Assembly: GCF_004365875.1 (NCBI RefSeq)
Contig: NZ_SODF01000002.1
Coordinates: 1,550,001 to 1,614,000, forward strand
Source of the DNA: Kribbella kalugense
GTDB lineage: Bacteria > Actinomycetota > Actinomycetes > Propionibacteriales > Kribbellaceae
Reading direction: 5' to 3'
Length of the DNA stretch: 64,000 nucleotides
The translations under genes and the position numbers were made by a program. This document shows, in pieces, positions 1 to 64,000 of this stretch (positions within the stretch are counted from its first letter, which is position 1; each line of letters opens with the position of its first letter). The notes beneath the pieces are model-generated. The model was not told the origin of the DNA. It searched no databases and saw only the letters and a list, made by a program, of their open reading frames with translations.

Positions 1-128
1 TCGCGCGCCGCAACGCCAGGTTCAGCCGAGATTGGCAGCGATCTGCCCGATACTCAGCGTGAGAGCGGGCGGGTTCGATAGGGTGACCGCCACACCGCCC
101 CCGGGGGGACGCACGAAAGGGTAGGCCA

Positions 129-1142
129 GTGAATCTGCGAGCACCAGTGACCTTGCTGGACGTTGCACAGCGTGCCGGAGTGTCGGTCGCGACCGCCTCC
201 CGCGTGCTGAACGGCGGGGACCGGGTGCCCCGTCCCGAACTGCAGGAGCGGGTCAAGGCCGCCGCCGACGAGCTCGGCTACACGCCGAACGCGCAGGCGC
301 AGGCGCTGGCCAAGTCGTCGACGAACCTGGTCGGCATCCTGGTGCACGACATCGAGGACCCGTACTTCGCCGCGATCGCGAACGGCGTGATGCGCGCCGC
401 CGACGAACGCAACCTGCTGGTGATGATGGCCAGCACGTTCCGCGACGCGGACCGCGAGATCGCTTACCTGTCGTCGTTGCGGGCGCAGCGGGCCCGGGCC
501 GCGGTGATGATCGGCAGCCGGCGCACCGACGCGGACAGCTTGGCGCGGACGGCGTCCGAGGTCGAGAACTTCCTCAACTCCGGCGCGGGTCTCGCACTCG
601 TCAGTCAGTCCGGGATGCCGGCCCACACGGTCGAGCCGGACAACCGATCCGGTGCCGCCGACCTGGCCCGCGAGCTGGTCGGGCTCGGCTGGCGGAAGTT
701 CGCCGTACTGGGTGGTCCGGAGACTCTTGCCACTGCACGGGATCGGCGGGACGGCTTCGTGGCCGGTCTGGCCGAGGCTGGGTTGCAGCCGGTTTCGATC
801 CAGACCGGTGAGTTCACCCGCGACGGTGGGTACGCCGCTGCCGAGCAACTGCTTGATCGACAGGCAGATGTGGACTGTGTGTTCGCGGTCAACGACGTGA
901 TGGCCGTTGGTGCGATGTCCGCGTTGCGGACGCGCGGTGTCGACGTACCGGGCAAGCTCGGGGTCGCCGGATTCGACGACATCGCGACGCTGCGGGACGT
1001 GTGGCCGGGGCTTACGACCGTGCGGCTGCCGCTGGAGCAGATGGGCCGGCGTGCGCTCGAGCTGGCGATCCAGGGCGGCGATGTGACGTCCGAGTTGTTC
1101 AAGGCCGAAGTAGTACTGCGGGAGAGCACCGCACGCCGCTGA
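129..1142 (+). CDS. LacI-family transcriptional regulator
   Basis: Sugar-responsive DNA-binding repressor type, 337 aa, GTG start at 129 preceded by a purine-rich GAAAGGG. The N-terminus carries the LacI helix-turn-helix (TLLDVAQRAGVSVATASRVL, residues about 8-27), followed by the hinge region LGYTPNAQAQALA. A periplasmic-binding-like effector domain starts near residue 65 (LVGILVHDIEDPYFA) and runs to the end, with the usual AVNDVMAVGAMSALR and GVAGFDD segments of type I sensors. The effector cannot be deduced: the next gene (menB, 14 nt downstream) is not a sugar gene, and whatever lies left of the window may be the target. Positions 1-128 upstream contain no gene that I can support. Confidence 0.93.
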   Translation: MNLRAPVTLLDVAQRAGVSVATASRVLNGGDRVPRPELQERVKAAADELGYTPNAQAQALAKSSTNLVGILVHDIEDPYFAAIANGVMRAADERNLLVMMASTFRDADREIAYLSSLRAQRARAAVMIGSRRTDADSLARTASEVENFLNSGAGLALVSQSGMPAHTVEPDNRSGAADLARELVGLGWRKFAVLGGPETLATARDRRDGFVAGLAEAGLQPVSIQTGEFTRDGGYAAAEQLLDRQADVDCVFAVNDVMAVGAMSALRTRGVDVPGKLGVAGFDDIATLRDVWPGLTTVRLPLEQMGRRALELAIQGGDVTSELFKAEVVLRESTARR

Positions 1143-1156
1143 AATATGCTCATCCG

Positions 1157-2059
1157 GTGACCGTCTCCGAGATCTTCGACCCGTCGGCCTGGAAGCAGGT
1201 CGACGGCTTCGAGCTGACCGACATCACCTATCACCGGGCGGTCGACGCCGGTGTGGTGCGGATCGCGTTCAACCGGCCCGAGGTACGCAACGCGTTCCGG
1301 CCGCAGACCGTCGACGAGCTGTACCGCGTCATGGACCACGCGCGGATGTCGACCGACGTCGGTTGCGTGCTCCTCACCGGCAACGGACCGTCGCCGAAGG
1401 ACGGCGGCTGGGCGTTCTGCTCCGGCGGCGACCAGCGGATCCGCGGCAAGGACGGTTACAAGTACGCCGAGGGCACCACGGCGGACACCATCGACCCGGC
1501 GAAATCGGGCCGGCTGCACATCCTCGAAGTACAACGCCTGATCCGCTTCATGTCGAAGGTCGTGATCTGCGTCGTACCGGGCTGGGCCGCAGGTGGTGGG
1601 CACAGCCTGCACGTGGTCGCGGACCTGACGCTCGCGTCCGCGGAACATGCGCGGTTCAAGCAGACCGACTCGGATGTGGCGTCGTTCGACGGCGGGTTCG
1701 GGTCGGCGTACCTGGCGCGGCAGGTCGGGCAGAAGTTCGCCCGGGAGATCTTCTTCCTCGGTGACGAGTACTCCGCCGAGGACGCGTACCGGATGGGCAT
1801 GGTGAACAAGGTCGTCCCGCACGCCGACCTCGAGGCCGTCGCGCTGGAGTGGGGCAAGAAGATCTGCGCGAAGTCGCCGACCGCCCAGCGGATGCTGAAG
1901 TACGCCTTCAACATGATCGACGACGGGCTGGTCGGCCAGCAGCTGTTCGCCGGCGAAGCGACCCGCCTTGCCTACGGCACCGATGAGGCCGCCGAGGGCC
2001 GCGACTCCTTCCTGGAGAAGCGCCCGGCCGACTGGTCGCCGTACCCGTATGCCTTTTAG
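1157..2059 (+). CDS. menB: 1,4-dihydroxy-2-naphthoyl-CoA synthase
   Basis: Crotonase-fold enzyme that cyclises o-succinylbenzoyl-CoA to 1,4-dihydroxy-2-naphthoyl-CoA in cytosolic menaquinone synthesis. GTG start at 1157 gives 300 aa, a usual actinobacterial MenB length; an in-frame upstream extension into the lacI gene is unlikely. Visible motifs are RPEVRNAFRPQTVDEL near the N-terminus, the CSGGDQRIRGKDGY loop, the oxyanion-hole stretch GWAAGGGHSLH, and the MenB-specific TDSDVASFDGGFGSAYLARQ. The C-terminus WSPYPYAF is the conserved end of the family. Other men genes are not in the window, so it is either detached from them or the last gene of a cluster that starts elsewhere. Confidence 0.96.
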   Translation: MTVSEIFDPSAWKQVDGFELTDITYHRAVDAGVVRIAFNRPEVRNAFRPQTVDELYRVMDHARMSTDVGCVLLTGNGPSPKDGGWAFCSGGDQRIRGKDGYKYAEGTTADTIDPAKSGRLHILEVQRLIRFMSKVVICVVPGWAAGGGHSLHVVADLTLASAEHARFKQTDSDVASFDGGFGSAYLARQVGQKFAREIFFLGDEYSAEDAYRMGMVNKVVPHADLEAVALEWGKKICAKSPTAQRMLKYAFNMIDDGLVGQQLFAGEATRLAYGTDEAAEGRDSFLEKRPADWSPYPYAF

Positions 2060-2149
2060 TTCTTAGGGTTTGTGCAGCCTTCTAGCCGCGACCTCTGTCC
2101 CGACCGCCCGGTCTCCCGACTATGGAGGCAACACGGGCGAGGGGGAACA

Positions 2150-2737
2150 ATGGCTGGATCATGGTGGATGCGTGTGCCCGCGCTCGGTCAGCCGCCGAGT
2201 GCGTTCACCGGGTACGCCGACCTGCTCGCGGCGCGGATGTGGCATGGCGACCGATGGCCCACCTTGGTGAACTACGGCTGTCCGGGCGAGACGACGGAGA
2301 GCTTCGTGGCCGGCCCCTGTCCCTGGAGTGCGGCCGGATTCGCCTTGCACGACACGTTTTCCGGGCCTCAGCTCGACGCAGCGGTACGGTTCCTCCGGGC
2401 GCACCGCGGCCGGGTCGACCTGGTGACCGTGTCGTTGTGGGGCAACGACGCCAACGCATTCGTTGCTTCCTGCAACGGAAATGTCCAGTGCATCGTCGAC
2501 GGTGCCCCGGCGGCGATCGCACGGGTGGCCGGGAACCTGCGGACCCTCCGGCGGGCGGCCCCGGACGCGGACCTGGTCGTGATCGGAGCGTACGACGCCA
2601 AGCTCGGCGCCTTCGAGCTCACCGGGCCGATCTTCACCGCACTCAACCGGACAATGGCGGACGCGGCCCGGAGTGCGCGCGCGACGTACGTCAACCCGAT
2701 GCCGATCTTCGACGCCATGACCGCCCTGACCTACTGA
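2150..2737 (+). pseudogene. SGNH/GDSL hydrolase remnant, both ends missing
   Basis: Reads as the middle of a secreted SGNH hydrolase. Block II is present (NYGCPGETTESF) and block III is present as SLWGNDAN, with its oxyanion Asn. Block I with the GDS nucleophile serine is absent: the frame before FTGYADLLAARMW gives unrelated residues, and no signal peptide precedes it. The C-terminal block V (D-x-x-H) is also absent, because the frame stops right after ALTY. Without Ser, Asp and His it cannot be catalytic. The 3' end overlaps the convergent upp gene by 7 nt. ATG 2150 is only the first convenient start. It could instead be a still-translated non-enzymatic protein, but decay is the simpler reading. 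Confidence 0.7.
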
Positions 2738-3372
2738 GCCACGCCGTACAGCCGGTCGCCCGCGTCGCCCAATCCGGGGACGATGTAGCCCTTCTCATTG
2801 AGGTGCGAGTCCATGCCGGCGATGACCAGGTTGCAAGGTACGTCGAGGTCGGCGAGTTCTTGTTCGACGCGCTTCACGCCTTCTGGTGCGGCGAGGAGGC
2901 AGATCGCGGTGATGTGGTCGGCGCCGCGTTCCACCAGGAACTGGATCGCCACGGCCAGGGTGCCGCCGGTGGCCAGCATCGGGTCGAGTACGTAGCACTG
3001 GCGCCCGGACAGGTCTTCCGGCAGTCGTTCGGCGTACGTCGAGGCCGTCAGCGTCTCCTCGTTGCGCACCATGCCGAGGAACCCGACCTCGGCCGTCGGC
3101 AGCAGCCGGGACATGCCCTCGAGCATGCCGAGACCGGCCCGCAGGATCGGTACGACGAGCGGCTTGGGCGCGGTCAGCTTGACGCCCTGCGCCTCGGCGA
3201 CGGGGGTCTGGACGGTGACCGGACCGGTACGAACGTCCCGGGTCGCCTCGTAGGCGAGCAGCGTGACGAGCTCCTCGGTCAGCCGACGGAACGTAGGTGA
3301 GTCCGTGTGCTCGTCACGCAGCGCGGTGAGCTTGTGGGCGACGAGCGGGTGGTCCACGACGAGGATCTGCAT
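2731..3372 (-). CDS. upp: uracil phosphoribosyltransferase
   Basis: Pyrimidine salvage enzyme in the cytosol converting uracil and PRPP to UMP and pyrophosphate. At 213 aa it has the family's usual length. The N-terminus [20 protein letters not shown] is typical, [13 protein letters not shown] is the conserved R-x-G loop, [13 protein letters not shown] (around residues 125-137) is the PRPP-binding loop, and GDAGDRLYG is the uracil-binding C-terminal signature. ATG start at 3372. It lies divergently from the tadA cluster, a common actinobacterial arrangement. Its 3' end overlaps the SGNH remnant by 7 nt with no hairpin terminator between them. Confidence 0.97.
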
Positions 3373-3479
3373 AAGCCGGAACGGTACCGTCGGCGATTCC
3401 CATCACGCGAGCGCCGCGGCTGTCAGACTCTAAAGTGCAGTGGACTGTGCCCCTGATCTCGCCCACCAGGGAGTGCCCG

Positions 3480-3722
3480 ATGACCGACGGGATTACGCCC
3501 GAGCAGCTCGACCGCCTCCGCCGCCGCGAGGCCTTCCTGCGCGAACGCGACGAGGTCCGCGCCCTCCGCGACCGGACCGCACCGCGGCGGGCGCGAGTCT
3601 GGCAGTTGGGGGAGGCTCTGCGCAGGGCGGTCACTGAGGGTGAGGGCGAACCGCCAGCCCATCACAACTACGCCGGCTGCGGTGTCGCCCCGCCTGAGCC
3701 GCCGGTCGAGACGCAATCGTGA
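3480..3722 (+). CDS. small hypothetical protein
   Basis: Predicted 80-aa charged protein starting at ATG 3480, with MTDGITPEQLDRLRRREA and an Arg/Glu-rich amphipathic helix to about residue 50. It is not recognised. Its last 24 codons run through an imperfect inverted repeat (3651-3733), so the C-terminus may be acquired sequence. An in-frame start at 3435 would overlap the upp promoter region and is less likely. It sits divergent from upp and upstream of the TadA-associated gene. Coding is moderately supported by the Arg/Glu helix and the usual codon bias. Confidence 0.5.
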   Translation: MTDGITPEQLDRLRRREAFLRERDEVRALRDRTAPRRARVWQLGEALRRAVTEGEGEPPAHHNYAGCGVAPPEPPVETQS

Positions 3723-3733
3723 TGGCCTAGCGG
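3651..3733. repeat. imperfect inverted repeat, copy A of a palindromic repeat family
   Basis: Arms 3651-3672 and 3712-3733 are complementary at 17 of 22 positions. The left arm contains CCATCACAA-like sequence and the right arm TCGTGATGGCCTAGCGG. The left arm matches the right arm of the hairpin at 13267-13290 (reverse strand) at 18 of 22 positions, which suggests two members of one dispersed palindromic family. Confidence 0.5.
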
Positions 3734-3777
3734 TCCGGGCGTTCCCGTGGACCGCAGGAGTCTGGGACGATGAGCCC

Positions 3778-4275
3778 GTGTCCGATGCCACAGCTGGGCC
3801 GTTGACCACCGACCTCGACTTCGCGGTCGCCGCTTACACCGAGGACGGGAACTGGACCGTCACCCCGCTGGTGATGCGTGGTGAACCCGACCTGTCCACC
3901 CTGGTCTCCGCACTCCGCCGGTTCCCGGGCGAGGGCGGCGTACTGGGGATGGTCTCGGTCGACGAGGACTTCTTCGTCCTGGTCCGCGTCGACGGTGGCC
4001 GGGCCCGGCTGCTGATCTCCGATGTGACGGCGGCGACCGAGTGGCCGCTGGCTCGGCAGATCGTCGACGAGCTCGACATCCCGCTGGCCGATGACGACGA
4101 CGAACAGGTCCCGGCCGGCGACCTGGCGATCCTCGCCGACCTCGGGATGAGCGCGATGGACCTCGGCGCGCTCTGCGACGACGTCGACCTCTACCCGGAG
4201 GAGATGCTCGAGGAGATCGCGGATGCCCTTGGGTTCGGCAACCAGTTCCACGACGCGATCGAAGCCGTTGGCTAG
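3778..4275 (+). CDS. tRNA adenosine deaminase-associated protein
   Basis: A 165-aa acidic protein from GTG 3778 (SDATAGPLTTDLDFAV). It is of the actinobacterial type regularly encoded just before tadA and named for that linkage. Its biochemical role is not established. Visible features are a beta-rich N-terminal half (VTPLVMRGEPDLSTLVSALR, GVLGMVSVDEDFFVLVR), a DDDDEQVPAGDLAIL acidic linker and a helical C-terminus (LYPEEMLEEIADALGFGNQF). Its stop overlaps the likely TTG start of tadA by 8 nt, indicating translational coupling. An in-frame upstream start at 3640 would cross the preceding small gene and the repeat, so it is rejected. Confidence 0.85.
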   Translation: MSDATAGPLTTDLDFAVAAYTEDGNWTVTPLVMRGEPDLSTLVSALRRFPGEGGVLGMVSVDEDFFVLVRVDGGRARLLISDVTAATEWPLARQIVDELDIPLADDDDEQVPAGDLAILADLGMSAMDLGALCDDVDLYPEEMLEEIADALGFGNQFHDAIEAVG

Positions 4276-4735
4276 CCCGATCCTGCGGCGCGAGTGGTCG
4301 CGGTTGATGACGCTGGCACTCGAGGAAGCGGAGTTGGCGCTGCCCGACGTACCCATCGGGGCGATCGTGGTGGACGCCGACGGTGAGGTGATCGGACGCG
4401 GTCACAACGAGCGGGAGACGACGGGCGACCCGACCGCACACGCCGAAGTACTGGCCATCCGGCAGGCAGCGCGACACGTCCGGGAGTGGCGGCTGACCGG
4501 GTGCACGCTGGTCGTCACGCTCGAGCCGTGCACGATGTGCGCGGGGGCGATCGTGCTGTCCCGGCTCGAGCGGCTGGTGTTCGCGGCGTACGACGAGAAG
4601 GCGGGCGCGGTCGGATCGTTGTGGGACGTGGTCCGGGACCGGCGGCTGAACCATCGGCCCGAGGTGGTCGGTGGGGTGATGGCCGACGAGGCCGGTGCCC
4701 GGCTGCGCGATTTCTTCATTCGTCACCGGCCTTGA
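4268..4735 (+). CDS. tadA: tRNA-specific adenosine deaminase TadA
   Basis: Zinc enzyme that deaminates the wobble adenosine of tRNA-Arg(ACG) to inosine. The cytidine/deoxycytidylate deaminase fold is clear: THAEVLAI carries the zinc His and catalytic Glu, and EPCTMCAGAI carries the two zinc Cys. VGSLWDVVRDRRLNHRPEV and the terminal DFFIRHR follow the TadA pattern. The start is uncertain. TTG 4268 overlaps the preceding stop and gives 155 aa; an in-frame ATG at 4223 lies deep in the upstream gene; ATG 4308 would trim the N-terminal helix. I chose TTG 4268. tRNA-Ser(CGA) begins 13 nt after the stop. Confidence 0.93.
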   Translation: MASPILRREWSRLMTLALEEAELALPDVPIGAIVVDADGEVIGRGHNERETTGDPTAHAEVLAIRQAARHVREWRLTGCTLVVTLEPCTMCAGAIVLSRLERLVFAAYDEKAGAVGSLWDVVRDRRLNHRPEVVGGVMADEAGARLRDFFIRHRP

Positions 4736-4748
4736 TATTGTCCTCGGC

Positions 4749-4839
4749 GGTGGCGTGTCCGAGCGGCCGAAGGAGCGCGCCTCGAAAGCGCGTGACGGGC
4801 AACCCCCGTCCGAGGGTTCAAATCCCTCCGCCACCGCCA
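4749..4839 (+). tRNA. tRNA-Ser (anticodon CGA), CCA encoded
   Basis: Type II tRNA. The acceptor arm GGTGGCG (4749-4755) pairs with CGCCACC (4829-4835), followed by discriminator G and an encoded CCA. The anticodon loop contains CTCGAAA, giving anticodon CGA. The long variable arm GACGGGCAACCCCCGTC and the T arm GAGGGTTCAAATCCCTC are intact. Confidence 0.96.
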
Positions 4840-4868
4840 AACCGCCCTCCGGGGCGGAAGAGATTCGG

Positions 4869-4902
4869 AAACCCTGATGCTGTGTGATGCGTCAGGGTTT
4901 TC
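4869..4902 (+). terminator. hairpin terminator after tRNA-Ser
   Basis: The 9-bp perfect stem AAACCCTGA / TCAGGGTTT is followed directly by a short T-rich end (TTTTCG). It sits 30 nt past the tRNA and before the antiporter gene. Confidence 0.75.
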
Positions 4903-4945
4903 GTCACTCTGGACCTGACTCGGGACGCTCGACGAGAGGGCCCCA

Positions 4946-6457
4946 ATGGATGTTGAGGAGCTCGACCGGATCCTGCTGGCAGGGGCCGCGGTGCTGCTCG
5001 TCGCGGTGGTCGCTGTCCGGTTGTCGGCGCGGCTCGGGCTCCCGTCGCTGCTGATCTACCTCGGGATGGGGCTGCTCCTGGGCGAGGCGGGGCCCGGTCA
5101 CATCCACTTCGAGGACGCGCAGCTCGCGCATGCGCTCGGGTTCGCCGCGCTGGTCATCATCCTGATCGAGGGCGGTCTGACCACGCGGTGGAACGAAGTA
5201 CGGCCTGTGATGCCGCTCGGCCTGGTGCTGGCGACGGTCGGGGTCGCGGTCAGCGTTGCTGTGGTCGCCTGTGTGGCGCATTTCGTGCTGGGGCTCAGCT
5301 GGCAGCTGTCCGTACTGCTCGGGGCGGTGACGTCGCCGACGGACGCGGCGGCCGTGTTTTCGGTGCTTAGACGCGTGCCGGTCCGTCCACGGCTCCGCGG
5401 AGCGCTGGAGGCGGAGTCCGGTCTGAACGACGCGCCAACCGTGCTGCTGGTCACGCTGGTGAGCACCGGTGAGGTTGGCGAGAAGGGGCTGTTGTCGTTC
5501 GCCGGGCTGGTGGTTTATGAGCTGGTCGTCGGGGCGCTGTTCGGTCTGCTGATCGGGTGGGTGAGCGTCGGCCTGATCCGGCGGATGGCGCTCGGGTCGG
5601 CGGGGCTGTACCCGCTCGCGGTGCTGTCAGTGGCGTTCATCTCGTACGCCGGTGGGTCCGTGCTGCTGCATGTGTCCGGGTTCGCGGCCGTGTACGTGAC
5701 GTCGTTGGTGCTCGGGCGGGCCGAGTTGCCGCATCGGATGGCGACCCGGTCGTTCGTCGACGGGATCGCCTGGCTGGCGCAGATCGGGTTGTTCGTGATG
5801 CTAGGCCTGCTCGCATCACCGGGGCGGTTCCGGCTGAACGACGTACTGGTCGCCCTGGTGATCGGGATCGCGGTGACGGTCGTCGGGCGGTTCGCGTCGG
5901 TGGCGATCTCGGCGGCGCCGTTCCGGCTGCCGTGGGCGGAGAAGACGTTCATCGCGTGGGCCGGGCTGCGGGGAGCGGTGCCGATCGTGCTGGCGACGAT
6001 CCCGTTGGCCGAGGGGGTGCCGCACGCGGACCGGATCTTCGATGTGGTGTTCGTGCTGGTTCTGCTGTTCACGTTGCTGCAAGGACCGTCGCTGCCGTGG
6101 CTGGCGAAGCGGCTGGGTGTGCTGGACGAGAACGCGGCGCACGAGGTGGACATCGACGTGGCTCCGCTGGAGTCGCTCGGCGCGGACATGCTCCAGGTCC
6201 ACGTCCCGAGCGAGTCCCGCCTCGCCGGAGTCGAGATCGGCGAGCTCCGGCTGCCTCCCGGTGTCTCGGTCTCCCTCGTCATCCGCGGCGAACGTGCCTT
6301 CGTCCCAGACCGCCGTACCGTCCTCCGCGCCGCCGACGCCATGCTCGTCGTCGCTCCCAGCCCGGTCCGCGAGCAAACCGTCCGCCGCCTCCGAGCCGTC
6401 TCCCGAGCCGGCCGCCTAGCCGGCTGGTTCGGCGAACGCGGCCGCGAACAGCACTGA
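4946..6457 (+). CDS. K+(Na+)/H+ antiporter, CPA1 type with C-terminal TrkA-C domain
   Basis: Integral membrane antiporter exchanging K+ or Na+ for protons. It has 503 aa from ATG 4946, preceded by GAGAGGG. Residues about 8-385 form roughly 12 hydrophobic helices of the Na+/H+ exchanger family; SPTDAAAVFSVL and ESGLNDAP hold the acidic residues of the ion path. Residues about 405-475 (ESLGADMLQVHVPSESRLAG...VSLVIRGERAFVP) look like an RCK/TrkA-C ligand-binding domain, placing it with the CvrA/NhaP2 potassium/proton antiporters. Ion preference cannot be read from sequence. It stands alone between the tRNA terminator and a toxin-antitoxin pair. Confidence 0.9.
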   Translation: MDVEELDRILLAGAAVLLVAVVAVRLSARLGLPSLLIYLGMGLLLGEAGPGHIHFEDAQLAHALGFAALVIILIEGGLTTRWNEVRPVMPLGLVLATVGVAVSVAVVACVAHFVLGLSWQLSVLLGAVTSPTDAAAVFSVLRRVPVRPRLRGALEAESGLNDAPTVLLVTLVSTGEVGEKGLLSFAGLVVYELVVGALFGLLIGWVSVGLIRRMALGSAGLYPLAVLSVAFISYAGGSVLLHVSGFAAVYVTSLVLGRAELPHRMATRSFVDGIAWLAQIGLFVMLGLLASPGRFRLNDVLVALVIGIAVTVVGRFASVAISAAPFRLPWAEKTFIAWAGLRGAVPIVLATIPLAEGVPHADRIFDVVFVLVLLFTLLQGPSLPWLAKRLGVLDENAAHEVDIDVAPLESLGADMLQVHVPSESRLAGVEIGELRLPPGVSVSLVIRGERAFVPDRRTVLRAADAMLVVAPSPVREQTVRRLRAVSRAGRLAGWFGERGREQH

Positions 6458-6481
6458 TCCGGTTTGTGCCGCATGTTCTTC

Positions 6482-6499
6482 TGAACTACCTTTGAACTA
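6482..6499 (+). promoter_or_regulatory. direct repeat upstream of antitoxin, candidate operator
   Basis: TGAACTA occurs at 6482-6488 and again at 6493-6499, 11 bp apart (about one helical turn). The second copy reaches the first base of the antitoxin ATG. Antitoxins commonly bind such repeats to autoregulate. The assignment is inference. Confidence 0.4.
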
Positions 6500-6981
6500 T
6501 GAGTGAGCTGCCGGAAGTCAATTTCTCCGACCTGCTTCAGCGCCCCAATGAAACAGTCGAAAAACTCAAGGCAAGCCGCACCCACGCCCTCCGCGTCCAC
6601 CGCCGAGGCAGCGAGGACGACCTGGTTCTGAGCACTGTCAAGCAGGCGGCGGACGAGCAGGAAGTGGTCGACCTCGCGGTGCGGGTCCTGCGTGCGGTGA
6701 TGAGTGATCCGGTACTGCGCTCGCAGACCCTGCTGGACATCCTTCCGCGGATCTTTCCGTGGAGCATGTTCCTGCCGCCCGAGGATCGGGTCGAGTTCGC
6801 TCAGGAACTCGTCGACGTGATGGACGCCAGCTCGGAGCTCGGTGTCTCGGCGCCAGTGCTGACCTTGATCGCCCAATGGCGCAACACGGCCGACGTGTGG
6901 GCCGATCCGGAGCTGCTCGGCATCCTCCGAGCGCCGCGCGAGGACGGGCTCGGCCCGGTGCCTAGGCCGACCGCGGAGTGA
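6499..6981 (+). CDS. antitoxin of a RelE/ParE-type toxin-antitoxin pair
   Basis: A 160-aa protein from ATG 6499. The first 45 residues (ELPEVNFSDLLQRPNETVEK...RALRVHRRG-like segment with HALRVHRR) resemble the N-terminal strand-helix DNA-binding fold of prevent-host-death/Phd-like antitoxins. The rest is a helical region (EQEVVDLAVRVLRAVMSDPV) of unclear fold. It overlaps the downstream toxin-like gene by 4 nt (GTGA), the usual antitoxin-first layout. The long C-terminal half is unusual for a Phd-type antitoxin. The family call rests on operon structure plus the N-terminal motif, so it is moderate. Confidence 0.65.
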   Translation: MSELPEVNFSDLLQRPNETVEKLKASRTHALRVHRRGSEDDLVLSTVKQAADEQEVVDLAVRVLRAVMSDPVLRSQTLLDILPRIFPWSMFLPPEDRVEFAQELVDVMDASSELGVSAPVLTLIAQWRNTADVWADPELLGILRAPREDGLGPVPRPTAE

Positions 6982-7322
6982 GCCCCGCGAAGCGCGGTGA
7001 TCGGGTCGCTCCGCCGGCCGGCCCTGATCACTGGGAGATCAAGTACTACAACACCCCTGCCGTCAAAGGATGGGAAGAACTCTGCCGCCAGGCGCCGGGC
7101 AATACCGAGCGTGCCTGGGCGGAGATCCGGGTCGAGCCGCAGCCGTTTCCGGCATCCGCGAGGCACCACCGGTTGAAAGGTGTGCTGTCCACCGAGCACG
7201 GCCTCGAGCAGTGGCAGTACGAAGTGACCGGTGGCGGCCGGATCTGGTACCTCGTCGACGCCGACAAGCGCACCCTCTGGATCACGTACGCCGGGACCGG
7301 GCATCCCAAGGCTACTGATTGA
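6978..7322 (+). CDS. RelE/ParE-like toxin
   Basis: A 114-aa basic protein, GTG start at 6978 overlapping the antitoxin stop. WEIKYYNTPAVKGWEELC at the N-terminus, the central RHHRLKGVLSTEHGLEQWQYEV and the terminal IWYLVDADKRTLWITYAG follow the RelE/ParE fold of a helical hairpin followed by strands. In this superfamily RelE members cleave ribosome-bound mRNA and ParE members poison gyrase; which applies is not visible here. The gene ends directly against the convergent LytR_C gene (adjacent stops, 7322 and 7323) with no terminator between. Confidence 0.72.
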   Translation: MSPAKRGDRVAPPAGPDHWEIKYYNTPAVKGWEELCRQAPGNTERAWAEIRVEPQPFPASARHHRLKGVLSTEHGLEQWQYEVTGGGRIWYLVDADKRTLWITYAGTGHPKATD

Positions 7323-7886
7323 TCAGTTGGGGTTTTGGCCTGAGGGGATGGGTTGGGTGGTGTGGATTACGGGGAGGCAGACGGTGGCGCCGGCGGGGAC
7401 CTGGACCGAGGGGATGCCTTTGAGTCGTACCGAGCCGAAGCCGGCGCCGATGACGAGGTCGACGGTGTGGTCGGTGCGGCCGTCGGCGACCAGTTGGGCG
7501 CGCTGGTTGAGCTGACCGGCGATCAGCAGCATCTCCGGGGCGTTCGCGGCGGCGCCGCGCAGCGAGACCACGTCGACCTTGTCGCCCTTGGGCTCGTTGG
7601 AGACCTTGTTGATGTTGAAGCCGCGCTTCTTCAGCGCGTCGGCAACGCGACTCGCGGAGCCGGCCCGGGCGCCGCCGTTGTACACGTTCAGCACGACCTG
7701 CTTCGGGAGCAGGCGGTTGTTCGTGAGTTTCTGCTCGGTGCAGGTCGGCTCGGCGCTGCTGCTGATCAGGGATTTCCACCCCCACCAGCCGCCGCCGGCC
7801 AGGATTCCGAGCAGGATCACCATCGTCACCGGCGTACGCCAGCGGATCCGTGAATGCGGCCTCGGCTGCGGATGGATCGCTGTCAT
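7323..7886 (-). CDS. LytR C-terminal domain membrane protein
   Basis: A 187-aa single-pass protein from ATG 7886 (TAIHPQPRPHSR...). A cytosolic basic N-terminus is followed by one membrane helix (VTMVILLGILAGGGWWGW, about residues 20-37). The extracytoplasmic part matches the LytR_C fold (VVLNVYNGGARAGSASRVAD, ALKKRGFNI), ending with VPAGATVCLPV. LytR_C domains occur alone or attached to LytR-CpsA-Psr cell-wall ligases, so an envelope role is likely, but no catalytic domain is present. It is probably cotranscribed with the gene upstream (start at 8209, 29 nt between them). Confidence 0.85.
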   Translation of the reverse strand: MTAIHPQPRPHSRIRWRTPVTMVILLGILAGGGWWGWKSLISSSAEPTCTEQKLTNNRLLPKQVVLNVYNGGARAGSASRVADALKKRGFNINKVSNEPKGDKVDVVSLRGAAANAPEMLLIAGQLNQRAQLVADGRTDHTVDLVIGAGFGSVRLKGIPSVQVPAGATVCLPVIHTTQPIPSGQNPN

Positions 7887-7915
7887 CGGCTCAACCCCCC
7901 GTGAGCAGACATGGG

Positions 7916-8209
7916 TCAGTCCACGACCAAGACCCGGGCGTGCAGGACCAGACGCTGCTGCAGCGCCGCGCGCAGGGCGCGGTGCAGACCGTCCTCGAGG
8001 TACATGTCGCCCTTCCACTCCACGACGTGCGCGAACAGGTCGCCATAGAAGGTCGAGTCTTCGTCGAGCAGGGCGTTGAGGTCCAGAGTGCCCTTGGTCG
8101 TGACCAGTTCGTCAAGCCGCACCTGCCGTGGGGGCAGGGAGGACCAGTCCTTCGGCCGCAACCCGTGGTCCGGGTACGGCCGGTCGTCCCCGACGCGCTT
8201 GAAGATCAC
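7916..8209 (-). CDS. conserved actinobacterial protein, partner of LytR_C gene
   Basis: A 97-aa protein, compact and without membrane segments. Recognisable conserved stretches are RVGDDRPYPDHGL, PPRQVRLDELVTTKGTLDL, STFYGDLFAHVVEWKG and YLEDGLHRALRAALQQR. It belongs to a small actinobacterial family usually found next to a LytR_C gene. Database names of the VapB-antitoxin kind exist for it, but no toxin partner is here. LHRALRAAL near a W-K-G-D turn recalls ParB-like fold proteins; this is only a shape impression. Function unknown. Confidence 0.8.
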   Translation of the reverse strand: MIFKRVGDDRPYPDHGLRPKDWSSLPPRQVRLDELVTTKGTLDLNALLDEDSTFYGDLFAHVVEWKGDMYLEDGLHRALRAALQQRLVLHARVLVVD

Positions 8210-8258
8210 CCCCCGAAGTCTAGCGGGGTTACAGGTCTCAGGAGGAGGTCATGAATAT

Positions 8259-8276
8259 CACCGGAATAGTCCGGTG
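8259..8276. promoter_or_regulatory. short perfect palindrome in divergent promoter region
   Basis: CACCGGA-ATAG-TCCGGTG lies between the minus-strand gene starting at 8209 and the HerA-like gene, 9 nt before the AACCTT motif. It may be an operator for either direction. No protein can be assigned. Confidence 0.3.
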
Positions 8277-8284
8277 TTCGACTC

Positions 8285-8311
8285 AACCTTTTGAGGCCGT
8301 CGGAACGTCCT
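8285..8311 (+). promoter_or_regulatory. candidate ECF-sigma promoter, AACCTT-N15-CGTCCT
   Basis: AACCTT (8285-8290) and CGTCCT (8306-8311) are separated by 15 nt. The same pair at nearly the same spacing occurs at 11446-11471 and 12567-12593, around a SigE-family sigma operon. A 10-codon open frame (ATG 8318 to TGA 8350) begins just downstream. The HerA-like gene follows at 8409. Confidence 0.5.
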
Positions 8312-8408
8312 ACAGGGATGGCGCGACGCGTGTGGTCACGATCCGGGTGATCGCGGAGGACTAGCATGCCGACCGGGAGTTCCGTCAACCGGGGAAAGGC
8401 ACGCTGAG

Positions 8409-9968
8409 ATGGCCGAGTCAGGCGACGTCGTGGAGACCGTCAAGCAGGGGTACGCGTTCGATGGGCCGGCGCTCGAACTGGGCGCGCTGCTGGTCGACGA
8501 CGAGCCGAAACCGGAGGCGACGGTCCGGATCCCGCTCGGGATGATGAACCGGCACGGCCTGGTCGCGGGTGCGACCGGTACCGGTAAGACGAAGACTCTG
8601 CAGCTGATGGCGGAGCAGCTGTCGGCGGCCGGCGTCGCGGTGTTCGCGGCCGACGTGAAGGGCGACCTGTCCGGGATCTCGCAGCCGGGCGAGAGCAGCG
8701 ACAAGCTGCTGGCCCGGACCAAGGCGATCGGTCAGGACTGGACTCCGACCGGCTTCCCGACCGAGTTCTACGCGCTCGGCGGGCAGGGCACCGGGATCCC
8801 GATCCGGGCCACGATCACGTCGTTCGGACCGGTACTGCTGTCAAAGGTGCTCGGGCTGAACGACGTACAGGAGTCGTCGCTCGGGCTGATCTTCCACTAC
8901 GCCGACAAGGCCGGGCTGACGCTGCTCGACCTCAAGGACCTGCGGTCCGTCATCACGCACCTCACCTCGGACGAGGGCAAGGACGACCTGAAGGAGCTGG
9001 GCGGGCTGTCGGCGGCGACCGCGGGCGTGATCCTGCGGTCGTTGATCGGGTTTGCCGACCAGGGCGCGGAGGCGTTCTTCGGGGAGCCGGAGTTCGACAC
9101 CGCGGACCTGCTGCAGCAGCGGGACGGCAAGGGCCTGATCTCGCTGCTCGAGTTGCCGAACCTGCAGGACCGTCCGGCGCTGTTCTCGACGTTCCTGATG
9201 TGGCTGCTGGCCGACCTGTTCCACGACCTGCCCGAGGTCGGCGACGTGGACAAGCCCAAGCTGGTGTTCTTCTTCGACGAGGCGCACCTGCTGTTCGCGG
9301 ACGCCTCGAAGGCGTTCCTGTCGGCGATCGCGCAGACCGTCCGGCTGATCCGGTCGAAGGGTGTCGGCGTGTTCTTCGTGACGCAGACGCCGAAGGACGT
9401 GCCGGACGACGTACTGGCGCAGCTCGGTTCGCGGGTGCAGCACCAGTTGCGGGCGCACACGCCGAACGACGCGAAGGCGCTGAAGGCGACGGTGTCGACG
9501 TTCCCGAGTTCGTCGTACGACCTGGGCGAGGTGCTGACCCAGCTCGGAATCGGCGAGGCGATCGTGACGGTGATGAACGAGAAGGGCGCGCCCACGCCGG
9601 TCGCCTGGACCCGGCTGCGGGCGCCGCAGTCACTGATGGCGCCGGCGTCCGCGGAGCAGATGACCGCGGCGGTGCAGGGGTCGCCGAACAACGCGAAGTA
9701 CTCGCAGGCGGTCGACCGCGAGTCGGCGTACGAGATCCTGGCGGCGAAGGTGCAGGCCGGTGCGCAGCAGGCCGAGGCCGAGAAGCAGGCCCAAGAGAAG
9801 GCACAGCAGCAGGCCGAGCGATCGCAGCAGCAGGAGCGGCCGCGGGCGCAGAAGCAGGAGAAGTCGATGGTCGAGCAGGTGGTGGGTTCGAGTGCCTTCA
9901 AGCAGTTCGCCCGCACGGCCGGCCGGGAGATCGTCCGGGGTCTGTTCGGCGCCGCCCGCCGGCGCTGA
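8409..9968 (+). CDS. HerA-like ATPase (DUF853 helicase family)
   Basis: A 519-aa cytosolic P-loop ATPase of the FtsK-HerA superfamily, the YjgR/DUF853 type. Walker A is GATGTGKTKT (about residues 57-66) after RIPLGMMNRHGLV. FAADVKGDLSGIS and GQGTGIPIRATITSFGP are family stretches; KLVFFFDEAHLLF is Walker B with catalytic Glu; VFFVTQTPKDVPDDVLAQLG is the sensor region. After residue 440 comes a Gln/Glu/Ala-rich coiled coil (EAEKQAQEKAQQQAERSQQQ), then a conserved tail ending FARTAGREIVRGLFG. The cellular role of the family is not settled. It is preceded by a putative ECF promoter and followed by a strong hairpin. Confidence 0.92.
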   Translation: MAESGDVVETVKQGYAFDGPALELGALLVDDEPKPEATVRIPLGMMNRHGLVAGATGTGKTKTLQLMAEQLSAAGVAVFAADVKGDLSGISQPGESSDKLLARTKAIGQDWTPTGFPTEFYALGGQGTGIPIRATITSFGPVLLSKVLGLNDVQESSLGLIFHYADKAGLTLLDLKDLRSVITHLTSDEGKDDLKELGGLSAATAGVILRSLIGFADQGAEAFFGEPEFDTADLLQQRDGKGLISLLELPNLQDRPALFSTFLMWLLADLFHDLPEVGDVDKPKLVFFFDEAHLLFADASKAFLSAIAQTVRLIRSKGVGVFFVTQTPKDVPDDVLAQLGSRVQHQLRAHTPNDAKALKATVSTFPSSSYDLGEVLTQLGIGEAIVTVMNEKGAPTPVAWTRLRAPQSLMAPASAEQMTAAVQGSPNNAKYSQAVDRESAYEILAAKVQAGAQQAEAEKQAQEKAQQQAERSQQQERPRAQKQEKSMVEQVVGSSAFKQFARTAGREIVRGLFGAARRR

Positions 9969-9987
9969 TCCGAGTCCGAAGAGTTTT

Positions 9988-10019
9988 CAGGTTTTCCCTT
10001 CCCCGCAAGGGAAAACCTG
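9988..10019 (+). terminator. hairpin terminator after HerA-like gene
   Basis: The perfect 13-bp stem CAGGTTTTCCCTT / AAGGGAAAACCTG encloses a 6-nt loop, 20 nt past the stop codon. There is no long T-run. Confidence 0.7.
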
Positions 10020-10136
10020 TAGTGGTTGTTGATCAAACGACTGAATCGGCGTCGATTGTCGATCGTTTCCAAGTCGTCATCCACAGCCGCGCCGTCACCG
10101 ATTGGGACCTTGCGCTGACTCGTCGTACCGTGTGAG

Positions 10137-11480
10137 GTGATGGTTGCGCAGAGTAGGCGAGCGATACGTTCCTGGGCGCTCTGGACCCTGACGGTCCCGG
10201 CGTTCGTCGTCGTGGTGCTCGTCGACCTGGCCGCGATCGGGTACGCCGTGCAGGCGTTCACCGACCGTCCCGACTGGCGCGGCCTGGATGTCGTGTTCGC
10301 GCTGACCGTCTCGGCGCTGATCTCGGTCGAGGGCGCTCGCCGGGTGGAGAGCCGCCGGCGGCGTGGCGGTGCGCTGCACAAGGACCTCGCCCCGGCCTGG
10401 ATGATCGCGGCCGCCGTCATCCTGCATCCGGCGCTGGCGATCCTGGTCGCGGTCCTGCTCCGGATCTGGTGGCGGATCCGGGCCGGCAAGTGCATCCCGT
10501 ACCGTTGGGCCTTCTCGACGGCGGTGCACGTGCTCGCCGTCGGCGCCGCGCACGCGGTCTTCGTCTCGCTCCAGGACGCGACCGGCCACAGCGACCTCGG
10601 TCTGGTCGTCTCGATGATCGGCGCAGCAGCGGCGTACGTCGCCACTGACACCGTGCTGTGCGGGCTCGCGATCTCGCTCATCATCCCGGGCAGCAGTCGC
10701 CGCGAGGCGGTCGGCGGCCTGGACGACCTGTGCACCGACGCGACCGCCGCCACCCTCGGTTGTTTGCTCGCGGCCGCCTGCCTGATCAGCCCCTGGTTCG
10801 CGTTCGTCGCCATCCCGATCACACTGACTGCGCAGCGCGCACTGCTTCTCGGGCAGCTGGAGACCGAAGCGCAGACGGATCCGAAGACCAGCCTGACCAG
10901 GGTCGACTGGTGGCGCCGCCGTACCGAAGAGATGTTGCGTACGGCGCGGAACCAGCGCGAACCGATGGCGGTCCTGCTGATCGACATCGACCACTTCAAG
11001 CTGGTCAACGACCGGCACGGGCACCTGGTCGGCGACGAAGCCCTGCGCGCGGTCGCGACCATCCTGCGCAGCGCGATCCGGGCGAAGGACGTGATCGGCC
11101 GGTTCGGCGGCGAGGAGTTCGTGATCGCGCTCCCGGACACTGGGCTGGACGAGGCGACGGTCACCGCCGACCGCCTCCGCAACGCGGTCGCCGCCAGCCC
11201 GCTGGCCGCGATGTGCGCCGGCGTCCTCGACGACCCGGATCTTGACCCGGACACGTTCCTGCTCACGGTCAGCATCGGCGTCGCCGTCTACCCGGCCGAC
11301 GGGTCGACCGTCGACGACCTGCTGCTCCGCGCCGACCGCGCGATGTACGCCGCCAAGGCCGCCGGCCGCAACCGGGTCCGCCTGGCCGCCGACACGATCC
11401 CGCTGCCCCGGCTGACCGCGTCCACACAATTCTCGGAACCAGCAGAACCTTTGGCCCCGGTCCAGCGTCCTGTGAGGTGA
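10137..11480 (+). CDS. membrane diguanylate cyclase (GGDEF)
   Basis: Makes cyclic di-GMP from two GTP. It has 447 aa from GTG 10137; ATG 10140 is an equally good start. Residues about 10-235 hold around six hydrophobic helices forming an uncharacterised membrane sensor. The catalytic domain follows from about 250: LIDIDHFKLVNDRHGHLVGD, then GGEEF at 324-328. RAKD lies exactly five residues before GGEEF and fits the inhibitory I-site, so product feedback is likely. LLLRADRAMYAAKAAGRNRV is the standard end of the domain. No EAL domain. The promoter of the following sigma-factor gene lies inside its last codons. Confidence 0.94.
   Translation: MMVAQSRRAIRSWALWTLTVPAFVVVVLVDLAAIGYAVQAFTDRPDWRGLDVVFALTVSALISVEGARRVESRRRRGGALHKDLAPAWMIAAAVILHPALAILVAVLLRIWWRIRAGKCIPYRWAFSTAVHVLAVGAAHAVFVSLQDATGHSDLGLVVSMIGAAAAYVATDTVLCGLAISLIIPGSSRREAVGGLDDLCTDATAATLGCLLAAACLISPWFAFVAIPITLTAQRALLLGQLETEAQTDPKTSLTRVDWWRRRTEEMLRTARNQREPMAVLLIDIDHFKLVNDRHGHLVGDEALRAVATILRSAIRAKDVIGRFGGEEFVIALPDTGLDEATVTADRLRNAVAASPLAAMCAGVLDDPDLDPDTFLLTVSIGVAVYPADGSTVDDLLLRADRAMYAAKAAGRNRVRLAADTIPLPRLTASTQFSEPAEPLAPVQRPVR
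11446..11471 (+). promoter_or_regulatory. candidate autoregulatory ECF promoter, AACCTT-N14-CGTCCT
   Basis: AACCTT (11446-11451), 14-nt spacer, CGTCCT (11466-11471), preceded by CAG as at 12567. It lies in the 3' end of the diguanylate cyclase gene, 30 nt before the sigma-factor start. Compare 8285-8311 and 12567-12593. ECF sigma factors usually drive their own promoter. Confidence 0.55.
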
Positions 11481-11501
11481 GGACGGCAGGACGGAGCGCT
11501 G

Positions 11502-12035
11502 ATGGCGGCAACGGGGAGTCGTGACGACGACTTCACGGGGTTCGTGCTGGCCAGATCCGCGCGGTTGGTGCACTTCGCGCGGATGCTCTGCGGCGATGCC
11601 GGCCTCGCGGAAGACCTGGTGCAGAACGCGCTGGAGAAGGCGTACCTGCGCTGGGACCGGATCGAGATGGCAGACCCGTTCGCGTACGTCCGGCAGGCCG
11701 TGGTCAACCAGCACCTTTCCTGGGTACGTCGTCGGCCGTGGCGGGAGCGGCCGAGTGGCGGCGCCACCGAGCTGGATCTGTTCCTCGGCCCGGTGGTCGA
11801 CGACCCGTCCGGCGCGGTCAGCCGGCGAGTGGGCCTGGGGGCGGCGCTCGCGACACTGAGCCGTCGCGAACGTGCCGTCGTCGCGCTGCGGTACGTCGAG
11901 GACCTGACCGAACGCGAGACCGCAGAGGTCCTCGGCGTCGCCGTCGGCACGGTGAAGAGTGCCAACGCGCGAGCCTTGGCGAAACTGCGCGTTGCTCCCG
12001 AGCTGAGCGGCGTACCGGTGGGGGAGCGAACATGA
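11502..12035 (+). CDS. SigE-family ECF RNA polymerase sigma factor (module 1)
   Basis: A 177-aa ECF sigma factor from ATG 11502. Region 2 spans about residues 10-80: FVLARSARLVHFARMLCGD, then AEDLVQNALEKAYLRWDRIE, and FAYVRQAVVNQHLSWVRRR. Region 4 is near 110-165: LATLSRRERAVVALRYVEDL, ETAEVLGVAVGTVKSANARA. It belongs to the actinobacterial SigE-type subgroup with short region 2 and no C-terminal extension. The stop overlaps the start of the following membrane gene by 4 nt (ATGA), typical for a sigma/anti-sigma-like pair. The promoter motif upstream recurs downstream of that pair, suggesting autoregulation. Confidence 0.93.
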   Translation: MAATGSRDDDFTGFVLARSARLVHFARMLCGDAGLAEDLVQNALEKAYLRWDRIEMADPFAYVRQAVVNQHLSWVRRRPWRERPSGGATELDLFLGPVVDDPSGAVSRRVGLGAALATLSRRERAVVALRYVEDLTERETAEVLGVAVGTVKSANARALAKLRVAPELSGVPVGERT

Positions 12036-12562
12036 ACGACAAGATCCTCGACGAGGACGAGCTCCGGACGCTGCTGGCGCCGGGCGATCAGGACACGCCG
12101 CTCGACCCGGCCCGGGTGATCGCGGGAGCACAGCGCCGCCGCCAGCGCCGGGGGTTGGCTGCTGTCGCGGCGTCGGTCACCGTGGTGGCGTTCGTTACCG
12201 GGGCCGTCGCGGGGGTTGCTTGGAGCCGGATGCAGGGGTCCGGACCCGAGCCCGCCCGGCCGGCGCCGACGATCGTCCCGGCACCGACGAATCCCACGCC
12301 TTCGAACTCCGTGCCCACGAGCCCAGTGCCTACGAGCCCTGTGCCGACGCTCTCGACGCCGACGCGTCCGGTGCCGACTACTCCGGGGCCGACAAATCTG
12401 AGGCCGTCGAGTCCGCCGTCCAGTCCGCCGTCGAGCCCGGCGACGGTTCAGTCGCCGACGGCGGTGCCGACTCCGAAGTTCGGCCGGACTCCGCCGCCGG
12501 TGCCGTCCAGGATTCCGACCACCACTCCGCAGACTGTGCCGCCGACGTCCACTCCCAGCTGA
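12032..12562 (+). CDS. single-pass membrane protein with Pro/Ser/Thr-rich tail, putative regulator of sigma factor (module 1)
   Basis: A 176-aa protein from ATG 12032. The cytosolic segment of about 45 residues (NDKILDEDELRTLLAPGDQD...) ends in RRRQRRGLAA, followed by one membrane helix (AAVAASVTVVAFVTGAVAGV). The extracytoplasmic part of about 110 residues is nearly all Pro, Thr, Ser and Val (VPTSPVPTSPVPTLSTPTRP), disordered and possibly glycosylated. No zinc HxxxCxxC anti-sigma motif is present, so anti-sigma function is inferred from the operon overlap and topology. Its counterpart in module 2 begins at 15161 and shares the RRGLAA-plus-helix layout. Confidence 0.72.
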   Translation: MNDKILDEDELRTLLAPGDQDTPLDPARVIAGAQRRRQRRGLAAVAASVTVVAFVTGAVAGVAWSRMQGSGPEPARPAPTIVPAPTNPTPSNSVPTSPVPTSPVPTLSTPTRPVPTTPGPTNLRPSSPPSSPPSSPATVQSPTAVPTPKFGRTPPPVPSRIPTTTPQTVPPTSTPS

Positions 12563-12566
12563 CCAG

Positions 12567-12620
12567 AACCTTTTCCGGGTCGGGTCGCGTCCTTCAGCCC
12601 GACCGAACGCCGAAAAGGTT
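12567..12620 (+). promoter_or_regulatory. candidate ECF promoter inside a long inverted repeat
   Basis: AACCTT (12567-12572), 15-nt spacer, CGTCCT (12588-12593) repeats the pattern upstream of the sigma gene. The outer arms AACCTTTTC (12567-12575) and GAAAAGGTT (12612-12620) are perfectly complementary, and GTCGGG / CCCGAC pairs inside, so the same DNA can form a hairpin in the transcript from the sigma operon. It may both end that transcript and start the next. Confidence 0.5.
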
Positions 12621-12633
12621 GTGGAGAGCAACG

Positions 12634-13110
12634 ATGACAGAACTAGGACGGAACCGCCGCGTGACCCGGCTGGTGATAGGCGGAGTCGCGGCTGCGGTCG
12701 TGGTGGTCGCCGTCGCGGGTACGGCGATGGCGCGCAGCGGGTCGACCGACGGCGACGGAGGTACGCCGGTCAACGCAACGCCAACCGCGTCCCCGAGCGC
12801 ACCCGACGCAACCCCGAGCCAGTCGCCAAGCGTGGCGACGCCGACCGCATCCCCGAGTCAGCCGTCCAGTGTGGCGACGCCGACCGAGAGCCCGAGCAGG
12901 GTGCCGAGGCCGGTGCCGCCGACCGCGACCCCGAGCCAGTACCCGAGGCCGGTGCCGACGAGGTCGCCGGGCGCGACTCCGACCCGGTACGCGACGCCGG
13001 TGCCGACCGTCGCACCGAGCTGGGCACCGCGAGCAACGCCGACCCAGCCGCCACGTGCAGTCCGCCCGACGCCGACCCAGCCGCCGACGGCCTCGCCCAC
13101 CGGCAAGTAG
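12634..13110 (+). CDS. membrane-anchored or secreted Pro/Ser/Thr-rich protein
   Basis: A 158-aa protein from ATG 12634, 14 nt after the inverted repeat. A short basic N-terminus (TELGRNRRVTR) is followed by a hydrophobic helix (LVIGGVAAAVVVVAVAGTAM), a membrane anchor or an uncleaved signal. The remaining 120 residues are low complexity, with TPTASPS, SVATPT and PVPTRSP units, ending TPTQPPTASPTGK. It resembles the tail of the preceding protein and was probably produced by duplication. No enzyme domain. The open frame continues upstream to 12220 inside the previous gene; that extension is rejected because it reads the other gene out of frame. Confidence 0.6.
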   Translation: MTELGRNRRVTRLVIGGVAAAVVVVAVAGTAMARSGSTDGDGGTPVNATPTASPSAPDATPSQSPSVATPTASPSQPSSVATPTESPSRVPRPVPPTATPSQYPRPVPTRSPGATPTRYATPVPTVAPSWAPRATPTQPPRAVRPTPTQPPTASPTGK

Positions 13111-13212
13111 CCCGGACCTCCGCCACCGATCAAACGCCGGCCGCACGCCTGCTGAGCAACTCGGTGAGCGTGCGGCCGTTGCGTTGCTGGACGTTGGTGA
13201 GTGGCGGACGTG

Positions 13213-13290
13213 CAGGCCATCACAATTGACTGCTCGGCGTGGTCCGAAGGGGCGGGCCACGCCGAGCGCGCGATTGTGATGGCCTGGCGG
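13213..13290. repeat. long hairpin between convergent genes, copy B of palindromic repeat family
   Basis: CAGGCCATCACAAT (13213-13226) pairs with ATTGTGATGGCCTG (13273-13286). Inside it CTCGGCGTGG pairs with CCACGCCGAG, leaving a GC-rich loop. It lies between a plus-strand gene ending at 13110 and a minus-strand gene ending at 13292, so it can act as a bidirectional terminator. Arm sequences are shared with 3651-3733. Confidence 0.65.
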
Positions 13291-13291
13291 T

Positions 13292-14491
13292 TCAGCAGGT
13301 GGCGAAGGAGGCGGCTGAGATCCATGCCTTGGCGACGTACATGCCGGCGTTGACGCGGAGCCAGACGTTGGAGGTGCCCTGCGAGCCGGTGACGCTCTCG
13401 CCGGTCGTCTGGCATTCGACGGTGACCTGCGCCGACTTGCCGGCCATCCCGACGACCGCGCCGGTCGAGTTCGGTGCGTTGCGGACGTTCAGGTACCCGG
13501 ACGAGATCGACACCGTCCCGCGCCCGCCGTCGCCGGTCCACAGGTACGTCACGTCCACGAACCCGTTGTCAGCCAACTTCAGCGCGTCCCAGAACACACC
13601 GTCCGCAAGGTCGATACCCGCCGGGTTGGCGACCGTCCGACCGAACTCGTCCTTCCCGCCGTTGTAGCCGTTCTGGTACGCGGCCTGCGCCTCAGGCTTG
13701 CCCTGCGCCAGGTCCTTCCACATCTCCCGGGTCGCGCTCGGGTTCCAGTAGTCGTCCTTGGTGTTCCACGGCCCGACATCCCACACCGGCTCGAACGCGC
13801 AGCGCGAGGCCGTGCAGACCTTGACCGAGTAGGTCCCGGATCCGCTGCCGGACAGTCCGCGCCGCGACGGCAGCGCGACGAAGTGATCGCGGCTGACGAT
13901 CACGTGCCCGTTGGCCGTCGTACCGCCGACCAGACCTTCTCGGGTCGCGAAGACATGCGACTTCAGCGGTGCGGCCTGAACACTCATCCGCGGAGCGGCC
14001 GCCTTGTCGGTGGGTTGGACGGTGACGTCGCCGACCCACGGGTTGGCGCCGGTCGGCGGCGCGCTGACGATGATCCGGACCTGCACCTGATCGCTGGCGC
14101 CAGCCAGTGCAGTCGGCGTACCTGCGGCGGCTGCAGTCCATTCGGACCACCTGTCGTTCAACCAGGACCGTACGTCGACCTCCGCCGACGAACCGTCCGG
14201 CGTACCGGTCGTGTAGCCGACGACGACCGCAGACGTCGGTACGGCGAAGTGGACCGGGCTGAGCTCAGCCAGACCGGAGCGTTGCTTGATCTTCGTCGAG
14301 CCGAACGCGGCCGGGGCGTCGCCGAGGATGATGCGGCTGCCGTCGACCTTGACGTTGCTCGATCCGGCGACCGGCTGGGCCGCGACGGCGACTGGATTGG
14401 TGGGCTCGGCGTTGCTCGGCAAAGCCGCTGTAAAGATCGCGGCGGTCGCCACCAGACACGCGGCGAGCTGGGCAGTACGGGTGATACGCAT
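13292..14491 (-). CDS. secreted protein with C-terminal SH3-like domain
   Basis: A 399-aa exported protein from ATG 14491 (RITRTAQLAACLVATAAIF, then ALPSNAEP, a cleavable signal peptide). The middle is unrecognised: a segment around VVVGYTTGTPDGSSAEVDVR with NDRWSEWTA, then DVGPWNTKDDYWNP. The last 75 residues (SSGYLNVRNAPNSTGAVVGM...VWLRVNAGMYVAKAWI) are a bacterial SH3b domain, which usually binds peptidoglycan or peptide. CTASRCAFEP and VECQTTGE may form disulfides. The gene sits divergently before the second sigma module and convergently after the first, so it may be part of the same envelope system, though no shared promoter motif was found in front of it. Confidence 0.82.
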   Translation of the reverse strand: MRITRTAQLAACLVATAAIFTAALPSNAEPTNPVAVAAQPVAGSSNVKVDGSRIILGDAPAAFGSTKIKQRSGLAELSPVHFAVPTSAVVVGYTTGTPDGSSAEVDVRSWLNDRWSEWTAAAAGTPTALAGASDQVQVRIIVSAPPTGANPWVGDVTVQPTDKAAAPRMSVQAAPLKSHVFATREGLVGGTTANGHVIVSRDHFVALPSRRGLSGSGSGTYSVKVCTASRCAFEPVWDVGPWNTKDDYWNPSATREMWKDLAQGKPEAQAAYQNGYNGGKDEFGRTVANPAGIDLADGVFWDALKLADNGFVDVTYLWTGDGGRGTVSISSGYLNVRNAPNSTGAVVGMAGKSAQVTVECQTTGESVTGSQGTSNVWLRVNAGMYVAKAWISAASFATC

Positions 14492-14580
14492 GGGCGGACC
14501 TCCGGGGCGGTGAAGGCGTGTGCACCCAATGTGACAAACAAACACTGCCTCTGCATAGCCCGTGAATAAATTTCTCCTGA

Positions 14581-14616
14581 CCAAACAGAACCCGATCGGT
14601 CACTCAGCGGGTTTGG
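14581..14616. promoter_or_regulatory. inverted repeat upstream of second sigma factor
   Basis: CCAAAC (14581-14586) pairs with GTTTGG (14611-14616), and inside it AACCCG pairs with CGGGTT. The repeat is 30 nt before the sigma gene and in the region shared with the divergent SH3 gene. It lacks the AACCTT/CGTCCT pair of module 1, so the second sigma factor probably uses another promoter. Confidence 0.35.
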
Positions 14617-14645
14617 ACCGGTGTGACAGAGGCTGAGGAGAATCG

Positions 14646-15161
14646 ATGACCCGGACCGCGGACGCCGACTTCGAGCGATTCGTGTTGGCGCAGTCGACCC
14701 CTTTGCTCCGCTTCGCGGAGATGTTGTGCGGCGATCGGCACACCGCCGAGGACCTGGTGCAGCAAGCGTTGATGCGGTCCTATCCGAAATGGCATCGGCT
14801 GGACGGCGACCCGTTGCGGTACGTACGACGGGTGCTGGTCAATCGGTTCCTCTCACAGGCCCGCCGGCGCTGGAACAACGAAGTACCCAGTGACCCGGTG
14901 CAGAACGACTGGGACCAGCGAGCGGTGGCGGACTTCGCCGGGGAGGTGCAGACCAGGGAGGCCGTGCTCTCGGCCCTCGAAGGTCTGACTGTCCGGGAGA
15001 GAGCCGTGGTCGCGCTGCGCTACTCGCAGGATCTCTCCGAGGCCGAGACCGCCGAGCTGCTCGGCATGGCGGCCGGGACCGTGAAGAGCACGGCCTCCCG
15101 GGCCCTGGCCAAGTTGCGTCTGGCACCCGACCTGATCGACAGCGTAGTTGGAGGAAACTGA
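14646..15161 (+). CDS. SigE-family ECF RNA polymerase sigma factor (module 2)
   Basis: A 171-aa paralogue of the sigma factor starting at 11502. Region 2: FERFVLAQSTPLLRFAEMLC, AEDLVQQALMRSYPKWHRLD, YVRRVLVNRFLSQARRRW. Region 4: LEGLTVRERAVVALRYSQDL and AETAELLGMAAGTVKSTASR. ATG 14646 is preceded by GAGGAGAATCG, a good ribosome site. The stop overlaps by one base the start of the downstream membrane protein. The two sigma factors differ at many positions in region 4.2, so they probably read different promoters. Confidence 0.93.
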   Translation: MTRTADADFERFVLAQSTPLLRFAEMLCGDRHTAEDLVQQALMRSYPKWHRLDGDPLRYVRRVLVNRFLSQARRRWNNEVPSDPVQNDWDQRAVADFAGEVQTREAVLSALEGLTVRERAVVALRYSQDLSEAETAELLGMAAGTVKSTASRALAKLRLAPDLIDSVVGGN

Positions 15162-16207
15162 TGAGTGACGAGAAGCGGGTACGCGACGCGCTCACGTACG
15201 AGATCGACCCGTGGCAGCCGGATGCGGCCGACCTGATGCGGCGCGGCAAGCGCCTGACCTGGCTGCGTCGTGGACTGGCCGCGGCGGGCGTCACCGCCCT
15301 GGCCGGAACCGTTGCGACGGTGTCCGCCGCGGTCGGCGGCCCGGCCCCGGTGAAGAACCTGCTGGCCGGTGGCGGGAAGCCGCCGGTGCCGGTGGTGGTC
15401 CCGACCGGTGCTCCGCAGGCGCCGTCGGTCGACCCGACCTGCCTGCCGGCCAAGCCAGAGCTGCCCAAGGTGACGGTCTCGGTGAACAAGACCATCGACC
15501 CGAACAACCCCTCGAAGCCGACCCTGCCGGCCAAGCCGACCCTGCCTGCGAAGCCAACTCTTCCGGCCAAGCCGTCGCTGCCGACCGCGAAGCCCACGCT
15601 TCCGGGCAAGCCGAGCTTGCCGACCACCCGGCCGTCGTTGCCTGGTAGGCCGTCGATCCCGACCACGAAGCCCACCTGGCCGACGACCAAGCCGACGCTG
15701 CCGGGCAAGCCGTCGATCCCGACGACGAAGCCGACCCTGCCCGCGAAGCCTTCGCTGCCGGTGAAGCCGAGCCTGCCGACGGCCAAGCCCACTCTGCCGA
15801 CGCTGCCGACCGGCAAGCCGTCGCTGCCGAGCAAGCCGTCTCTCCCGGCGAAGCCGACCCTGCCCGCGAAGCCTTCGCTGCCGGTCAAGTCTTTGCCGAC
15901 GGCGAAGCCGAGTCTGCCGGACTGCGTGCGCGGCGTACCGACTGCGAAGCCGACCGCTCAGAAGCCCACGCTGCCGAGCCTTCCGGGCAAGCCGTCGCTG
16001 CCGACGACGAAGCCGACCGCGCCGAAGGGCATCCCGACTGTCACCGTGAAGGTCACGGTCGACCCGGGCAAGCCGACGCTGCCGACCAAGCCGTCGATCC
16101 CGACGACGAAGCCGACGTTGCCGACGATCCCGTCCTCGAAGCCCAGCTTCCCGACGCCGACCGTCCCGACCACGTTCCCCACCGGCCACCCCTCCCCCGG
16201 CCGGTAG
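15161..16207 (+). CDS. single-pass membrane protein with long LP-x-KP repeat tail, putative regulator of sigma factor (module 2)
   Basis: A 348-aa protein, ATG 15161 overlapping the sigma stop. The first 45 residues are cytosolic (SDEKRVRDALTYEIDPW, LMRRGKRLTWLRRGLAA), followed by a membrane helix (AGVTALAGTVATVSAAVG). From about residue 110 to 345 the chain is almost entirely short units such as TLPAKP, SLPTTKP and TLPGKP, rigid polyproline-like and Lys-rich, long enough in extended form to cross the cell wall. One DCV segment interrupts the repeat near residue 250. No catalytic domain. The cytosolic part should be the sigma-binding part, but no known anti-sigma motif is visible. GC-rich repeats make sequencing slippage possible. 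Confidence 0.75.
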   Translation: MSDEKRVRDALTYEIDPWQPDAADLMRRGKRLTWLRRGLAAAGVTALAGTVATVSAAVGGPAPVKNLLAGGGKPPVPVVVPTGAPQAPSVDPTCLPAKPELPKVTVSVNKTIDPNNPSKPTLPAKPTLPAKPTLPAKPSLPTAKPTLPGKPSLPTTRPSLPGRPSIPTTKPTWPTTKPTLPGKPSIPTTKPTLPAKPSLPVKPSLPTAKPTLPTLPTGKPSLPSKPSLPAKPTLPAKPSLPVKSLPTAKPSLPDCVRGVPTAKPTAQKPTLPSLPGKPSLPTTKPTAPKGIPTVTVKVTVDPGKPTLPTKPSIPTTKPTLPTIPSSKPSFPTPTVPTTFPTGHPSPGR

Positions 16208-16216
16208 GGCATCCCG

Positions 16217-16259
16217 CCACCGGCGAGTAGGCCAACCCTGCAGGTCTACTCGCCGGTGG
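16217..16259. terminator. bidirectional hairpin terminator
   Basis: Perfect 14-bp arms CCACCGGCGAGTAG (16217-16230) and CTACTCGCCGGTGG (16246-16259) lie between the convergent repeat-tail gene and the DinB gene. The right arm covers the DinB stop codon. Confidence 0.7.
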
Positions 16260-16749
16260 CCCCATCCGCGAGTTCGCGGGCCACATCCAGGTGGCCCGCG
16301 TGCCGCGCGTACTCCTGCAGCACGTGGAACAAGATCCAGTTCAGCGTCGGCCGGTCGTCGATCCCGAACCGCCCACCCGCCGGCGCGATGGTCGCCGGGT
16401 CCGCTCCGCTGACCACCTGGCGAGTGAACTCACCACCCGCGTGCAATTCAGCCAGCAGACTCTCGAGCGAGTCGTCCGGCGTCAGCGTCCAGCGGCCGTC
16501 GGGGTTGTCGGCCGAGTCACCCCACGGCTGCTCGACCTGCTCGGCGGTGAAGCCCCAGCGCAGCCAGCGTCGCTCCATGAAGACCAAGTGCTTCAGCAGC
16601 TCCAGCGGCGACCAGCCTGACGGCAGGCGGCTGCCGCGCAGGTCGGCGTAACTCAGCCCCGTCAGCTTCTCCTCGATGATGCCGCGGTACCGATCGAGGT
16701 ACTCCAGATGCAGCTCGATCGTGTCGGCAACGTCCCTGGCCGGCTTCAC
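16246..16749 (-). CDS. DinB-superfamily protein (DUF664 type)
   Basis: A 167-aa four-helix-bundle protein. LELLKHLVFMERRWLRWG carries the first metal-ligand His, and ILFHVLQEYARHAGHLDVAR the two C-terminal His; together these make the DinB metal site. Some DinB-family members are thiol-dependent S-transferases using mycothiol or bacillithiol; this is not shown here. The GTG start at 16749 overlaps the stop of the upstream XRE regulator by 4 nt, so the two are one operon. Confidence 0.85.
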   Translation of the reverse strand: MKPARDVADTIELHLEYLDRYRGIIEEKLTGLSYADLRGSRLPSGWSPLELLKHLVFMERRWLRWGFTAEQVEQPWGDSADNPDGRWTLTPDDSLESLLAELHAGGEFTRQVVSGADPATIAPAGGRFGIDDRPTLNWILFHVLQEYARHAGHLDVARELADGATGE

Positions 16750-17540
16750 GAGAGGGTCCTCAGGTAGGCGGCGGTCGCGTCGTCGGCCGGATAGAACGAC
16801 TCGATCATCAGCTCGGACACCGTGACGTCGAGCGGCGTACCGAACGTCGCGATCATCGTCAGCAGCGAGAGCTCATGGCCGTCGTGAATGAGTCGGAACG
16901 GGACGACAGGCCCTTCCGGCCCCAGCTGCGTCGGCTTGTCGTCGGCGGCGTACTCGCGGAGTTCGTCGTACAGATCCTGGAGCTCGGGGTCGGCGGTGCT
17001 CGTGACCTGGCGTTGCAGGCTTGCGAGCGCGGTCGCGCGGACCTCGGCGACGTTGCCGATCCGCCGGGCCAGGCCGTCCGGGTGCAGGGTCAGCCGGAGT
17101 GCGTTGATCGGTGCCTGCAGCAACTTCTCGTCGACGCCGCCGGTGAAGATCTGGATCCCGGCGTTCCACTCGACGATGTTCCACCAGCGGTCGACGACCA
17201 GCGCCGGGTACGGCTCGTGCGCCTTCAGCAGTCGGCGCAGGGTGGTCCGGATCGCCAGCATGGCCGGCGAATGCAGGGACGACTCGGTGTAGATCGGCGC
17301 GAACCCGCCGGCCAGCAGCAGTTGGTTCCGGTCCCGCAGCGGTACGTCGAGATGCTCGGCCAACCGCAGCACCATCTCGCGGCTCGGCTTGGACCGCCCG
17401 GTCTCGACGAAACTCACGTGCCGGGTGGACACCTCGACCCGGTTCGCCAGCTCTAGCTGACTGAGCCGTCGCCGCTCCCGCCAGCCGCGGAGAAGCTCGC
17501 CAACCGGCCGCTGAAAGGTCTCATCGATCGTGGCTGCCAT
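16746..17540 (-). CDS. XRE-family regulator with MmyB-like ligand domain
   Basis: A 264-aa regulator from ATG 17540. The N-terminal helix-turn-helix (RRLSQLELANRVEVSTRHVS, then FVETGRSKPSREMVLRLAEHL) covers about residues 22-75. The C-terminal part starts PYPALVVDRWWNIVEWNAG, the PAS-like MmyB ligand-binding domain common in actinobacteria. It is cotranscribed with the DinB gene and divergent from the NTF2-like gene at 17653, which it may control. The ligand is unknown. Confidence 0.9.
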   Translation of the reverse strand: MAATIDETFQRPVGELLRGWRERRRLSQLELANRVEVSTRHVSFVETGRSKPSREMVLRLAEHLDVPLRDRNQLLLAGGFAPIYTESSLHSPAMLAIRTTLRRLLKAHEPYPALVVDRWWNIVEWNAGIQIFTGGVDEKLLQAPINALRLTLHPDGLARRIGNVAEVRATALASLQRQVTSTADPELQDLYDELREYAADDKPTQLGPEGPVVPFRLIHDGHELSLLTMIATFGTPLDVTVSELMIESFYPADDATAAYLRTLS

Positions 17541-17652
17541 GCATCGACCGTAACTGTTCGCGTAGACATCTCCATTACCTCAGACGTCATCGACGGTCTG
17601 CCGGCGTGGCGGCAAGGTTCTGGTCACCGAAACCTTTCAAGGAGGAAACACC

Positions 17653-18015
17653 ATGAACGCCACCGCTCTCGCCGACCAGTACTTCGCGACCTGGAACGCA
17701 GCCGACGCCGACCGCCGGGCCGAACTGATCGCCGGAACCTGGACCGAGGACGCGACCTTCCAGGACCCGAGCTTCGAGACCACCGGCCACGACGAACTGA
17801 ACAAGCTGGTCGGCGCCGCGCAGCACATGTTCCCCGGCCTGACCTTCGTCCGGATCGGCGACATCGACGAGCACCACGGCTACCTGCGCTGGACCTGGCA
17901 CCTGAAGGTCGAGGGACAGGAGCCGGTGGCCGGCGGCACCGACATCGTCGTGCTCGACGGCGACGGCAAGATCCAGAAGCTGGTCGGTTTCCACGATTTC
18001 GCGCCGGAGCACTGA
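17653..18015 (+). CDS. NTF2-like/SnoaL-fold protein
   Basis: A 120-aa cone-fold protein. ADQYFATWNAADADRRAELI and TWTEDATFQDPSFE form the N-terminal helices and first strand. YLRWTWHLKVEGQEPVAGGT and IVVLDGDGKIQKLVGFHDF are the usual sheet. ATG 17653 has AAGGAGG 9 nt upstream, a very strong ribosome site. Members include ketosteroid-isomerase-like enzymes and non-enzymatic ligand binders; the role is not assignable. Divergent from the XRE/DinB operon. Confidence 0.85.
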   Translation: MNATALADQYFATWNAADADRRAELIAGTWTEDATFQDPSFETTGHDELNKLVGAAQHMFPGLTFVRIGDIDEHHGYLRWTWHLKVEGQEPVAGGTDIVVLDGDGKIQKLVGFHDFAPEH

Positions 18016-18022
18016 GGCGCGC

Positions 18023-18046
18023 GTCGGCTGATTCATACCAGCCGAC
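18023..18046. terminator. short inverted repeat after NTF2-like gene
   Basis: GTCGGCTG (18023-18030) and CAGCCGAC (18039-18046) begin 8 nt after the stop. It is a weak terminator or an operator for the next gene, whose start is 31 nt on. Confidence 0.35.
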
Positions 18047-18076
18047 CTGCCCCGCCCACCACCTAGGTTGGCGGGC

Positions 18077-19492
18077 ATGTGGAAATCGTTGGCTGGGGCA
18101 ATAGCAGGGGCCGTGCTGGTGGCCGCCGTTCCGATGAGTACGGCGGCCGCCGCGGGAACCCTGGACTGGAAGGCGTGCAAGCCCGGCGCGGTCGAGCAGT
18201 GCGTGACGCTGACCGTGCCGCTGGACTGGTCGAAACCGTCCGGCCCGACGACGAAGGTCTTCGTCGCCAAGGTCCCGGCGAAGGACCAGGCGCACAAGCT
18301 CGGCGCCTTGTTCTTCAACCCGGGCGGGCCGGGCGGCGCGGGCGCCTCGATCTTCGCCGCGGGGCTCGCGGACGCGTTCCTGCCGCAGTTCCGGGACAGG
18401 TACGACCTGGTCAGCTTCGACCCACGCGGGACGGGCAGCAGCAGCCAGCTCGACTGCGGTCCGGTGCTGCGACCCGGCGTACCGGTGTTTCCGAAGTCCA
18501 AGGCGCAGTACGACGCGATGGTGGCTTCGAGCCGGGCGATCGGGGAGCAGTGCTTGAAGCAGCACGGCGATCTGATGCGGAATCTGGACACGCGGACGGT
18601 CGCCCACGACATGGATGCCATCCGGGCGGCGCTCGGCGAGTCGAAGTTCAACTACCTCGGCATCTCCTACGGGTCGTACCTGGGCACGATCTACGCGCAG
18701 CAGTTCCCGAAGCGGGTCGGCCGGATGGTGCTCGACGGGATCCTGGACCACAAGCAGGGTGCGACGCGCTTGACGATCGAAGAAGCTAAGGCAATGGAGG
18801 ACGGGTTCAACCGGTTCTCCGCCTGGTGCGACACGGACACGTCGTGCGCGCTGCACGGCCAGAACGTCGGCAAGGTGTACGCCGCGACCGTCCGCAAGGC
18901 CGACAAGACCCCGCTGACCGGTCCGAACGGGCCCGTGACTGGTGACGCGATCCGGATGGCGTTGCCCAGTTTGTTGCCCTTGACATCAATGGTCTCGGAC
19001 AACTGGGCGGACCTCGCGACCGCGCTGGCCAAGGCCGCGAAGGGCGACGGCACCGACTTCGCGAACCTCAGCTACCTCGGCGACCCCGAGACGGCGTACG
19101 CCGCCGTGTCCTGCATGGACCTGCCCGGCGAGTTGCACGGGTACGCCGATGCGCGCGCCCGACTCGCACTGGCAAAGGCGGTCGCACCGCGGGTTGGTGC
19201 GGCCGTCGAGGGTTGGGCGATCACGGCCGCGTGTTCCGGCTGGCCGATCCCGCCGAGCAACCCGTGGCAAGCGACGCCGGTGCACGGTACGGCGCCGATC
19301 CTGATCACGTCGACGCTGCACGACCCGTCGACTCCGGTCGTGAACGCGCGCAGCCTGGCGCGGCAGATCGACAACAGCCGGCTGCTGACCGCGGACGTCT
19401 ATGGACACACGGCATACCTGAATTCCGACTGCGCGCGGGACCGGATCACGACGTACCTGCTGGAAGGAAAGCTGCCGACCGGGAGCTGTTAA
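18077..19492 (+). CDS. secreted alpha/beta hydrolase, tripeptidyl aminopeptidase type
   Basis: A 471-aa exported serine hydrolase from ATG 18077; an in-frame TTG at 18068 is less likely. The signal peptide ends near STAAAAG. FFNPGGPGGAG provides the oxyanion loop, GISYGSYLG holds the nucleophile Ser, and VYGHTAYLN the catalytic His, with an Asp in LHDPSTPV. The C-terminal TAP-like domain (TPVVNARSLARQIDNSRLLT) is the marker of Streptomyces SlpD/SlpE/Tap-type aminopeptidases, which remove tripeptides from exported proteins. Four to six Cys suggest disulfides. Substrate not known. Confidence 0.9.
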   Translation: MWKSLAGAIAGAVLVAAVPMSTAAAAGTLDWKACKPGAVEQCVTLTVPLDWSKPSGPTTKVFVAKVPAKDQAHKLGALFFNPGGPGGAGASIFAAGLADAFLPQFRDRYDLVSFDPRGTGSSSQLDCGPVLRPGVPVFPKSKAQYDAMVASSRAIGEQCLKQHGDLMRNLDTRTVAHDMDAIRAALGESKFNYLGISYGSYLGTIYAQQFPKRVGRMVLDGILDHKQGATRLTIEEAKAMEDGFNRFSAWCDTDTSCALHGQNVGKVYAATVRKADKTPLTGPNGPVTGDAIRMALPSLLPLTSMVSDNWADLATALAKAAKGDGTDFANLSYLGDPETAYAAVSCMDLPGELHGYADARARLALAKAVAPRVGAAVEGWAITAACSGWPIPPSNPWQATPVHGTAPILITSTLHDPSTPVVNARSLARQIDNSRLLTADVYGHTAYLNSDCARDRITTYLLEGKLPTGSC

Positions 19493-19532
19493 TTGGGTGG
19501 AAGCTCCACGTGGTCGAGCGCAGGATTGATGA

Positions 19533-20276
19533 ATGCTCACTGCCGAAGAGCTGGAAGTCTTCGAGCGCGACGGGATCGTGAAGATCCCGTCCGCGTTCTC
19601 CACCGACGAGGCCGCGCGGATGCGGGACGTGTTGTGGCACGAGCTGTCGGAGCGGCACGGGATGGATCGCGACGACCGTTCGACCTGGACGCCGTTGCGA
19701 CCGACCGGTTTGAAGACCACCAAGTCTTCGCGTACAGCAAATGCGGTGCTGGGACCGTCGGTGCGATCGGCGCTCGACGGGCTGCTCGGTGAGTGGCTCG
19801 AGCCGAGGCATCAGGGACAGGTTCTCGTCACCATGCCGGAGGGCGTGCCGTGGGCGGTGCCGCATCGTCAGTGGCACACCGACGTCGGGTTCGAGACGCC
19901 GACGGAGGCCGTGAAGATCTGGGCGTTGCTAGGCGATCTCGAGCCGGGTGGTGGCGGGACGCCGCAGGTCGCGGGTTCACACAAGGTGATCGCGCGGTTC
20001 TTGACCACGACTGAGGAGCGCGAGTTCAAGGCGGTCCGGGATCAGGTGCTGCGATCGGATCCGTGGTTCCGCAACCTGACCTCGGAGGAGCGGTCGGTGG
20101 ACCCGATGGCGCCGGCCGAGCTCGACGGTCTACCGGTCCGGGTGGTCGAGCTCACCGGTCAGGCGGGCGACGTGTACCTGACACATCCGTGGATCCTGCA
20201 CTCGATCGCGCCGAACGCGGCTGACAGCCCGCGGATGATGCGCAGCCGCTTCATCTTCGCAGCTGCTTCATCGTGA
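19533..20276 (+). CDS. phytanoyl-CoA dioxygenase family protein (PhyH)
   Basis: A 247-aa Fe(II)/2-oxoglutarate oxygenase. The metal motif is H-x-D in RQWHTDVGF, and the distal His is in LTHPWILHSIAPN, followed by the conserved Arg of SPRMMRSRFIF for 2-oxoglutarate. EVFERDGIVKIPSAFSTDEA is the family N-terminus. Bacterial members hydroxylate secondary metabolites or small acids; the substrate is open. The 3' end overlaps the convergent kinase gene by 9 nt. Confidence 0.88.
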   Translation: MLTAEELEVFERDGIVKIPSAFSTDEAARMRDVLWHELSERHGMDRDDRSTWTPLRPTGLKTTKSSRTANAVLGPSVRSALDGLLGEWLEPRHQGQVLVTMPEGVPWAVPHRQWHTDVGFETPTEAVKIWALLGDLEPGGGGTPQVAGSHKVIARFLTTTEEREFKAVRDQVLRSDPWFRNLTSEERSVDPMAPAELDGLPVRVVELTGQAGDVYLTHPWILHSIAPNAADSPRMMRSRFIFAAASS

Positions 20277-21125
20277 CAGGGCATTGACCAGCCGGGCGCA
20301 GCGCACCGGGTCTTCGGTCAGACCCGTGGACAGTCCCCACAGCCAGTAGCCGACGGTCCGCCAGATCACCCAGTCGCGCGCCCGGTCCCGGTCCAGACCG
20401 GCTTCGCGGACCGCGATATCGAAGTACGGGACGATGTCGGTCATCTTGTCGAGGTCCCACCACAACACGCGACCGAGGTCGAACTCGATGTCGCCGCGAT
20501 ACAGCACCGGGTCGACGGTCAGCCACTCTTCTCGGTGCCCCGCGAGTACCTGGCCGGAATGAAAGTCGCCGTTGACCGCCGCGGTCGACGTGGTCCCGGT
20601 CGGGGCGACGTCGAGCGCCTCGCGCAGGATCGCGACGTCGAACGGGCGGCCGAGTCGCTCCCACTGCGGCTCCAGCTCAGCCGACCAGGACGTCACGAGG
20701 TCGGCGGTCGACTGCGCGTCATCCGGCCCGGGTACGGCGAGCCGGCGCATCAGCTGCCCGAGTATGGCGATCACCTCGTCGATCGGCCGCGTCGTCAACG
20801 GTGTCGAGAGCCGCTCGAGCAGCATCGCTCCGGCCTCGGCGTCGTCGTCCCACAGCTGGACCATGCCCCGGCCGTCCCACCACTTCAGCGCGCGGGCGTG
20901 TTGCGTGATCTCGTCCCCAGGCAGCGACATCCGTAGTGCGAGCTCCACGCAGTCGCGCACGACCGGAACGACGATCGCGTTCGACCCGTGGGCGATCGGG
21001 CCCGCGATCGCGAGGTTCCAGCGACGGCACTGTTCGTCGACGGCTCGGGGCAGCGACTCCAGCCAGGCCTGCCCTTCGGTCCACCAACGTGGCATCTCGA
21101 GGAACGTCTTGGGCAGCTCGATCAC
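20268..21125 (-). CDS. aminoglycoside/hydroxyurea-type phosphotransferase (APH(6) family)
   Basis: A 285-aa kinase-fold protein from GTG 21125 (IELPKTFLEMPRWWTEGQAW); a longer in-frame extension to 21338 reads over the next gene's promoter and is rejected. LALRMSLPGDEITQHARALK carries the ATP-binding Lys region, AVNGDFHSGQVLAG is the catalytic loop with Asp, and LTVDPVLYRGDIEFDLGRVL the metal-binding Asp. The streptomycin 6-kinase/hydroxyurea phosphotransferase subfamily fits best. Whether it gives resistance cannot be told; many chromosomal members have other substrates. Divergent from the methyltransferase (77 nt apart). Confidence 0.85.
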   Translation of the reverse strand: MIELPKTFLEMPRWWTEGQAWLESLPRAVDEQCRRWNLAIAGPIAHGSNAIVVPVVRDCVELALRMSLPGDEITQHARALKWWDGRGMVQLWDDDAEAGAMLLERLSTPLTTRPIDEVIAILGQLMRRLAVPGPDDAQSTADLVTSWSAELEPQWERLGRPFDVAILREALDVAPTGTTSTAAVNGDFHSGQVLAGHREEWLTVDPVLYRGDIEFDLGRVLWWDLDKMTDIVPYFDIAVREAGLDRDRARDWVIWRTVGYWLWGLSTGLTEDPVRCARLVNALSR

Positions 21126-21202
21126 CCGGAAACCGTAGCGGGGCAACCCGGGGCATGCCCCTTGATTTTCAGAAGGCCTCCCCGGAAACGGGATCGCGGA
21201 CC

Positions 21203-22015
21203 ATGATGTGGGACATGGGCGGAGAGGTTGAGGTGGACGGGTTGCAGTTCGACCCGGAGGTTTCCCGGCAGATCGAGTCGGTGTACACGACGCCGGATGT
21301 AGTCGAGCAGCGACGGGTAGTACGGGCGGCGCTCGCATTGCGGCCGGGGGACCGCGTGCTGGACGTCGGTGTCGGACCAGGACTGCTGGCGGCGGAGATG
21401 GCCGCCGAGGTCGGACCGGACGGGCGGATCTGCGGGATCGACGTCAGCGAGAGCATGCTCGCGATCGCGGGGACGAGGACCGACGTACCGGGCGGGCCCG
21501 GTATCGAGCTCGAGCTGGCCTCGGTCGCGCGGATCCCGCACCCGGCGGAGAGCTTCGACGTGGTGGTCTCGACCCAGGTCTTCGAGTACGTCGACGACAT
21601 CGCCGGCGCGCTGGAGGAGGTACGACGGGTACTCCGGCCGGCCGGTCGCGTCGTACTGCTCGACACCGACTGGGGTTCGGCGGTGTGGCGGTCGAGCGAC
21701 GACGGGCGGATGGCGCGCGTACTGACCGCGTTCGAGGATCATCTGGCCGATCCACATCTGCCCCGGACGCTGGCCGACGTACTGGACAAGTCCGGTTTCA
21801 CGCCGACCCACCAGCAGGTGGTGCCGATCCTCAATACGGGGTACGACGACCGCTCGTACAGCGCGGGCCTGATCGACATCGTGTCGGCGTTCGTACCCGG
21901 TCATGCCGGGGTGACGGAAGAGGAGGCGCGCTCGTGGGCGGACGATCTGCGGAGTCTCGGTGCGAGCTACTTCTTCAGCCTGAACCGGTACCTGTTCGTC
22001 GCGTCCGCACTCTGA
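21203..22015 (+). CDS. class I SAM-dependent methyltransferase
   Basis: A 270-aa cytosolic methyltransferase. Motif I VLDVGVGPGLLAAEMA with GRICGIDVSESMLAIA binds SAM. FDVVVSTQVFEYVDDIAGAL is motif IV in UbiE-like form and VRRVLRPAGRVVLLDTDWGS is post-motif. The C-terminal part (HQQVVPILNTGYDDRSYSAG) is substrate specific and not recognised. ATG 21203, 21206 or 21215 are all possible; the open frame extends further upstream but over the divergent kinase. Confidence 0.87.
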   Translation: MMWDMGGEVEVDGLQFDPEVSRQIESVYTTPDVVEQRRVVRAALALRPGDRVLDVGVGPGLLAAEMAAEVGPDGRICGIDVSESMLAIAGTRTDVPGGPGIELELASVARIPHPAESFDVVVSTQVFEYVDDIAGALEEVRRVLRPAGRVVLLDTDWGSAVWRSSDDGRMARVLTAFEDHLADPHLPRTLADVLDKSGFTPTHQQVVPILNTGYDDRSYSAGLIDIVSAFVPGHAGVTEEEARSWADDLRSLGASYFFSLNRYLFVASAL

Positions 22016-22334
22016 AGGCCCTCATTGCCCGAACTCGGCGGGTGCATCCTGGGAGAGACACACCCGCCGGCCCGGTCGTTCTCCCGCCCCTCAGTGGGAG
22101 AACTCGCGGCTCGGTGAACACCACCCATGCCCGAATGGCACTGACCGAACCGCGGGACCACCTAGAGGTACCCCAGGACCCGGGTCCGCACACCCCCCGG
22201 CACGCAGACCGGACGGAAAACTTCACGTTCCTCAAACCTTCGCCGCTGGTTGCTGACCTAGCAGCCACCTAGGCTGGACGGCGATTTCGTACGCCGGGGG
22301 TCGGCGTGCGGACGCACAGGGGGAAGGAACAGCA
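22016..22334 (+). other. 319-nt intergenic region, no gene
   Basis: Long leader in front of the small acidic ORF and the M15-like peptidase. It has local hairpins, for example GGTCGTTCTCCCGCCCCT against a GTGGGAGAAC stretch, and ends with GGGGGAAGGAAC, a good ribosome site for ATG 22335. Cell-wall hydrolase genes in actinobacteria are sometimes under a c-di-AMP riboswitch. I looked for that consensus and could not find it. The length is unusual for this window. Confidence 0.4.
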
Positions 22335-22454
22335 ATGCCGGAAGTGTTCGACGACGAGTTGACCGATGACGAGCTGGACCAGCTGGAGGCGCTCGGCGCG
22401 GCCGAGGACGCGGACCTGATCATCGGTACGGCGGTCGGTGAGAAAGATGCCTGA
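22335..22454 (+). CDS. 39-aa acidic peptide upstream of peptidase
   Basis: Short gene ATG 22335 to TGA 22452-22454, with GGGGAAGGAAC before the start. The peptide MPEVFDDELTDDELDQLEAL... has 15 Asp/Glu and one Lys, a helical acidic stretch, and an end IIGTAVGEKDA. It overlaps the start of the next gene (ATG 22447) by 8 nt, so it is translated with it. No family recognised. It could be a leader, a chaperone or an inhibitor of the peptidase. Confidence 0.55.
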   Translation: MPEVFDDELTDDELDQLEALGAAEDADLIIGTAVGEKDA

Positions 22455-23199
22455 GGCAAGGATTAAGTGGCGCGGGTTCGCCATGAACAAGCGCACGGTG
22501 GCGATGGTCGAGGCCGCCGAGCAGCTGTACCACTCGAAGTTCGCGATCCTGCAGGGGTCGTACAACGCCGGCGGGGTGGAGGCCTCGGCCGGCACCCATG
22601 ACGGCGGCGGGGCGGTCGACGTCGATGTCCGGACGAAGAGCGCCGCGCAGCGGGTCGCGGTGGTGAAGGCGCTCCGGCAGGTCGGGTTCGCCGCCTGGCT
22701 GCGTACCCCGGCGCAAGGCAACTGGCCGTACCACGTGCACGGGATCGCGGTCGGCGACAAGGACCTGTCCCGAGGCGCTGCGAACCAGGTAGCGGAGTAC
22801 CACCGGAAGCGGAACGGGCTTGCCAACCGGGGCAAGGACGACGGCCCGGCCGGGTACTACGGGATGACCTGGGAGCTGTACCTGAAGGCACACCCGCCGA
22901 AGGACCCGGTGCCGGACTCGACGATCTCGCTGGCGGCGATGGCGTACGCACGGACGCATGACGCGATGGCCGGCGTCTGGGGCGCGGACCGGGCCCGGGT
23001 GATCGCCTGGGCGGCGCACCCGAGGGTCGGCGCGATCACCAAGGCCGAGACCGTCCCGGCGGTCGGTGTGCCGTGGCACCTGCACTTCCAGCGGGTGATC
23101 CGCAAGGTGCAGCTGCACTTCAAGTTGGAGGTGACCGGGATCTTCAACAATTCCGTCGCCGCCGTGATGAAGCGGTACGGCTACACGATCGTGGCCTAG
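22447..23199 (+). CDS. M15-like peptidoglycan peptidase (LAS fold), cytosolic-looking
   Basis: A 250-aa protein; ATG 22447 (or GTG 22438). The zinc-site pattern of M15/LAS peptidases is visible: THDGGGAVDVDV (H...D) and WPYHVHGIAVGD (H-x-H) about 40 residues later. YNAGGVEASAGTHDGG is also found in phage endolysin-type carboxypeptidases. The C-terminal half (residues 125-250) is unassigned, ending RYGYTIVA. No signal peptide is seen, so it either uses a holin-type route or is released on lysis. Translationally coupled to the 39-aa acidic ORF. A strong terminator follows. Confidence 0.7.
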   Translation: MPEARIKWRGFAMNKRTVAMVEAAEQLYHSKFAILQGSYNAGGVEASAGTHDGGGAVDVDVRTKSAAQRVAVVKALRQVGFAAWLRTPAQGNWPYHVHGIAVGDKDLSRGAANQVAEYHRKRNGLANRGKDDGPAGYYGMTWELYLKAHPPKDPVPDSTISLAAMAYARTHDAMAGVWGADRARVIAWAAHPRVGAITKAETVPAVGVPWHLHFQRVIRKVQLHFKLEVTGIFNNSVAAVMKRYGYTIVA

Positions 23200-23206
23200 A
23201 TGTGGG

Positions 23207-23240
23207 CAAGGCCCCACCGGTAGCAGCCGGTGGGGCCTTG
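23207..23240 (+). terminator. hairpin terminator after M15-like gene
   Basis: CAAGGCCCCACCGG and CCGGTGGGGCCTTG form a perfect 14-bp stem with loop TAGCAG, followed by TTGG. It starts 8 nt after the stop. Confidence 0.85.
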
Positions 23241-23335
23241 TTGGTCCACTACCGCCCGGGCATCCCCGGTGCAGCTGTGGAGGTGGAGAGCGGAACCGAC
23301 GCCGATGCAGGGGTCAAGACGTCAGCTCCGCTTGC

Positions 23336-23659
23336 TTATGGAGTTGTCACTACCGAGTCGACCGCCCAGACCTGCGCCTGGTGGAACTCGAGGTGCTGCC
23401 GCATCGCCGCCGGTGCGCCGATGCCGAGGTGGTTCATCGTTGGTACGACGACCGCGCGGACCTCGGACCGGCGGACCTCTTCGAGCAGTGCGTGGAACGC
23501 GGCGGACTCGGCCGAGTCGCGCTCGGTGTAGACGGTGCCGAGGGTGAACCCCTCCGCGCTGGCGAATGCGGCGAGCGAATCGGTCGCCGCGGCCAGCTCC
23601 TCCGCGCAACTCAGCGCGTCGGCCCGTACATACCCGAGCAGCGTCGGCCGGGTGGTCAT
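23336..23659 (-). CDS. resolvase-domain-like protein without catalytic serine or DNA-binding domain
   Basis: A 107-aa protein. LLGYVRADALSCAEELAA, then FTLGTVYTERDSAESAAFHA and LLEEVRRSEVRAVVVPTMNH followed by LG, match the serine-recombinase N-terminal fold in order and spacing. The catalytic Ser expected two residues after the first Arg (Y-x-R-x-S) is absent: the sequence is YVRAD. The protein ends where the helix-turn-helix arm would begin. Actinobacteria have many such short paralogues. Probably not a working recombinase; it could be regulatory. The start overlaps the stop of the upstream 61-aa gene by 4 nt. Confidence 0.7.
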   Translation of the reverse strand: MTTRPTLLGYVRADALSCAEELAAATDSLAAFASAEGFTLGTVYTERDSAESAAFHALLEEVRRSEVRAVVVPTMNHLGIGAPAAMRQHLEFHQAQVWAVDSVVTTP

Positions 23660-23841
23660 TGTTCTGCCATACCCACCAGCACCGGCTCGCTCGTCACCCG
23701 GAGGGAGGCGAACCGCCGACGCATGGCTTCCTCGTACTGCCCGGCCTGCTCCACACTGGTGGTGTGGTCCGCGATCGGATGAGCGCCGAACCAGACCCGC
23801 ACCCGACGGTGCGTTGCGGGGGTCTCCAGCGTCTCGGTCAT
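23656..23841 (-). CDS. 61-aa hypothetical protein, operon with resolvase-like gene
   Basis: ATG 23841 gives 61 aa (TETLETPATHRRVRVWFGAH...EEAMRRRFASLRVTSEPVLV). Short beta-helix pattern with VWFGAHPIADHTTSVEQA. It overlaps the next gene by 4 nt. The upstream in-frame part to 23907 has no start that is better placed. Not recognised. Similar pairs are scattered in actinobacterial genomes. Confidence 0.6.
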   Translation of the reverse strand: MTETLETPATHRRVRVWFGAHPIADHTTSVEQAGQYEEAMRRRFASLRVTSEPVLVGMAEQ

Positions 23842-24174
23842 CGCGGTTCCTTCTGCAGTCTCGGTCTCAGAGCCGAACGGCTTTGTCCGGCCCTGAGTAA
23901 AGAACACAGCATGCGGGGTGCCTTCGGAACACTTTGGAAGGGACCTTTACAGAGGCCTAACGCAGAGTAGGGAAACCCTACGAATCCGCAGGTCAACGCC
24001 GTCTCCAGCCGAGCGTCGAGGCGCCTGGGAAACCTGTCAAGAATGTTCGCAGCAATATGCAGATAACGATTCAGCGACGCCCAGGCTATTCGAGCAGCGA
24101 TAAAATGTATGACGACCTGCTAACCGTTTGCACTTGCCCGCTCACGCACCGATATACGGCGAACCTAGCCGCGC
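23842..24174. other. 333-nt intergenic region, promoter of the two small genes
   Basis: Less GC-rich than its surroundings in its right half. It contains a short palindrome GTAGGG-AAA-CCCTAC at 23967-23981 and the sequence TAAAGAACAC near the start of the minus-strand gene. No convincing gene on either strand. Likely holds the promoter of the 23841 gene and the 3' end of the MFS transcription unit. Confidence 0.35.
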
Positions 24175-25374
24175 TCAGGTCGGAGTCCGGGTGAAGCTGG
24201 CCGGGTGACGCGGTACGACGAACAGGGTGAGAGCTGCCGCGCCGACGGCGATCACTGCGATCAGATTGAGCGTGAGGGGTAGGTCGAGGACCAGTGTGAT
24301 CGCCGGGGCAGCGAGAGCACCGATCAACAGTGCCAGTGAGTCGGCGGCGAAGAAGAGGGCGCCGACGCTCGCCAGGGTGGTCGACGGCGCGGTCCGCTGG
24401 ATCGTGGTTTCCACCGTGATCAGCAGGATGCTGCCGGGCAGCCCGATCAGGACCGCGGCGGCTACAGCCACCGGGATGGTCGGGGCGTTGAAGAGTCCGA
24501 AGTACGCCAATGCCGTGACGAACTGGGTGAGCGTGAGCAGCTCGCGGATTCCCAACCAGGTGGCGGCTTTCTTGCTCAGGGCCGCGCCGACCAGGTAGCC
24601 GGCGCCGAGGCCGGAGATCAGGTAGCCGACGACGTACCCGGGGGCGTGCAGGCGGTCGACGGTGAACGGCACGAGGAGCGCGGTCAGGCCTGCGTTCGCG
24701 GTGAGGAACGCCGTCTGGCCGACGAGGATGCCGCGAAGCGCTCGGTTGCGTACGACGGTGTGGAGCCCTTCAAGTGGTCGCGGTGGTACGCCGGTGGTCG
24801 CGTGCCGGCGGGTACGGACCGTGGTGATGATTGCCGCCGACAACAAATAGCTGATGATGTCGACGGCGAGGACGAACTTGATCCCGGGGCCGGCCAGGAG
24901 CAGTGCGCCGAGCGGTGGCGCGGCGAGCCGGATCGCGCTGCTGGTGACGGCGTTCACCGCGTTGGCTGTTGCCAGCTCGCTGCCCGTCCCGACGACTGCT
25001 GGGAGTAGGGCGCGGGCGGCGGGTCGGAACACTGTGGTGGCGCTGTTCTCGAGCAGGATCGCGAGGTAGATCAGCCAGACATGATCCCGGTCGGCGAACA
25101 GGATCAGTGCCACCGTGGCCGCGCTGACGAGATCCGCGATCCACATCGCCCGCGCGAGATCCCACCGGTCCAGCAGCATGCCGGCCCATGGCCCGACGAT
25201 CAGTGCGGGAAGGGCTTCCAAGGCCAACGCGAGTCCGGTGGCCACCGCCGAGCCGGTCAAGGTGAACACGTAGAACGGGATCGCCACCACCAGCAGCCAC
25301 GAGCCGATGCCCGACACCGCGCCGCTGAGCCAGAGTCGCCGGAAGTCCCTCACGCCGCCGGAATCTATCCTCAA
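24175..25374 (-). CDS. MFS transporter, 12 TM
   Basis: A 399-aa membrane protein with 12 predicted helices. The loop LDRWDLARAMWIADLVSA lies after helix 2-3 and VGTGSELATANAVNAVTSSA in mid-protein. The pattern resembles the MdtH/enterobactin-exporter-like group of MFS efflux carriers (VFRPAARALLPAVVG). Substrate unknown. ATG 25374 is 41 nt from the divergent XRE gene, which is the likely regulator. Confidence 0.85.
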   Translation of the reverse strand: MRIDSGGVRDFRRLWLSGAVSGIGSWLLVVAIPFYVFTLTGSAVATGLALALEALPALIVGPWAGMLLDRWDLARAMWIADLVSAATVALILFADRDHVWLIYLAILLENSATTVFRPAARALLPAVVGTGSELATANAVNAVTSSAIRLAAPPLGALLLAGPGIKFVLAVDIISYLLSAAIITTVRTRRHATTGVPPRPLEGLHTVVRNRALRGILVGQTAFLTANAGLTALLVPFTVDRLHAPGYVVGYLISGLGAGYLVGAALSKKAATWLGIRELLTLTQFVTALAYFGLFNAPTIPVAVAAAVLIGLPGSILLITVETTIQRTAPSTTLASVGALFFAADSLALLIGALAAPAITLVLDLPLTLNLIAVIAVGAAALTLFVVPRHPASFTRTPT

Positions 25375-25415
25375 GGAATAGACATCCGCAAGAGTGTTCT
25401 GTGAAGATACTGTTC

Positions 25416-25823
25416 ATGGAGTTGGGTGAGGTACTGCGCGACCGTCGCAAGGCGGCCGGACGCACCATCGCGTCGGTCGCCGTCGATGCCGGCCTGTCCG
25501 TCCCGTACATCGCGAACCTGGAGAACGGCCGGGGCAACCCCACGGTCTCCGCCCTCGACCGACTCGCGACCGCGCTGGGCGCACAGCTCGAGGTCCGGAT
25601 CGCCGACGAACCACCGCCCCCGCAACCATCAGTCGGCGCCGACCTCGTCTCCGGCGTCGACCGAGTCAACGAGCTCGTCGCCACCCTGGCCGGCACCAGA
25701 TCCCGCGCCACCACCCGCCGCCACCTAATCGCCACCCTCGACTCCCTCGCCCTCCTCCTAGGCCGCCCTCCAACCCCCACCGACCTAACCCGCCTCCTAG
25801 ATCTCCTCCAACTCGCCACCTGA
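25416..25823 (+). CDS. XRE-family transcriptional regulator
   Basis: A 135-aa protein from ATG 25416; GTG 25401 would add five residues. HTH_3 domain: LGEVLRDRRKAAGRTIASVA, DAGLSVPYIANLENGRGNPT, VSALDRLATALGAQLEV (residues 3-60). A short C-terminal region (ELVATLAGTRSRATTRRHLI) without known fold may serve for oligomerisation. Divergent from the MFS gene, probably its repressor. Codons at the 3' end are unusually C-rich but normal for the genome. Confidence 0.87.
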   Translation: MELGEVLRDRRKAAGRTIASVAVDAGLSVPYIANLENGRGNPTVSALDRLATALGAQLEVRIADEPPPPQPSVGADLVSGVDRVNELVATLAGTRSRATTRRHLIATLDSLALLLGRPPTPTDLTRLLDLLQLAT

Positions 25824-25950
25824 CGTCGACCACCTCGTCGCCCGCCTCGGCTCGCGACCCGACTTCAATCACCTGCTCGACCTACGTCGGCTCGCCTGCC
25901 TGCTGGCCTGGTCCGGCTTGCTGGCGTCGGCGCACGTAGGGTCCGGGGTT

Positions 25951-26724
25951 ATGGAGATCGGTACGCGGATTGCCGCGGCCCAGTTGACCGGATCGGCGCG
26001 CTCGAAGCGGCAGGTGATCGCCGGACCGCTGGCCGGCCTGTTGCACGACGAGGACGCCTGGTACCTGTCCGGCGTACTCGCGGCCGAGCCCGGCCAACCG
26101 TTCGATCCGAGCGAGATTGAATGGGCACTCGACACGATCCGCCAGGCGTTCGCAGCCGAAGGCCGATGGGTCCACGCGGAGCTGGTCGACGAGGCGAACC
26201 CTGGCCTGGCCGAGGCGCTCGCAGCCAACGGAATGACGATCGTGTCGCACCTCCCGCTACTCGTCCTCGAACCAGCCGACCTGGTCGTCCCCGAACTCCC
26301 GGACGGCGTGACGGTCAAGGTCGTGGAGTCCGCGGAGGATCAGGCTGTCGCGAACGCAGTCTCCACGGACGCGTACGAGATGGACGCCGCCTTCGTCTAC
26401 AAGCCGGATCCCGCCGACGGCGGTGCGGTCCTGGTTCACGTGGACGGCGTACCGGCAGCAACGGCAGCGTGGACCGCAGTCGCGGACGAGGTCTCGGAGA
26501 TCGCCGGAGTCGCCACGATCCACAGCCACCGGCGCCGCGGACTCGGTGCGATCGCAACGGCGTACGCCACGCAGAAGGCCTTCGAGCTAGGCGGAGCAAC
26601 TCTCGCCTGGCTGACTCCCGGCGACGACGGCGCCGACCGAATCTACCGCCGCCTCGGCTACACCCCCCAAGCCACCGCAGTCCACCTAGGCGACCCAGAA
26701 GGCCACCTATCCGACCTCCGCTAA
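25951..26724 (+). CDS. GNAT-family N-acetyltransferase
   Basis: A 257-aa protein from ATG 25951. The C-terminal half is the GNAT acetyl-CoA site: EIAGVATIHSHRRRGLGAIA, then TAYATQKAFELGGATLAWLT and IYRRLGYTPQ. The N-terminal half (residues 1-105) is a second, degenerate GNAT-like domain with LLHDEDAWYLSGVLAAEPGQ. Acceptor unknown. Its stop region has been duplicated downstream as a tandem repeat (see 26711-26836). Confidence 0.85.
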   Translation: MEIGTRIAAAQLTGSARSKRQVIAGPLAGLLHDEDAWYLSGVLAAEPGQPFDPSEIEWALDTIRQAFAAEGRWVHAELVDEANPGLAEALAANGMTIVSHLPLLVLEPADLVVPELPDGVTVKVVESAEDQAVANAVSTDAYEMDAAFVYKPDPADGGAVLVHVDGVPAATAAWTAVADEVSEIAGVATIHSHRRRGLGAIATAYATQKAFELGGATLAWLTPGDDGADRIYRRLGYTPQATAVHLGDPEGHLSDLR

Positions 26725-26836
26725 CCAGCCGACCTGACGAGCCCGGCACGGCTGACAGCCGACCTCCGCTGACCAGCCGACCTCCGCCGACGAGGCCGGC
26801 GCGGCTGACGAGCCGGCCTCCGCTGACGAGCCGACC
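26711..26836 (+). repeat. tandem repeat derived from the 3' end of the GNAT gene
   Basis: The 25-nt unit CCGACCTCCGCT(A/G)ACCAGC followed by CGACCT occurs at 26711-26735, at 26759-26783 (one difference, TAA to TGA) and, more diverged, at 26813-26836. Spacings are 48 and 54 nt, and the DNA between the copies is also related (CCCGGCACGGCTGAC, GCCGGCGCGGCTGAC). The first copy is the last five codons plus stop of the gene. Confidence 0.7.
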
Positions 26837-26909
26837 GACGCGGCTCGGGTGGACTGCGGCGGCCTTTTGCGCTGGTAGGCCGAACATTTCACGGGCCTGT
26901 GAACAGGCG

Positions 26910-26968
26910 CTGGGGTCTGGAGACAGGAAATAGCCTGTCTCCAGACCCCAGTAGCTGTCTCCAGACCC
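26910..26968. repeat. 18-bp perfect inverted repeat plus third half copy
   Basis: CTGGGGTCTGGAGACAGG (26910-26927) and CCTGTCTCCAGACCCCAG (26934-26951) are separated by AAATAG; CTGTCTCCAGACCC recurs at 26955-26968. No T-run. It lies in the 350-nt gene-free region 26725-27074 between the GNAT and Tex genes, which converge here. It could be a bidirectional terminator or a protein-binding array. Confidence 0.65.
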
Positions 26969-27074
26969 GAGTAGGTGCGGCCGGCGCGGTCTGTGGTCGC
27001 CAGCGCGGTGGGTGGCTCGGCCGGCAGCGGGTCCGCGAGCGTAGCCGGAACGTGCTCCGCGTGGCGGCCCGAGG

Positions 27075-29624
27075 TCAGCGGACGGTGAAGCCTGCTTTGC
27101 GGAAGGCGTCGGCGAGGGAGGTTTCGTCCATCGGGGTCTCGGGCTGGTTGCCGCGGCCCTGACCGCCCTTACCTCCCGGACCACGGTTACCGCCGCGACC
27201 ACCCTGGCCACCGCGACCGCCCTGCCCACCTTCGCCGCCTGAACCGCCAGGCCCACGACCCTGACCGCCCTGTCCACCTGAACCGCCGGGACCACGACCC
27301 TTACCGCCTGACCCGTTGGCGCCTCGGCCGCCTTGGCTGCGGTTGCCGCCCTCGCCGCCCGGACGGCCCGGCCCGCCGCCCTGACCGCCTTGGCCACCCT
27401 GACCTCGGCCTTGGCCGCGGCCGCCTTGGGTGCCTGGGGTTCGGGGGCCCGAGCCGAGTTCGTCGTCGAGGCGGAGGGTCAGTGAGATTCGCTTGCGGGG
27501 GATGTCGACTTCGAGGACCTTGACCATGACGATGTCGCCTGGCTTGACGACCTCGCGGGGGTCCTTGACGAAGGTCTTGGAGAGCGCGGACACGTGCGCC
27601 AGTCCGTCCTGGTGTACGCCGATGTCGATGAACGCGCCGAACGCGGCCACGTTGGTGACCTGGCCTTCCAGCTTCATCCCCGGCTTCAGGTCGGCGAGCT
27701 TGTCCACACCCTCGGCGAACACCGCGGTCTTGAACGCCGGCCGCGGGTCCCGGCCCGGCTTCTCCAGCTCGGCCAGGATGTCGGTCACGGTGGGCAGGCC
27801 GAACATCTCGTCGACGAAGTCCGCCGCCTTCAGCCGCTTCAACTCCGACGACCCGATCAACGACTTCACGTCCGACCCGGTCGCGTCGAGCATCCGCCGT
27901 ACGACGGGGTAGGCCTCGGGGTGCACGCTGGATGCGTCGAGCGGGTCGTCGCCCTCGGGGATCCGGAGGAATCCCGCCGCCTGCTCGAACGCCTTCGGCC
28001 CGAGCCGCGCGACCTCCTTCAGCGCGGTCCGCGACTTGAACGGACCATTCTGATCGCGGTGCAGGACGATGTTGTCCGCCAGGCCGGGCGTGATGCCGGA
28101 GACGCGGGTGAGCAGCGGCGCGGACGCGGTGTTGAGGTCGACGCCGACCGCGTTCACGCAGTCCTCGACGACCGCGTCGAGCGAGCGGGACAGCGAGTTC
28201 TCCGGGAGGTCGTGCTGGTACTGCCCGACGCCGATCGACTTCGGGTCGATCTTCACCAGCTCGGCCAGCGGGTCCTGCAGCCGGCGCGCGATCGAGACCG
28301 CCCCGCGCAGCGAGACGTCCATCCCGGGCAGCTCCTGAGAGGCGAACGCCGATGCCGAGTAGACGGACGCACCGGCCTCCGACACGACCGCCTTGGTCAG
28401 ATTGAGCTCAGGGTGCTTGGCGATCAGCTCGCCGGCCAGCTTGTCCGTCTCTCGGGACGCCGTACCGTTGCCGATGGCAATCAAGTCGACGTTGTGCGCG
28501 GCGGCCAGCTGGGCCAGGGTCGCGATCGACTTGTCCCACTGGTTCTGCGGGACGTGCGGGTAGATCACGCCGGTGTTGACGACCTTGCCGGTCGCGTCGA
28601 CGACGGCGACCTTGACGCCGGTGCGGAAGCCCGGGTCGAGGCCCATCGTGGCTCGGGTGCCGGCCGGTGCGGCCAGCAGCAGGTCGCGCAGGTTGGCCGC
28701 GAACACCCGGATCGCCTCGTCCTCGGCGACCTGCCGCAACCGCATCCGCAGGTCGATGCCGAGGTGCACCAGGATCTTCGTCCGCCAGGCCCAGCGAACC
28801 GTCTCGACCAGCCACTTGTCGGCGGGACGGCCCTGGTTCTCCACGCCGACCTTGCGGGCGATCGTCGTCTCGTACTCCGTCGGTCCGTCGGCTGCCACGC
28901 CGGCGGGCAGCGGCTCGACGGAGACCGTGAGTACGTCCTCCTTCTCGCCGCGGAACAGCGCGAGGATCCGGTGCGACGGCATCTTGGTGAACGGCTCGTC
29001 GAAGTCGAAGTAGTCCGAGAACTTCGCGCCCTCGGTCTCCTTGCCCTCGCGCACCGCGGATGCGAGCCGGCCCTGCGTCCACAGCCGCTCGCGCAGCTCA
29101 CCGATCAGGTCGGCGTCCTCGGCGAACCGCTCGACCAGGATCGCCCGGGCGCCGTCGAGCGCCGCCTGCGGATCCGGTACTTCGGCGTTCACGAACACCG
29201 CTGCCGCCGCGATCGGCTCCACGTCCGGGTCGGCCATTAGCCCGTCGGCGAGCGGCTCGAGGCCGTTCTCGCGGGCGATCATCGCCTTGGTACGACGCTT
29301 GGGCTTGAACGGGAGGTAGATGTCCTCGAGTCGCGACTTGGTGTCCGCCGCCAGGATCGACGCCTTCAGCGCCTCGTCGAGCTTGCCCTGACTCTCGATG
29401 GACTCGAGCACCGTCTGCCGGCGCTCCTCCAGCTCACGCAGATACCGCAGGCGTTCCTCGAGCGTGCGCAACTGCGCGTCGTCGAGCATCCCGGTGACCT
29501 CTTTGCGGTATCGCGCGATGAACGGGACCGTCGACCCCTCGTCCAGCAGCGCCACCGCTGCCCGCACCTGGTTTTCCCCGACTTCCAGCTCTTCGGCGAT
29601 CCGCTGCTCGACCGACTGCACCAC
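27075..29624 (-). CDS. tex: Tex-family S1 RNA-binding protein with RGG/GGQG tail
   Basis: About 849 aa from GTG 29624, which has GAGGGG 9 nt upstream; GTG 29621 is an alternative and an in-frame extension to 29696 is unlikely. Tex order is visible: N-terminal helical domain ([40 protein letters not shown]), the YqgF-like fold ([20 protein letters not shown]), helix-hairpin-helix ([20 protein letters not shown]), and S1 (about residues 645-720, [20 protein letters not shown]). Tex binds RNA and acts in transcription, as the bacterial relative of Spt6. After S1 comes a 110-residue tail of GGQG, GRG and GPGG units ending with a short conserved helix ([15 protein letters not shown]). Confidence 0.94.
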
Positions 29625-29759
29625 TGTCCGATTCCCCTCTACCGACAACACCCGACGAGCATCCTGTCGCCCCGTCGGACTCACATCCTTCCCCATCTCA
29701 CCCCCACCCCGAAACTCGATCCCCTCACCCTGTGGACAAAGCCGCCGGTTCTCGGGTTC

Positions 29760-29795
29760 AGCTATAGTGCTATTCAGATAGTTAAATAGATAGCT
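29760..29795 (+). promoter_or_regulatory. AT-rich promoter/operator region
   Basis: A 36-nt AT-rich island, AGCTATAGTGCTATTCAGAT to 29779 then AGTTAAATAGATAGCT. The ends AGCTAT/ATAGCT are inverted and ATAG occurs several times. It ends 11 nt before the hydrolase ATG (29807), right up to the ribosome site GAGGAG. Probably promoter plus operator. No cognate regulator is adjacent. Confidence 0.4.
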
Positions 29796-29806
29796 GAGGA
29801 GAACTC

Positions 29807-30931
29807 ATGCGCGGTCTCGCGGTGCTCGCCGCATTGGCTATGGCCTTGTCCACCACGTCTGTCGCGTCCGCTGCGACAGACCCGACTCCGGCGCCCTACC
29901 TGCCCGCACCGACGGGCTCGGCGCCGGTCGGCAGTACGTCGCTGTATCTGAAGGACACCTCCCGTCCTGACCCGTGGGTGTCGTCGGTGCCCTACCGGGA
30001 GCTGATGGTGTCGCTGTACTACCCGGCGGCTTCGAGTCATGGACCAAAGGCGCAGTACATGACGCCGGAGGAGTCGGCCGCGTTGCTGGACGGCAGTGGC
30101 ACCGGCCTGCCGCCCGAGACTCTGGCCCGTACGCGGACCAACTCCGTCCAGAACGCGCGGCCCGTGGGTCGGCGGCACAGTCTGCCGCTGGTGGTGCTGT
30201 CGCCGGGGTACAGCAACCCCCGTGGCACGCTGACCGCGCTGGCGGAGGACTTGGCGAGTCATGGGTACGTCGTGGCGCTGGTCGGCGACACCTACGAGGA
30301 CTCCGGCACCAGCTTCCCCGACGGGCACTTCACCACGTGTGCGACCTGCGACCTGACCCATGACGATGCGTTCTGGGCGAAGGTGGGCGACACACGGGCT
30401 ACCGACGTGTCGTTCGTGCTCGACCGGCTGACCGGTCGGCACCCGGCCTGGCGTGGCTCCGACCTCATCGACCCATCCAGGATCGGTATGGCCGGCCACT
30501 CCGCCGGTGGGGCGAGCTCCATCCCGGCCATGGTCGCCGATCCACGCATCCGCGCCGGTGTAGATGTCGACGGCGTGACCACGAACCCGGTCCCCGTCTC
30601 CGGGCTGTCCCGGCCGGTCCTGTTCATCAGCCACGCGCGCGGCGGCACCGCCTGTCTGCCGGTCCCGTCCTGGGACAAGGACTGGCCGCAGCTGACCGGC
30701 TGGAAGCGCTGGCTCGAGGTGGCCGGCACAGTGCATGCGTCGTTCACCGACGTCGGCCTGTTCTCGGACCAGTACGGCCTCGACATCGGCGCCACTACCA
30801 GCGGCACCCGCACGCAGGCAGTCACCAGGACCTACGTAGAAGCCTTTTTCAACCAAACCCTGCGCGGCCAACACCAGCCCCTGCTGGCAAAGCCCTCCAC
30901 GCACTACCCAGAGGTCGCGTACTGCCGGTGA
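29807..30931 (+). CDS. secreted alpha/beta hydrolase (PAF-acetylhydrolase/lipase-like)
   Basis: A 374-aa exported hydrolase. Signal peptide RGLAVLAALAMALSTTSVAS cleaved near ASAATD. RELMVSLYYPAASSHGPKAQ and LPLVVLSPGYSNPRGTLTAL are the family strands and oxyanion region; the nucleophile is Ser in IGMAGHSAGGASS (about residue 231); DGVTTNPVPVSGLSRPVLF and HASFTDVGLF place Asp and His. It belongs to the PAF-AH isoform II/chlorophyllase-like group that also contains dienelactone-type and polyester hydrolases. CATCDLTHDD may include a disulfide. Substrate unknown. Confidence 0.85.
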   Translation: MRGLAVLAALAMALSTTSVASAATDPTPAPYLPAPTGSAPVGSTSLYLKDTSRPDPWVSSVPYRELMVSLYYPAASSHGPKAQYMTPEESAALLDGSGTGLPPETLARTRTNSVQNARPVGRRHSLPLVVLSPGYSNPRGTLTALAEDLASHGYVVALVGDTYEDSGTSFPDGHFTTCATCDLTHDDAFWAKVGDTRATDVSFVLDRLTGRHPAWRGSDLIDPSRIGMAGHSAGGASSIPAMVADPRIRAGVDVDGVTTNPVPVSGLSRPVLFISHARGGTACLPVPSWDKDWPQLTGWKRWLEVAGTVHASFTDVGLFSDQYGLDIGATTSGTRTQAVTRTYVEAFFNQTLRGQHQPLLAKPSTHYPEVAYCR

Positions 30932-30938
30932 CAGCAGT

Positions 30939-30969
30939 ACTCCCCGGGACCACAGCGGTCCCGGGGAGT
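30939..30969. terminator. bidirectional hairpin terminator
   Basis: ACTCCCCGGGACC (30939-30951) pairs perfectly with GGTCCCGGGGAGT (30957-30969) around ACAGC. It sits between the convergent hydrolase (ends 30931) and MFS (ends 30982) genes. Confidence 0.85.
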
Positions 30970-30981
30970 GCGGCGTACGGG

Positions 30982-32457
30982 TCAGGCGGCTTCGAGGCAC
31001 AGTTCCCGGTCGGTTGACTCGGCCGGCTGCTTGGCCGGGCGCATCACGGTGATGGCGACGACTACCGAGGCGGCGACGATGGCGGCGGCTACTGCGAAGG
31101 AGAAGTGGTAGCCGGAGGTCAGGGCCTCCAGGGCGGGCTTGGTGCTGGCGGCGGTGCGGGTGGCGGAGAGGGTTGCCAGGATGGCCAGGCCCAGGGCGGC
31201 GCCGACCTCGCCCATGGTGCCGATCAGGCCGGAGGCGAGGCCTGCGTCCTCAGGCTTCACGTCGGACATCGACAGGCCCATCAGTGCCGGGAAGCAGATG
31301 CCGCCGCCCAGGCCGAGCAGGGCCAGCACCGGCAGGACGTGGATGAAGTAGTTGCCGCCGACCGGAGCCTGGGTGAAGAGGGCCAGTCCGACTGCGATCA
31401 GCGACAGTCCGACGATCAGCGGGCGGCGCGGACCGAACCGCATGACCAGCTTCTCGGAGTACTTCACCGACAGCAGTCCCATCACCACGGTGGTCGGCAG
31501 GAACGCCAGTCCGATCTCCAGGGCGTCGTACCCGAGCACCCGCTGCAGGTACAGCGAGCCGAGGAAGAAGATCCCGAACATCCCGGAGCTGGACAGTGCC
31601 TGGATCAGGTTCGCACCGGTCAGCGTCCTGGAGCGGAAGATCCGCAGCGGCACCAGTGGGTTCGCCGCGGTCGCCTCACGGGCCACGAAGGCGGCCAGTA
31701 GTACCAGCGTCACGGCAGCCAGCGTCAGCGTCCGGGGAGCGGTCCAGCCCAGCTCGGCAGCCGGCTTGACGATGGTGAACACACCGACCATCAGCGCCCC
31801 GGTGATCAGCACCGCACCCGGTACGTCGGTGCCCTTGCCGATGCCCAGACCCTTGTCCTTCTCGATCAGCTTCAGTGCGAGTACTACGGTCAGCACGCCG
31901 AGCGGCAGGTTCACGAAGAAGATCCAGTGCCAGCTGATCGCCTGCGTCAGGACGCCACCGGCCAGCAGACCGATCGACCCACCGGCGGACGCGACGAACG
32001 CGTAGACGCCGATCGCCTTGGCCTGCTCCCGCGGCTCGGGGAACAGCGTCACGATCATGCCGAGGATCACTGCGGAGGTCAGCGCACCGCCGACGCCCTG
32101 GATGAACCGGGCGATGACGAGCATCTCCTGCGTCTGCGCCAGCCCGCACAGTACGGAGGCGGCGGTGAAGACGATCAGTCCGGCGGTGAAGACGTTCCGC
32201 CGGCCGAGGAGGTCGCCCAGCCGGCCGGCCAGCAGCAGCAGGCCGCCGAAGGCGATCAGATAAGCGTTCACTACCCACGCGAGTGAGGAGCTGGTGAAGC
32301 CGAGGTTGTCCTGGATGGCCGGCAGGGCCACGTTCACCACGGTCACGTCGAGCACGATCATCAACATGCCGGCGCAGAGTGTGTACAGAGCCAGCCAGCG
32401 CGAGCGGCCGCCCCGCGCGGCCGGCGAAGTCGCCTGGGTGTCGGTCGTCGCGTACAT
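30982..32457 (-). CDS. MFS drug efflux transporter, DHA2/QacA type, 14 TM
   Basis: A 491-aa proton-driven exporter with 14 helices. Helix 1 leads to MLMIVLDVTVVNVALPAIQD, the DHA2 D1 motif. LAGRLGDLLGRRNVFTAGL is motif A and ARFIQGVGGALTSAVILGMI motif B/C; FPEPREQAKAIGVYAFVASA follows. The substrate is probably a hydrophobic or cationic drug or metabolite. ATG 32457 follows AAGGAG. A large palindrome lies just upstream (32472-32512). Same strand as the DUF624 gene, whose stop is 62 nt upstream. Confidence 0.92.
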   Translation of the reverse strand: MYATTDTQATSPAARGGRSRWLALYTLCAGMLMIVLDVTVVNVALPAIQDNLGFTSSSLAWVVNAYLIAFGGLLLLAGRLGDLLGRRNVFTAGLIVFTAASVLCGLAQTQEMLVIARFIQGVGGALTSAVILGMIVTLFPEPREQAKAIGVYAFVASAGGSIGLLAGGVLTQAISWHWIFFVNLPLGVLTVVLALKLIEKDKGLGIGKGTDVPGAVLITGALMVGVFTIVKPAAELGWTAPRTLTLAAVTLVLLAAFVAREATAANPLVPLRIFRSRTLTGANLIQALSSSGMFGIFFLGSLYLQRVLGYDALEIGLAFLPTTVVMGLLSVKYSEKLVMRFGPRRPLIVGLSLIAVGLALFTQAPVGGNYFIHVLPVLALLGLGGGICFPALMGLSMSDVKPEDAGLASGLIGTMGEVGAALGLAILATLSATRTAASTKPALEALTSGYHFSFAVAAAIVAASVVVAITVMRPAKQPAESTDRELCLEAA

Positions 32458-32471
32458 CTCGGATCTCCTTG

Positions 32472-32512
32472 CAGTTCGTCGTATTTGGGCCTTACACCCA
32501 TACGTCGAACTG
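32472..32512. promoter_or_regulatory. large palindrome upstream of MFS gene, candidate operator
   Basis: CAGTTCGTCGTAT (32472-32484) and ATACGTCGAACTG (32500-32512) are complementary at 12 of 13 positions with a 15-nt spacer containing TTGGGCCTTACACCC. The left arm is 15 nt from the MFS start. It resembles a TetR-type operator more than a terminator, because no T-run is present. Confidence 0.55.
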
Positions 32513-32519
32513 AAGGAGC

Positions 32520-33155
32520 TCAGATTGACACGTCGTCAGAAGTTTTTTCGCGACGCGTCCGAGACAGCATGTACGCCGTGACTGCCGGGACCAGTCCGGA
32601 CCCGATGACGAGCAGAGTCGGCACCTGCGACGCCAGAGCGAACCAGGTGAGCAGTACGACGACTCCACCGGCCACTGGGATCGGCTTCCTCAGCAAGAAG
32701 TGGTTCGCCGACCGGAACAGCGTTTTCATCGTCGCGTCGGCAGCCGCGGCAGGTAGTACTGCCAGACCGCTCAGGTAGAGCCCAAGGACCAACCCGGTGA
32801 GCGGGACCAGGACCAGCAGCGCGAACACCCGGGCCGGACCAGCGGCGTACGCCCAGAACGAGATGCCGAAGGCCAGCATCAGGCCACCGACGTACAACGC
32901 GAACCCGGACAGCCAGAACTGCTTCATCGCCCAGCGGAACTCCCGGAAGAACCGCCGCATCAGCTTCGGCTTCTCCTGGCTGATCGCGTCCGGCAGCACC
33001 CGTTGCAGCGCGAACGCGGCCGGGAACAGGGTCAGGATGCCCAGGCTGATCACCAGGAACACCAGTTGCAGCATCAGCAGGTCACCGACGACGGCCAGCT
33101 TCGTCAGCACCGTGCCGGTCCGGCCGGTACTTCCGTCAGCAGGGGGGACAGCCAC
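32520..33155 (-). CDS. DUF624 (YesL-type) membrane protein
   Basis: A 211-aa protein with five hydrophobic helices: LVFLVISLGILTLFPAAFAL, then LSGFALYVGGLMLAFGISFW, ALLVLVPLTGLVLGLYLSGL and VAGGVVVLLTWFALASQVPT. GGAGGCGATCG precedes the GTG at 33155. DUF624/YesL proteins are regularly found beside carbohydrate ABC importers, and one lies 1.3 kb away across the divergent regulator. Role unknown. The in-frame N-terminal extension to 33458 overlaps the regulator gene and is rejected. Confidence 0.8.
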   Translation of the reverse strand: MAVPPADGSTGRTGTVLTKLAVVGDLLMLQLVFLVISLGILTLFPAAFALQRVLPDAISQEKPKLMRRFFREFRWAMKQFWLSGFALYVGGLMLAFGISFWAYAAGPARVFALLVLVPLTGLVLGLYLSGLAVLPAAAADATMKTLFRSANHFLLRKPIPVAGGVVVLLTWFALASQVPTLLVIGSGLVPAVTAYMLSRTRREKTSDDVSI

Positions 33156-33191
33156 CGATCGCCTCCTCGTTCCGTCCGGGCGTGCCTTGAT

Positions 33192-33206
33192 CGTATGATC
33201 ACGAAC
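33192..33206. promoter_or_regulatory. candidate operator of DeoR/LacI hybrid regulator (site 1)
   Basis: CGTATGATCACGAAC lies 25 nt before the regulator start and 36 nt before the divergent DUF624 start. On the reverse strand it reads GTTCGTGATCATACG, and it shares GTGATCAT-x-CG with 34314-34328. Its placement suits autoregulation plus control of the DUF624 gene. Confidence 0.5.
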
Positions 33207-33231
33207 AATCACGCGAAGATCAGGGGACCGC

Positions 33232-34311
33232 ATGCTTGCACAGGAGCGCCACGAGCTGATCCTGCGGAGCCTGCGGCGGCACGGCCGGCTCCGGGTGGCC
33301 GATCTGGTGGCCGAGCTGGGCGTCTCCGCGATCACAGTACGCCGGGACCTGGCCGAACTGGACTCAGCCGGCCTGCTCCGCCGGGTGCACGGCGGCGCGA
33401 TCGGCACCGGCACGGCCGACCAGCCGACGCAGGGGAGCCGGCTCACGATCGGCATCATCGTGCCGAGCGCGGCGTCGTACTACTCCGATGTGATCCGCGG
33501 CGCCGAGGCGATCGCGGACCGGTACGGCGCCCGCCTGGTCCTCGGCGTCTCCGGGTACGACGTGACGATGGAGCGCGACCGGATCGACAAGGTGCTCGGC
33601 ATCGGGGTCGCCGGGCTGCTGATCAGCACTGCGCTCGGCGACGGCGACGCGGACCGGCTCGACTCCCGGCTGGACGATCTCGACGTACCGGTGGTGCTGC
33701 TCGAGCGGGCGTTCGGGTTCCCGCACGTGGCCCGCGAGTACGACCACGTCCGGACCGATCACGCGTACGGCGCGATGCTGGCGCTGCGGCATTTCGTCGC
33801 GCTCGGTCACCGGCGGATCGCGATCAACCTGCAGGCCACAGTCACGGCGTACTGGCTCCGCAGCGGGATCGAGACGGCCGCGAAGGCGCTCGGCGTCGAG
33901 GTCTTCCTCTCGCCGGTCGATCTGCCGATGCGCGGCGACGACCCCGGCGCCGTCACCCAGGTCGACGCGTTCCTGGCCGAATGCGAGTCCTTCGGCGCCC
34001 GCGCCGTACTCGTCCACTCCGACGAACACGGCGCCCGCCTGGTCGAACGCGCGATGGAGCTCGGCCTGCGCGTCCCCGAGGACCTCGCGGTCATCGCCTA
34101 CAACGACGTCACCGCCTCGCTGGCCGTCGTACCCCTGACCGCCATCTCGCCGGCCCGCCGAGCCCTCGGCGAAACCGCCTGCGACCTCCTCCTCCGCAAA
34201 CTCCAGTCGCCCACCACCCCGGTCCAGCACCTCAGCCTCCTCCCCACCCTCAACATCCGAACCTCCTGCGGCGCTGCGCCGGAACAAAACCTGGCGATGT
34301 TCCGGTCTTGA
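33232..34311 (+). CDS. hybrid regulator: DeoR-type HTH fused to LacI-type sugar sensor
   Basis: A 359-aa regulator from ATG 33232. Residues 4-58 are a DeoR winged helix (ERHELILRSLRRHGRLRVAD, LGVSAITVRRDLAELDSAGL, RRVHGGA). From about 72 to 350 a periplasmic-binding-like sensor follows (LTIGIIVPSAASYYSDVIRG, then AVIAYNDVTASLAVVPLTAI), as in LacI proteins. The usual LacI HTH and hinge are missing, so the DeoR head was exchanged for them. Located directly before the ABC importer operon, hence its probable regulator, with ligand a sugar or oligosaccharide. The two shared motifs (33192, 34314) are likely its sites. Confidence 0.9.
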   Translation: MLAQERHELILRSLRRHGRLRVADLVAELGVSAITVRRDLAELDSAGLLRRVHGGAIGTGTADQPTQGSRLTIGIIVPSAASYYSDVIRGAEAIADRYGARLVLGVSGYDVTMERDRIDKVLGIGVAGLLISTALGDGDADRLDSRLDDLDVPVVLLERAFGFPHVAREYDHVRTDHAYGAMLALRHFVALGHRRIAINLQATVTAYWLRSGIETAAKALGVEVFLSPVDLPMRGDDPGAVTQVDAFLAECESFGARAVLVHSDEHGARLVERAMELGLRVPEDLAVIAYNDVTASLAVVPLTAISPARRALGETACDLLLRKLQSPTTPVQHLSLLPTLNIRTSCGAAPEQNLAMFRS

Positions 34312-34313
34312 TC

Positions 34314-34328
34314 GAATGTGATCATTCG
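34314..34328. promoter_or_regulatory. candidate operator of DeoR/LacI hybrid regulator (site 2)
   Basis: GAATGTGATCATTCG starts 3 nt after the regulator stop and lies 101 nt before the substrate-binding protein start. It shares GTGATCAT-x-CG with site 1. CGAAT/ATTCG flanks make it near-palindromic. Confidence 0.5.
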
Positions 34329-34428
34329 AGCGCTGAGGTATTGACGGGGAAAGCCCTTTCCCATACTTTCGCTGCACTTGAGGGGTCGCGGGCCCCCAGC
34401 TGAAACAGGCAGCGAAGGAGATACCCCT

Positions 34429-35703
34429 GTGAAACGTGGTGTGGGACTGACCTTGCTGGCCGCTGCGCTCAGCGTCGTGGTCAGTAGTTGTGGCAACGGG
34501 GTGATCGACAAGAGTACGGACGGGGTCCCGCCGGCCGAGGCCACCGGGACGCTGCGGGTACTGCTCCCGTCGTTCCCGCCCAGCACCAAGGGCCGGGAGG
34601 AGTTCCAGAAGGTTGTCGACGATTTCCAGAAGACCTATCCGAAGATGAAGGTCGAGCCGGACTTCGCGACGTACAACAACCTCAACGAGAAGCTGTCGAC
34701 CTCGATCGCGGCCGGCATTCCGTACGACGTGATGGTCACCGGGGTCGGCTGGATCCAGCCGTTCGCGTCCAAGCGGATCTTCGAGGACCTCGGCAAGTAC
34801 GGTCTGACACCGGACGTGATCAAGGAGAAGAGCACCGCGGCGCTGATCCCGGCGGTGACGTACGACGGCAAGCTGTACGGCTACCCGCTGATCGCCGACA
34901 CCCGCGCGGTGGCGCTGCGCAAGAGCGCGTTCCGCGAGGCCGGCCTGGATCCGGACAAGCCGCCGACCTCGCTGGCCGAGATCAAGGTGGCGGCCGAGAA
35001 GCTGACCAAGCGGGACAAGAACGGCAACATCACCCGAAGCGGGTTCGACCTCGCCTCCGCGACCGGTTTCCGGCAGTCGTTCACCACCTTCCTGTCCTCG
35101 ACCGGTACGCCGCTGTACGTCGGCGGCGAGCCGAACTTCGACAACAAGGCCGGCCTGGACACGCTGCTGTGGATCAAGTCGATGATCAACAACGTCCAGC
35201 CGTACGGTCAGACGAACGCCGCACAGCAACCTCTCGTGCTCACTGGTGAGGCCGCGATGGGCATCGTCGGCGGTGCGGTCGACTGCTCCGACAAGGGCAT
35301 CGGCCAGAAGAACTGCGACGACCTGAAGTTCTTCCGGTTCAACAGCGGCAAAGAGATCGAGTACGTCGGTGGCGACCTGGCCTCGATCGGTTCGCGCAGC
35401 CGGCACAAGGACGCCGCCTGGTCGTTCATCCAGTCGCTGACCAAGCCGGCCACGCTGGACGCGCTCGCCAAGCTGAACAAGAAGGTCCCGGCCTACAAGG
35501 ACTCCGCCAACTCGCCGCAGGCGAAGTCGAACCCGTTGAGCCAGTTCGTCGCGGACGGACTGATCTATGCCGCCAACGAGAACGAGGTGCCGGCCAACTG
35601 GCTGGAGATGCGCGGCAACTTCGACATCCAGCTCACCCAGGCGGTCCTCGGACAGAAGGATCCCGCCAAAGTGCTGCACAACCTGGCAGGACAGTCCCGA
35701 TGA
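34429..35703 (+). CDS. carbohydrate ABC transporter substrate-binding lipoprotein
   Basis: A 424-aa protein from GTG 34429 preceded by GAAGGAG. Signal peptide KRGVGLTLLAAALSVVVSSC ends with a lipobox (VSSC), so Cys20 anchors it. TGTLRVLLPSFPPSTKGREE and DVMVTGVGWIQPFASKRIFE are family 1 (MalE/UgpB) sequences; VTYDGKLYGYPLIADTRAVA is the hinge and LYVGGEPNFDNKAGLDTLLW a later lobe. Collects a sugar or oligosaccharide outside the cell. Coupled to the permease genes by 4 nt overlap. Confidence 0.93.
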   Translation: MKRGVGLTLLAAALSVVVSSCGNGVIDKSTDGVPPAEATGTLRVLLPSFPPSTKGREEFQKVVDDFQKTYPKMKVEPDFATYNNLNEKLSTSIAAGIPYDVMVTGVGWIQPFASKRIFEDLGKYGLTPDVIKEKSTAALIPAVTYDGKLYGYPLIADTRAVALRKSAFREAGLDPDKPPTSLAEIKVAAEKLTKRDKNGNITRSGFDLASATGFRQSFTTFLSSTGTPLYVGGEPNFDNKAGLDTLLWIKSMINNVQPYGQTNAAQQPLVLTGEAAMGIVGGAVDCSDKGIGQKNCDDLKFFRFNSGKEIEYVGGDLASIGSRSRHKDAAWSFIQSLTKPATLDALAKLNKKVPAYKDSANSPQAKSNPLSQFVADGLIYAANENEVPANWLEMRGNFDIQLTQAVLGQKDPAKVLHNLAGQSR

Positions 35704-36638
35704 GCACAACTCTCGAACGCCCCGCACTGGGCACCCCGCGCAAGGTCGCTCCGGCCAAGGACCGCGGCACGTTGCTCCGCAGTCAGGTCCGGACCGGCTG
35801 GACCCTGCTGACGCCGGCGCTACTGCACTCCGGCATCTTCATCGTCATCCCGGTTATCGCCGTACTCGTGCTGAGCCTGACCGACTACAGCTTCGGTGAC
35901 ACTTGGTCCTGGGTCGGTTTCGGGAACTACTCCACACTCTTCCGCGACGTCGACTTCCTGGCCTCGTTGTGGCACACGGTGCTGTACGCGATCGTGGTGA
36001 TCCCGATCTCGATGGCGATCTCGCTCGCAGTCGCGATCGGGCTGAACCAGAAGATCAAGGGCATCGGCTTCTTCCGGACCGCGTTCTACATCCCGACGGT
36101 GACGGCGACGGTCGCGATCGCCACCATCTGGCTGTGGATCTACAACCCTGGCTCGGGTCTGGCCAACGGCTTCCTCAGCCTGTTCGGCGTCGCACCGAAC
36201 CGCTGGCTGGCCGACCCGGCGACCGCGCTGCCGTCGCTGATGGTGGTCGGCATCTGGCAGGGCCTCGGCACCAAGATCATCATCTATCTGGCCGCGCTGC
36301 AGGGTGTCTCCAGGGATCTGCTGGAGTCGGCCGATCTGGACGGCGCCAGCCGCTGGCAGAAGTTCGCCAACGTGACCTGGCCGGCGCTGGGCCCGGTGCA
36401 GTTCTTCGTGCTGATCACGTCGATCGTCGGCACCTTCCAGGTGTTCGACCTGGTCTACGTGATGACCCGCGGCGGACCCGGCAGTGAGACTCGCGTGCTG
36501 GTGCTGGACATCTACCAGAACGCGTTCCAGGACCTGAAACTCGGCTACGCGTCCGCCGAGACCGTGATCATGATGATCGTGATCGCGCTCTTCATCGGCG
36601 TCGGACGCCTGCTCCAGAGGGCGGATACCAATGACTAG
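35700..36638 (+). CDS. sugar ABC transporter permease, MalF type
   Basis: A 312-aa membrane protein with six helices. The long hydrophilic N-terminus and GWTLLTPALLHSGIFIVIPV are typical. The EAA loop is LLESADLDGASRWQKFANVT followed by WPALGP, which contacts the ATPase. ATG 35700 overlaps the binding-protein stop (ATGA). Pairs with the next gene. Confidence 0.93.
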   Translation: MSTTLERPALGTPRKVAPAKDRGTLLRSQVRTGWTLLTPALLHSGIFIVIPVIAVLVLSLTDYSFGDTWSWVGFGNYSTLFRDVDFLASLWHTVLYAIVVIPISMAISLAVAIGLNQKIKGIGFFRTAFYIPTVTATVAIATIWLWIYNPGSGLANGFLSLFGVAPNRWLADPATALPSLMVVGIWQGLGTKIIIYLAALQGVSRDLLESADLDGASRWQKFANVTWPALGPVQFFVLITSIVGTFQVFDLVYVMTRGGPGSETRVLVLDIYQNAFQDLKLGYASAETVIMMIVIALFIGVGRLLQRADTND

Positions 36639-37545
36639 CGCAACGCTCCCGGCTGTCGGCGCCGGCCAGTCGTCGTCGAAGCCGTCCGCGATCCGGCCGG
36701 GCCGGATCCTGCTGTACGTCGTACTGATCATCGGCGCGCTGCTGATGATCACGCCGTTCCTGTGGATGGTGCTGACCGCGTTCAAGAGCGACCTGGAGAT
36801 CATGAAGTTCTCCTGGTTGCCGTCGGAGCTGCGCTGGCGCAACTTCACCGAGGCGATGCAGACCGCGCCGTTCCTGCGGTACTTCCGCAACAGCCTGTTC
36901 ATCGCGGTCGGCGAGACGGCCTTCACGCTGGCCGTGTGTACGACGGCCGGCTACGCGCTGGCGAAGATGCCGCTGCGGGGCGGGAAGATGCTGCTGAACT
37001 ACTTCATCCTGCTGTTGCTGGTGCCGTTCCAGATCATCCTGGTGCCGCTGTTCATGATCGTGAAGTCGATCCCGCTGTTCGGCGGCAACAACATCCTCGG
37101 CCACGGCGGTATCGGTTGGCTGAACTCGTGGTGGGGCCTGATCATCCCGCTCGGCGCCGCGCCGCTGTTCACCTTCCTGGCCCGGCAGTTCTACGTCTCC
37201 CTGCCGGACGAACTCGCGCAGGCGGCCCGGGTGGACGGGCTCGGCGAGTTCGGCATCTTCTGGCGGATCATGACCCCGCTGATCAAGCCGGCCCTGATCA
37301 CCATCTGCGTGTTCCAGATCGAGGCGGCCTGGAACGGCTTCCTCTGGCCGCTGATGATCACCACGTCGGACACGATGCGCCCGCTGCAACTGGGGCTGGC
37401 GATCTTCTCGCAGAACCCGGCCGAGATTCAGTGGCCGTATCTGATGGCCGGTACGGCGCTTGCGACGCTGCCGATGATCGTGCTGTTCGTGTTCGCCCAG
37501 AAGCGGTTCGTCGAAGGAATGGCGAACGTCGGCATCAAGGGCTAG
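36631..37545 (+). CDS. sugar ABC transporter permease, MalG type
   Basis: A 304-aa, six-helix permease. RILLYVVLIIGALLMITPFL leads to helix 1; EAA loop LAQAARVDGLGEFGIFWRIM followed by TPL. The end KRFVEGMANVGIKG is the conserved MalG C-terminus. It overlaps the previous gene by 8 nt. No ATPase gene follows, so the pair probably uses a shared MsiK-type ATPase encoded elsewhere, as is common in actinobacteria. A hairpin terminator closes the operon. Confidence 0.93.
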   Translation: MTSATLPAVGAGQSSSKPSAIRPGRILLYVVLIIGALLMITPFLWMVLTAFKSDLEIMKFSWLPSELRWRNFTEAMQTAPFLRYFRNSLFIAVGETAFTLAVCTTAGYALAKMPLRGGKMLLNYFILLLLVPFQIILVPLFMIVKSIPLFGGNNILGHGGIGWLNSWWGLIIPLGAAPLFTFLARQFYVSLPDELAQAARVDGLGEFGIFWRIMTPLIKPALITICVFQIEAAWNGFLWPLMITTSDTMRPLQLGLAIFSQNPAEIQWPYLMAGTALATLPMIVLFVFAQKRFVEGMANVGIKG

Positions 37546-37556
37546 AAACCCTCGAA

Positions 37557-37588
37557 CAGGTGCTCACCCCGCCCCGGGTGAGCACCTG
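37557..37588 (+). terminator. hairpin terminator of the ABC importer operon
   Basis: CAGGTGCTCACCC and GGGTGAGCACCTG form a 13-bp perfect stem, loop CGCCCC, 12 nt after the last permease. The following 200 nt to the TetR gene hold no gene. Confidence 0.85.
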
Positions 37589-37794
37589 CGAGGCCCCCTC
37601 CACATGCGGTGGTCCCGAAGAAACACCGGAGCTTCCCACGTAGTCCCCCCACCGGGTCGCTCGTTCGGTTTATCGGCACAGTGTGCCGGTCGTTACAGCA
37701 TTCATGAGGTTTTTTCGCTAGTTCTCGAAATGATTTCCTGAACTCCGCCAGAATCGCGACGTATTGCACGCGCCCGGCAACGGTCGGTAGGCGT

Positions 37795-38406
37795 TCAGCT
37801 CAGATGAGCCCGTACGACGTACCTGAGCACCGGCTCGAGGTCCGTCGTACCGAGGAGCTCGAGGGCGTTTGTGGCGCGGAGAGTGGCCAGGCCGTGGATG
37901 TTCGTCCACAGTGCGGTGGCCCTGAGCTCGGCGTCGTCGGTGGGGCCGATCAGGTCGACGAAGGTCTGGAACAGCGGGAGTGAGGTGGCGCGAAGGTTGC
38001 CGCCGGCGCCGGCCAGCAGGTCATGGCGGAAGATCAGGCCGAACATCCCGGGCCGTTCGGCGGCGAACTCGAGGTAATGCCGGGCTGCTTCGACCAGGAG
38101 GTCTTCTGGGGAACCGTCGGCTGGCTCAAGGCGGGCGGCCAGATCTGCCAGACCGGTGGCCGCGATCGCGGCCAAGAGTGCGTTGTGGGTGGGGAAATAG
38201 CGCCGGGGGGCGCCGTGCGAGACGCCGGCGCGGCGGGCGATGGCGCGCAGGGTGAGGTTGGCGAGGCCCTCCTTCTCCAGGAGTTCGACCCCCGCCTCGA
38301 CGAGCCGATCGGGCAGTGACACGTAGACATTGTCTCCTGCTTGGGTTGACCTGCCGGCCTGGGTACGATTCCGGACGTGACTGCCGGGTCGGCTGCTTTC
38401 AGCCAT
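37795..38406 (-). CDS. TetR-family regulator
   Basis: A 203-aa protein from ATG 38406. The HTH is LVEAGVELLEKEGLANLTLR, then RRAGVSHGAPRRYFPTHNAL (about residues 33-80). The C-terminal ligand domain (ERPGMFGLIFRHDLLAGAG) resembles the TetR_C_33/WHG type. Divergent from the F420-type oxidoreductase gene, with 99 nt between, so a local repressor is likely. The ligand is not known. The first 25 residues may be an unneeded extension; SLPDRLVEAG begins after an in-frame GTG. Confidence 0.88.
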   Translation of the reverse strand: MAESSRPGSHVRNRTQAGRSTQAGDNVYVSLPDRLVEAGVELLEKEGLANLTLRAIARRAGVSHGAPRRYFPTHNALLAAIAATGLADLAARLEPADGSPEDLLVEAARHYLEFAAERPGMFGLIFRHDLLAGAGGNLRATSLPLFQTFVDLIGPTDDAELRATALWTNIHGLATLRATNALELLGTTDLEPVLRYVVRAHLS

Positions 38407-38505
38407 TCACGAGTTGGGGTCCCGGCTGCGCTCTGAGCGCCGCGCGGGCCCCGCCGGGCCTTCTCTCCGTCTGCAATTGTTTCCACGACATGAGAGAAGC
38501 GAATC

Positions 38506-39300
38506 CTGAACGATTTCACCGCACAGCTCATTGACGAGTTCCAGGCCAACGCCGGCCAAGTCGGCGGCCCCTTCGAGAACTCAAGGTTGTTGCTCCTGAC
38601 AACCACTGGCGCCCGCTCCGGGCAACCGCGCACCGCGATCCTCGGGTACTACCCGGACGGCAACCGGGTGCTCGTAGTCGGCTCGGCCGGCGGCCGTCCA
38701 ACGCACCCGGCCTGGTACCACAACCTGCTCGCCAAGCCCGAGGTCACCGTCGACCTCGGCATCTTCACCTATCCGGCAACGGCAGTCGTACTGCGTGGTG
38801 CCGAGCGCGACGAGGTCTTCGCACGACTCGTCGAAGCCGATCCTGGATGGGGTGAGTACCAGGCCGGCACCACCCGGGTCATTCCGGTCGTCGCGCTCGT
38901 CCCGAGGCCTGGTCCGCCACCGGGAGGCGGATCGTTCGCCGAGGCGTTGAAGACCATCCACTCGGCCTTTCGGCGGGAGCTTTCGCTGATCCGGGCGGAG
39001 GTCGCGAAGTCCGGCACGCTGCGCGCTCAGCTCCGGATCAACTGCCTCACCGTCTGCCAAGGCCTGCACTATCACCACACCGGCGAGTCGACCGGACTCT
39101 TTCCGGCGTTGGTGAAAGAGCACCCGGAGTTGGCCGACGTGGTCGCCGCACTGCAGTCCGAACACGACCAAATCGCCGTACTGCTAGAAGAACTAGAGCA
39201 ACTCGTGGCAGCGGACGCCCTACCCCAGGTCGACGAGCTGATCGCCCAGCTCAACGCCCACCTCGACCACGAGGAGGCCCAGCTACTGCCTTATCTCTAG
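38506..39300 (+). CDS. F420-type (DDN-like) nitroreductase fused to hemerythrin domain, CTG start inferred
   Basis: A 264-aa two-domain protein. Residues 1-140 are a deazaflavin-dependent oxidoreductase: DEFQANAGQVGGPFENSRLL, TTTGARSGQPRTAILGYYPD, GGRPTHPAWYHNLLAKPEVT, FARLVEADPGWGEYQ. Residues 160-264 are a hemerythrin HHE domain: LHYHHTGESTGLFPALVKEH, SEHDQIAVLLEELE and LNAHLDHEEAQLLPYL supply the iron His/Glu ligands. The N-terminal helix begins LNDFTAQLIDEFQ with no ATG, GTG or TTG available; CTG 38506 preceded by GAGAAG is the likely start. The first canonical codon, TTG 38587, would remove the conserved first helix. Probably reduces quinones or nitro compounds with F420H2 and binds O2 or senses iron. 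Confidence 0.88.
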   Translation: MNDFTAQLIDEFQANAGQVGGPFENSRLLLLTTTGARSGQPRTAILGYYPDGNRVLVVGSAGGRPTHPAWYHNLLAKPEVTVDLGIFTYPATAVVLRGAERDEVFARLVEADPGWGEYQAGTTRVIPVVALVPRPGPPPGGGSFAEALKTIHSAFRRELSLIRAEVAKSGTLRAQLRINCLTVCQGLHYHHTGESTGLFPALVKEHPELADVVAALQSEHDQIAVLLEELEQLVAADALPQVDELIAQLNAHLDHEEAQLLPYL

Positions 39301-40548
39301 GGGGTCCGTAGACGTTGCGGGTCTCCCTGACATGTACGTGTTAGGGAGACACTCCAACTCCGGCACGCGCCAGACGATTGTGAGTTGCTCGTCGAGAGGC
39401 AACGACGGTCGGCCGACCATGACTCTGTCGAGGACATACAGGAACACCAAGCGGAGAGAGTCGTCGGCGACCTCGTCGACGGTATCTCTCGAAAGAGCCA
39501 TCGCCTCCTCGACGACTTCGATGTCGGCCTCCAGGACGGACAGTTCGCCGACGATCTCCAGGTCGAGATCGCCGGCACTGCGCAAAGCTGCGATGGAACG
39601 CACGATGAGATCCGGTTCCAACTCGAGGCGATCCAGGATCTGTTCCAGTACGAACTCGTCGGCGAACTCGGCGTCGATGCATGCGTGTTCTACCGGAGCC
39701 GAGTCGGCCTGATCGGACTCTGGTTCAGCGACCTCGAATGTCCGAGACCAACGCGTTGCCGAGAAGCACGCTGCTAGCCACATCGCTTCGGACAGATCGA
39801 GGATCACATCGCCGACGATCGGTACGTTGAGCAGGTCGCGCAAAGCAGGATCACTCTCGTCTCTGCCGAGTCGTTCTGCCAGTCCGCCGTTGAGGCGGAG
39901 CGACTCGGCAGTGATGATCTCGGGCTCCCAATCGAGGTCGCTGTGCAGCAGGGTCGCGTAGTCGTCCCCTTTGCGCTGCCAGAAAATCAGGTCTTCGCCG
40001 TGCTCGTTGACGAAGTGCAGTACGTCGTCGGCGGGGTCGAAGTCCGCTCCGGACATCTCGCTCAGTTGGGTGCGAACAGCCTGCATTCCCCGGAAACGTC
40101 CGATATAGAGCCTCACTGCCGAAACGAACTCATGCATGGTCTGGGTCGTCAGTTGTGCGTTGGGACTGATCCCGATCGCCGAGAGAGCTCGACCTGAAGC
40201 GCGCGCCCGACGGAGTTGATCCGTAGCGTTCGCCCAGTAGAGCAGTTCCGTCTCAGGGTCGTACACCACGCAGAGCACCGGAACGTTGCCGTCGGACCAC
40301 GTCTCTGCATGGTGGCCGACAGGTACGCCGTAGCCGTTCGCCCGGCGCCAAGAGACGCCACCTTTGACTTGGATTTTGACCATGTCCGCGGTCGTGCGGC
40401 CGTCCTCGGTGAAGGTCACATACAGGTCCTCGCCGAAGTCGTTCTGGCCATCGATCTCCTGAACGATGTGGTCGAAGTCTTCCAGCAACGCTCGTAGGGC
40501 GTTGACGGCCGCGCGCCCAACTCGGCGGCCTCGTGGTATCGACGGCAT
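39283..40548 (-). CDS. DUF4365 (PD-(D/E)xK nuclease-like) protein with long helical domain
   Basis: A 421-aa protein from ATG 40548, preceded by CCGGGGGGAC. The N-terminal DUF4365 domain (residues 1-135) reads RRVGRAAVNALRALLEDFDH, DFGEDLYVTFTEDGR, then MVKIQVKGGVSWRR and VPVLCVVYDPETELLYWAN. The D-x-x-Q-x-K arrangement is that of a PD-(D/E)xK nuclease core. From about residue 190 to the end a large acidic, helical part (DFDPADDVLHFVNEHGEDLI, then EDDSLRLVFLYVLDRV-like helices) has no family that I recognise. No partner gene is present. DUF4365 proteins occur in defence and restriction settings; here it is solitary. Its 3' end overlaps the convergent F420-type gene by 18 nt. Confidence 0.72.
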   Translation of the reverse strand: MPSIPRGRRVGRAAVNALRALLEDFDHIVQEIDGQNDFGEDLYVTFTEDGRTTADMVKIQVKGGVSWRRANGYGVPVGHHAETWSDGNVPVLCVVYDPETELLYWANATDQLRRARASGRALSAIGISPNAQLTTQTMHEFVSAVRLYIGRFRGMQAVRTQLSEMSGADFDPADDVLHFVNEHGEDLIFWQRKGDDYATLLHSDLDWEPEIITAESLRLNGGLAERLGRDESDPALRDLLNVPIVGDVILDLSEAMWLAACFSATRWSRTFEVAEPESDQADSAPVEHACIDAEFADEFVLEQILDRLELEPDLIVRSIAALRSAGDLDLEIVGELSVLEADIEVVEEAMALSRDTVDEVADDSLRLVFLYVLDRVMVGRPSLPLDEQLTIVWRVPELECLPNTYMSGRPATSTDPLEIRQ

Positions 40549-40746
40549 GTCCCCCCGGTCGGATGCGTTTTGGTTGGTCGGCGGCAATGAGGTCGATTCC
40601 GGCAGACCGATGAAGTGGTCAAGGTTTGCAGTACACCAGCCAGACGCTGAGCCTTCGAGCATCCATTGAGATCACGAGTCGCCTTCGCAAGCAAGAGATC
40701 GGTCAGTGCGAGGCGCGGTCAGATCGACATTTGCGTTGCCTTCTCC

Positions 40747-41619
40747 TTAGGGAGCCTCAGCGTCGTCTCTGGAGAGAAGCGACAACGGCTGCGGCAGGCT
40801 CGCAAACCTGGCTTGTGAATTGCGCGGGTGCCGACCGACAGGGCTGGTGCCTACTCGGCCGCCATATAGGGGACGCCGGGCTAGTAGGGCGTAGGAGTTG
40901 GGGAGTCGGCCGGACCAGGCGGCGGCGTTGGTGCCGTCCTGGGGTCGCCAGAACGGTTCGGCGTACTCCTCGAGCACCTGGAGGTGGAGGCCGGCCGTGG
41001 TGATTGCGGTGACGATCTGGCCGAGGGTCCATTGCGACTCCCGCGCGCCGTTGCCGGGGAACGTGTCGTTGGTGTGTGACTCGGCGAAGTAGCTGCGGTC
41101 CGGGCGGATCCGCGGTTCGTCCTCGTCCCAGCTCCACAGTGGGACGGCCGGGTGGCCCTCGTAAACAAAGAGGTGTCCGCCCGGCCGGACCACTCGCGCC
41201 ACATCCCGTGCCCACGCGTTGATGTCGCGCATCCAGACCAAGGCGCCTTTGCCGGTGTAGACGAGGTCCGCGCACGCATCCCGGACCGGTACGCCGGGCA
41301 CCTCGGCGACCGCGTAGTGACAGCTCAGCCCGAGCTCGGCCGCGCGCCGTTGGGCTGCCCCCGCAGCAACCGAGCTGTAGTCCACGCCGATGACTGCTCG
41401 CGCGCCGGCCTTCACCATGCCCACGTCGTCCAGCCCGTGCCCACTCTGCAGATGCACGACCAGCGGTCGCTCCGCCAGCACGGGGGCGAGAAGTTCCCGC
41501 TCGCGGTCGTGCAAGAGCCGGTCGCCTCGAGCCTCTTCGAGGAGTTCGTCGTACTCCCTCACGTGCTTGGTCGAAGCCTGCTCCCACACGGCCCGATTAC
41601 CCGCTACCACCTCGTCCAT
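40747..41619 (-). CDS. class I SAM-dependent methyltransferase
   Basis: A 290-aa enzyme from ATG 41619. LVVHLQSGHGLDDVGMVKAG is a modified motif I, with GVDYSSVAAGAAQRRAAELG for SAM. CADLVYTGKGALVWMRDINA is motif IV and VARVVRPGGHLFVYEGHPAV the post-motif. AEPFWRPQDGTNAAAWSGRL with LPNSYALLARR is typical for a conserved actinobacterial methyltransferase group acting on unknown small molecules. The last 35 residues (GGRVGTSPVGRHPRNSQARF) look like read-through of degenerate sequence. Last gene of a three-gene run from 42853. Confidence 0.85.
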   Translation of the reverse strand: MDEVVAGNRAVWEQASTKHVREYDELLEEARGDRLLHDRERELLAPVLAERPLVVHLQSGHGLDDVGMVKAGARAVIGVDYSSVAAGAAQRRAAELGLSCHYAVAEVPGVPVRDACADLVYTGKGALVWMRDINAWARDVARVVRPGGHLFVYEGHPAVPLWSWDEDEPRIRPDRSYFAESHTNDTFPGNGARESQWTLGQIVTAITTAGLHLQVLEEYAEPFWRPQDGTNAAAWSGRLPNSYALLARRPLYGGRVGTSPVGRHPRNSQARFASLPQPLSLLSRDDAEAP

Positions 41620-41627
41620 GCCCCAAG

Positions 41628-42098
41628 TCAGCCCGACTCGAGCTCGTCAAGCAAACGCATATCGTGCAGGTCCTGCCGTCTGAACTCGTACCCCTGATGG
41701 GATCGCCGCTGCGCGCTGACCGGCATACACCGCACCTGCCGCCCGCCGATCCACCCTTCAACCGCCGGCGGGATGAGGTAGGTCTTCCCGTCGAAGTCGA
41801 GCTGCTCGGTCCCACCCAGCACCGGCGTACTCGGATGCAGATCCACCCGATGCCCTTCCTCGGCATGCGTCAGTTGCACCGTCACCTCGACGTACCGCGC
41901 ATCCGTCAGCTCGTAGCCCAGCCCACCCAACACCTCCACCGCGCGATCCAACTGAGGCCGAACCACGCCCAGATCCAAATCCCCATGCGCCCGCGTCTGC
42001 CGCCCGACCAACGCGTCCACACCCCACCCGCCGTCCACCCACACATCCACTCCCGCGAGCGCATCCAACAACCCATGCACCCGCTCGGCAGTCATCAT
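41628..42098 (-). CDS. nucleotidyltransferase, lincosamide/aminoglycoside type (LnuA/ANT-like)
   Basis: A 156-aa small nucleotidyltransferase. DVWVDGGWGVDALVGRQTRA then HGDLDLGVVRPQLDRAVEVL gives the G-G-x9-D-x-D active site (nucleotide and metal binding). VEVTVQLTHAEEGHRVDLHP and QGYEFRRQDLHDMRLLDEL are like LinA/LnuA-type enzymes that adenylate lincomycin. The gene is chromosomal and coupled (4-nt overlap) with a reductase, so resistance is only a possibility. ATG 42098 or the next ATG. Confidence 0.82.
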   Translation of the reverse strand: MMTAERVHGLLDALAGVDVWVDGGWGVDALVGRQTRAHGDLDLGVVRPQLDRAVEVLGGLGYELTDARYVEVTVQLTHAEEGHRVDLHPSTPVLGGTEQLDFDGKTYLIPPAVEGWIGGRQVRCMPVSAQRRSHQGYEFRRQDLHDMRLLDELESG

Positions 42099-42853
42099 CG
42101 AATCACCTCATAGCGAAGGCTGACCACACCGTCAGCGGTGGCCTCGGTGGAGAGGAGGTGGAGCCGAGTCGGCTCCACGCCTAGCTCCAGCTCTGGCCCG
42201 TCGAAGACTGTCGGGACGCCGGCACCGCCAATCGCGGCGGGGAACAGGATGAGGTGGAGCTCGTCGACCAGGTCCGCGCGGAGCAGCGCGCCGTTCAGCG
42301 TGCCGCCAGCTTCTGACACGACGCAGGTGACGCCGAGCTTGTCGCGCATCCGTCGCAAGGCGAGCGGGAGGTCGACGCGGTCGTCACCGGCGACGAGGTA
42401 CGGGATGGTCTCGCGGCGCAGATAGGAGAGGTACGACGGTGGCGTCGTACCCGCGACGAGAAGCAACAAGTCGATCCCGTCGCCACCCTTCGTATCCCAT
42501 TCGACCCGTCCGCGCCCGTCGACCACGGTGAACCACTTGCGGTGGTCCGGGTGCTTGACCACCTCATCCGGCAGGAAGTCGTCGTACAGTCCCTCCGCCT
42601 CCGCCGCAGGTAGGTCCAGCGGGCCGACGTCCGGCGCGACGAACGTCCCGCTGCCCTCGAGGATCGCCGTCGGTGCGTACAGCTCTTCCAATAGCGCAGT
42701 ACGCGCGGCACCGGCCTCGTCTGCGCCCGGGGGTTGGACCGAATGCCACATCTTCCCGGCCTCCTCGGACAGCAGGACGCGGGACCGGCCGAGCGTCACC
42801 CGGCCGTCCACCGATGCTGTCACCGATACCACCACTCGCGGTCTGTCGCTCAT
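42095..42853 (-). CDS. RibD C-terminal-type (dihydrofolate reductase-fold) reductase
   Basis: A 252-aa protein from ATG 42853; an in-frame extension to 42883 is unlikely because AAGGGTTTC fits as ribosome site. VVVSVTASVDGRVTLGRSRV is the NADPH-fold start, AILEGSGTFVAPDVG and LGVTCVVSEAGGTLNGALLR follow the RibD_C pattern, and VDELHLILFPAAIGGAGVPT is the conserved strand near the end. Works with NADPH on an unknown pyrimidine or pterin-like substrate. It may be cotranscribed with the FtsX gene upstream (31 nt between). Confidence 0.85.
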   Translation of the reverse strand: MSDRPRVVVSVTASVDGRVTLGRSRVLLSEEAGKMWHSVQPPGADEAGAARTALLEELYAPTAILEGSGTFVAPDVGPLDLPAAEAEGLYDDFLPDEVVKHPDHRKWFTVVDGRGRVEWDTKGGDGIDLLLLVAGTTPPSYLSYLRRETIPYLVAGDDRVDLPLALRRMRDKLGVTCVVSEAGGTLNGALLRADLVDELHLILFPAAIGGAGVPTVFDGPELELGVEPTRLHLLSTEATADGVVSLRYEVIR

Positions 42854-42884
42854 GAAACCCTTCCTATCAAGGGGTTCCGACAAT

Positions 42885-45209
42885 TCACTCGTTGTGGAGG
42901 ACCTTGGCGATCGTTGTATGGGCGGCCGCGCGCGCCGGGACGTAGGCGCCGGCCGCGGCGATGACGATGCCGGCGAGGATGAGCAGTGCCAGCAGACTCG
43001 CGGGATAGACGTTGAGCATGAACGACGGGATCTCGACCTGGGCGCCGTTCGCCATCGCCGGCACGACCACTCGATGGGCGATCATCCCGAGCGGGATGCC
43101 CAGCAGGCCGCCGATCGCACCCAGTGCGACCATCGACGTCACCACCATCACGGTCACCTGCGCGGGCGTCATCCCGATCGACTTCAGCATGCCCAGGTCG
43201 CGGCGGCGCTCGCGGGTGTTGAGTACGACGGTGTTGAAAACGCCGAGCGCGGCCACCGTCCCCAGCATCAGCGTCAGGAGTACGACCGTCGCCAGTACGA
43301 TCGTGACAAAGCTCCCGGCATCCTGACCATCCGTCTCCAGCAGCCCTGAATCCTTCGCCTGCACGGCGCTGACATAGGTGTCCAGATCCGTGCCAGGCTT
43401 GACGGTGATCTCGTAGATCGAGGCCCGCTGGTTCGGCGCGACCAGCGCCAGCGTCTGCCAGTTCGACAGCACCTCATCGCCCGAGTTGTAGAGCGCCTTC
43501 CCGACGATCTGCACGCGAACGCTCTTGTCCTGCGCCTGCAGCACCACGGTGTCCCCGACCGCCAACCCATGCTGGCGAAGGAACCGCTCGGACACCACGA
43601 CCTGCCCCGGGCCGTCGAACCACTTACCCTCGATGATCCGAAAACCGACCTGCTGGAAGTCCCCGCGGTAGAAGGACACCCGCAGGTCCGTGCTGGCGCC
43701 GACCATCCGCATCGGCACCTCGGCGCTCGCAGCCACAGACGAAGCACCTGGGGTTGACCGCAGCAACGCCTCGTCCTGCGCGTCGGTCAGCTTCGCTACT
43801 GGCGGCGCGCCCTCACCCTGCGGTGGCGGACCGTTCCCCTTGAGACCCCCGAACATCGTCACGTCGACCGCACCGACCCGACTGGCCGCAGTCTGGTACG
43901 TCGTCAACGACTTCCCCAGTCCAACAGCAAACGTCACACTCGTGACTCCGAGTACGACGGCCGCCAACGTCAACGCCGTACGCCCAGGACGGGCAAACGG
44001 CAGCCCCAACCCCAGACTGACCGACCGCGGTAGCCGAGTGCCGCCCAACCAACGCTGCACTCCCAAAGCCCGCCCGGACTGCGGTGCGCTGCCGGCACTG
44101 ATCGCCTGAGCCGCTGACAGGCTCCGGGCCCGCAAGGCAGGCACGAGCGCAGACAGCGCCACCAGAGCCGGTACGCCGAGCAACGCCGCAACGTCCACCC
44201 AGATCGGTACGCCGATCCCTTCGGCGCCGTAGTTCTCGAAAGCCCTTGTCAGCAAGGATGTTGCGAGTATGTTGCCCAGAACAACACCGCCGGCACACCC
44301 GACCACAGCTGGGATCGACACCATCCCGAGGTACACCACCATCACCTGTGACGGCGTGAACCCCAGAGCCTTCAGTACGCCGATGTGCTTGAAGCCGGCG
44401 ACCACAGCACCACTCACGACATTCGCGACGATCAGTACGGCGACCGCGAGGCCCAGCCAGCCGAAGACCATCAGGAACGGCACAAACGTGTTCGGCTCGC
44501 CAGCTGCGGCTGCCCGCAAGGCCAGATAGGACTGCGTACCAATCAGTGCACCAGACGGCAGACCGGCGGTCACACCGTTCTGTCCAGCCGTCAGTTCCGC
44601 ATTCGTCGCAGCATGCGCGAAGCGATAGAGCATCTGCGTCGACGTCGGCTTCAAAGCGGTCATCTGCGCCGGTGTGACCCACGCGTCGGCAGACTGACTG
44701 ACGCTGTACGCGAACCCGACGATGGTCAGCTTGTTGTTGCCGGCCACGGTCATCGCCGATCCCAGCGTCGGCGTACCGCGCCCGGTCGAGTCAGTCGGGT
44801 TGCGGTTCAGCACGATCTCACCCGGCTTGTCCGCCCAGCGTCCCTTCCACACGTTGAGCCGGTCCACCGTTCCGGCAGGGTCGGCGCGTCCCACCAGCAC
44901 CAGAGACGTTGCTGGTCCACCAGTGTTGACGTCGACTGTCGCCTGGCCGAACGGTCCGGCGACCGCTGCCGCACTGCGCGCCGCATCGGTCAGCTGTGCG
45001 TCAGTGACCTTGGTTCGGTCGTACGACGCGAGCAGCTGGGCGCCATGTTGTTTCGTGTACGCCTGGTCGAACGGTCCACTCGAAGCAGCCAACAGCCCCA
45101 GTGCGACCACGATCATCGTGGTGGACAGCAGTACGACCACGCCGATCACCAGGGTCTGGATACGACGTCGGCGTACCGCTGCTCGGGACACCGGCCAGAC
45201 GGCGCTCAC
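42885..45209 (-). CDS. ABC transporter permease, FtsX/MacB type
   Basis: A 774-aa membrane protein. GTG 45209 overlaps the ATPase stop by 4 nt; an extended frame to 45278 is rejected. One N-terminal helix (TLVIGVVVLLSTTMIVVALG) precedes a large extracytoplasmic domain. FtsX helices lie around residues 250-390 (LVIANVVSGAVVAGFKHIGV) and at the end (LLALLILAGIVIAAAGAYVP), with a second extracytoplasmic domain in between. GMLKSIGMTPAQV-like loops (LGMLKSIGMTPAQVTVMVVT) contact the ATPase. Works with the 45206 gene as exporter or envelope signalling unit; divergent from a two-component system. Confidence 0.92.
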   Translation of the reverse strand: MSAVWPVSRAAVRRRRIQTLVIGVVVLLSTTMIVVALGLLAASSGPFDQAYTKQHGAQLLASYDRTKVTDAQLTDAARSAAAVAGPFGQATVDVNTGGPATSLVLVGRADPAGTVDRLNVWKGRWADKPGEIVLNRNPTDSTGRGTPTLGSAMTVAGNNKLTIVGFAYSVSQSADAWVTPAQMTALKPTSTQMLYRFAHAATNAELTAGQNGVTAGLPSGALIGTQSYLALRAAAAGEPNTFVPFLMVFGWLGLAVAVLIVANVVSGAVVAGFKHIGVLKALGFTPSQVMVVYLGMVSIPAVVGCAGGVVLGNILATSLLTRAFENYGAEGIGVPIWVDVAALLGVPALVALSALVPALRARSLSAAQAISAGSAPQSGRALGVQRWLGGTRLPRSVSLGLGLPFARPGRTALTLAAVVLGVTSVTFAVGLGKSLTTYQTAASRVGAVDVTMFGGLKGNGPPPQGEGAPPVAKLTDAQDEALLRSTPGASSVAASAEVPMRMVGASTDLRVSFYRGDFQQVGFRIIEGKWFDGPGQVVVSERFLRQHGLAVGDTVVLQAQDKSVRVQIVGKALYNSGDEVLSNWQTLALVAPNQRASIYEITVKPGTDLDTYVSAVQAKDSGLLETDGQDAGSFVTIVLATVVLLTLMLGTVAALGVFNTVVLNTRERRRDLGMLKSIGMTPAQVTVMVVTSMVALGAIGGLLGIPLGMIAHRVVVPAMANGAQVEIPSFMLNVYPASLLALLILAGIVIAAAGAYVPARAAAHTTIAKVLHNE

Positions 45210-45922
45210 GACGTACGCTCCAGGCTGCGTTCGCCGGCGATCTGCCCGTCGACGAACTCGATGACCCGGCTGGCGCACCGCGTGGCGAGCTGCTGGTCAT
45301 GTGTCACCAGCAGCAGCGTCTGACCGATCTGGTTGAGGTCCAGCAGTAGGTCCATCACCTGCTCGCCGGCCTTGGTGTCCAGCGCACCTGTCGGTTCGTC
45401 GGCGAGCAGTATTGCCGGACGGTTCATCAGGGCGCGAGCAACCGCGACCCGTTGCCGCTCACCGCCGCTCAGCTGCGACGGGTAGGTGTTGCGCCGCCCG
45501 GCGATGCCCAGCTCCTCGAAGAGCTCGAGTGCGCGCTTCCGCGCCTGCGAGGCCGACGTACCGGTGAGCTGTGCGGCCAGTGCGACGTTGTCGAGGGCAG
45601 ACAGGTCGTCCAGCAGGTTGAAGAACTGAAAGATCATCCCGATCCGGCGGCGCCGGAACAGCGCCAGTCCCTTCTCGTCCAGCGTGCCCAGGTCGTCGCC
45701 GTGTACTACGACGGATCCCGACGTCGGCCGGTCCAGTCCGGCCACCATGCTGAGCAGTGTCGACTTGCCGCTGCCGGACGGTCCCATCACTGCGACCGCC
45801 TCACCGGCGTGGATCTCCAGCGACACTCCATCGAGCGCCACCGATTCGCCGTACTCCTTGCGCACGGCGGTGAGCTGTACAACCGCCTGTCCGTTGCCTA
45901 CGTCCTCCGTCATGCTGCTCAC
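45206..45922 (-). CDS. ABC transporter ATP-binding protein, LolD/MacB type
   Basis: A 238-aa ATPase. Walker A GPSGSGKSTLLS, Q-loop region FQFFNLLDDLSALDNVALAA, signature LSGGERQRVAVARAL, Walker B AILLADEPTGALD, H-switch LLVTHDQQLA. ATG 45922, or ATG 45913 (TEDVGNGQAVVQL). Powers the FtsX-like permease. 121 nt divergent from the histidine kinase gene, the typical layout of a TCS-controlled exporter. Confidence 0.95.
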   Translation of the reverse strand: MSSMTEDVGNGQAVVQLTAVRKEYGESVALDGVSLEIHAGEAVAVMGPSGSGKSTLLSMVAGLDRPTSGSVVVHGDDLGTLDEKGLALFRRRRIGMIFQFFNLLDDLSALDNVALAAQLTGTSASQARKRALELFEELGIAGRRNTYPSQLSGGERQRVAVARALMNRPAILLADEPTGALDTKAGEQVMDLLLDLNQIGQTLLLVTHDQQLATRCASRVIEFVDGQIAGERSLERTS

Positions 45923-46043
45923 GCTAGGGCCGCAGAGCCGCCGCTGACGTCAGCCTGCCGGGGTAATGTCCACAGGCCGTCATCCTGGGGATGTACGGCG
46001 TGCGACCGGCGGATGATGCGCAATTCGCGACGGCCCTGGGACA

Positions 46044-46841
46044 GTGGATCTCGTGATCATCCTGTGGCTGCTCGTCGCGGCACTGGCCGTGCTGGCCGCT
46101 CTCCTCGCGTCTGCGCTCCTGCGCGCGAGTCGGGCGCACACCCGGGCGCTGGAAGAGCGCGGGTGGTTGCTGGAGCGCGAACGGGAGACAGCCGCCCGGA
46201 CCGCGGTCGACGCCGAGCGGGCACGGATTGCTCACGATCTGCACGACATCGTGAGTCACAACGTCAGCGTGATGGTCATCCAGGCCGGTGCGGCGCGACA
46301 GGTCCTGGCAACCGAGCCAGAGCAGGCCGAGGCGGCTCTGCTTGCAGTGGAGGCCGCAGGTCGGGACACCATGGCCGAGCTGCGTCACCTGCTCGGTCTG
46401 CTCGTGCCGCAGGCGTCAGATGACGAGCCGTTGTCACCACAACCGAGTCTGAGTCGTCTGAGTGCACTGATCGACCGGATCGCCTTCGCAGGCTTACCTG
46501 TCGAGGTACGGATCTCCGGAGACCCTCGACCACTCCCGACCGGTGTCGACGTGACGGCGTACCGAATCATCCAGGAGGCGCTGACCAACGCGCTCAAGCA
46601 CGGCGACGGCGTGAAGGCCGAAGTGACAGTCCGCTATGCCGCCCACGCCGTCCGAGTAGAGGTCCTCAACACCGGTCCGAGTGTCCTCACCGGTGGTCGC
46701 TCGCCTGCTCCGGAAGGCGACGGTCGCGGTCTGCTCGGCCTGAAGCAGCGAGTGGCCGTGTACGGCGGTGACCTGGACGCGCGCCGCCGTCTCGGTGGCG
46801 GCTTCCGGGTCCGCGCCAAGCTCCCCCTGGAACGCCCGTGA
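46044..46841 (+). CDS. sensor histidine kinase, NarL-partner type, short
   Basis: A 265-aa kinase from GTG 46044 or 46053. There is only one membrane helix (LVIILWLLVAALAVLAALLA) instead of the usual four to six, so the input is probably through the membrane or the neighbouring ABC unit. HisKA_3 H-box: ERARIAHDLHDIVSHNVSVM. HATPase: YRIIQEALTNALKHGDG and GRGLLGLKQRVAVYGG. The response regulator overlaps by 4 nt. Confidence 0.92.
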   Translation: MDLVIILWLLVAALAVLAALLASALLRASRAHTRALEERGWLLERERETAARTAVDAERARIAHDLHDIVSHNVSVMVIQAGAARQVLATEPEQAEAALLAVEAAGRDTMAELRHLLGLLVPQASDDEPLSPQPSLSRLSALIDRIAFAGLPVEVRISGDPRPLPTGVDVTAYRIIQEALTNALKHGDGVKAEVTVRYAAHAVRVEVLNTGPSVLTGGRSPAPEGDGRGLLGLKQRVAVYGGDLDARRRLGGGFRVRAKLPLERP

Positions 46842-47497
46842 CGACGCGGGTCGTGATCGCGGACGACCAGGCCCTGGTACGGACCGGCTTCCGAATGATC
46901 CTGACGGCGCGGGGGATCGAGGTGGTCGGTGAGGCCGCGGACGGTGCCGAGGCGATCGACGCCGTACGACGCCTGCACCCGGACGTCATCCTCATGGACA
47001 TCCGCATGCCCACCATGGACGGGCTGGAAGCCACGCGCCGCATCCTTGCCACCCCGACCGATTGCCGCGTCCTCATCCTCACGACCTTCGACCTCGACAG
47101 CTACGTGTACGCCGCTCTGGCGGCCGGCGCGAGCGGATTCCTGCTGAAGGACGTGACGCCCGAACACCTGGCCGCAGCCGTCAGCCTGGTCACCACCGGC
47201 GACGCCCTCCTGTCCCCATCGATCACCCGACGCCTTGTAGAACGCTTCGCAACCCCCACCGCCACCCAGCCCGCCATCCACCGCGATCTGGCCGCCCTGA
47301 CCCCACGCGAACTAGAGGTCCTCACCCTGATGGGCCACGGCCTCTCCAACGCCGAAATAGCCACCAACCTGACGTTGAGCGAAGCAACCGTAAAAACCCA
47401 CGTAGCCCGAATCTTCGCCAAACTAACCCTCCGAGACCGAGCCCAAGCCGTAGTCCTCGCCTACGAAACAGGACTGATCTCTCCGGGCGACCGTTGA
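46838..47497 (+). CDS. LuxR/NarL-family response regulator
   Basis: A 219-aa regulator. Receiver domain VVIADDQALVRTGFRMILTA, phosphorylated Asp in VILMDIRMPTMDG, Lys in GFLLKDVTPE. C-terminal LuxR HTH: LTPRELEVLTLMGHGLSNAE, then ATVKTHVARIFAKLTLRDRA. GTG 46838. Cognate of the kinase; likely target the divergent ABC exporter. The convergent MFS gene ends 9 nt after the stop. Confidence 0.94.
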   Translation: MTTRVVIADDQALVRTGFRMILTARGIEVVGEAADGAEAIDAVRRLHPDVILMDIRMPTMDGLEATRRILATPTDCRVLILTTFDLDSYVYAALAAGASGFLLKDVTPEHLAAAVSLVTTGDALLSPSITRRLVERFATPTATQPAIHRDLAALTPRELEVLTLMGHGLSNAEIATNLTLSEATVKTHVARIFAKLTLRDRAQAVVLAYETGLISPGDR

Positions 47498-47505
47498 CCT
47501 CGGCC

Positions 47506-48909
47506 CTAGGCCGACCGAATGGCGACATTACGGCCGCGGGGCAGCATCAGGGCCGCGGCCGTGGTGGCTATCAGCATCACAGCCGCGACACACAAGGCGA
47601 CCCGCAGACCCGCAATGAACTCACCCCGGTCCGCGACCAAGGCTCCGAAGACGGCCACGGCGAGCGCGCCGCCCGTCTGCCGGAAGGAATTCAGGATCCC
47701 GGCAGCCATTCCGGCCCGATCTGCGGCGATGTCGTTCAACAGGACGGCGGTCAGGGAAGGTACGAAGAAACCTAGGCCGAGGCCGACCGGGATGAGCATC
47801 GCCGCGATCACTGGTCTGCTGGTGCCCTCGCCGATCCAGAGCAGGCCGAACATCGCCAGCGCGAAGATCGCTTGTCCCGTGGCGATTGGCATCCGCGGCC
47901 CGAAGCGTGCCGCAGCCCTGGCCGAGGCCAGATTGGCTCCGGTGATCACGGCCATCATCGGTAGGAACATCAGCCCCGCGGCCATGGCGGACAGGTTCAG
48001 AACGTCCTGAAAGAACAGGCTCAGCGCGAAGACCAGCCCGTAGAACGCGGCATTGCCGACGAAGCCGATCGCGACCGAAACCGTCACGGTACGCGAACGG
48101 AAGAGGTCGAGCGGAACCAACGGCGCGGCGGTACGTGCCTCGATCATGATGAACGCGGTCGTCGCCACTGCGGCGAGCCCCAGGCAGCCTAGGACCACGG
48201 GCTCGCCGAAGCCGTTCTCCCCTCCGTCGATCACCGCGAAGGTGAGCGCCGCGAGCGCGACGATCGCCGTGAGCTGGCCGTACGGATCGAGTGGCGTGGC
48301 ACGGCGCGGCGAGCGCTCCGAGCGGGTCAACACCGCGAGGGTGGCGATGCCGACGGGCAGGTTGACGACGAAGATCGCCCGCCAGCTCAGAGTGCTGGAC
48401 AGCACCCCGCCGGCCACCGGGCCGGCGGCCACCGCGACGGCTCCGCCAACGGTCCACAGCGCGATGGCCCGTGCCCGTTCGGCCGCGTCCGGGAAGGCCT
48501 GCCGGACGAGGGCCAGCGAGGAGGGCAGCATGATCGCCGCCGCGCTCCCCTGGATCAGGCGGGCGGCGATGAGCTCCCCCAGCCCCGGGGCCAGCCCGCA
48601 GGCCGCCGAGGCGATCGTGAAGACCGCGACGCCGGCGCCGAACGCGCGGCTCGCCCCGATGCGGTCCGAGAGCGAGCCCGCAGAAAGCAGGAGTGCGGCG
48701 AACATCAGCGTGTAGGCGTCCACGATCCACTGCAGTCCCGCCGTACTGCCGCCGAAGGTCCGCCCGATCCCGGGCAGCGCCACGTTCATCGCCATGGTGT
48801 TGAGGTTGAGCAGAAAGATGCCCATGAACGTGGTCGCCAGGATCAGCTTCGGTGCGGCCGTGCGTTGCCGGGCATCCCGTGACGCGCGGGCTGGTTCAAC
48901 AGTGGTCAT
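47506..48909 (-). CDS. MFS transporter, DHA2/EmrB type, 14 TM
   Basis: A 467-aa exporter. FMGIFLLNLNTMAMNVALPG, LLSAGSLSDRIGASRAFGAG (motif A) and ARLIQGSAAAIMLPSSLALV (motif B/C) are DHA2 signatures, with GPVAGGVLSSTLSWRAIFVV after. ATG 48909. Divergent from the XRE/MmyB-like gene starting at 49035, which is the probable regulator. Drug or metabolite efflux; substrate unknown. Confidence 0.92.
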   Translation of the reverse strand: MTTVEPARASRDARQRTAAPKLILATTFMGIFLLNLNTMAMNVALPGIGRTFGGSTAGLQWIVDAYTLMFAALLLSAGSLSDRIGASRAFGAGVAVFTIASAACGLAPGLGELIAARLIQGSAAAIMLPSSLALVRQAFPDAAERARAIALWTVGGAVAVAAGPVAGGVLSSTLSWRAIFVVNLPVGIATLAVLTRSERSPRRATPLDPYGQLTAIVALAALTFAVIDGGENGFGEPVVLGCLGLAAVATTAFIMIEARTAAPLVPLDLFRSRTVTVSVAIGFVGNAAFYGLVFALSLFFQDVLNLSAMAAGLMFLPMMAVITGANLASARAAARFGPRMPIATGQAIFALAMFGLLWIGEGTSRPVIAAMLIPVGLGLGFFVPSLTAVLLNDIAADRAGMAAGILNSFRQTGGALAVAVFGALVADRGEFIAGLRVALCVAAVMLIATTAAALMLPRGRNVAIRSA

Positions 48910-49034
48910 CCGTCCAGACTGGTGAGGTTCGCGAGGGCGAGGCAGATCGTGATCTTCCGGGGTGCGCCATAGGTGGGTGTAACAGGGCCAGGCTCCGGGC
49001 CGGACCCCTGATCACACGCTGGCAGAATGACGAC

Positions 49035-49922
49035 ATGACCGAGTTCGGGAAGTTTCTGCGGGCTCGCCGTGGCGACGTACGCCCGGTTGACGTCGGCCTG
49101 CCCGCCGGAGCCGGCAGGCGCCGTACGCCGGGTCTGCGCCGGGAGGAGCTGGCGGCGCTCGCCGGTGTGAGCATCGACTACTACATACGTCTGGAACGCG
49201 GCAAGGAGACCCATCCGAGCCCCTCCGTGGTCGAGGCATTGGCCGACGCGCTCCGCCTCAACCAGGAGGAGAGCGGCTTCCTGCACGAGCTGGCGGCGCG
49301 GGCGGCGCGACGTGCGCCCGAGCCCCGTCCCCTGCCGTCACGGCGGGTCCGTCCGACCGTCACGCAGCTTCTGGAGACGCTCCGGCCCAACCCGGCGTAC
49401 GTAGTGAGCCGCACCAACGACCTGCTGGCGGCCAATCCCGGCGGGCTGCGACTGCTCCACGGCATCGCCGACTGGCCGGAGCGGCAGCGGAACACTGTCC
49501 GGTACACCTTCCTGCACCCAGCTGCCCGCGAGCTGTGGGCGGACTGGGAACAGAAGGCCAAGAGGTGCGTCGCCCAGCTGCGGGCGATCGCCGGCACCGA
49601 TCCGGATGCCCCGGATCTCGCCGCGCTCGTAGGTGAGCTGATCGTCAAGAGCCCCGACTTCAACCGGCTCTGGGAGCGGTACGAAGTGCACACGATCGGC
49701 GACGGCGAGAAGACGCTCCGACACCCGGAGGTCGGCACGATGACGCTCTCGCACGAAGGGCTGTCGCTGAACCGCGCACAAGGCCAGCGCCTCGTCATCT
49801 ACATGGCGCCGCCCGGCAGCCCGGACCACGACAAGATGACGCTCCTCGACCTCGCCGCCTCCGGCCCGTCCATCGGATCCGTCGAGACGACGCCCGTCCC
49901 ACCCTCTCGGAGACAGGGCTAG
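49035..49922 (+). CDS. XRE-family regulator with MmyB-like domain
   Basis: A 295-aa protein from ATG 49035; the frame continues upstream to 48852 but the HTH begins here (TEFGKFLRARRGDVRP). RRTPGLRREELAALAGVSID then YYIRLERGKETHPSPSVVEA is the HTH. The MmyB-like ligand domain starts at NPAYVVSRTNDLLAANPGGL and ends near residue 250. Probable local regulator of the divergent MFS gene. It is the last clearly chromosomal gene before the tRNA-Ser remnant at 50112. Confidence 0.92.
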   Translation: MTEFGKFLRARRGDVRPVDVGLPAGAGRRRTPGLRREELAALAGVSIDYYIRLERGKETHPSPSVVEALADALRLNQEESGFLHELAARAARRAPEPRPLPSRRVRPTVTQLLETLRPNPAYVVSRTNDLLAANPGGLRLLHGIADWPERQRNTVRYTFLHPAARELWADWEQKAKRCVAQLRAIAGTDPDAPDLAALVGELIVKSPDFNRLWERYEVHTIGDGEKTLRHPEVGTMTLSHEGLSLNRAQGQRLVIYMAPPGSPDHDKMTLLDLAASGPSIGSVETTPVPPSRRQG

Positions 49923-50408
49923 GCGCTAACGAAATCCCGATCGACAAAATGTTGTCTATCCGTGGGCGATGGCCAGTTCGGTGAACATGGCCCTCATCTC
50001 CAAACGGAGGGTCCGGCAGAGCCCGATTGTTGGACTGGCTGGAGAGAAGCCAACGAACTATCCGCAGTTCATCGCGGTGGGGCTCTTCGACGTATTGCCC
50101 GGTGAGAACAATGGTGGAGGATACGAGATTCGAACTCGTGAGGGGTTGCCCCCAACACGCTGATCACCCTGTGACGGCGTTACGAGGTTTCCCTTCGGAT
50201 GCTCGAGAAGCAAGAGCGCCGCAGCAAACTCTTCCACTCTTTCACCCGGCTCGCGTTCCCAGTTGACCGTTGTCAAAGCCATGCCTCCGAGTGGGTGACT
50301 CTGCGGTGGAGGAGACCTTCGCGCCGGGGCGGTGTCGTCAGGCGAATTGGAGGGCGGGATGTGCGCGGTTCTCAGGGCTTCACACGCACACCCCGCCAGA
50401 CTGTGAGG
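49923..50408. other. gene-free region with tRNA-Ser remnant
   Basis: 486 nt without a supported gene. It contains a palindrome GACAAAATGTTGTC (49943-49956), probably part of a promoter or operator, and the 3' half of tRNA-Ser (50112-50161). The composition is more mixed than in neighbouring genes. Confidence 0.6.
50112..50161 (-). repeat. tRNA-Ser(GGA) 3' fragment, attachment-site remnant 1
   Basis: Minus-strand sequence AGCGTGTTGGGGGCAACCCC continuing to TCACGAGTTCGAATCTCGTA and TCCTCC-(A)-CCA equals the variable arm, T arm and acceptor 3' strand of a tRNA-Ser. The anticodon loop and the 5' half are missing. 49 of 50 bases match 54671-54720. It is the left boundary (att site) of an inserted element. 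Confidence 0.85.
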
Positions 50409-50570
50409 TCAGTCCTCGTCTAGCCATTCCGCACCGTCAGCGGTGCGGTGGCAGCCCTTGTGATCTCCGAGGACGCACGGCATGCCGGACTTCGGGTGCA
50501 GACCGTCGCAGACGTCAGTTCCTGACCACTCCACCCCATCCATTTCGCGCCCCGTGTATGTGCCGTTCAT
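50409..50570 (-). CDS. small Cys/His protein, mobile-element type
   Basis: ATG 50570 gives 53 aa: NGTYTGREMDGVEWSGTDVC then DGLHPKSGMPCVLGDHKGCH, ending RTADGAEWLDED. The DGLHP-x-SG-x-PC-x-LG-x-H-x-G-x-HR motif is shared by short proteins of actinophages and AICEs, and the Cys/His spacing could bind zinc. Divergent from the XRE/TPR gene, with 100 nt between starts. Function unknown. Confidence 0.55.
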   Translation of the reverse strand: MNGTYTGREMDGVEWSGTDVCDGLHPKSGMPCVLGDHKGCHRTADGAEWLDED

Positions 50571-50670
50571 GTCCTCAGCTTGGCGACAACAGAGTGTGAG
50601 ATCACTGGTTCCCGCGTATCCCTCTGGCTCAGGATGCAGGGATACAAGGGCATGGGGGACACTGGGCAAC

Positions 50671-51831
50671 GTGACCTTCGGAGAGCGTCTGAGGGAGTAC
50701 CGGGATCACCGGGGTTGGTCTTTGGCCGACCTCAGCGGCGCCACGCACTACAGCCGGTCGTACTTGTCGAATCTGGAGAACGGTAGGAAGGTCCCGACCG
50801 AGGACCTAGCGCGGTCTTGCGACGAAGCGCTACGGGCCAAAGGGGAACTGATCTCGGCAGCTCGCGGAGACACGGTCTCCAAGCTCGATCAGACGCCGTG
50901 GCAGACAGCTGAGCTGATCCAGCGCATGCAGGTCAGCGACACAACGGCGGGAACTCTTGAGAGCCTCCATGCGACCGTCGAGGAGCTGTGTTGCCAGTAC
51001 AACCACCGAGATGCCCTTGAGCTCCGCAAGGAGGCCCACGGCTGGCTACAACACGTCGCGGGTCTCCTGCGTCGTCCCGTTGGTTTGAAGGCACACACCG
51101 ATCTGCTGGTGGCCGGTGGATGGCTTGCCCTGCTAGCCGGATGTGTCGAGTACGACCTCGGGATGCGAACGGCAGCAGAGTCCACCAGGACGGCCGCCAT
51201 CCAACTTGGGTTAGAGGCCGGCCATCCGCAGATCGTTGGCTGGGGCTACGAGATGACTGCGTGGTTCGCACTGACACAGGGGCGCTTCCGCCAAGCCGTC
51301 GACGCCGCCGAACAAGGGCAGACCGTGGCGCCGGAAACCACAGTGCACGTGCAACTCATCGCTCAGGAGGCCAAGGCCAAAGCACGCCTCGGCGACTCAG
51401 ACCTGCACACAGTGCTTGAGCGCGGCAAAGAGATTCTCGACCACTTGCCGTACCCCGACCGGCCAGACAACCACTTCAAGGTAGACCCCGCCAAGTGGGA
51501 CTACTACGCAATGGATGTCCACCGCATCGCCAAAGACGACGAGCTAGCCACCCAGTACGCCCGCGCTGTGATCAAGGACAACATCACCCCGGACGGCATC
51601 GAACTCAGCCCGATGCGAATCGCCGAGTGCCGTCTTACCCTCGGCGTCATCGCGGGCCGCGAAGGCGACCTCGAACAGGCCGTTGCGCTAGGCATCTCCG
51701 GCCTCAAAGAGGGCCGCCAAAGCAAGCCGCCCCTCCAGATGATCTCCGCAGAACTCGACCAGGAACTCCGCAAGCGCTTCCCTGGGGAGGGTCTGATCGC
51801 TGAGTTCGAAGAGGCCGTGCGCGGGGTCTGA
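50671..51831 (+). CDS. XRE-type regulator with TPR-like sensor domain
   Basis: A 386-aa protein from GTG 50671; an in-frame region to 50482 is read over the divergent small gene and is rejected. HTH at residues 1-65: TFGERLREYRDHRGWSLADL, SGATHYSRSYLSNLENGRKV. The rest is a long all-helical domain of degenerate TPR repeats (LVAGGWLALLAGCVEYDLGM, EMTAWFALTQGRFRQAVDAA, AIAGREGDLEQAVALGI-like segments). Proteins of this kind are frequent in actinobacteria and near mobile elements and respond to unknown signals. A hairpin follows the stop. Confidence 0.85.
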   Translation: MTFGERLREYRDHRGWSLADLSGATHYSRSYLSNLENGRKVPTEDLARSCDEALRAKGELISAARGDTVSKLDQTPWQTAELIQRMQVSDTTAGTLESLHATVEELCCQYNHRDALELRKEAHGWLQHVAGLLRRPVGLKAHTDLLVAGGWLALLAGCVEYDLGMRTAAESTRTAAIQLGLEAGHPQIVGWGYEMTAWFALTQGRFRQAVDAAEQGQTVAPETTVHVQLIAQEAKAKARLGDSDLHTVLERGKEILDHLPYPDRPDNHFKVDPAKWDYYAMDVHRIAKDDELATQYARAVIKDNITPDGIELSPMRIAECRLTLGVIAGREGDLEQAVALGISGLKEGRQSKPPLQMISAELDQELRKRFPGEGLIAEFEEAVRGV

Positions 51832-51834
51832 GGA

Positions 51835-51867
51835 TGATCAGTACGGCGGAGTTCGTCGTACTGATCA
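51835..51867 (+). terminator. hairpin terminator after XRE/TPR gene
   Basis: TGATCAGTACG (51835-51845) and CGTACTGATCA (51857-51867) form an 11-bp perfect stem, loop GCGGAGTTCGT. It lies between convergent genes. The following ATCACAATTGAC also occurs at 13219-13230. Confidence 0.65.
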
Positions 51868-51904
51868 CAATTGACCGCAGGTCGTGCTTCGGCCGTGTCG
51901 GGCC

Positions 51905-52534
51905 TCAGCCGACGAACGCGATTGCGTTGCCGTCCGGGTCGCGCACGATGAAGTCGGTGCCGCCCCACGCTTGTTTGGTCAGCTTCTGCACGATGTCGGC
52001 GTCAGCGGCCAGATATTCCGTGTAAAGCTCGCGTGCGTTCGGCGTCTCGATGAACGCCATGATGAGCCCTTCTCGTTCCGCGGCACCGGCCGCGAACACC
52101 GGCTCGTGGACGAGCTTCAGGTGCAAGGTCGCGCCGTCGCGCGACACCGACCCGTAGAACGGCGGGTTGCCGTGCAGGAAGTCGATCCGGAAGCCGAGCT
52201 GGTCCCGATAGAACGTGGCCGAGGCATCGACGTCGGCGACGTACAGCACAGGTTTGGCGCTCGCGACTGCCGTGTCCTGAGCCTCCGGCTGCTCGCTGGT
52301 GGGCGGGGCCGCTTCCGTGCTCGCCTTGAGTTCGGCCCAGCTGGCGCAGCCCGCTTCGAGGGCGATGATCTCTTGGGCTTCGGTGAGGGGAAACTTCAGC
52401 GCGAGCGCTTCGCGGTCGGACAACGTGCGATAGCGCGCGAGCTGTCGGATGCGACCGCCGATCGAGAAGTTCCCATCGCGGTGCCAGCGAACGAGCAGTT
52501 TCGCCTGCTTCTTGTACGTTTCGAGCTTGGGCAT
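51905..52534 (-). CDS. VOC-family (glyoxalase/bleomycin-resistance) protein with extra N-terminal helical domain
   Basis: A 209-aa protein from ATG 52534. Residues 1-75 are helical (ETYKKQAKLLVRWHRDGNFS, LARYRTLSDREALALKFPLT), a small ankyrin-like or UBA-like head seen in front of some VOC proteins. Residues 92-209 are a VOC domain: AKPVLYVADVDASATFYRDQ, LGFRIDFLHGNPPFYGSVSR, GTDFIVRDPDGNAIAFVG. Metal ligands look incomplete. Could bind a drug or be a lyase. The degraded tRNA-Ser copy lies upstream of its start. Confidence 0.82.
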   Translation of the reverse strand: MPKLETYKKQAKLLVRWHRDGNFSIGGRIRQLARYRTLSDREALALKFPLTEAQEIIALEAGCASWAELKASTEAAPPTSEQPEAQDTAVASAKPVLYVADVDASATFYRDQLGFRIDFLHGNPPFYGSVSRDGATLHLKLVHEPVFAAGAAEREGLIMAFIETPNARELYTEYLAADADIVQKLTKQAWGGTDFIVRDPDGNAIAFVG

Positions 52535-52677
52535 GGCGCTCCCTCTTCGGTCGTGAAGTAGGTGGGCCTTGCCCTTTCGGCTGCTGTGCCGCTGCGCCCT
52601 ACGACCGGGTTGAACCCGCGCCTGCGGCTTCGAGATTACCACGGCGAAACGGCCCGGTCGCTGCTGCGAACGGGCCT

Positions 52678-52715
52678 CGAAGTCGTGAGGGGTTTGCCTC
52701 CAACACATCTTCCAA
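52678..52715 (-). repeat. degraded tRNA-Ser 3' fragment, attachment-site remnant 3
   Basis: CGAAGTCGTGAGGGGTTTGC then CTCCAACACATCTTCCAA aligns with CGAACTCGTGAGGGGTTGCC/CCCAACACGCTTTCCAA of 54671-54727: five mismatches and one indel in 38 nt. It includes TTCCAA of the anticodon loop, absent from the 50112 copy. The likely origin is an older att site. Confidence 0.5.
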
Positions 52716-52731
52716 CTGCTCACGTGGTGGG

Positions 52732-54348
52732 TCAGTGCCGGCCGTGGCCGCCGTCACTGCGACGGCGTTGCAGTGTGAACTTTTCGAAAACCGACAGCTC
52801 GCCGGTGGGCGTGATGATGTTGTAGTAGGTGACGTAGATGCGGGTCATGTCACCGGGGTGACGGCCCGGGTCGACGCTGAACTCGGCGAAGCCGTACGGA
52901 TGCTCCGCGTCGCGGACGCCGATCCAGATCGCCGTCTCCTGCTCTTTGACCGAGTTGAACTTACCGACGTGCTTCATCTGGACCTGTGCCGAGTGATGTC
53001 CATGACCGTCGGCGTCGTCGGTGGTGAAGCTGTTGTTGGTGATGCCGGACACGCCGCCACCGCCGAGGACCATGTGCGTCGTGCCGTGCGCGCTGTCGAT
53101 CACGTCGAGTGCGGTCTGACTCGGGTTGGGTGTGAGAGTGACGCTGCCGGGGACGACGCCACGCACCGCCAACGAGCGCTCGTAGTCGTGCTCGTGGCCA
53201 CAGACCACCAGGTCGACGCCGTACTTGTCGAACAGCGGTCCGTACGCCGCGCGCAGTGCGACGTCGGCGCCGTTCGCGGCAGTCGCAGAGCTGATCATCA
53301 CCTGGTGCATGCAGACCACGATCCAGTCGATGTCCTTCGAAGCCCGTGCCGACTTGAGCTCCCGCTCCAGCCAGGCGAGCTGCCGACCGCCGGAGTAGCC
53401 GTTGATGTAGATATCGCCGCCCTCCTGCAGGGCGATGTCGTCGTTCTGCAGGGATATCACCTTCACCGAGCCGACTGTGAAGGAGTACCAGAGATTGTCG
53501 AGCTCGGGCTGGTTCTCGGTCGAGGGCAGCTCGAAGTAGGTCTGGTACGCGTCGAGACCGAGCTTGCCGTTGCCCGACTCGATCTCATGGTTGCCCGCGC
53601 ACGGCATCCACGGACGGAATCGCGCCGAGCGGCTGTTATTGGCGAGGAAGTCGTGCCAGACGCGGATGCGGTCGGGGCCGGTGTTGGCGTAGCACAGGTC
53701 ACCGTTGAGGAGGTGGAACAGCGGGCCGACCTTCTCGATGCCGGTGACGATGTCGGCAGAGGCGGGCGTGGCGTTGGGCTCGAAGTCCCGGCCCGAGGCG
53801 TCGGCCGGGTTCGCTGCAGTCTTCCACGTCACACTGGGCGCACCCTGGTCGCCGAAACTGGTGAAGGTGAACGGAGCTCTGCCGGACGGCGCCGTGTGGA
53901 AGGTGCCGGCGTCGGGGGTGGCGCCGTCGTGCTGGGCCGCGTACAGGTAGTCGGTATCGGCCCTGAGCTTGTTGATCAGCGCGTGGTGGACCCAGACGGT
54001 CCGCCCAGAGGCGCCGTCCACGTAGGTCTTCGTCGTCGCGTGCACTGTGGAGCCGAAGCCGCCACTCAGCGTGCCGTAGACGACGCGCGGCTTCTTGACG
54101 GCCGCGTCGGTGACCCACGAGACGACCATCTGGCTGCGCGGGTCGGCGCCGAAGGTCAGGTGCAGGCCCTGGACGGGGGTGGTGGCCGAGCCGGTGGCGA
54201 GACCGGTGACCTCCGACTTCGCCGGGACCGCCTCGGCGGTTCCGGCGCCGAGGATCAGTGGCCCGGCGGCGGCGCCGGACACTGACGCGCCGAAGACGCC
54301 GAGCGCGTTGCGACGAGAGATTCGAGTTTGCTTGGGTGCTTCGGACAT
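52732..54348 (-). CDS. Tat-exported purple-acid-phosphatase-type metallophosphoesterase
   Basis: A 538-aa protein from ATG 54348. The Tat signal is TRISRRNALGVFGASVSGAA. An N-terminal fibronectin-like domain (HLTFGADPRSQMVVSWVTDA, VWVHHALINKLRADTDYLYA) precedes the metallophosphoesterase domain: GDQG (FTSFGDQGAP), LLNGDLCYANTG, CAGNHE, VCMHQVM, CGHEHDYERS. These supply the two-metal ligands of purple acid phosphatases. Cleaves phosphate esters outside the cell. Lies inside the presumed older insertion; its family is not typical AICE cargo. Confidence 0.92.
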   Translation of the reverse strand: MSEAPKQTRISRRNALGVFGASVSGAAAGPLILGAGTAEAVPAKSEVTGLATGSATTPVQGLHLTFGADPRSQMVVSWVTDAAVKKPRVVYGTLSGGFGSTVHATTKTYVDGASGRTVWVHHALINKLRADTDYLYAAQHDGATPDAGTFHTAPSGRAPFTFTSFGDQGAPSVTWKTAANPADASGRDFEPNATPASADIVTGIEKVGPLFHLLNGDLCYANTGPDRIRVWHDFLANNSRSARFRPWMPCAGNHEIESGNGKLGLDAYQTYFELPSTENQPELDNLWYSFTVGSVKVISLQNDDIALQEGGDIYINGYSGGRQLAWLERELKSARASKDIDWIVVCMHQVMISSATAANGADVALRAAYGPLFDKYGVDLVVCGHEHDYERSLAVRGVVPGSVTLTPNPSQTALDVIDSAHGTTHMVLGGGGVSGITNNSFTTDDADGHGHHSAQVQMKHVGKFNSVKEQETAIWIGVRDAEHPYGFAEFSVDPGRHPGDMTRIYVTYYNIITPTGELSVFEKFTLQRRRSDGGHGRH

Positions 54349-54561
54349 TCCGGGGCCTTTCGCGTCGTCGGGCGCAGTCGAACACCAACCGGACAGCAGC
54401 GGTTCGAACCTGACCGCGGTTTGCACAGGCCAGTGATGCGCACACTGACGGACGCTAGGAAGCACAGACGACCGGCGCAGCGGGACGCGTATGAACGTCA
54501 GATGGCAGTCAGCGCAACGGACGTCAACGCCCGAAGCCTGAGCAACTGAGACGGAACGGGT

Positions 54562-54596
54562 CCGGGGCGGCTCCCTGTAGAAGGGAGCCGCCCCGG
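54562..54596. terminator. strong hairpin left of tRNA-Ser remnant 2
   Basis: CCGGGGCGGCTCCCT (54562-54576) and AGGGAGCCGCCCCGG (54582-54596) give a perfect 15-bp stem with 5-nt loop GTAGA. The 515-nt region 54349-54863 has no gene: only this hairpin, the PAP promoter and the att fragment. It may stop transcription entering from the element on the right. Confidence 0.75.
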
Positions 54597-54670
54597 CTCT
54601 TGTTCCGACTCCTAGACCTGGAATCACGTCCTGAGCTGCGGAAACGTGACTCTGTGAACCTCTAGGAAAG

Positions 54671-54727
54671 TGGCGGAGGATACGAGATTCGAACTCGTGA
54701 GGGGTTGCCCCCAACACGCTTTCCAAG
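54671..54727 (-). repeat. tRNA-Ser(GGA) 3' fragment, attachment-site remnant 2 (left att site of the AICE)
   Basis: The minus strand reads CTTGGAAAGCGTGTTGGGGG, CAACCCCTCACGAGTTCGAA, TCTCGTATCCTCCGCCA: half of the anticodon loop with GGA, the variable arm, T arm, acceptor strand and CCA. The 5' half of a tRNA-Ser does not precede it. The intact copy should be reformed at the right end of the element, beyond the window. Confidence 0.88.
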
Positions 54728-54863
54728 ACCGCAATTCGACGTTCAGCCGGGTTCGGGAGTCCTTCGGGAGCGTGGATCCGGCGAGCCGCGATCGTCGGCG
54801 AACGGCCCCGAACGGCGGCGGATGAGACCCACTTTGAGACCCGGACAGATGCTGTGCATGTCC

Positions 54864-55454
54864 TCAGCAGTCTTCCGGGGCAGGGGAAACGTCCCTGCAT
54901 GTCACGTTGTCGAAAGCAGCGATGGCTACGTCAAACGCCGCAGCGTCTACAGGAGCAAGGATCGGGTCCCCGGAGGGGCCGACGAGTGTCGCCGGGACGG
55001 TGCGCATCACGGCCCGCATCGCATCGCGGGCAGCGGGTGTGCCGAAGACGTGGATGTTGTTAATGGCTACCTGTGTCCTATATCGGGCGTGTTGAAGCTC
55101 TCCGGCCGTAGTACCGCAGGTTGGCTTCTTCGCCTCTGCACAGGCGAGTCGTTCGGCCTCAGCGGTGAGGTATTCGTTGGCAGCGTCCCGGAACTCTTGG
55201 TAGACAGGCTGTCGCTTCTCCCTCACACGTTGATCCCGGTCGAAGGCCAACTGTCGCTCTTGCGAAGCCCGGCCTGCTTGGAGACTTTGATAGCTGACCA
55301 CCGTCGCAGAACCTGCACCGATCAAGGTGCCTGCGAGCCCGAAAATCCCGGCCAACCAGGCGTCGGTTAGTCGAGAGCCCTGGCGTGCCGGCCGCCTTCT
55401 CTGGGTTCGGCGCTCCGCGAATCGGGACTTGATGGACATCCGTGCAGGGGACAT
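54864..55454 (-). CDS. hypothetical single-pass membrane protein
   Basis: A 196-aa protein. A basic N-terminus (SIKSRFAERRTQRRRPARQG) is followed by one hydrophobic helix (AWLAGIFGLAGTLIGAGSAT), then a charged, probably coiled segment (GRASQERQLAFDRDQRVREK) and CAEAKKPTCGTTAG with a possible Cys pair, then a helical end. No family recognised. Proteins with this plan (short helix then coiled coil) are common cargo of AICEs and integrated phages. First gene inside the element. Confidence 0.6.
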   Translation of the reverse strand: MSPARMSIKSRFAERRTQRRRPARQGSRLTDAWLAGIFGLAGTLIGAGSATVVSYQSLQAGRASQERQLAFDRDQRVREKRQPVYQEFRDAANEYLTAEAERLACAEAKKPTCGTTAGELQHARYRTQVAINNIHVFGTPAARDAMRAVMRTVPATLVGPSGDPILAPVDAAAFDVAIAAFDNVTCRDVSPAPEDC

Positions 55455-55601
55455 GCGAGGACCTTAGGCCCCGGGGTATTGCCGGGACAGTTGTTACACC
55501 GGCTGACCGGGCGAATTCTTACCCTTCACGTCCGGTCGCGAGGGTGGCCGGACCCCGGACAGATAGGACGCGCCGCACCAGACGGATCTAGATTTGGGTT
55601 C

Positions 55602-56309
55602 GTGAGCGTTGACTGGACAAGAGACGAGATCATCCTCGCCTGCGATCTCGTGATGGCCAACGGCTGGAAGGAGCTGCGAGCCTCGCGGCCGGAAGTCGTC
55701 GAGCTGTCACAGCTGCTCGTCCGCGCTCCGCTGCACCCGACCGCTGTTCGCGATGACAAGTTCCGCAACCCCAACGGTGTCGGGCGCAAGACTTCTGACA
55801 TCGCAACCCAGCATCCGGACTACCGCGGCCGGCCAACGCGCGGGAACCGGCTAGACCGAACGGTGCTGGACGAGTTCCGCACCGAACCAGAGCGCATGAG
55901 ACGCGTCGCCGCCGAAATCCGCGCCGCGATCGAACGAGGTGATGTTGAGACATTGCCGACGAGCGAGATCGTGGCCGAAGACGTGGAGGCGCAGGAAGGC
56001 CGAATCCTGTTTGCACGGCATCTCCGTCGCGAACGGAGTCCTGAGCTCAGGCGACGGAAGCTCGCTCAGGTGCAAGCCGAGGGCTTGGCAGTCGCATGCG
56101 AGGTCTGCGGTTTTGATTTCGCCGTGGCGTATGGCGAGCGCGGGCGGGGATACATAGAGGTGCACCATGTGTTGCCACTGCATGTGTCCGGCACGATCAA
56201 AACGCGCCTTCAAGACCTCGCGCTGCTGTGCGCAAACTGTCACCGGATGGCCCACCGGGGCGTGTGGATTACCCCGTCAGCGCTCCGCGAACTGCTGGCG
56301 ACCAGCTGA
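55602..56309 (+). CDS. HNH endonuclease (McrA-like)
   Basis: A 235-aa protein from GTG 55602 (SVDWTRDEIILACDLVMANG); the longer frame to 55479 lacks a start signal. An N-terminal domain (residues 1-140: LVRAPLHPTAVRDDKFRNPN then GVGRKTSDIATQHPDYRGRP) resembles the DNA-binding or modified-base recognising head of McrA/ScoMcrA-type enzymes. The C-terminal HNH fold reads ACEVCGFDF, GYIEVHHVLPLHV and LLCANCHRMAHR, with zinc Cys pairs and catalytic His. Probably a modification-dependent nuclease carried as defence cargo. Confidence 0.85.
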   Translation: MSVDWTRDEIILACDLVMANGWKELRASRPEVVELSQLLVRAPLHPTAVRDDKFRNPNGVGRKTSDIATQHPDYRGRPTRGNRLDRTVLDEFRTEPERMRRVAAEIRAAIERGDVETLPTSEIVAEDVEAQEGRILFARHLRRERSPELRRRKLAQVQAEGLAVACEVCGFDFAVAYGERGRGYIEVHHVLPLHVSGTIKTRLQDLALLCANCHRMAHRGVWITPSALRELLATS

Positions 56310-56481
56310 ACCCCACGTCGGCGGGGACAGGGCGATAGTCCAGTGCCGGCGGATTATGCACTATGTGGTCGCCGCTTTGGCCACATGCTGGGCATGTCTG
56401 GTAACGGATCAGTAACGATTTATGCCGCTGAGCGGGCTTTGCCGACGCAGCATTCGTCGCCTAAGCGTGACAGCTTTTGGC

Positions 56482-56494
56482 CTAGCCCAGCTAG
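56482..56494. promoter_or_regulatory. candidate extra KorSA-type operator
   Basis: CTAGCCCAGCTAG agrees with CTAGCCTGCCTAG, the consensus of the sites at 59738-59845, at 10 of 13 positions. It lies in the 288-nt gap in front of the 56598 gene. The link to the repressor is inference. Confidence 0.3.
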
Positions 56495-56597
56495 TGACTA
56501 AGCGTCGTCGCCTCGCGTACCGTCTGCCAATGCATGACGAACGGTAATCAGGCGGCTCGCATCTCGTGGCGGAGTGTGAGCCGAGGGGGGCGTAACC

Positions 56598-56990
56598 ATG
56601 AAGACGCTAGGCACGTTATGCAGTTGCCCCGAAGGGCCGCTGGAGTGCACACCTGACGAGGAGATCCTCACCCACTGGGGGCGCAGGGGAGACTTTAGGC
56701 AAGAGCCAAGGGTGGACAGAGAGATTGAGATGTCACTTCTGGCGGGGGAACTGTCGGTCAAAGAGGCCACCGACTACGTCAATCCAATGAGTAGGCGCAA
56801 CGCGGCTGTCCGTTACACGACGGCTGGTGCGCTCAGAGCGGCGGGGTTCGCAGTTGTCCATACACTGGGTAGGGTGCGCAGTCAGAAGCACGTTTCAATC
56901 GTTTGGCCGCCTGATGACCCGCTCAACGAGGCCAAAGTGCCCTGGCCGCCAGCCGTGGTCGCCAGGTTCAATGAATGCTTCAATGACTAG
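56598..56990 (+). CDS. hypothetical protein (AICE cargo)
   Basis: A 130-aa protein from ATG 56598. KTLGTLCSCPEGPLECTPDE, then a helical middle (VDREIEMSLLAGELSVKEAT) and a mixed end (AAGFAVVHTLGRVRSQKHVS). The C-terminal half could be an alpha/beta unit resembling the MbtH-like or RNA-binding small folds, but nothing specific. It shares its strand with the following gene (16 nt gap), so they probably form a pair. Confidence 0.55.
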   Translation: MKTLGTLCSCPEGPLECTPDEEILTHWGRRGDFRQEPRVDREIEMSLLAGELSVKEATDYVNPMSRRNAAVRYTTAGALRAAGFAVVHTLGRVRSQKHVSIVWPPDDPLNEAKVPWPPAVVARFNECFND

Positions 56991-57006
56991 GGGAGGATGT
57001 GACGAG

Positions 57007-57495
57007 ATGAACGCTGACAACCTAGTCAAGCGCGGATGCAAGCCGTGGTTGCCCTCAGCTGAGGCGACCGATCTAGACGTGTGGCACATGTATGAGATTC
57101 CGACCGTAGGCACCTTTAGGACCCGGGGTGGGGATCTGGTGCTCTTCGCGGTCGTGGGCGATCTGGACCCAGAGCGTGAGGTCACTGTCTGGGCTTACAC
57201 GAAGATCGATGAGGCCATGGTCGACGGACTCGAGTTCGATACCACCGCTGAGCTTCATGAATGGGCCCGGCAGCGGTTTGCTGGGGTCCACGTCGTCTAC
57301 GCGTTGGCACTCGACCTTGCGGTTGAGCGTTGGTCGCCGGTTGAGAACCCCGGGGACCTGCACAGTGGGGCTGTCGAGTTCATGGATCAGGTCCGCCGAT
57401 CGATCGAGCCAGCGACGCACGATCCAGCAGTCGATTTCGAGGTCAAGCAGGCTGAGGTCACCGCACTTGTTGACCTTGTGCCGATGTCTTCCTGA
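57007..57495 (+). CDS. hypothetical protein (AICE cargo)
   Basis: A 162-aa acidic protein from ATG 57007. GCKPWLPSAEATDLDVWHMY then VGTFRTRGGDLVLFAVVGDL, EVTVWAYTKIDEAMVDGLEF and HVVYALALDLAVERWSPVEN. Alternating strands and helices without known motifs. In-frame upstream sequence lies inside the preceding gene. A strong hairpin ends the unit at 57508. Partner of the 56598 gene. Confidence 0.6.
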   Translation: MNADNLVKRGCKPWLPSAEATDLDVWHMYEIPTVGTFRTRGGDLVLFAVVGDLDPEREVTVWAYTKIDEAMVDGLEFDTTAELHEWARQRFAGVHVVYALALDLAVERWSPVENPGDLHSGAVEFMDQVRRSIEPATHDPAVDFEVKQAEVTALVDLVPMSS

Positions 57496-57507
57496 GAGAG
57501 ACGCACC

Positions 57508-57541
57508 GATGCCCCGGTTCCCGCGAGGGAACCGGGGCATC
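57508..57541 (+). terminator. hairpin terminator of the 56598-57495 unit
   Basis: GATGCCCCGGTTCCC / GGGAACCGGGGCATC form a 15-bp perfect stem with tetraloop GCGA, 12 nt past the stop. Confidence 0.85.
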
Positions 57542-57720
57542 GAGCATTGAGGGTGGGGACTAGTACCTTCGCCGCGTCTGTGGATAACCCAGCTCGCGCC
57601 GGCATGAGTTCCGCCATGCTGATCAGGCGACCTCGGGCAAGGTCACGGGCCAGGACCCGTCACGCGCCGATTGCACTGGCTACGGGGACCCCAGCCCGCA
57701 GACCACCCGTAGCCGCGCGG

Positions 57721-58143
57721 CTAGCTGCCCCATGACTGGACGGCCGGCCGTTTCGAGAAGGCCTGGACCTCGTCTTCTGAGAGACGTCTCATCTTTGAGG
57801 AATGCGCCCATCGACCGGGTTCCAGGGGATGCCGCTCAAGATAGGTGATGTACCCATGCCAGCCGTCGTCTTCGCGAGCCCACATATGCAGGAGGGCAAC
57901 CTCCGTCATGCTCGGTGAGACCGTCAGTTCGACATGGACAGGAACGTCACGCCAGCGAGCAGCCTGGTCGGGACGCTCGCCAGGTCCCTCGTATCGCAGG
58001 CTGAGGACAGCCGCGTGTATGCCCGCGTCAGGACCAGTCAAGCCGCGAGCGACCCATTCCCTCCTGTCCTCGTCCCAGACACCGTAATGGAACGGGGCGC
58101 TCCCCTTCGGAGCGTCCGGGTCCCAGCGCTGGGCATAACGCAA
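57721..58143 (-). CDS. hypothetical protein (AICE cargo)
   Basis: A 140-aa protein from ATG 58143. RYAQRWDPDAPKGSAPFHYG, VWDEDRREWVARGLTGPDAG, then HVELTVSPSMTEVALLHMWA and WHGYITYLERHPLEPGRWAH. Trp-rich beta pattern, no family recognised. Third gene of the minus-strand group starting with the GntR repressor, separated from the HAD gene by 46 nt. Confidence 0.55.
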   Translation of the reverse strand: MRYAQRWDPDAPKGSAPFHYGVWDEDRREWVARGLTGPDAGIHAAVLSLRYEGPGERPDQAARWRDVPVHVELTVSPSMTEVALLHMWAREDDGWHGYITYLERHPLEPGRWAHSSKMRRLSEDEVQAFSKRPAVQSWGS

Positions 58144-58189
58144 TCTGCCTCCTCATTCCAGGGTCAGTAGAGACCTCCGAAGCTGCCCA

Positions 58190-58867
58190 TCAACCGATTG
58201 CGGCGACCAGCTCCGTCATGCTCTGCACAACGGCGTCGGCACCGGCAATCGAGAGGGCATCCGCCTTGCCGGGCTTGTTTGCGTAGCCGATGGTGAGCGT
58301 TCCGGCTGCCCGGCCTGCTTCCATGTCGCTGGTTTGGTCACCAATGAAAACGCAGGCGGAAGTACGGATCCCCAGTGCCTTCGCAGCGTTCTCAATTAAG
58401 TGCGGGTTGGGCTTCATCAGGGTTGGGTCTGAGGGATCGCGACCCTCGACGTGCGCGACTCGGTCGACGAGGCTGGCGCGGGCGAGGTAGCGCACGACCG
58501 CTTCGGCATAGTTGTTGCTCACGATCGCAACCAACTTCCCGCTGCTCTGGCACGCTGCTAGCGAGTCGGCTGCGCCTGGAGTCGGGAGCGCCGTGTCCAC
58601 CGCTCGCAGTTCTGCGTCTTGCAGAGCCCTCTCGAGCTCGGCCGCCAACTGTGGCTCATCGGCGGCTGCAAGCAGCAAGTCGTGAGGGCTGGTCGCCTTC
58701 GTCAGAGCGTCATCAAGGTCGTGACGAACCGTTCCGGCCAGCTCGCGCAGTTCGCTGATGATTTGCTGGGGAGGGTACCCGTGGAATACCGAGCAGATCG
58801 GTCCGTCGAAATCGAAGAGGACTGCCTCTGCGGCGGCGAATATTTGCCGAAGTGGATCAACTGTCAC
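58190..58867 (-). CDS. HAD-superfamily phosphatase
   Basis: A 225-aa protein from GTG 58867, which overlaps the GntR stop by 4 nt; the extension to 58912 is rejected. Motif I VLFDFDGPICSVFHG (nucleophile Asp), motif II IVSNNYAEA, motif III PTLMKPNPHLIENA (Lys), motif IV CVFIGDQTSDMEAG. A phosphoglycolate-phosphatase-like cap sits between motifs I and II. Substrate unknown. Translational coupling with the repressor suggests element-level control. Confidence 0.88.
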   Translation of the reverse strand: MTVDPLRQIFAAAEAVLFDFDGPICSVFHGYPPQQIISELRELAGTVRHDLDDALTKATSPHDLLLAAADEPQLAAELERALQDAELRAVDTALPTPGAADSLAACQSSGKLVAIVSNNYAEAVVRYLARASLVDRVAHVEGRDPSDPTLMKPNPHLIENAAKALGIRTSACVFIGDQTSDMEAGRAAGTLTIGYANKPGKADALSIAGADAVVQSMTELVAAIG

Positions 58868-59718
58868 AGTTCGCGGACCTGCCCCAATGTGCCCCAGAGA
58901 CTGTCGAACCATCGCCGCGCCTGATCAACGTACTGCGAACCCGTTGCCTGGTCGTTGTCGCTGAGTGAGTGATGGAAAAGAACCGTGTCTTTACCTACGG
59001 CATCGAATATCGGGACGGTTTCTCCATCGATCTCCACCTCGCGCTCCCTGACCGGATAGAACCCGAAGAAAATCTCTTCATCATTCAACGCGTAGAGCTT
59101 GAACATCATCGGGAGGCCAGCGACTACTCGCGCCTCAACTTCAGTCTTTGATACGAGTCCCAACTCCCCGAGTTCGCGGATGGAGTGGGTGATCTCGCCC
59201 GCCGATCGGTGGGCGATTCCTGCCACCCTTGCCCGGACGCTCGGGTCGTCACCTGGCGTGCCGCCGGCACGCGACGGCACGGCGATTGGCTGATTGAGAT
59301 CCGGCAGAAGCATGCGGATATGGATCGACTGAGGAGTCAAGCGACCGCGCCTGATGCGATCAATCGGCTCCTCAAGCGCCCCCAGGAGTGTTTCACCGGT
59401 GAGGCCCGCGAAGTCGATATGCACGGAGTCGCGTTCGAATGCCTTTTCAATGTGTGGACGCAAGCCGACTGCCTGGTCGGCCTGCTCGCGCACATATACG
59501 CCGCTTCCGACACGAGAGACGATCAAGCCCTCATCGCGCAAGATCCTTAGCGCCTGCTGAATTGTCATCCTAGCAACGCCGTACTGCGTTGCTAGCTCGT
59601 TCTGAGACGGAAGTTTCTCCCCCGCCTTCACCTTGTGCGTGAGGATCGCCGCGCGCAGAGCGTTGGCGACCTGCTTGAACGGCGGTCGCGGGTCAGACGG
59701 ATCTAGCTGCTGCTCCAT
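58864..59718 (-). CDS. GntR-family repressor of AICE transfer (KorSA-like)
   Basis: A 284-aa protein from ATG 59718. The N-terminal winged helix reads PPFKQVANALRAAILTHKVK, GEKLPSQNELATQYGVARMT, QQALRILRDEGLIVSRVGSG (residues 12-77). The C-terminal domain has no clear UTRA match. Central repressors of AICEs (KorSA of pSAM2) are of this type. The divergent region 59719-59914 carries four copies of a CTAGCC/GGCTAG motif. Position and operators support repression of the tra operon and its own gene. Confidence 0.87.
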   Translation of the reverse strand: MEQQLDPSDPRPPFKQVANALRAAILTHKVKAGEKLPSQNELATQYGVARMTIQQALRILRDEGLIVSRVGSGVYVREQADQAVGLRPHIEKAFERDSVHIDFAGLTGETLLGALEEPIDRIRRGRLTPQSIHIRMLLPDLNQPIAVPSRAGGTPGDDPSVRARVAGIAHRSAGEITHSIRELGELGLVSKTEVEARVVAGLPMMFKLYALNDEEIFFGFYPVREREVEIDGETVPIFDAVGKDTVLFHHSLSDNDQATGSQYVDQARRWFDSLWGTLGQVREL

Positions 59719-59737
59719 GCCCAGAAGCTTACTAGCT

Positions 59738-59845
59738 GACTAGGCAGGCTAGGGCAGTTCTGTCCAGATACTTGACCTGACTAGCCAGCCTATGTAGCTT
59801 GCTGTCTACGAAATCTGGCTAGGCAGGCTAGTCCGACTAGCCAGG
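59738..59845. promoter_or_regulatory. divergent promoter with four CTAGCC/GGCTAG operators
   Basis: Site A is GACTAGGCAGGCTAG (59738-59752); site B GACTAGCCAGCCTATG (59779-59794); site C GGCTAGGCAGGCTAG (59817-59831); site D GACTAGCCAGG (59834-59844). C and D together form GGCTAGTCCGACTAGCC. TTGACC (59772-59777), 17-nt spacer, TAGCTT (59795-59800) looks like a sigma-70-type promoter toward the tra genes, with site B in the spacer. Likely targets of the GntR repressor. Confidence 0.72.
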
Positions 59846-59914
59846 TGGCGTCTCGGCGTTGGTACCCGCCGAGACGCCTGGGTCGTACTAGTCGTCTGAA
59901 GAGGAGCACAACCC

Positions 59915-60295
59915 ATGAGCATCATCCATCTCGCGGCTGTCGGTGGCGAGGACCCGATCGCTGCCGAACTGGCCGCCATCGAGTGCGAGTGGCCGCTGAT
60001 CGCGGCCGAGCTTGACGTGTTGGACGCCGAGATCGCGTTGATCAATTCCGCTCCGAATGCGTCGGAACTGGACCGGCGGCGAGTGCGGCGCGCGGAGCAC
60101 CGTGTACTGACCGTCAAGCGCAAGTTGGCTTACCTCGACGGTGCGCCAGCGCTGCCATGCGGGTGCGCCGAGAGCGTAGTCACGAGCTTCCTTCGCGGCG
60201 GCGGGGAACAGTGCTCGTCATGCGGATCGACCTGGGATCGTCACGACCGCATCATCGCGTTTCGCGGCATCACTAGCGCGGACGGTGCCGCATGA
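59915..60295 (+). CDS. AICE small protein resembling DUF6284, with zinc-ribbon-like tail
   Basis: A 126-aa protein from ATG 59915. ELAAIECEWPLIAAELDVLD, then AEIALINSAPNASELDRRRV and RRAEHRVLTVKRKL, is a charged helical hairpin like DUF6284 proteins of Streptomyces AICEs. The tail ALPCGCAESVV...GGEQCSSCGSTWDRH has CGC and CSSC, a possible zinc site and longer than usual. First gene of the tra operon; overlaps the next by 4 nt. Confidence 0.7.
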   Translation: MSIIHLAAVGGEDPIAAELAAIECEWPLIAAELDVLDAEIALINSAPNASELDRRRVRRAEHRVLTVKRKLAYLDGAPALPCGCAESVVTSFLRGGGEQCSSCGSTWDRHDRIIAFRGITSADGAA

Positions 60296-60549
60296 ACCGC
60301 CGCACAGCGCAGAGTCTGGAGCAGACCTGGGCGGATCGGCTCGGGATTGACAGCCCCGACGCCGTGGGACACGAGCTGGCCGCGCGCTTCGAGCACCTGT
60401 CGCGGTTCGTACTGACCGATGAGATGCCCCCGCGCGGGGAGCTGGTGTCGGCTGAGGCCGCGACGGCGTACGGCGAGCTATGGGTGTTGGCCGGGTTCCT
60501 GGCCGACGCCAAAGAGGCCATGACGGGCGAGGAGGACGACGGCCGATGA
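60292..60549 (+). CDS. small AICE protein
   Basis: An 85-aa helical protein (NRRTAQSLEQTWADRLGIDS, HELAARFEHLSRFVLTDEMP, ATAYGELWVLAGFLADAKEA). Overlaps both neighbours by 4 nt (ATGA). Not recognised. The layout shows it is translated in the tra operon. Confidence 0.65.
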   Translation: MNRRTAQSLEQTWADRLGIDSPDAVGHELAARFEHLSRFVLTDEMPPRGELVSAEAATAYGELWVLAGFLADAKEAMTGEEDDGR

Positions 60550-60917
60550 ACCTCGACCGCATGGACGCGATGATCAAGTCCGCTGATGACGCCTATGGGG
60601 CGATCCGGAGCCTGAACGACGCCACGATCACGGCCACTGTCCCGGCACCAGTCGCGTACGCGTTGCTGGGATCGCTGAGCCAGCTTCAGGACGCGGTTGC
60701 TCAGTTCGCGGGTCAGATCGCGACTGGGCTTGATCGGTCGCTGTTGGACTTCGATGTGTACGACGACGCCCGTGACCCGGCTGAGAGCGTCGCGATGGCG
60801 GCCGCCGCGCTGGAGGAGGCGAAGACGTACGCCGCTGTCGTTGCTGAGCGGGTGAGTACGGCGCAGTCCGCGATCGCCTGGCAGGGTTTCCAACTGGACA
60901 AGGAGGGCGACCGGTGA
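60546..60917 (+). CDS. small helical AICE protein
   Basis: A 123-aa protein from ATG 60546. NLDRMDAMIKSADDAYGAIR, ALLGSLSQLQDAVAQFAGQI, AMAAAALEEAKTYAAVVAER. Almost entirely amphipathic helices, probably dimeric. Overlaps the preceding and following genes by 4 nt each. Confidence 0.68.
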   Translation: MNLDRMDAMIKSADDAYGAIRSLNDATITATVPAPVAYALLGSLSQLQDAVAQFAGQIATGLDRSLLDFDVYDDARDPAESVAMAAAALEEAKTYAAVVAERVSTAQSAIAWQGFQLDKEGDR

Positions 60918-61882
60918 GCACTCCCGTCCAGGTCCCGGAGAATGCGCCGGCAACGGCCAAGCCGAACAGCGTCGACCGGCTGCGGACGGCGGCGGCCGAG
61001 GCGTCGCAGGTCCGGGCGCTGTCCACTCACCCGGACGTGGTCGCGCTGCGTGTGGAGTCGGTGCGGACGCAGGTTGACCGGTGCATGTGGGTCGGGATCG
61101 TGCTCGGTCTGGCGTTCACGATGGTCAACGTTCAGGCGTTCGCCGCCCAAGGCGCTGCGCTGTGGTCGCTGCCGTGGTTCGCGGCTTGGCTGCTAGACCC
61201 GATGGTGTCGCTTGTGCTGATCGCGGTGCTGCGCGCTGAGCAGATCACCGCGCGGTATCAGGTGAGCGACCACACCAAGTGGATCGGCCGCACGAAGCGG
61301 TTCGCGTTCGCTGCGACGTACGCGATGAACACCTGGTCGTCGTTCCTGCACGGCGACGTGGCTGGGATCGTGTTGCACTCGGTTCCGCCGCTGCTGGTGT
61401 TCTGCGCTGCTGAGACCGCTCCGGTATTGCGGGACCGGCTCACCGAGGCCGTGCTACGGGCAGAGCAGGCCGCCGCGCTGGCCGACCCGGAGGGGGCATC
61501 TCACCGGCTCGACACCGCCCCGGCCGTCACCGAGCTGCCCACCACTGCCGAGACACCGCAGACGGCCTCTGAGGCGATCGAGACCGTACCGGCCGCCCCG
61601 AGTAGGCCGAAGCCGTCACACACGCGCAGGAAGTCTGCCAAGCCGGGGCGCAAGCTGCTGGCCGACTACGTGACCGAAGCCCTAGCAGCCGTCGAGCCGG
61701 GTACGGCGGCCGATGCCATCACCCCGGCGTGGGCGCGATACACGACCGGTTGCTCAACCGGCCTGTCCGCCAAGGTCGCCGCGGCCGTCCGCGACGCGCT
61801 GAACACCATCCCCGAAACGACCTCCCAAACGAGCACTTACGACACGGACGCACCGGGCGAGACCGCCCGCGTCGCGGCCTGA
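60914..61882 (+). CDS. SpdB-like membrane protein (DUF2637 type), AICE spread protein
   Basis: A 322-aa protein from GTG 60914. A helical N-terminus is followed by about four membrane helices (MWVGIVLGLAFTMVNVQAFA, WFAAWLLDPMVSLVLIAVLR, AFAATYAMNTWSSFLHGDVA, VLHSVPPLLVFCAAETAPVL). The cytosolic C-terminal part of about 130 residues (SRPKPSHTRRKSAKPGRKLL, LADYVTEALAAVEP) looks like a DNA-binding or helix-turn-helix segment. Such proteins support plasmid or AICE spreading within mycelium together with the TraB translocase, which follows 19 nt later. Confidence 0.78.
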   Translation: MSTPVQVPENAPATAKPNSVDRLRTAAAEASQVRALSTHPDVVALRVESVRTQVDRCMWVGIVLGLAFTMVNVQAFAAQGAALWSLPWFAAWLLDPMVSLVLIAVLRAEQITARYQVSDHTKWIGRTKRFAFAATYAMNTWSSFLHGDVAGIVLHSVPPLLVFCAAETAPVLRDRLTEAVLRAEQAAALADPEGASHRLDTAPAVTELPTTAETPQTASEAIETVPAAPSRPKPSHTRRKSAKPGRKLLADYVTEALAAVEPGTAADAITPAWARYTTGCSTGLSAKVAAAVRDALNTIPETTSQTSTYDTDAPGETARVAA

Positions 61883-61901
61883 CCGATAGGAGCGAGACGG
61901 C

Positions 61902-64000
61902 ATGGACAACGTGCACAAGCTTCACGACGACAACACCGACCACGATGCCGACGAGTCCACGCAGGATGTTGCTCAGGGCATCATTCGTGTGCCCGCGGAG
62001 CGGATCGACTCCGACGAGGTCTTCGACATCACCTCTGGCGACGACGACACCGAGGCTGAGGCCGAGGTCCTGACTGCCGAGGAATCGGCCGAGGTCGATC
62101 GGAGGCTGGCGAACCGTGGCGCGCTGGTGCGCCGTGCGGTGACGACCACGCAGGTGGTGGCGCGGGCGTCGAAGACGGTCGCGACGCACGACCGGACGAA
62201 GACGACCGGGAAGGTGCTGCTGCGCGAGTCGTTCACGGTTGTGCAGGGTGTGGAGTCGTGGGCGAAGCGGGCGTGGGATGCCTCGACCATGGGCACCTAC
62301 CGGCGCCAGATCAAGGCCGCTGAAGCGGTCGGCGATCGCGAGGAGTTGAAGGAGTGGACTGACCGCAAGGAGATGGCCACCGAACGCCGTCACCGTCGCC
62401 TGATGGACCTGCCGAAGCTCGCCTGGGGTGTCCTCAAGGTCGCCGTCGCGATGACGGTCGGGGTGCCGCTACTGGTGCTGATCGTCGCCATACTCACCAA
62501 GGCGACCGGGAACGGGTCGTTCACGGGTGTGTGGCTGGGGTTCTTCGCGCTGATCGGGGTCCTGATCGCGGCGGGTGCGTTCGTGTGGAGCCTGCTGGCG
62601 GTCGCGGGACCGTTCCTGCTGGTGTTGGCCGCGTGGCGCGAAGGCAAACGGCGCGCTGAACCGCCGCAGTGGCTGGTCACGACCGCTGATGCGGACTGGG
62701 TTGCGGCCATCGATGAAACCACGATCGCGCGGGCACTCGACGCGCTGCGTATCGCTTCCATCACCCAGTACCTGAAGTCCGGGCTGAAGCTTCAGTTCAT
62801 CACCCCTGCCCGGGTGGATGGCCGCGGAACGCATGCGGTGGTGCGGTTGCCTGCCGGTGTCACGGCTGAGCTGATTGCGAAGCGCCGCACCCAGCTCGCG
62901 ACCGGGCTTCACCGGGCCGCGAAGGAGGTGTGGCCGACGACGGGTTCTGAGGCCGGCATCTTGGATCTGTGGATCGCGGACAAGGGCGCATTGGCTGAGG
63001 GTGCGGGCGAGTACCCGTTGCTGGCCGGTGGTTTGGTGGATGTGTTCAAGGGTGTGCCTGCTGGGAAGACGCTGCGGGGTGACGCGATCCACGCGCCGGT
63101 GATGGAGCGCAACACGATCACGGGTGGCATGCCGGGTCAGGGCAAGTCGTCGGCGGCGCGGGCGATCATGGCCGGGTGCGCGTTGGACCCGACCGCTGAG
63201 CTGCGGATCTGGGTGCCGGATACGAACTTCGATTTCGAGGTGTTCAAGCCGCGCTGTTCGTCGTACGTGATGGGTGCTGACGACGAGTCCATGAAAGAGA
63301 TCCGCGACCAGCTCGTGAACGTTCATGAAGAGGTTCAGCGTCGCGGTGAACGGCTCCTCAAGTACGAGGTTCCTGCGGTCACTCGTGAACTCGCCTCCGC
63401 GGGTGTCGGGCTGCATCCGCTGGTGTGTCTGCTGGAAGAGGCGCACGTCGCGATCCAGGACGGCACCTACGGCAAGGAGATCTCGAAACTGCTGGTGGAC
63501 ATCGTCAAACTCGGCCGCAAGCGCGGTATCCACATGATCGTTTCGACGCAGGCTCCGACCAAGGAATCGATGCCGCGGGACGTGACCCGCAACTGCTCGA
63601 ACGGGATCGCGTTCGCGGTCGGTGACCACGTCGCCAACGATGGTCTGCTGGGCCAGGGCGCTTACCGGGCCGGGCATCGCGCGACCGAGCTGATTCCCGG
63701 TACCGACCGGGGAACGGCTGTGGTGAAGGGATTCAGCGGGGAACGGTCCGAGATCGTGCAGTGGTACTACCTCGACGTCTCCAAGGGCAACGACCAGGTC
63801 ACACCGATCATCAAGCGGTCCCTCGACGCGATCGCCAAGCTCGGCAAGGCCGCGCCGGACTCCCGTCCAGTGCAGATCGAGACCCGCGACCTGCTGACGG
63901 ACCTGGACGAAGTCCTCGGAGACGACCCGGTAGCGGTCGCGGACGTGCCCGCGCTGCTCAAGCGGCACGCGCCGACCTGGACGCCGTACCAGGCGCTCAC
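61902..64000 (+). CDS. traB: FtsK/SpoIIIE-type DNA translocase TraB (partial, runs off the window)
   Basis: Open from ATG 61902 to the window end without a stop: 699 codons so far. An acidic N-terminus (VDNVHKLHDDNTDHDADEST-like, many Asp) is followed by a helical region, then two membrane helices at about 173-245 (VAVAMTVGVPLLVLIVAIL; FFALIGVLIAAGAFVWSLL). The motor domain has Walker A GGMPGQGKS (408-416), DTNFDFEVF, and Walker B VCLLEEAH (508-515). STQAPTKESMPRDVTRNCSN is the sensor loop. AICE TraB proteins form hexameric pores moving double-stranded DNA between hyphae. Preceded by an AGGAGCGAG ribosome site. Confidence 0.9.
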   Translation, partial: MDNVHKLHDDNTDHDADESTQDVAQGIIRVPAERIDSDEVFDITSGDDDTEAEAEVLTAEESAEVDRRLANRGALVRRAVTTTQVVARASKTVATHDRTKTTGKVLLRESFTVVQGVESWAKRAWDASTMGTYRRQIKAAEAVGDREELKEWTDRKEMATERRHRRLMDLPKLAWGVLKVAVAMTVGVPLLVLIVAILTKATGNGSFTGVWLGFFALIGVLIAAGAFVWSLLAVAGPFLLVLAAWREGKRRAEPPQWLVTTADADWVAAIDETTIARALDALRIASITQYLKSGLKLQFITPARVDGRGTHAVVRLPAGVTAELIAKRRTQLATGLHRAAKEVWPTTGSEAGILDLWIADKGALAEGAGEYPLLAGGLVDVFKGVPAGKTLRGDAIHAPVMERNTITGGMPGQGKSSAARAIMAGCALDPTAELRIWVPDTNFDFEVFKPRCSSYVMGADDESMKEIRDQLVNVHEEVQRRGERLLKYEVPAVTRELASAGVGLHPLVCLLEEAHVAIQDGTYGKEISKLLVDIVKLGRKRGIHMIVSTQAPTKESMPRDVTRNCSNGIAFAVGDHVANDGLLGQGAYRAGHRATELIPGTDRGTAVVKGFSGERSEIVQWYYLDVSKGNDQVTPIIKRSLDAIAKLGKAAPDSRPVQIETRDLLTDLDEVLGDDPVAVADVPALLKRHAPTWTPYQAL

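Follow-up and report, generated by a model that had tools for sequence, protein, structure and literature searches.

How did three incomplete copies of one tRNA gene come to lie in a row, all on the minus strand, in the genome of Kribbella kalugense? We analyzed a 64,000-nt stretch of this 8.3-Mb genome (C2:1550001–1614000, hereafter the window; the genome is labeled G000 in comparisons). A preliminary description had placed 3′ fragments of a tRNA-Ser(GGA) gene at 50112–50161 and 54671–54727 (49/50 identical), with a degraded copy at 52678–52715 and no 5′ half on any of them. A core search and BLAST recovered the first two at these coordinates and in this orientation. The leftmost fragment matches the intact gene at 49 of 50 positions (tRNA positions 39–88, 98% by BLAST) and the rightmost at 57 of 57 (positions 32–88, 100%); they share an exact 42-nt inner core (50119–50160 and 54678–54719), with 0 matches in 100 shuffles. 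The degraded copy is real, and Smith–Waterman alignment stretches it to 52670–52715 (score 53, vs. just 16 for tRNA-Ser(CGA) at the same place), with a BLAST part at 52677–52715 that corresponds to tRNA positions 33–70 at 85% over the best 39 bp. The 5′ half is indeed absent from all three.

We used 52 distinct tRNA sequences, predicted by ARAGORN in the fetched stretches of this genome, as BLAST queries against the window and a 23-kb extension (E up to 1e-3). Only three partial tRNA copies were found there, each of tRNA-Ser(GGA), together with two full tRNAs, Ser(CGA) at 4749 and Ser(GGA) at 71489. ARAGORN found no intact tRNA-Ser(GGA) within the window. Rfam at its gathering threshold gave no match on the window and missed the tRNA-Ser(CGA) at 4749 as well, so it is little informative for tRNAs.

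An intact tRNA-Ser(GGA) and a tyrosine integrase had been predicted to the right, along with an attR copy to be looked for, and all three are present. The tRNA lies on the minus strand 7.5 kb beyond the window end (C2:1621489–1621576, or 71489–71576 on the window scale), with its 3′ end facing left, and holds the attR copy within it. The integrase (431 aa, C2:1617973–1619268; Pfam Phage_integrase and Phage_int_SAM_3) lies beside the tRNA; it reads toward the tRNA 3′ end, stops 2.2 kb short of it, and has an HTH_17 excisionase-like protein (Pfam) directly upstream. The rightmost fragment and the tRNA are 16,818 bp apart and carry identical 57-bp cores, as expected of attL and attR for integration at a tRNA 3′ end, and the corresponding site is empty in a different species (G026). 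Among the genes scanned, the order from left to right is HNH, HAD-like hydrolase, GntR regulator, TraB-like translocase, Prim-Pol, DUF3631, HTH_17 excisionase-like protein, and integrase. Prim-Pol (130 bits) and DUF3631 (227 bits), both above cut-off, provide a replication module. The TraB-like FtsK/HerA translocase (plus strand, 61902–64000 in the window, gene end 64172) has sub-cut-off profile scores (Pfam FtsK_SpoIIIE 21.2 bits vs. a cut-off of 24; NCBIfam TraB 30 bits vs. 800) and a weak FtsK match to solved structures (E 0.0017). By its gene content and ends we classify 54671–71488 (16.8 kb; right limit C2:1621488) as an AICE (actinomycete integrative and conjugative element) whose TraB-like gene is divergent; the portion within the window is 54671–64000, and the remainder extends to 71488.

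Parts of this resident AICE recur in relatives. The HAD-like hydrolase (58190–58912, minus strand; Pfam Hydrolase) is present in the G009 and G025 elements and partly in G012, and the GntR-family regulator (58864–59718, minus strand; Pfam GntR) is 92%–93% identical in G009 and G025. Directly right of attL, an attP-arm-like sequence (54728–54842) matches conserved sequence at the left ends of related elements and clusters with them against a shuffled control. With the core left out, identity is 85% to G025 (115 bp) and G029 (106 bp), and 70%–73% to G009, G027, G031, and G037 (111–120 bp). When the 2 kb surrounding the tRNA was searched against plasmids, four records matched, with a query coverage of 3% apiece. 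We also noted that the HNH protein (55479–56309) weakly matches a model for type IV restriction enzymes, and that the stretch after the integrase stop (69275–69373) is repeated just before the tRNA (71373–71471, window scale; 89% over 100 bp), the two repeats flanking an M78 (IrrE-like) peptidase as cargo. The layout in G009 is similar: an M48-like peptidase lies between repeats that are 75% identical along 97 bp.

We surveyed the locus in 38 genomes of the genus Kribbella (the family-level sample consists of the same 38), using at least 18 kb left of the tRNA in each except G004 (3.8 kb) and G008 (10.9 kb). A full tRNA-Ser(GGA) was found in 38/38 genomes and partial copies in 19; 23 of 28 partial copies end at position 56–57 of the 88-nt query. 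Left of the tRNA there are 25 fragments in 18 of the 38 genomes, all in the same orientation; across the 38 loci (score of at least 40), no fragment was found on the opposite strand or in reversed controls. Two or more fragments occur at the locus in six of the 38 (three in this genome; two each in G007, G013, G017, G027, and G029), and in the two-fragment stacks of G007 and G013 the older block holds an integrase or an integrase remnant. Fourteen genomes have an integrase homolog at the locus, an incomplete one in the case of G012, G013, and G023; each of the 14 has a fragment (that of G008 on another contig), compared with five of the 24 others (G001, G018, G027, G029, and G031; Fisher P = 2.4e-6, a nominal value, the species being related). 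Integrase relatives at 70%–71% also occur away from the locus in G003 and G017. Conserved attP-like arms follow 20 of the 25 fragments. Further 3′ fragments of tRNA-Ser(GGA) lie on other contigs (G001:C536:35632–35685 and G027:C43:8332–8381), and the 1.7-kb integrase-less block between fragment and tRNA in G001 (L010:1804–3317) encodes an AbiEi/AbiEii pair.

A right-arm motif, TGACC(T/A)G..GG, was picked after viewing the sequences, so its counts are descriptive and carry no test. It occurs in 27/38 tRNA-left flanks, comprising all 14 integrase-bearing loci when these are counted separately, 16/18 loci with fragments, and 11/20 without (including G008); it occurs in 12/25 fragment-left flanks and in 0/3 of those in this genome. 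Public genomes yielded 23 loci with integrase relatives, six of them Kribbella loci already counted. Their tRNAs are Ser(GGA) in seven, Ser(TGA) in five, Thr in five, Phe plus Asp in one, and Ala plus Ile in one (a short weak match), with none in four. All 19 loci with a tRNA have it downstream of the integrase on the opposite strand. Two of the tRNA-Ser(GGA) integrase loci lie outside Kribbella (Phytohabitans and Actinoplanes).

The proposed comparison with relatives lacking the element was borne out by empty sites in related species (G034, G032, and G026). The tRNA of G034 and G032 is immediately preceded by the end of an ECF-sigma gene. That gene recurs in G026 (Sigma70_r2, r4_2, DUF6596), where a purple acid phosphatase (PAP) gene comes next; the PAP upstream region stops 64 bp short of an intact tRNA, and no fragment was detected between this PAP cassette and the tRNA. 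G012 has PAP, then a 57-nt fragment, then a 4-kb element with half an integrase, and then the tRNA. No fragment was detected on the far side of PAP, between it and the ECF gene, in either G012 or G026. These layouts suggest that the site between ECF gene and tRNA took in PAP, and the site between PAP and tRNA the AICE-type elements. In the window, the PAP cassette (52728–54534, minus strand) comprises a coding sequence at 52732–54348 (Pfam Pur_ac_phosph_N and Metallophos) and its upstream region. The decayed tRNA fragment ends 12 bp ahead of the start of PAP homology (52728), the position at which PAP, had it inserted at the tRNA, should have left a fragment. A search of this genome for a 274-nt piece of the ECF gene yielded no close copy, the best of the 40 candidates scored (out of 244 at first look) reaching 74%. 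Pairwise identity of the PAP DNA among G000, G012, and G026 is 94.3%–95.4% throughout; in the same three pairs the left flanks reach 82%–89% and the right flanks 86%–90%. Differences from this genome at third codon positions in G012 and G026 are 9%–10% in PAP vs. 19%–35% in three flanking core genes. PAP lies beside a tRNA fragment in G012 and beside the tRNA in G026. Both PAP junctions are closely common to G012 and G026, and neither is common to this genome.

The stretch from 50.1 to 54.7 kb had been described as an older insertion, dated by its position. That it contains older inserted DNA agrees with our data; that it is one insertion does not, as the decayed fragment splits it into two blocks, 50112–52677 (XRE and VOC genes) and 52670–54670 (PAP), with a further right-end remnant at about 54544–54670. 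The dating, with the leftmost fragment oldest, is likewise unsupported: 50112 is 98% intact vs. about 85% for 52670–52715, so that decay is greater nearer the tRNA and position gives no age. The first block has the leftmost fragment as its left edge and holds an XRE/TPR regulator of the NsdA family (50482–51831, plus strand; Pfam HTH_31, NCBIfam NsdA_fam_reg above cut-off), whose true start is probably nearer 50650, since several homologs align only from residue 51–60 on. XRE homologs occur at the tRNA-Ser(GGA) locus in six relatives (G007, G010, G013, G017, G028, and G037) and away from it in others. In G010 a homolog lies ∼320 bp right of the fragment; in G013 a truncated homolog adjoins the older fragment, and the two share a 2.3-kb stretch with an integrase. 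The block also holds a VOC cassette (51880–52650, minus strand), consisting of a glyoxalase-like coding sequence (51905–52534) and ∼115 bp upstream.

Two short segments recall the right ends of elements. A hairpin at 52650–52677 (no strand) resembles AICE right ends just before the tRNA, with a best score of 46 against the stretch left of the G017 tRNA and similarity also to G010, G023, G031, and G019; of the 59 element or tRNA ends compared, 14 attain the 99% level set by random stretches and 45 fall short. At 54544–54670 (no strand), immediately before the third fragment, lie a terminator hairpin (−55 kcal/mol) and an arm. When ends of elements or tRNAs were compared with this segment without the core, 23 of 62 attained the 99% level set by random stretches, the best being G035, G023, G007, G014, G015, and G022. 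Because terminator and arm resemble AICE right ends, a further element was probably deleted here, its body now gone. No attP arm was recognized right of 50161 or 52715, where arm similarity never exceeded the shuffled maximum; three of the other 23 fragments are likewise armless (G001, G027 at −3583, and G029 at −3303). Among the ORFs scanned, the XRE, VOC, and PAP genes contain no integrase, replication, or transfer domains, and an ORF at 50270–50599 has no Pfam match. Both blocks share with cis-mobilizable elements (CIMEs) the att-like repeats, here fragments on both sides, and the lack of integrase, replication, and transfer genes; the recombination-competent att sites with arms that also characterize CIMEs were found in neither. 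Left of the first fragment, 47506–49922 encodes an MFS transporter and an MmyB-like regulator without a close match in the relatives' fetched tRNA loci (just 30%–37% for the MFS protein); close relatives of the MmyB-like regulator occur elsewhere in G023 and G029.

From what was directly observed, namely the fragments, the intact tRNA, the integrase, the conserved element ends, the empty sites of related species, and the genus-wide association, we infer the integration chemistry and the order of events; continuing excision is putative. The locus is very probably an accretion site, at which AICEs repeatedly inserted into one tRNA-Ser(GGA) gene and left remnants to the left of the resident AICE. 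Repeated integrase-mediated insertion at a tRNA-Ser to the right, as first proposed, is supported by the intact tRNA, the integrase, attR, and the relatives' empty sites. AICEs with a tyrosine integrase would insert into the 3′ half of tRNA-Ser(GGA); at every insertion the gene would be rebuilt from the element's own 3′-half copy, and the old 3′ half displaced to the element's far (left) side, so that fragments would accumulate left of the intact gene in one orientation. The resident 16.8-kb AICE (54671–71488) would be the latest complete insertion. The blocks 50112–52677 and 52670–54670 would be leftovers of earlier insertions after deletion and recombination. They keep terminal fragments and right-end hairpins along with a cargo of one or two genes; nothing in them was recognized as an integrase, replication, or transfer gene. 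The decay of 52670–52715, nearer the tRNA and more decayed than 50112, is the opposite of what a simple stack predicts. Insertion of an element into the decayed fragment itself would explain this age order; we rejected it by reasoning that a crossover near the anticodon end leaves the fresh copy on the right, not on the left.

Duplication can yield short tRNA pieces, and the fragments could in principle be tRNA pseudogenes or duplications unrelated to integration. This is hardly credible given the single orientation of 25/25 fragments, the shared end point at position 56–57 in 23/28 partial copies, the tie between fragments and integrase presence, and the conserved arms after 20/25 fragments; the G026 empty site also speaks against it for the fragment at 54671. 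A more serious contender, doubtful but worth keeping in mind, is that only the resident AICE was integrase-borne, and that the older blocks arrived by homologous exchange between flanking core genes and the tRNA, their fragments having been made in other strains. The excess similarity of PAP over its flanks (94.3%–95.4% vs. 82%–90%) and over core genes at third positions, the junctions that G012 and G026 share without this genome, and a decay order out of step with position would all fit such exchange. However, the hairpins and arms like AICE right ends just before the fragments at 52670 and 54671 are expected if elements once ended there, and the two-fragment stacks of G007 and G013, with an integrase or a remnant of one in the older block, also favor insertion.

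We think it unlikely that the older blocks are working cis-mobilizable elements, such that the resident integrase excises the DNA from 50112 to the tRNA, or from 54671 to the tRNA, as a unit. The cores at 50112, 54671, and the tRNA are 98%–100% identical over 50–57 bp, and the literature describes cis-mobilization of Streptomyces TR1/TR2 (PMC8369830) and proposes it for AICEs in tandem (PMC9513070). Against it stands the finding that no attP arm follows 50161 or 52715.

Accretion of the ICESt1 type was reportedly described by Pavlovic in 2004. In a Streptomyces rhizosphere population, successive and defective AICEs are reported at one tRNA-Arg gene with direct repeats between them, the leftmost remnant lacking traB and different integrases using the same site (PMC9513070). 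That case and ours share repeated insertion at a single tRNA gene and decayed remnants; here the genus is Kribbella, the gene is tRNA-Ser(GGA), the remnants hold one or two recognized genes each, and the comparison is across species. The Kribbella locus is a well-supported further case, in another genus, of this process already published for Streptomyces (PMC9513070). Tandem AICEs are also reported in Frankia (tRNA-Lys) and S. avermitilis (tRNA-Arg), which likewise show the att-tra-rep-int-att layout, a tyrosine integrase acting at the 3′ end of a tRNA, and tandem insertion; both tandem elements there count as AICEs, whereas here one unit alone keeps integrase, replication, and transfer genes (PMC3218068). 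The TR1-type CIMEs of Streptomyces likewise consist of integrase-less DNA between att-like repeats adjoining a conjugative element, but at our locus attP arms were not found on the older fragments and mobilization is putative (PMC8369830). Among papers on Kribbella and integrative and conjugative elements, judged by titles and the starts of abstracts, we found none on the subject. The insertion hotspot is common across the genus, its tRNA tails and element ends record past insertions, and a concrete integrase and attachment site are now available for Kribbella.

The comparisons also revealed two unremarkable-looking window genes, VOC and PAP, as horizontally exchanged: judging by DNA identity, both appear to move within the genus in short cassettes. 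Relatives of the VOC gene occur in 25/38 genomes, and 18 genomes, this one included, have a DNA copy at 89% or more, mostly one close copy each. In an order-wide sample the cassette was matched in 25/293 genomes, 24 of them Kribbella. In 10 fetched relative loci, homology to the window is limited to 750–782 bp at 91%–95% DNA identity with sharp edges (∼770 bp), and third-position differences from this genome within the cassette are 6%–19%. The 10 neighborhoods were compared with that of G034 only. Several shared pieces were found in G003, G012, and G035, one of 1.9 kb and one weaker in G024, two of ∼0.5 kb in G033, and nothing >300 bp beyond the cassette in G016, G023, G025, and G032, so that several VOC loci are nonsyntenic with that of G034. 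An intact tRNA-Arg(ACG) lies within ∼3.5 kb of the cassette in G034, G003, G012, and G035, and 3′ fragments of this tRNA adjoin it in G033 and G035; the tRNA or its fragments are thus present at five of 10 loci. A 25-bp tRNA-Gly match stands at the cassette edge in G025, and no tRNA or fragment was found within 5 kb of the cassette in G016, G023, G024, and G032. We see a rather slim chance that the integrase-less blocks, besides being debris, are carriers of such single-gene cassettes, with VOC (∼770 bp) and PAP (∼1.8 kb) circulating in Kribbella, docking at tRNA 3′ ends, that of tRNA-Ser in this genome, and moved by passing AICE integrases. The VOC upstream region gave one chance-level match in Rfam (E 4.3) and no match beyond 11 bp among the tRNAs compared. 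Finally, we noted that these ∼115 bp (52534–52650 and homologs) are strongly conserved and contain a palindrome that resembles a tRNA T-arm.
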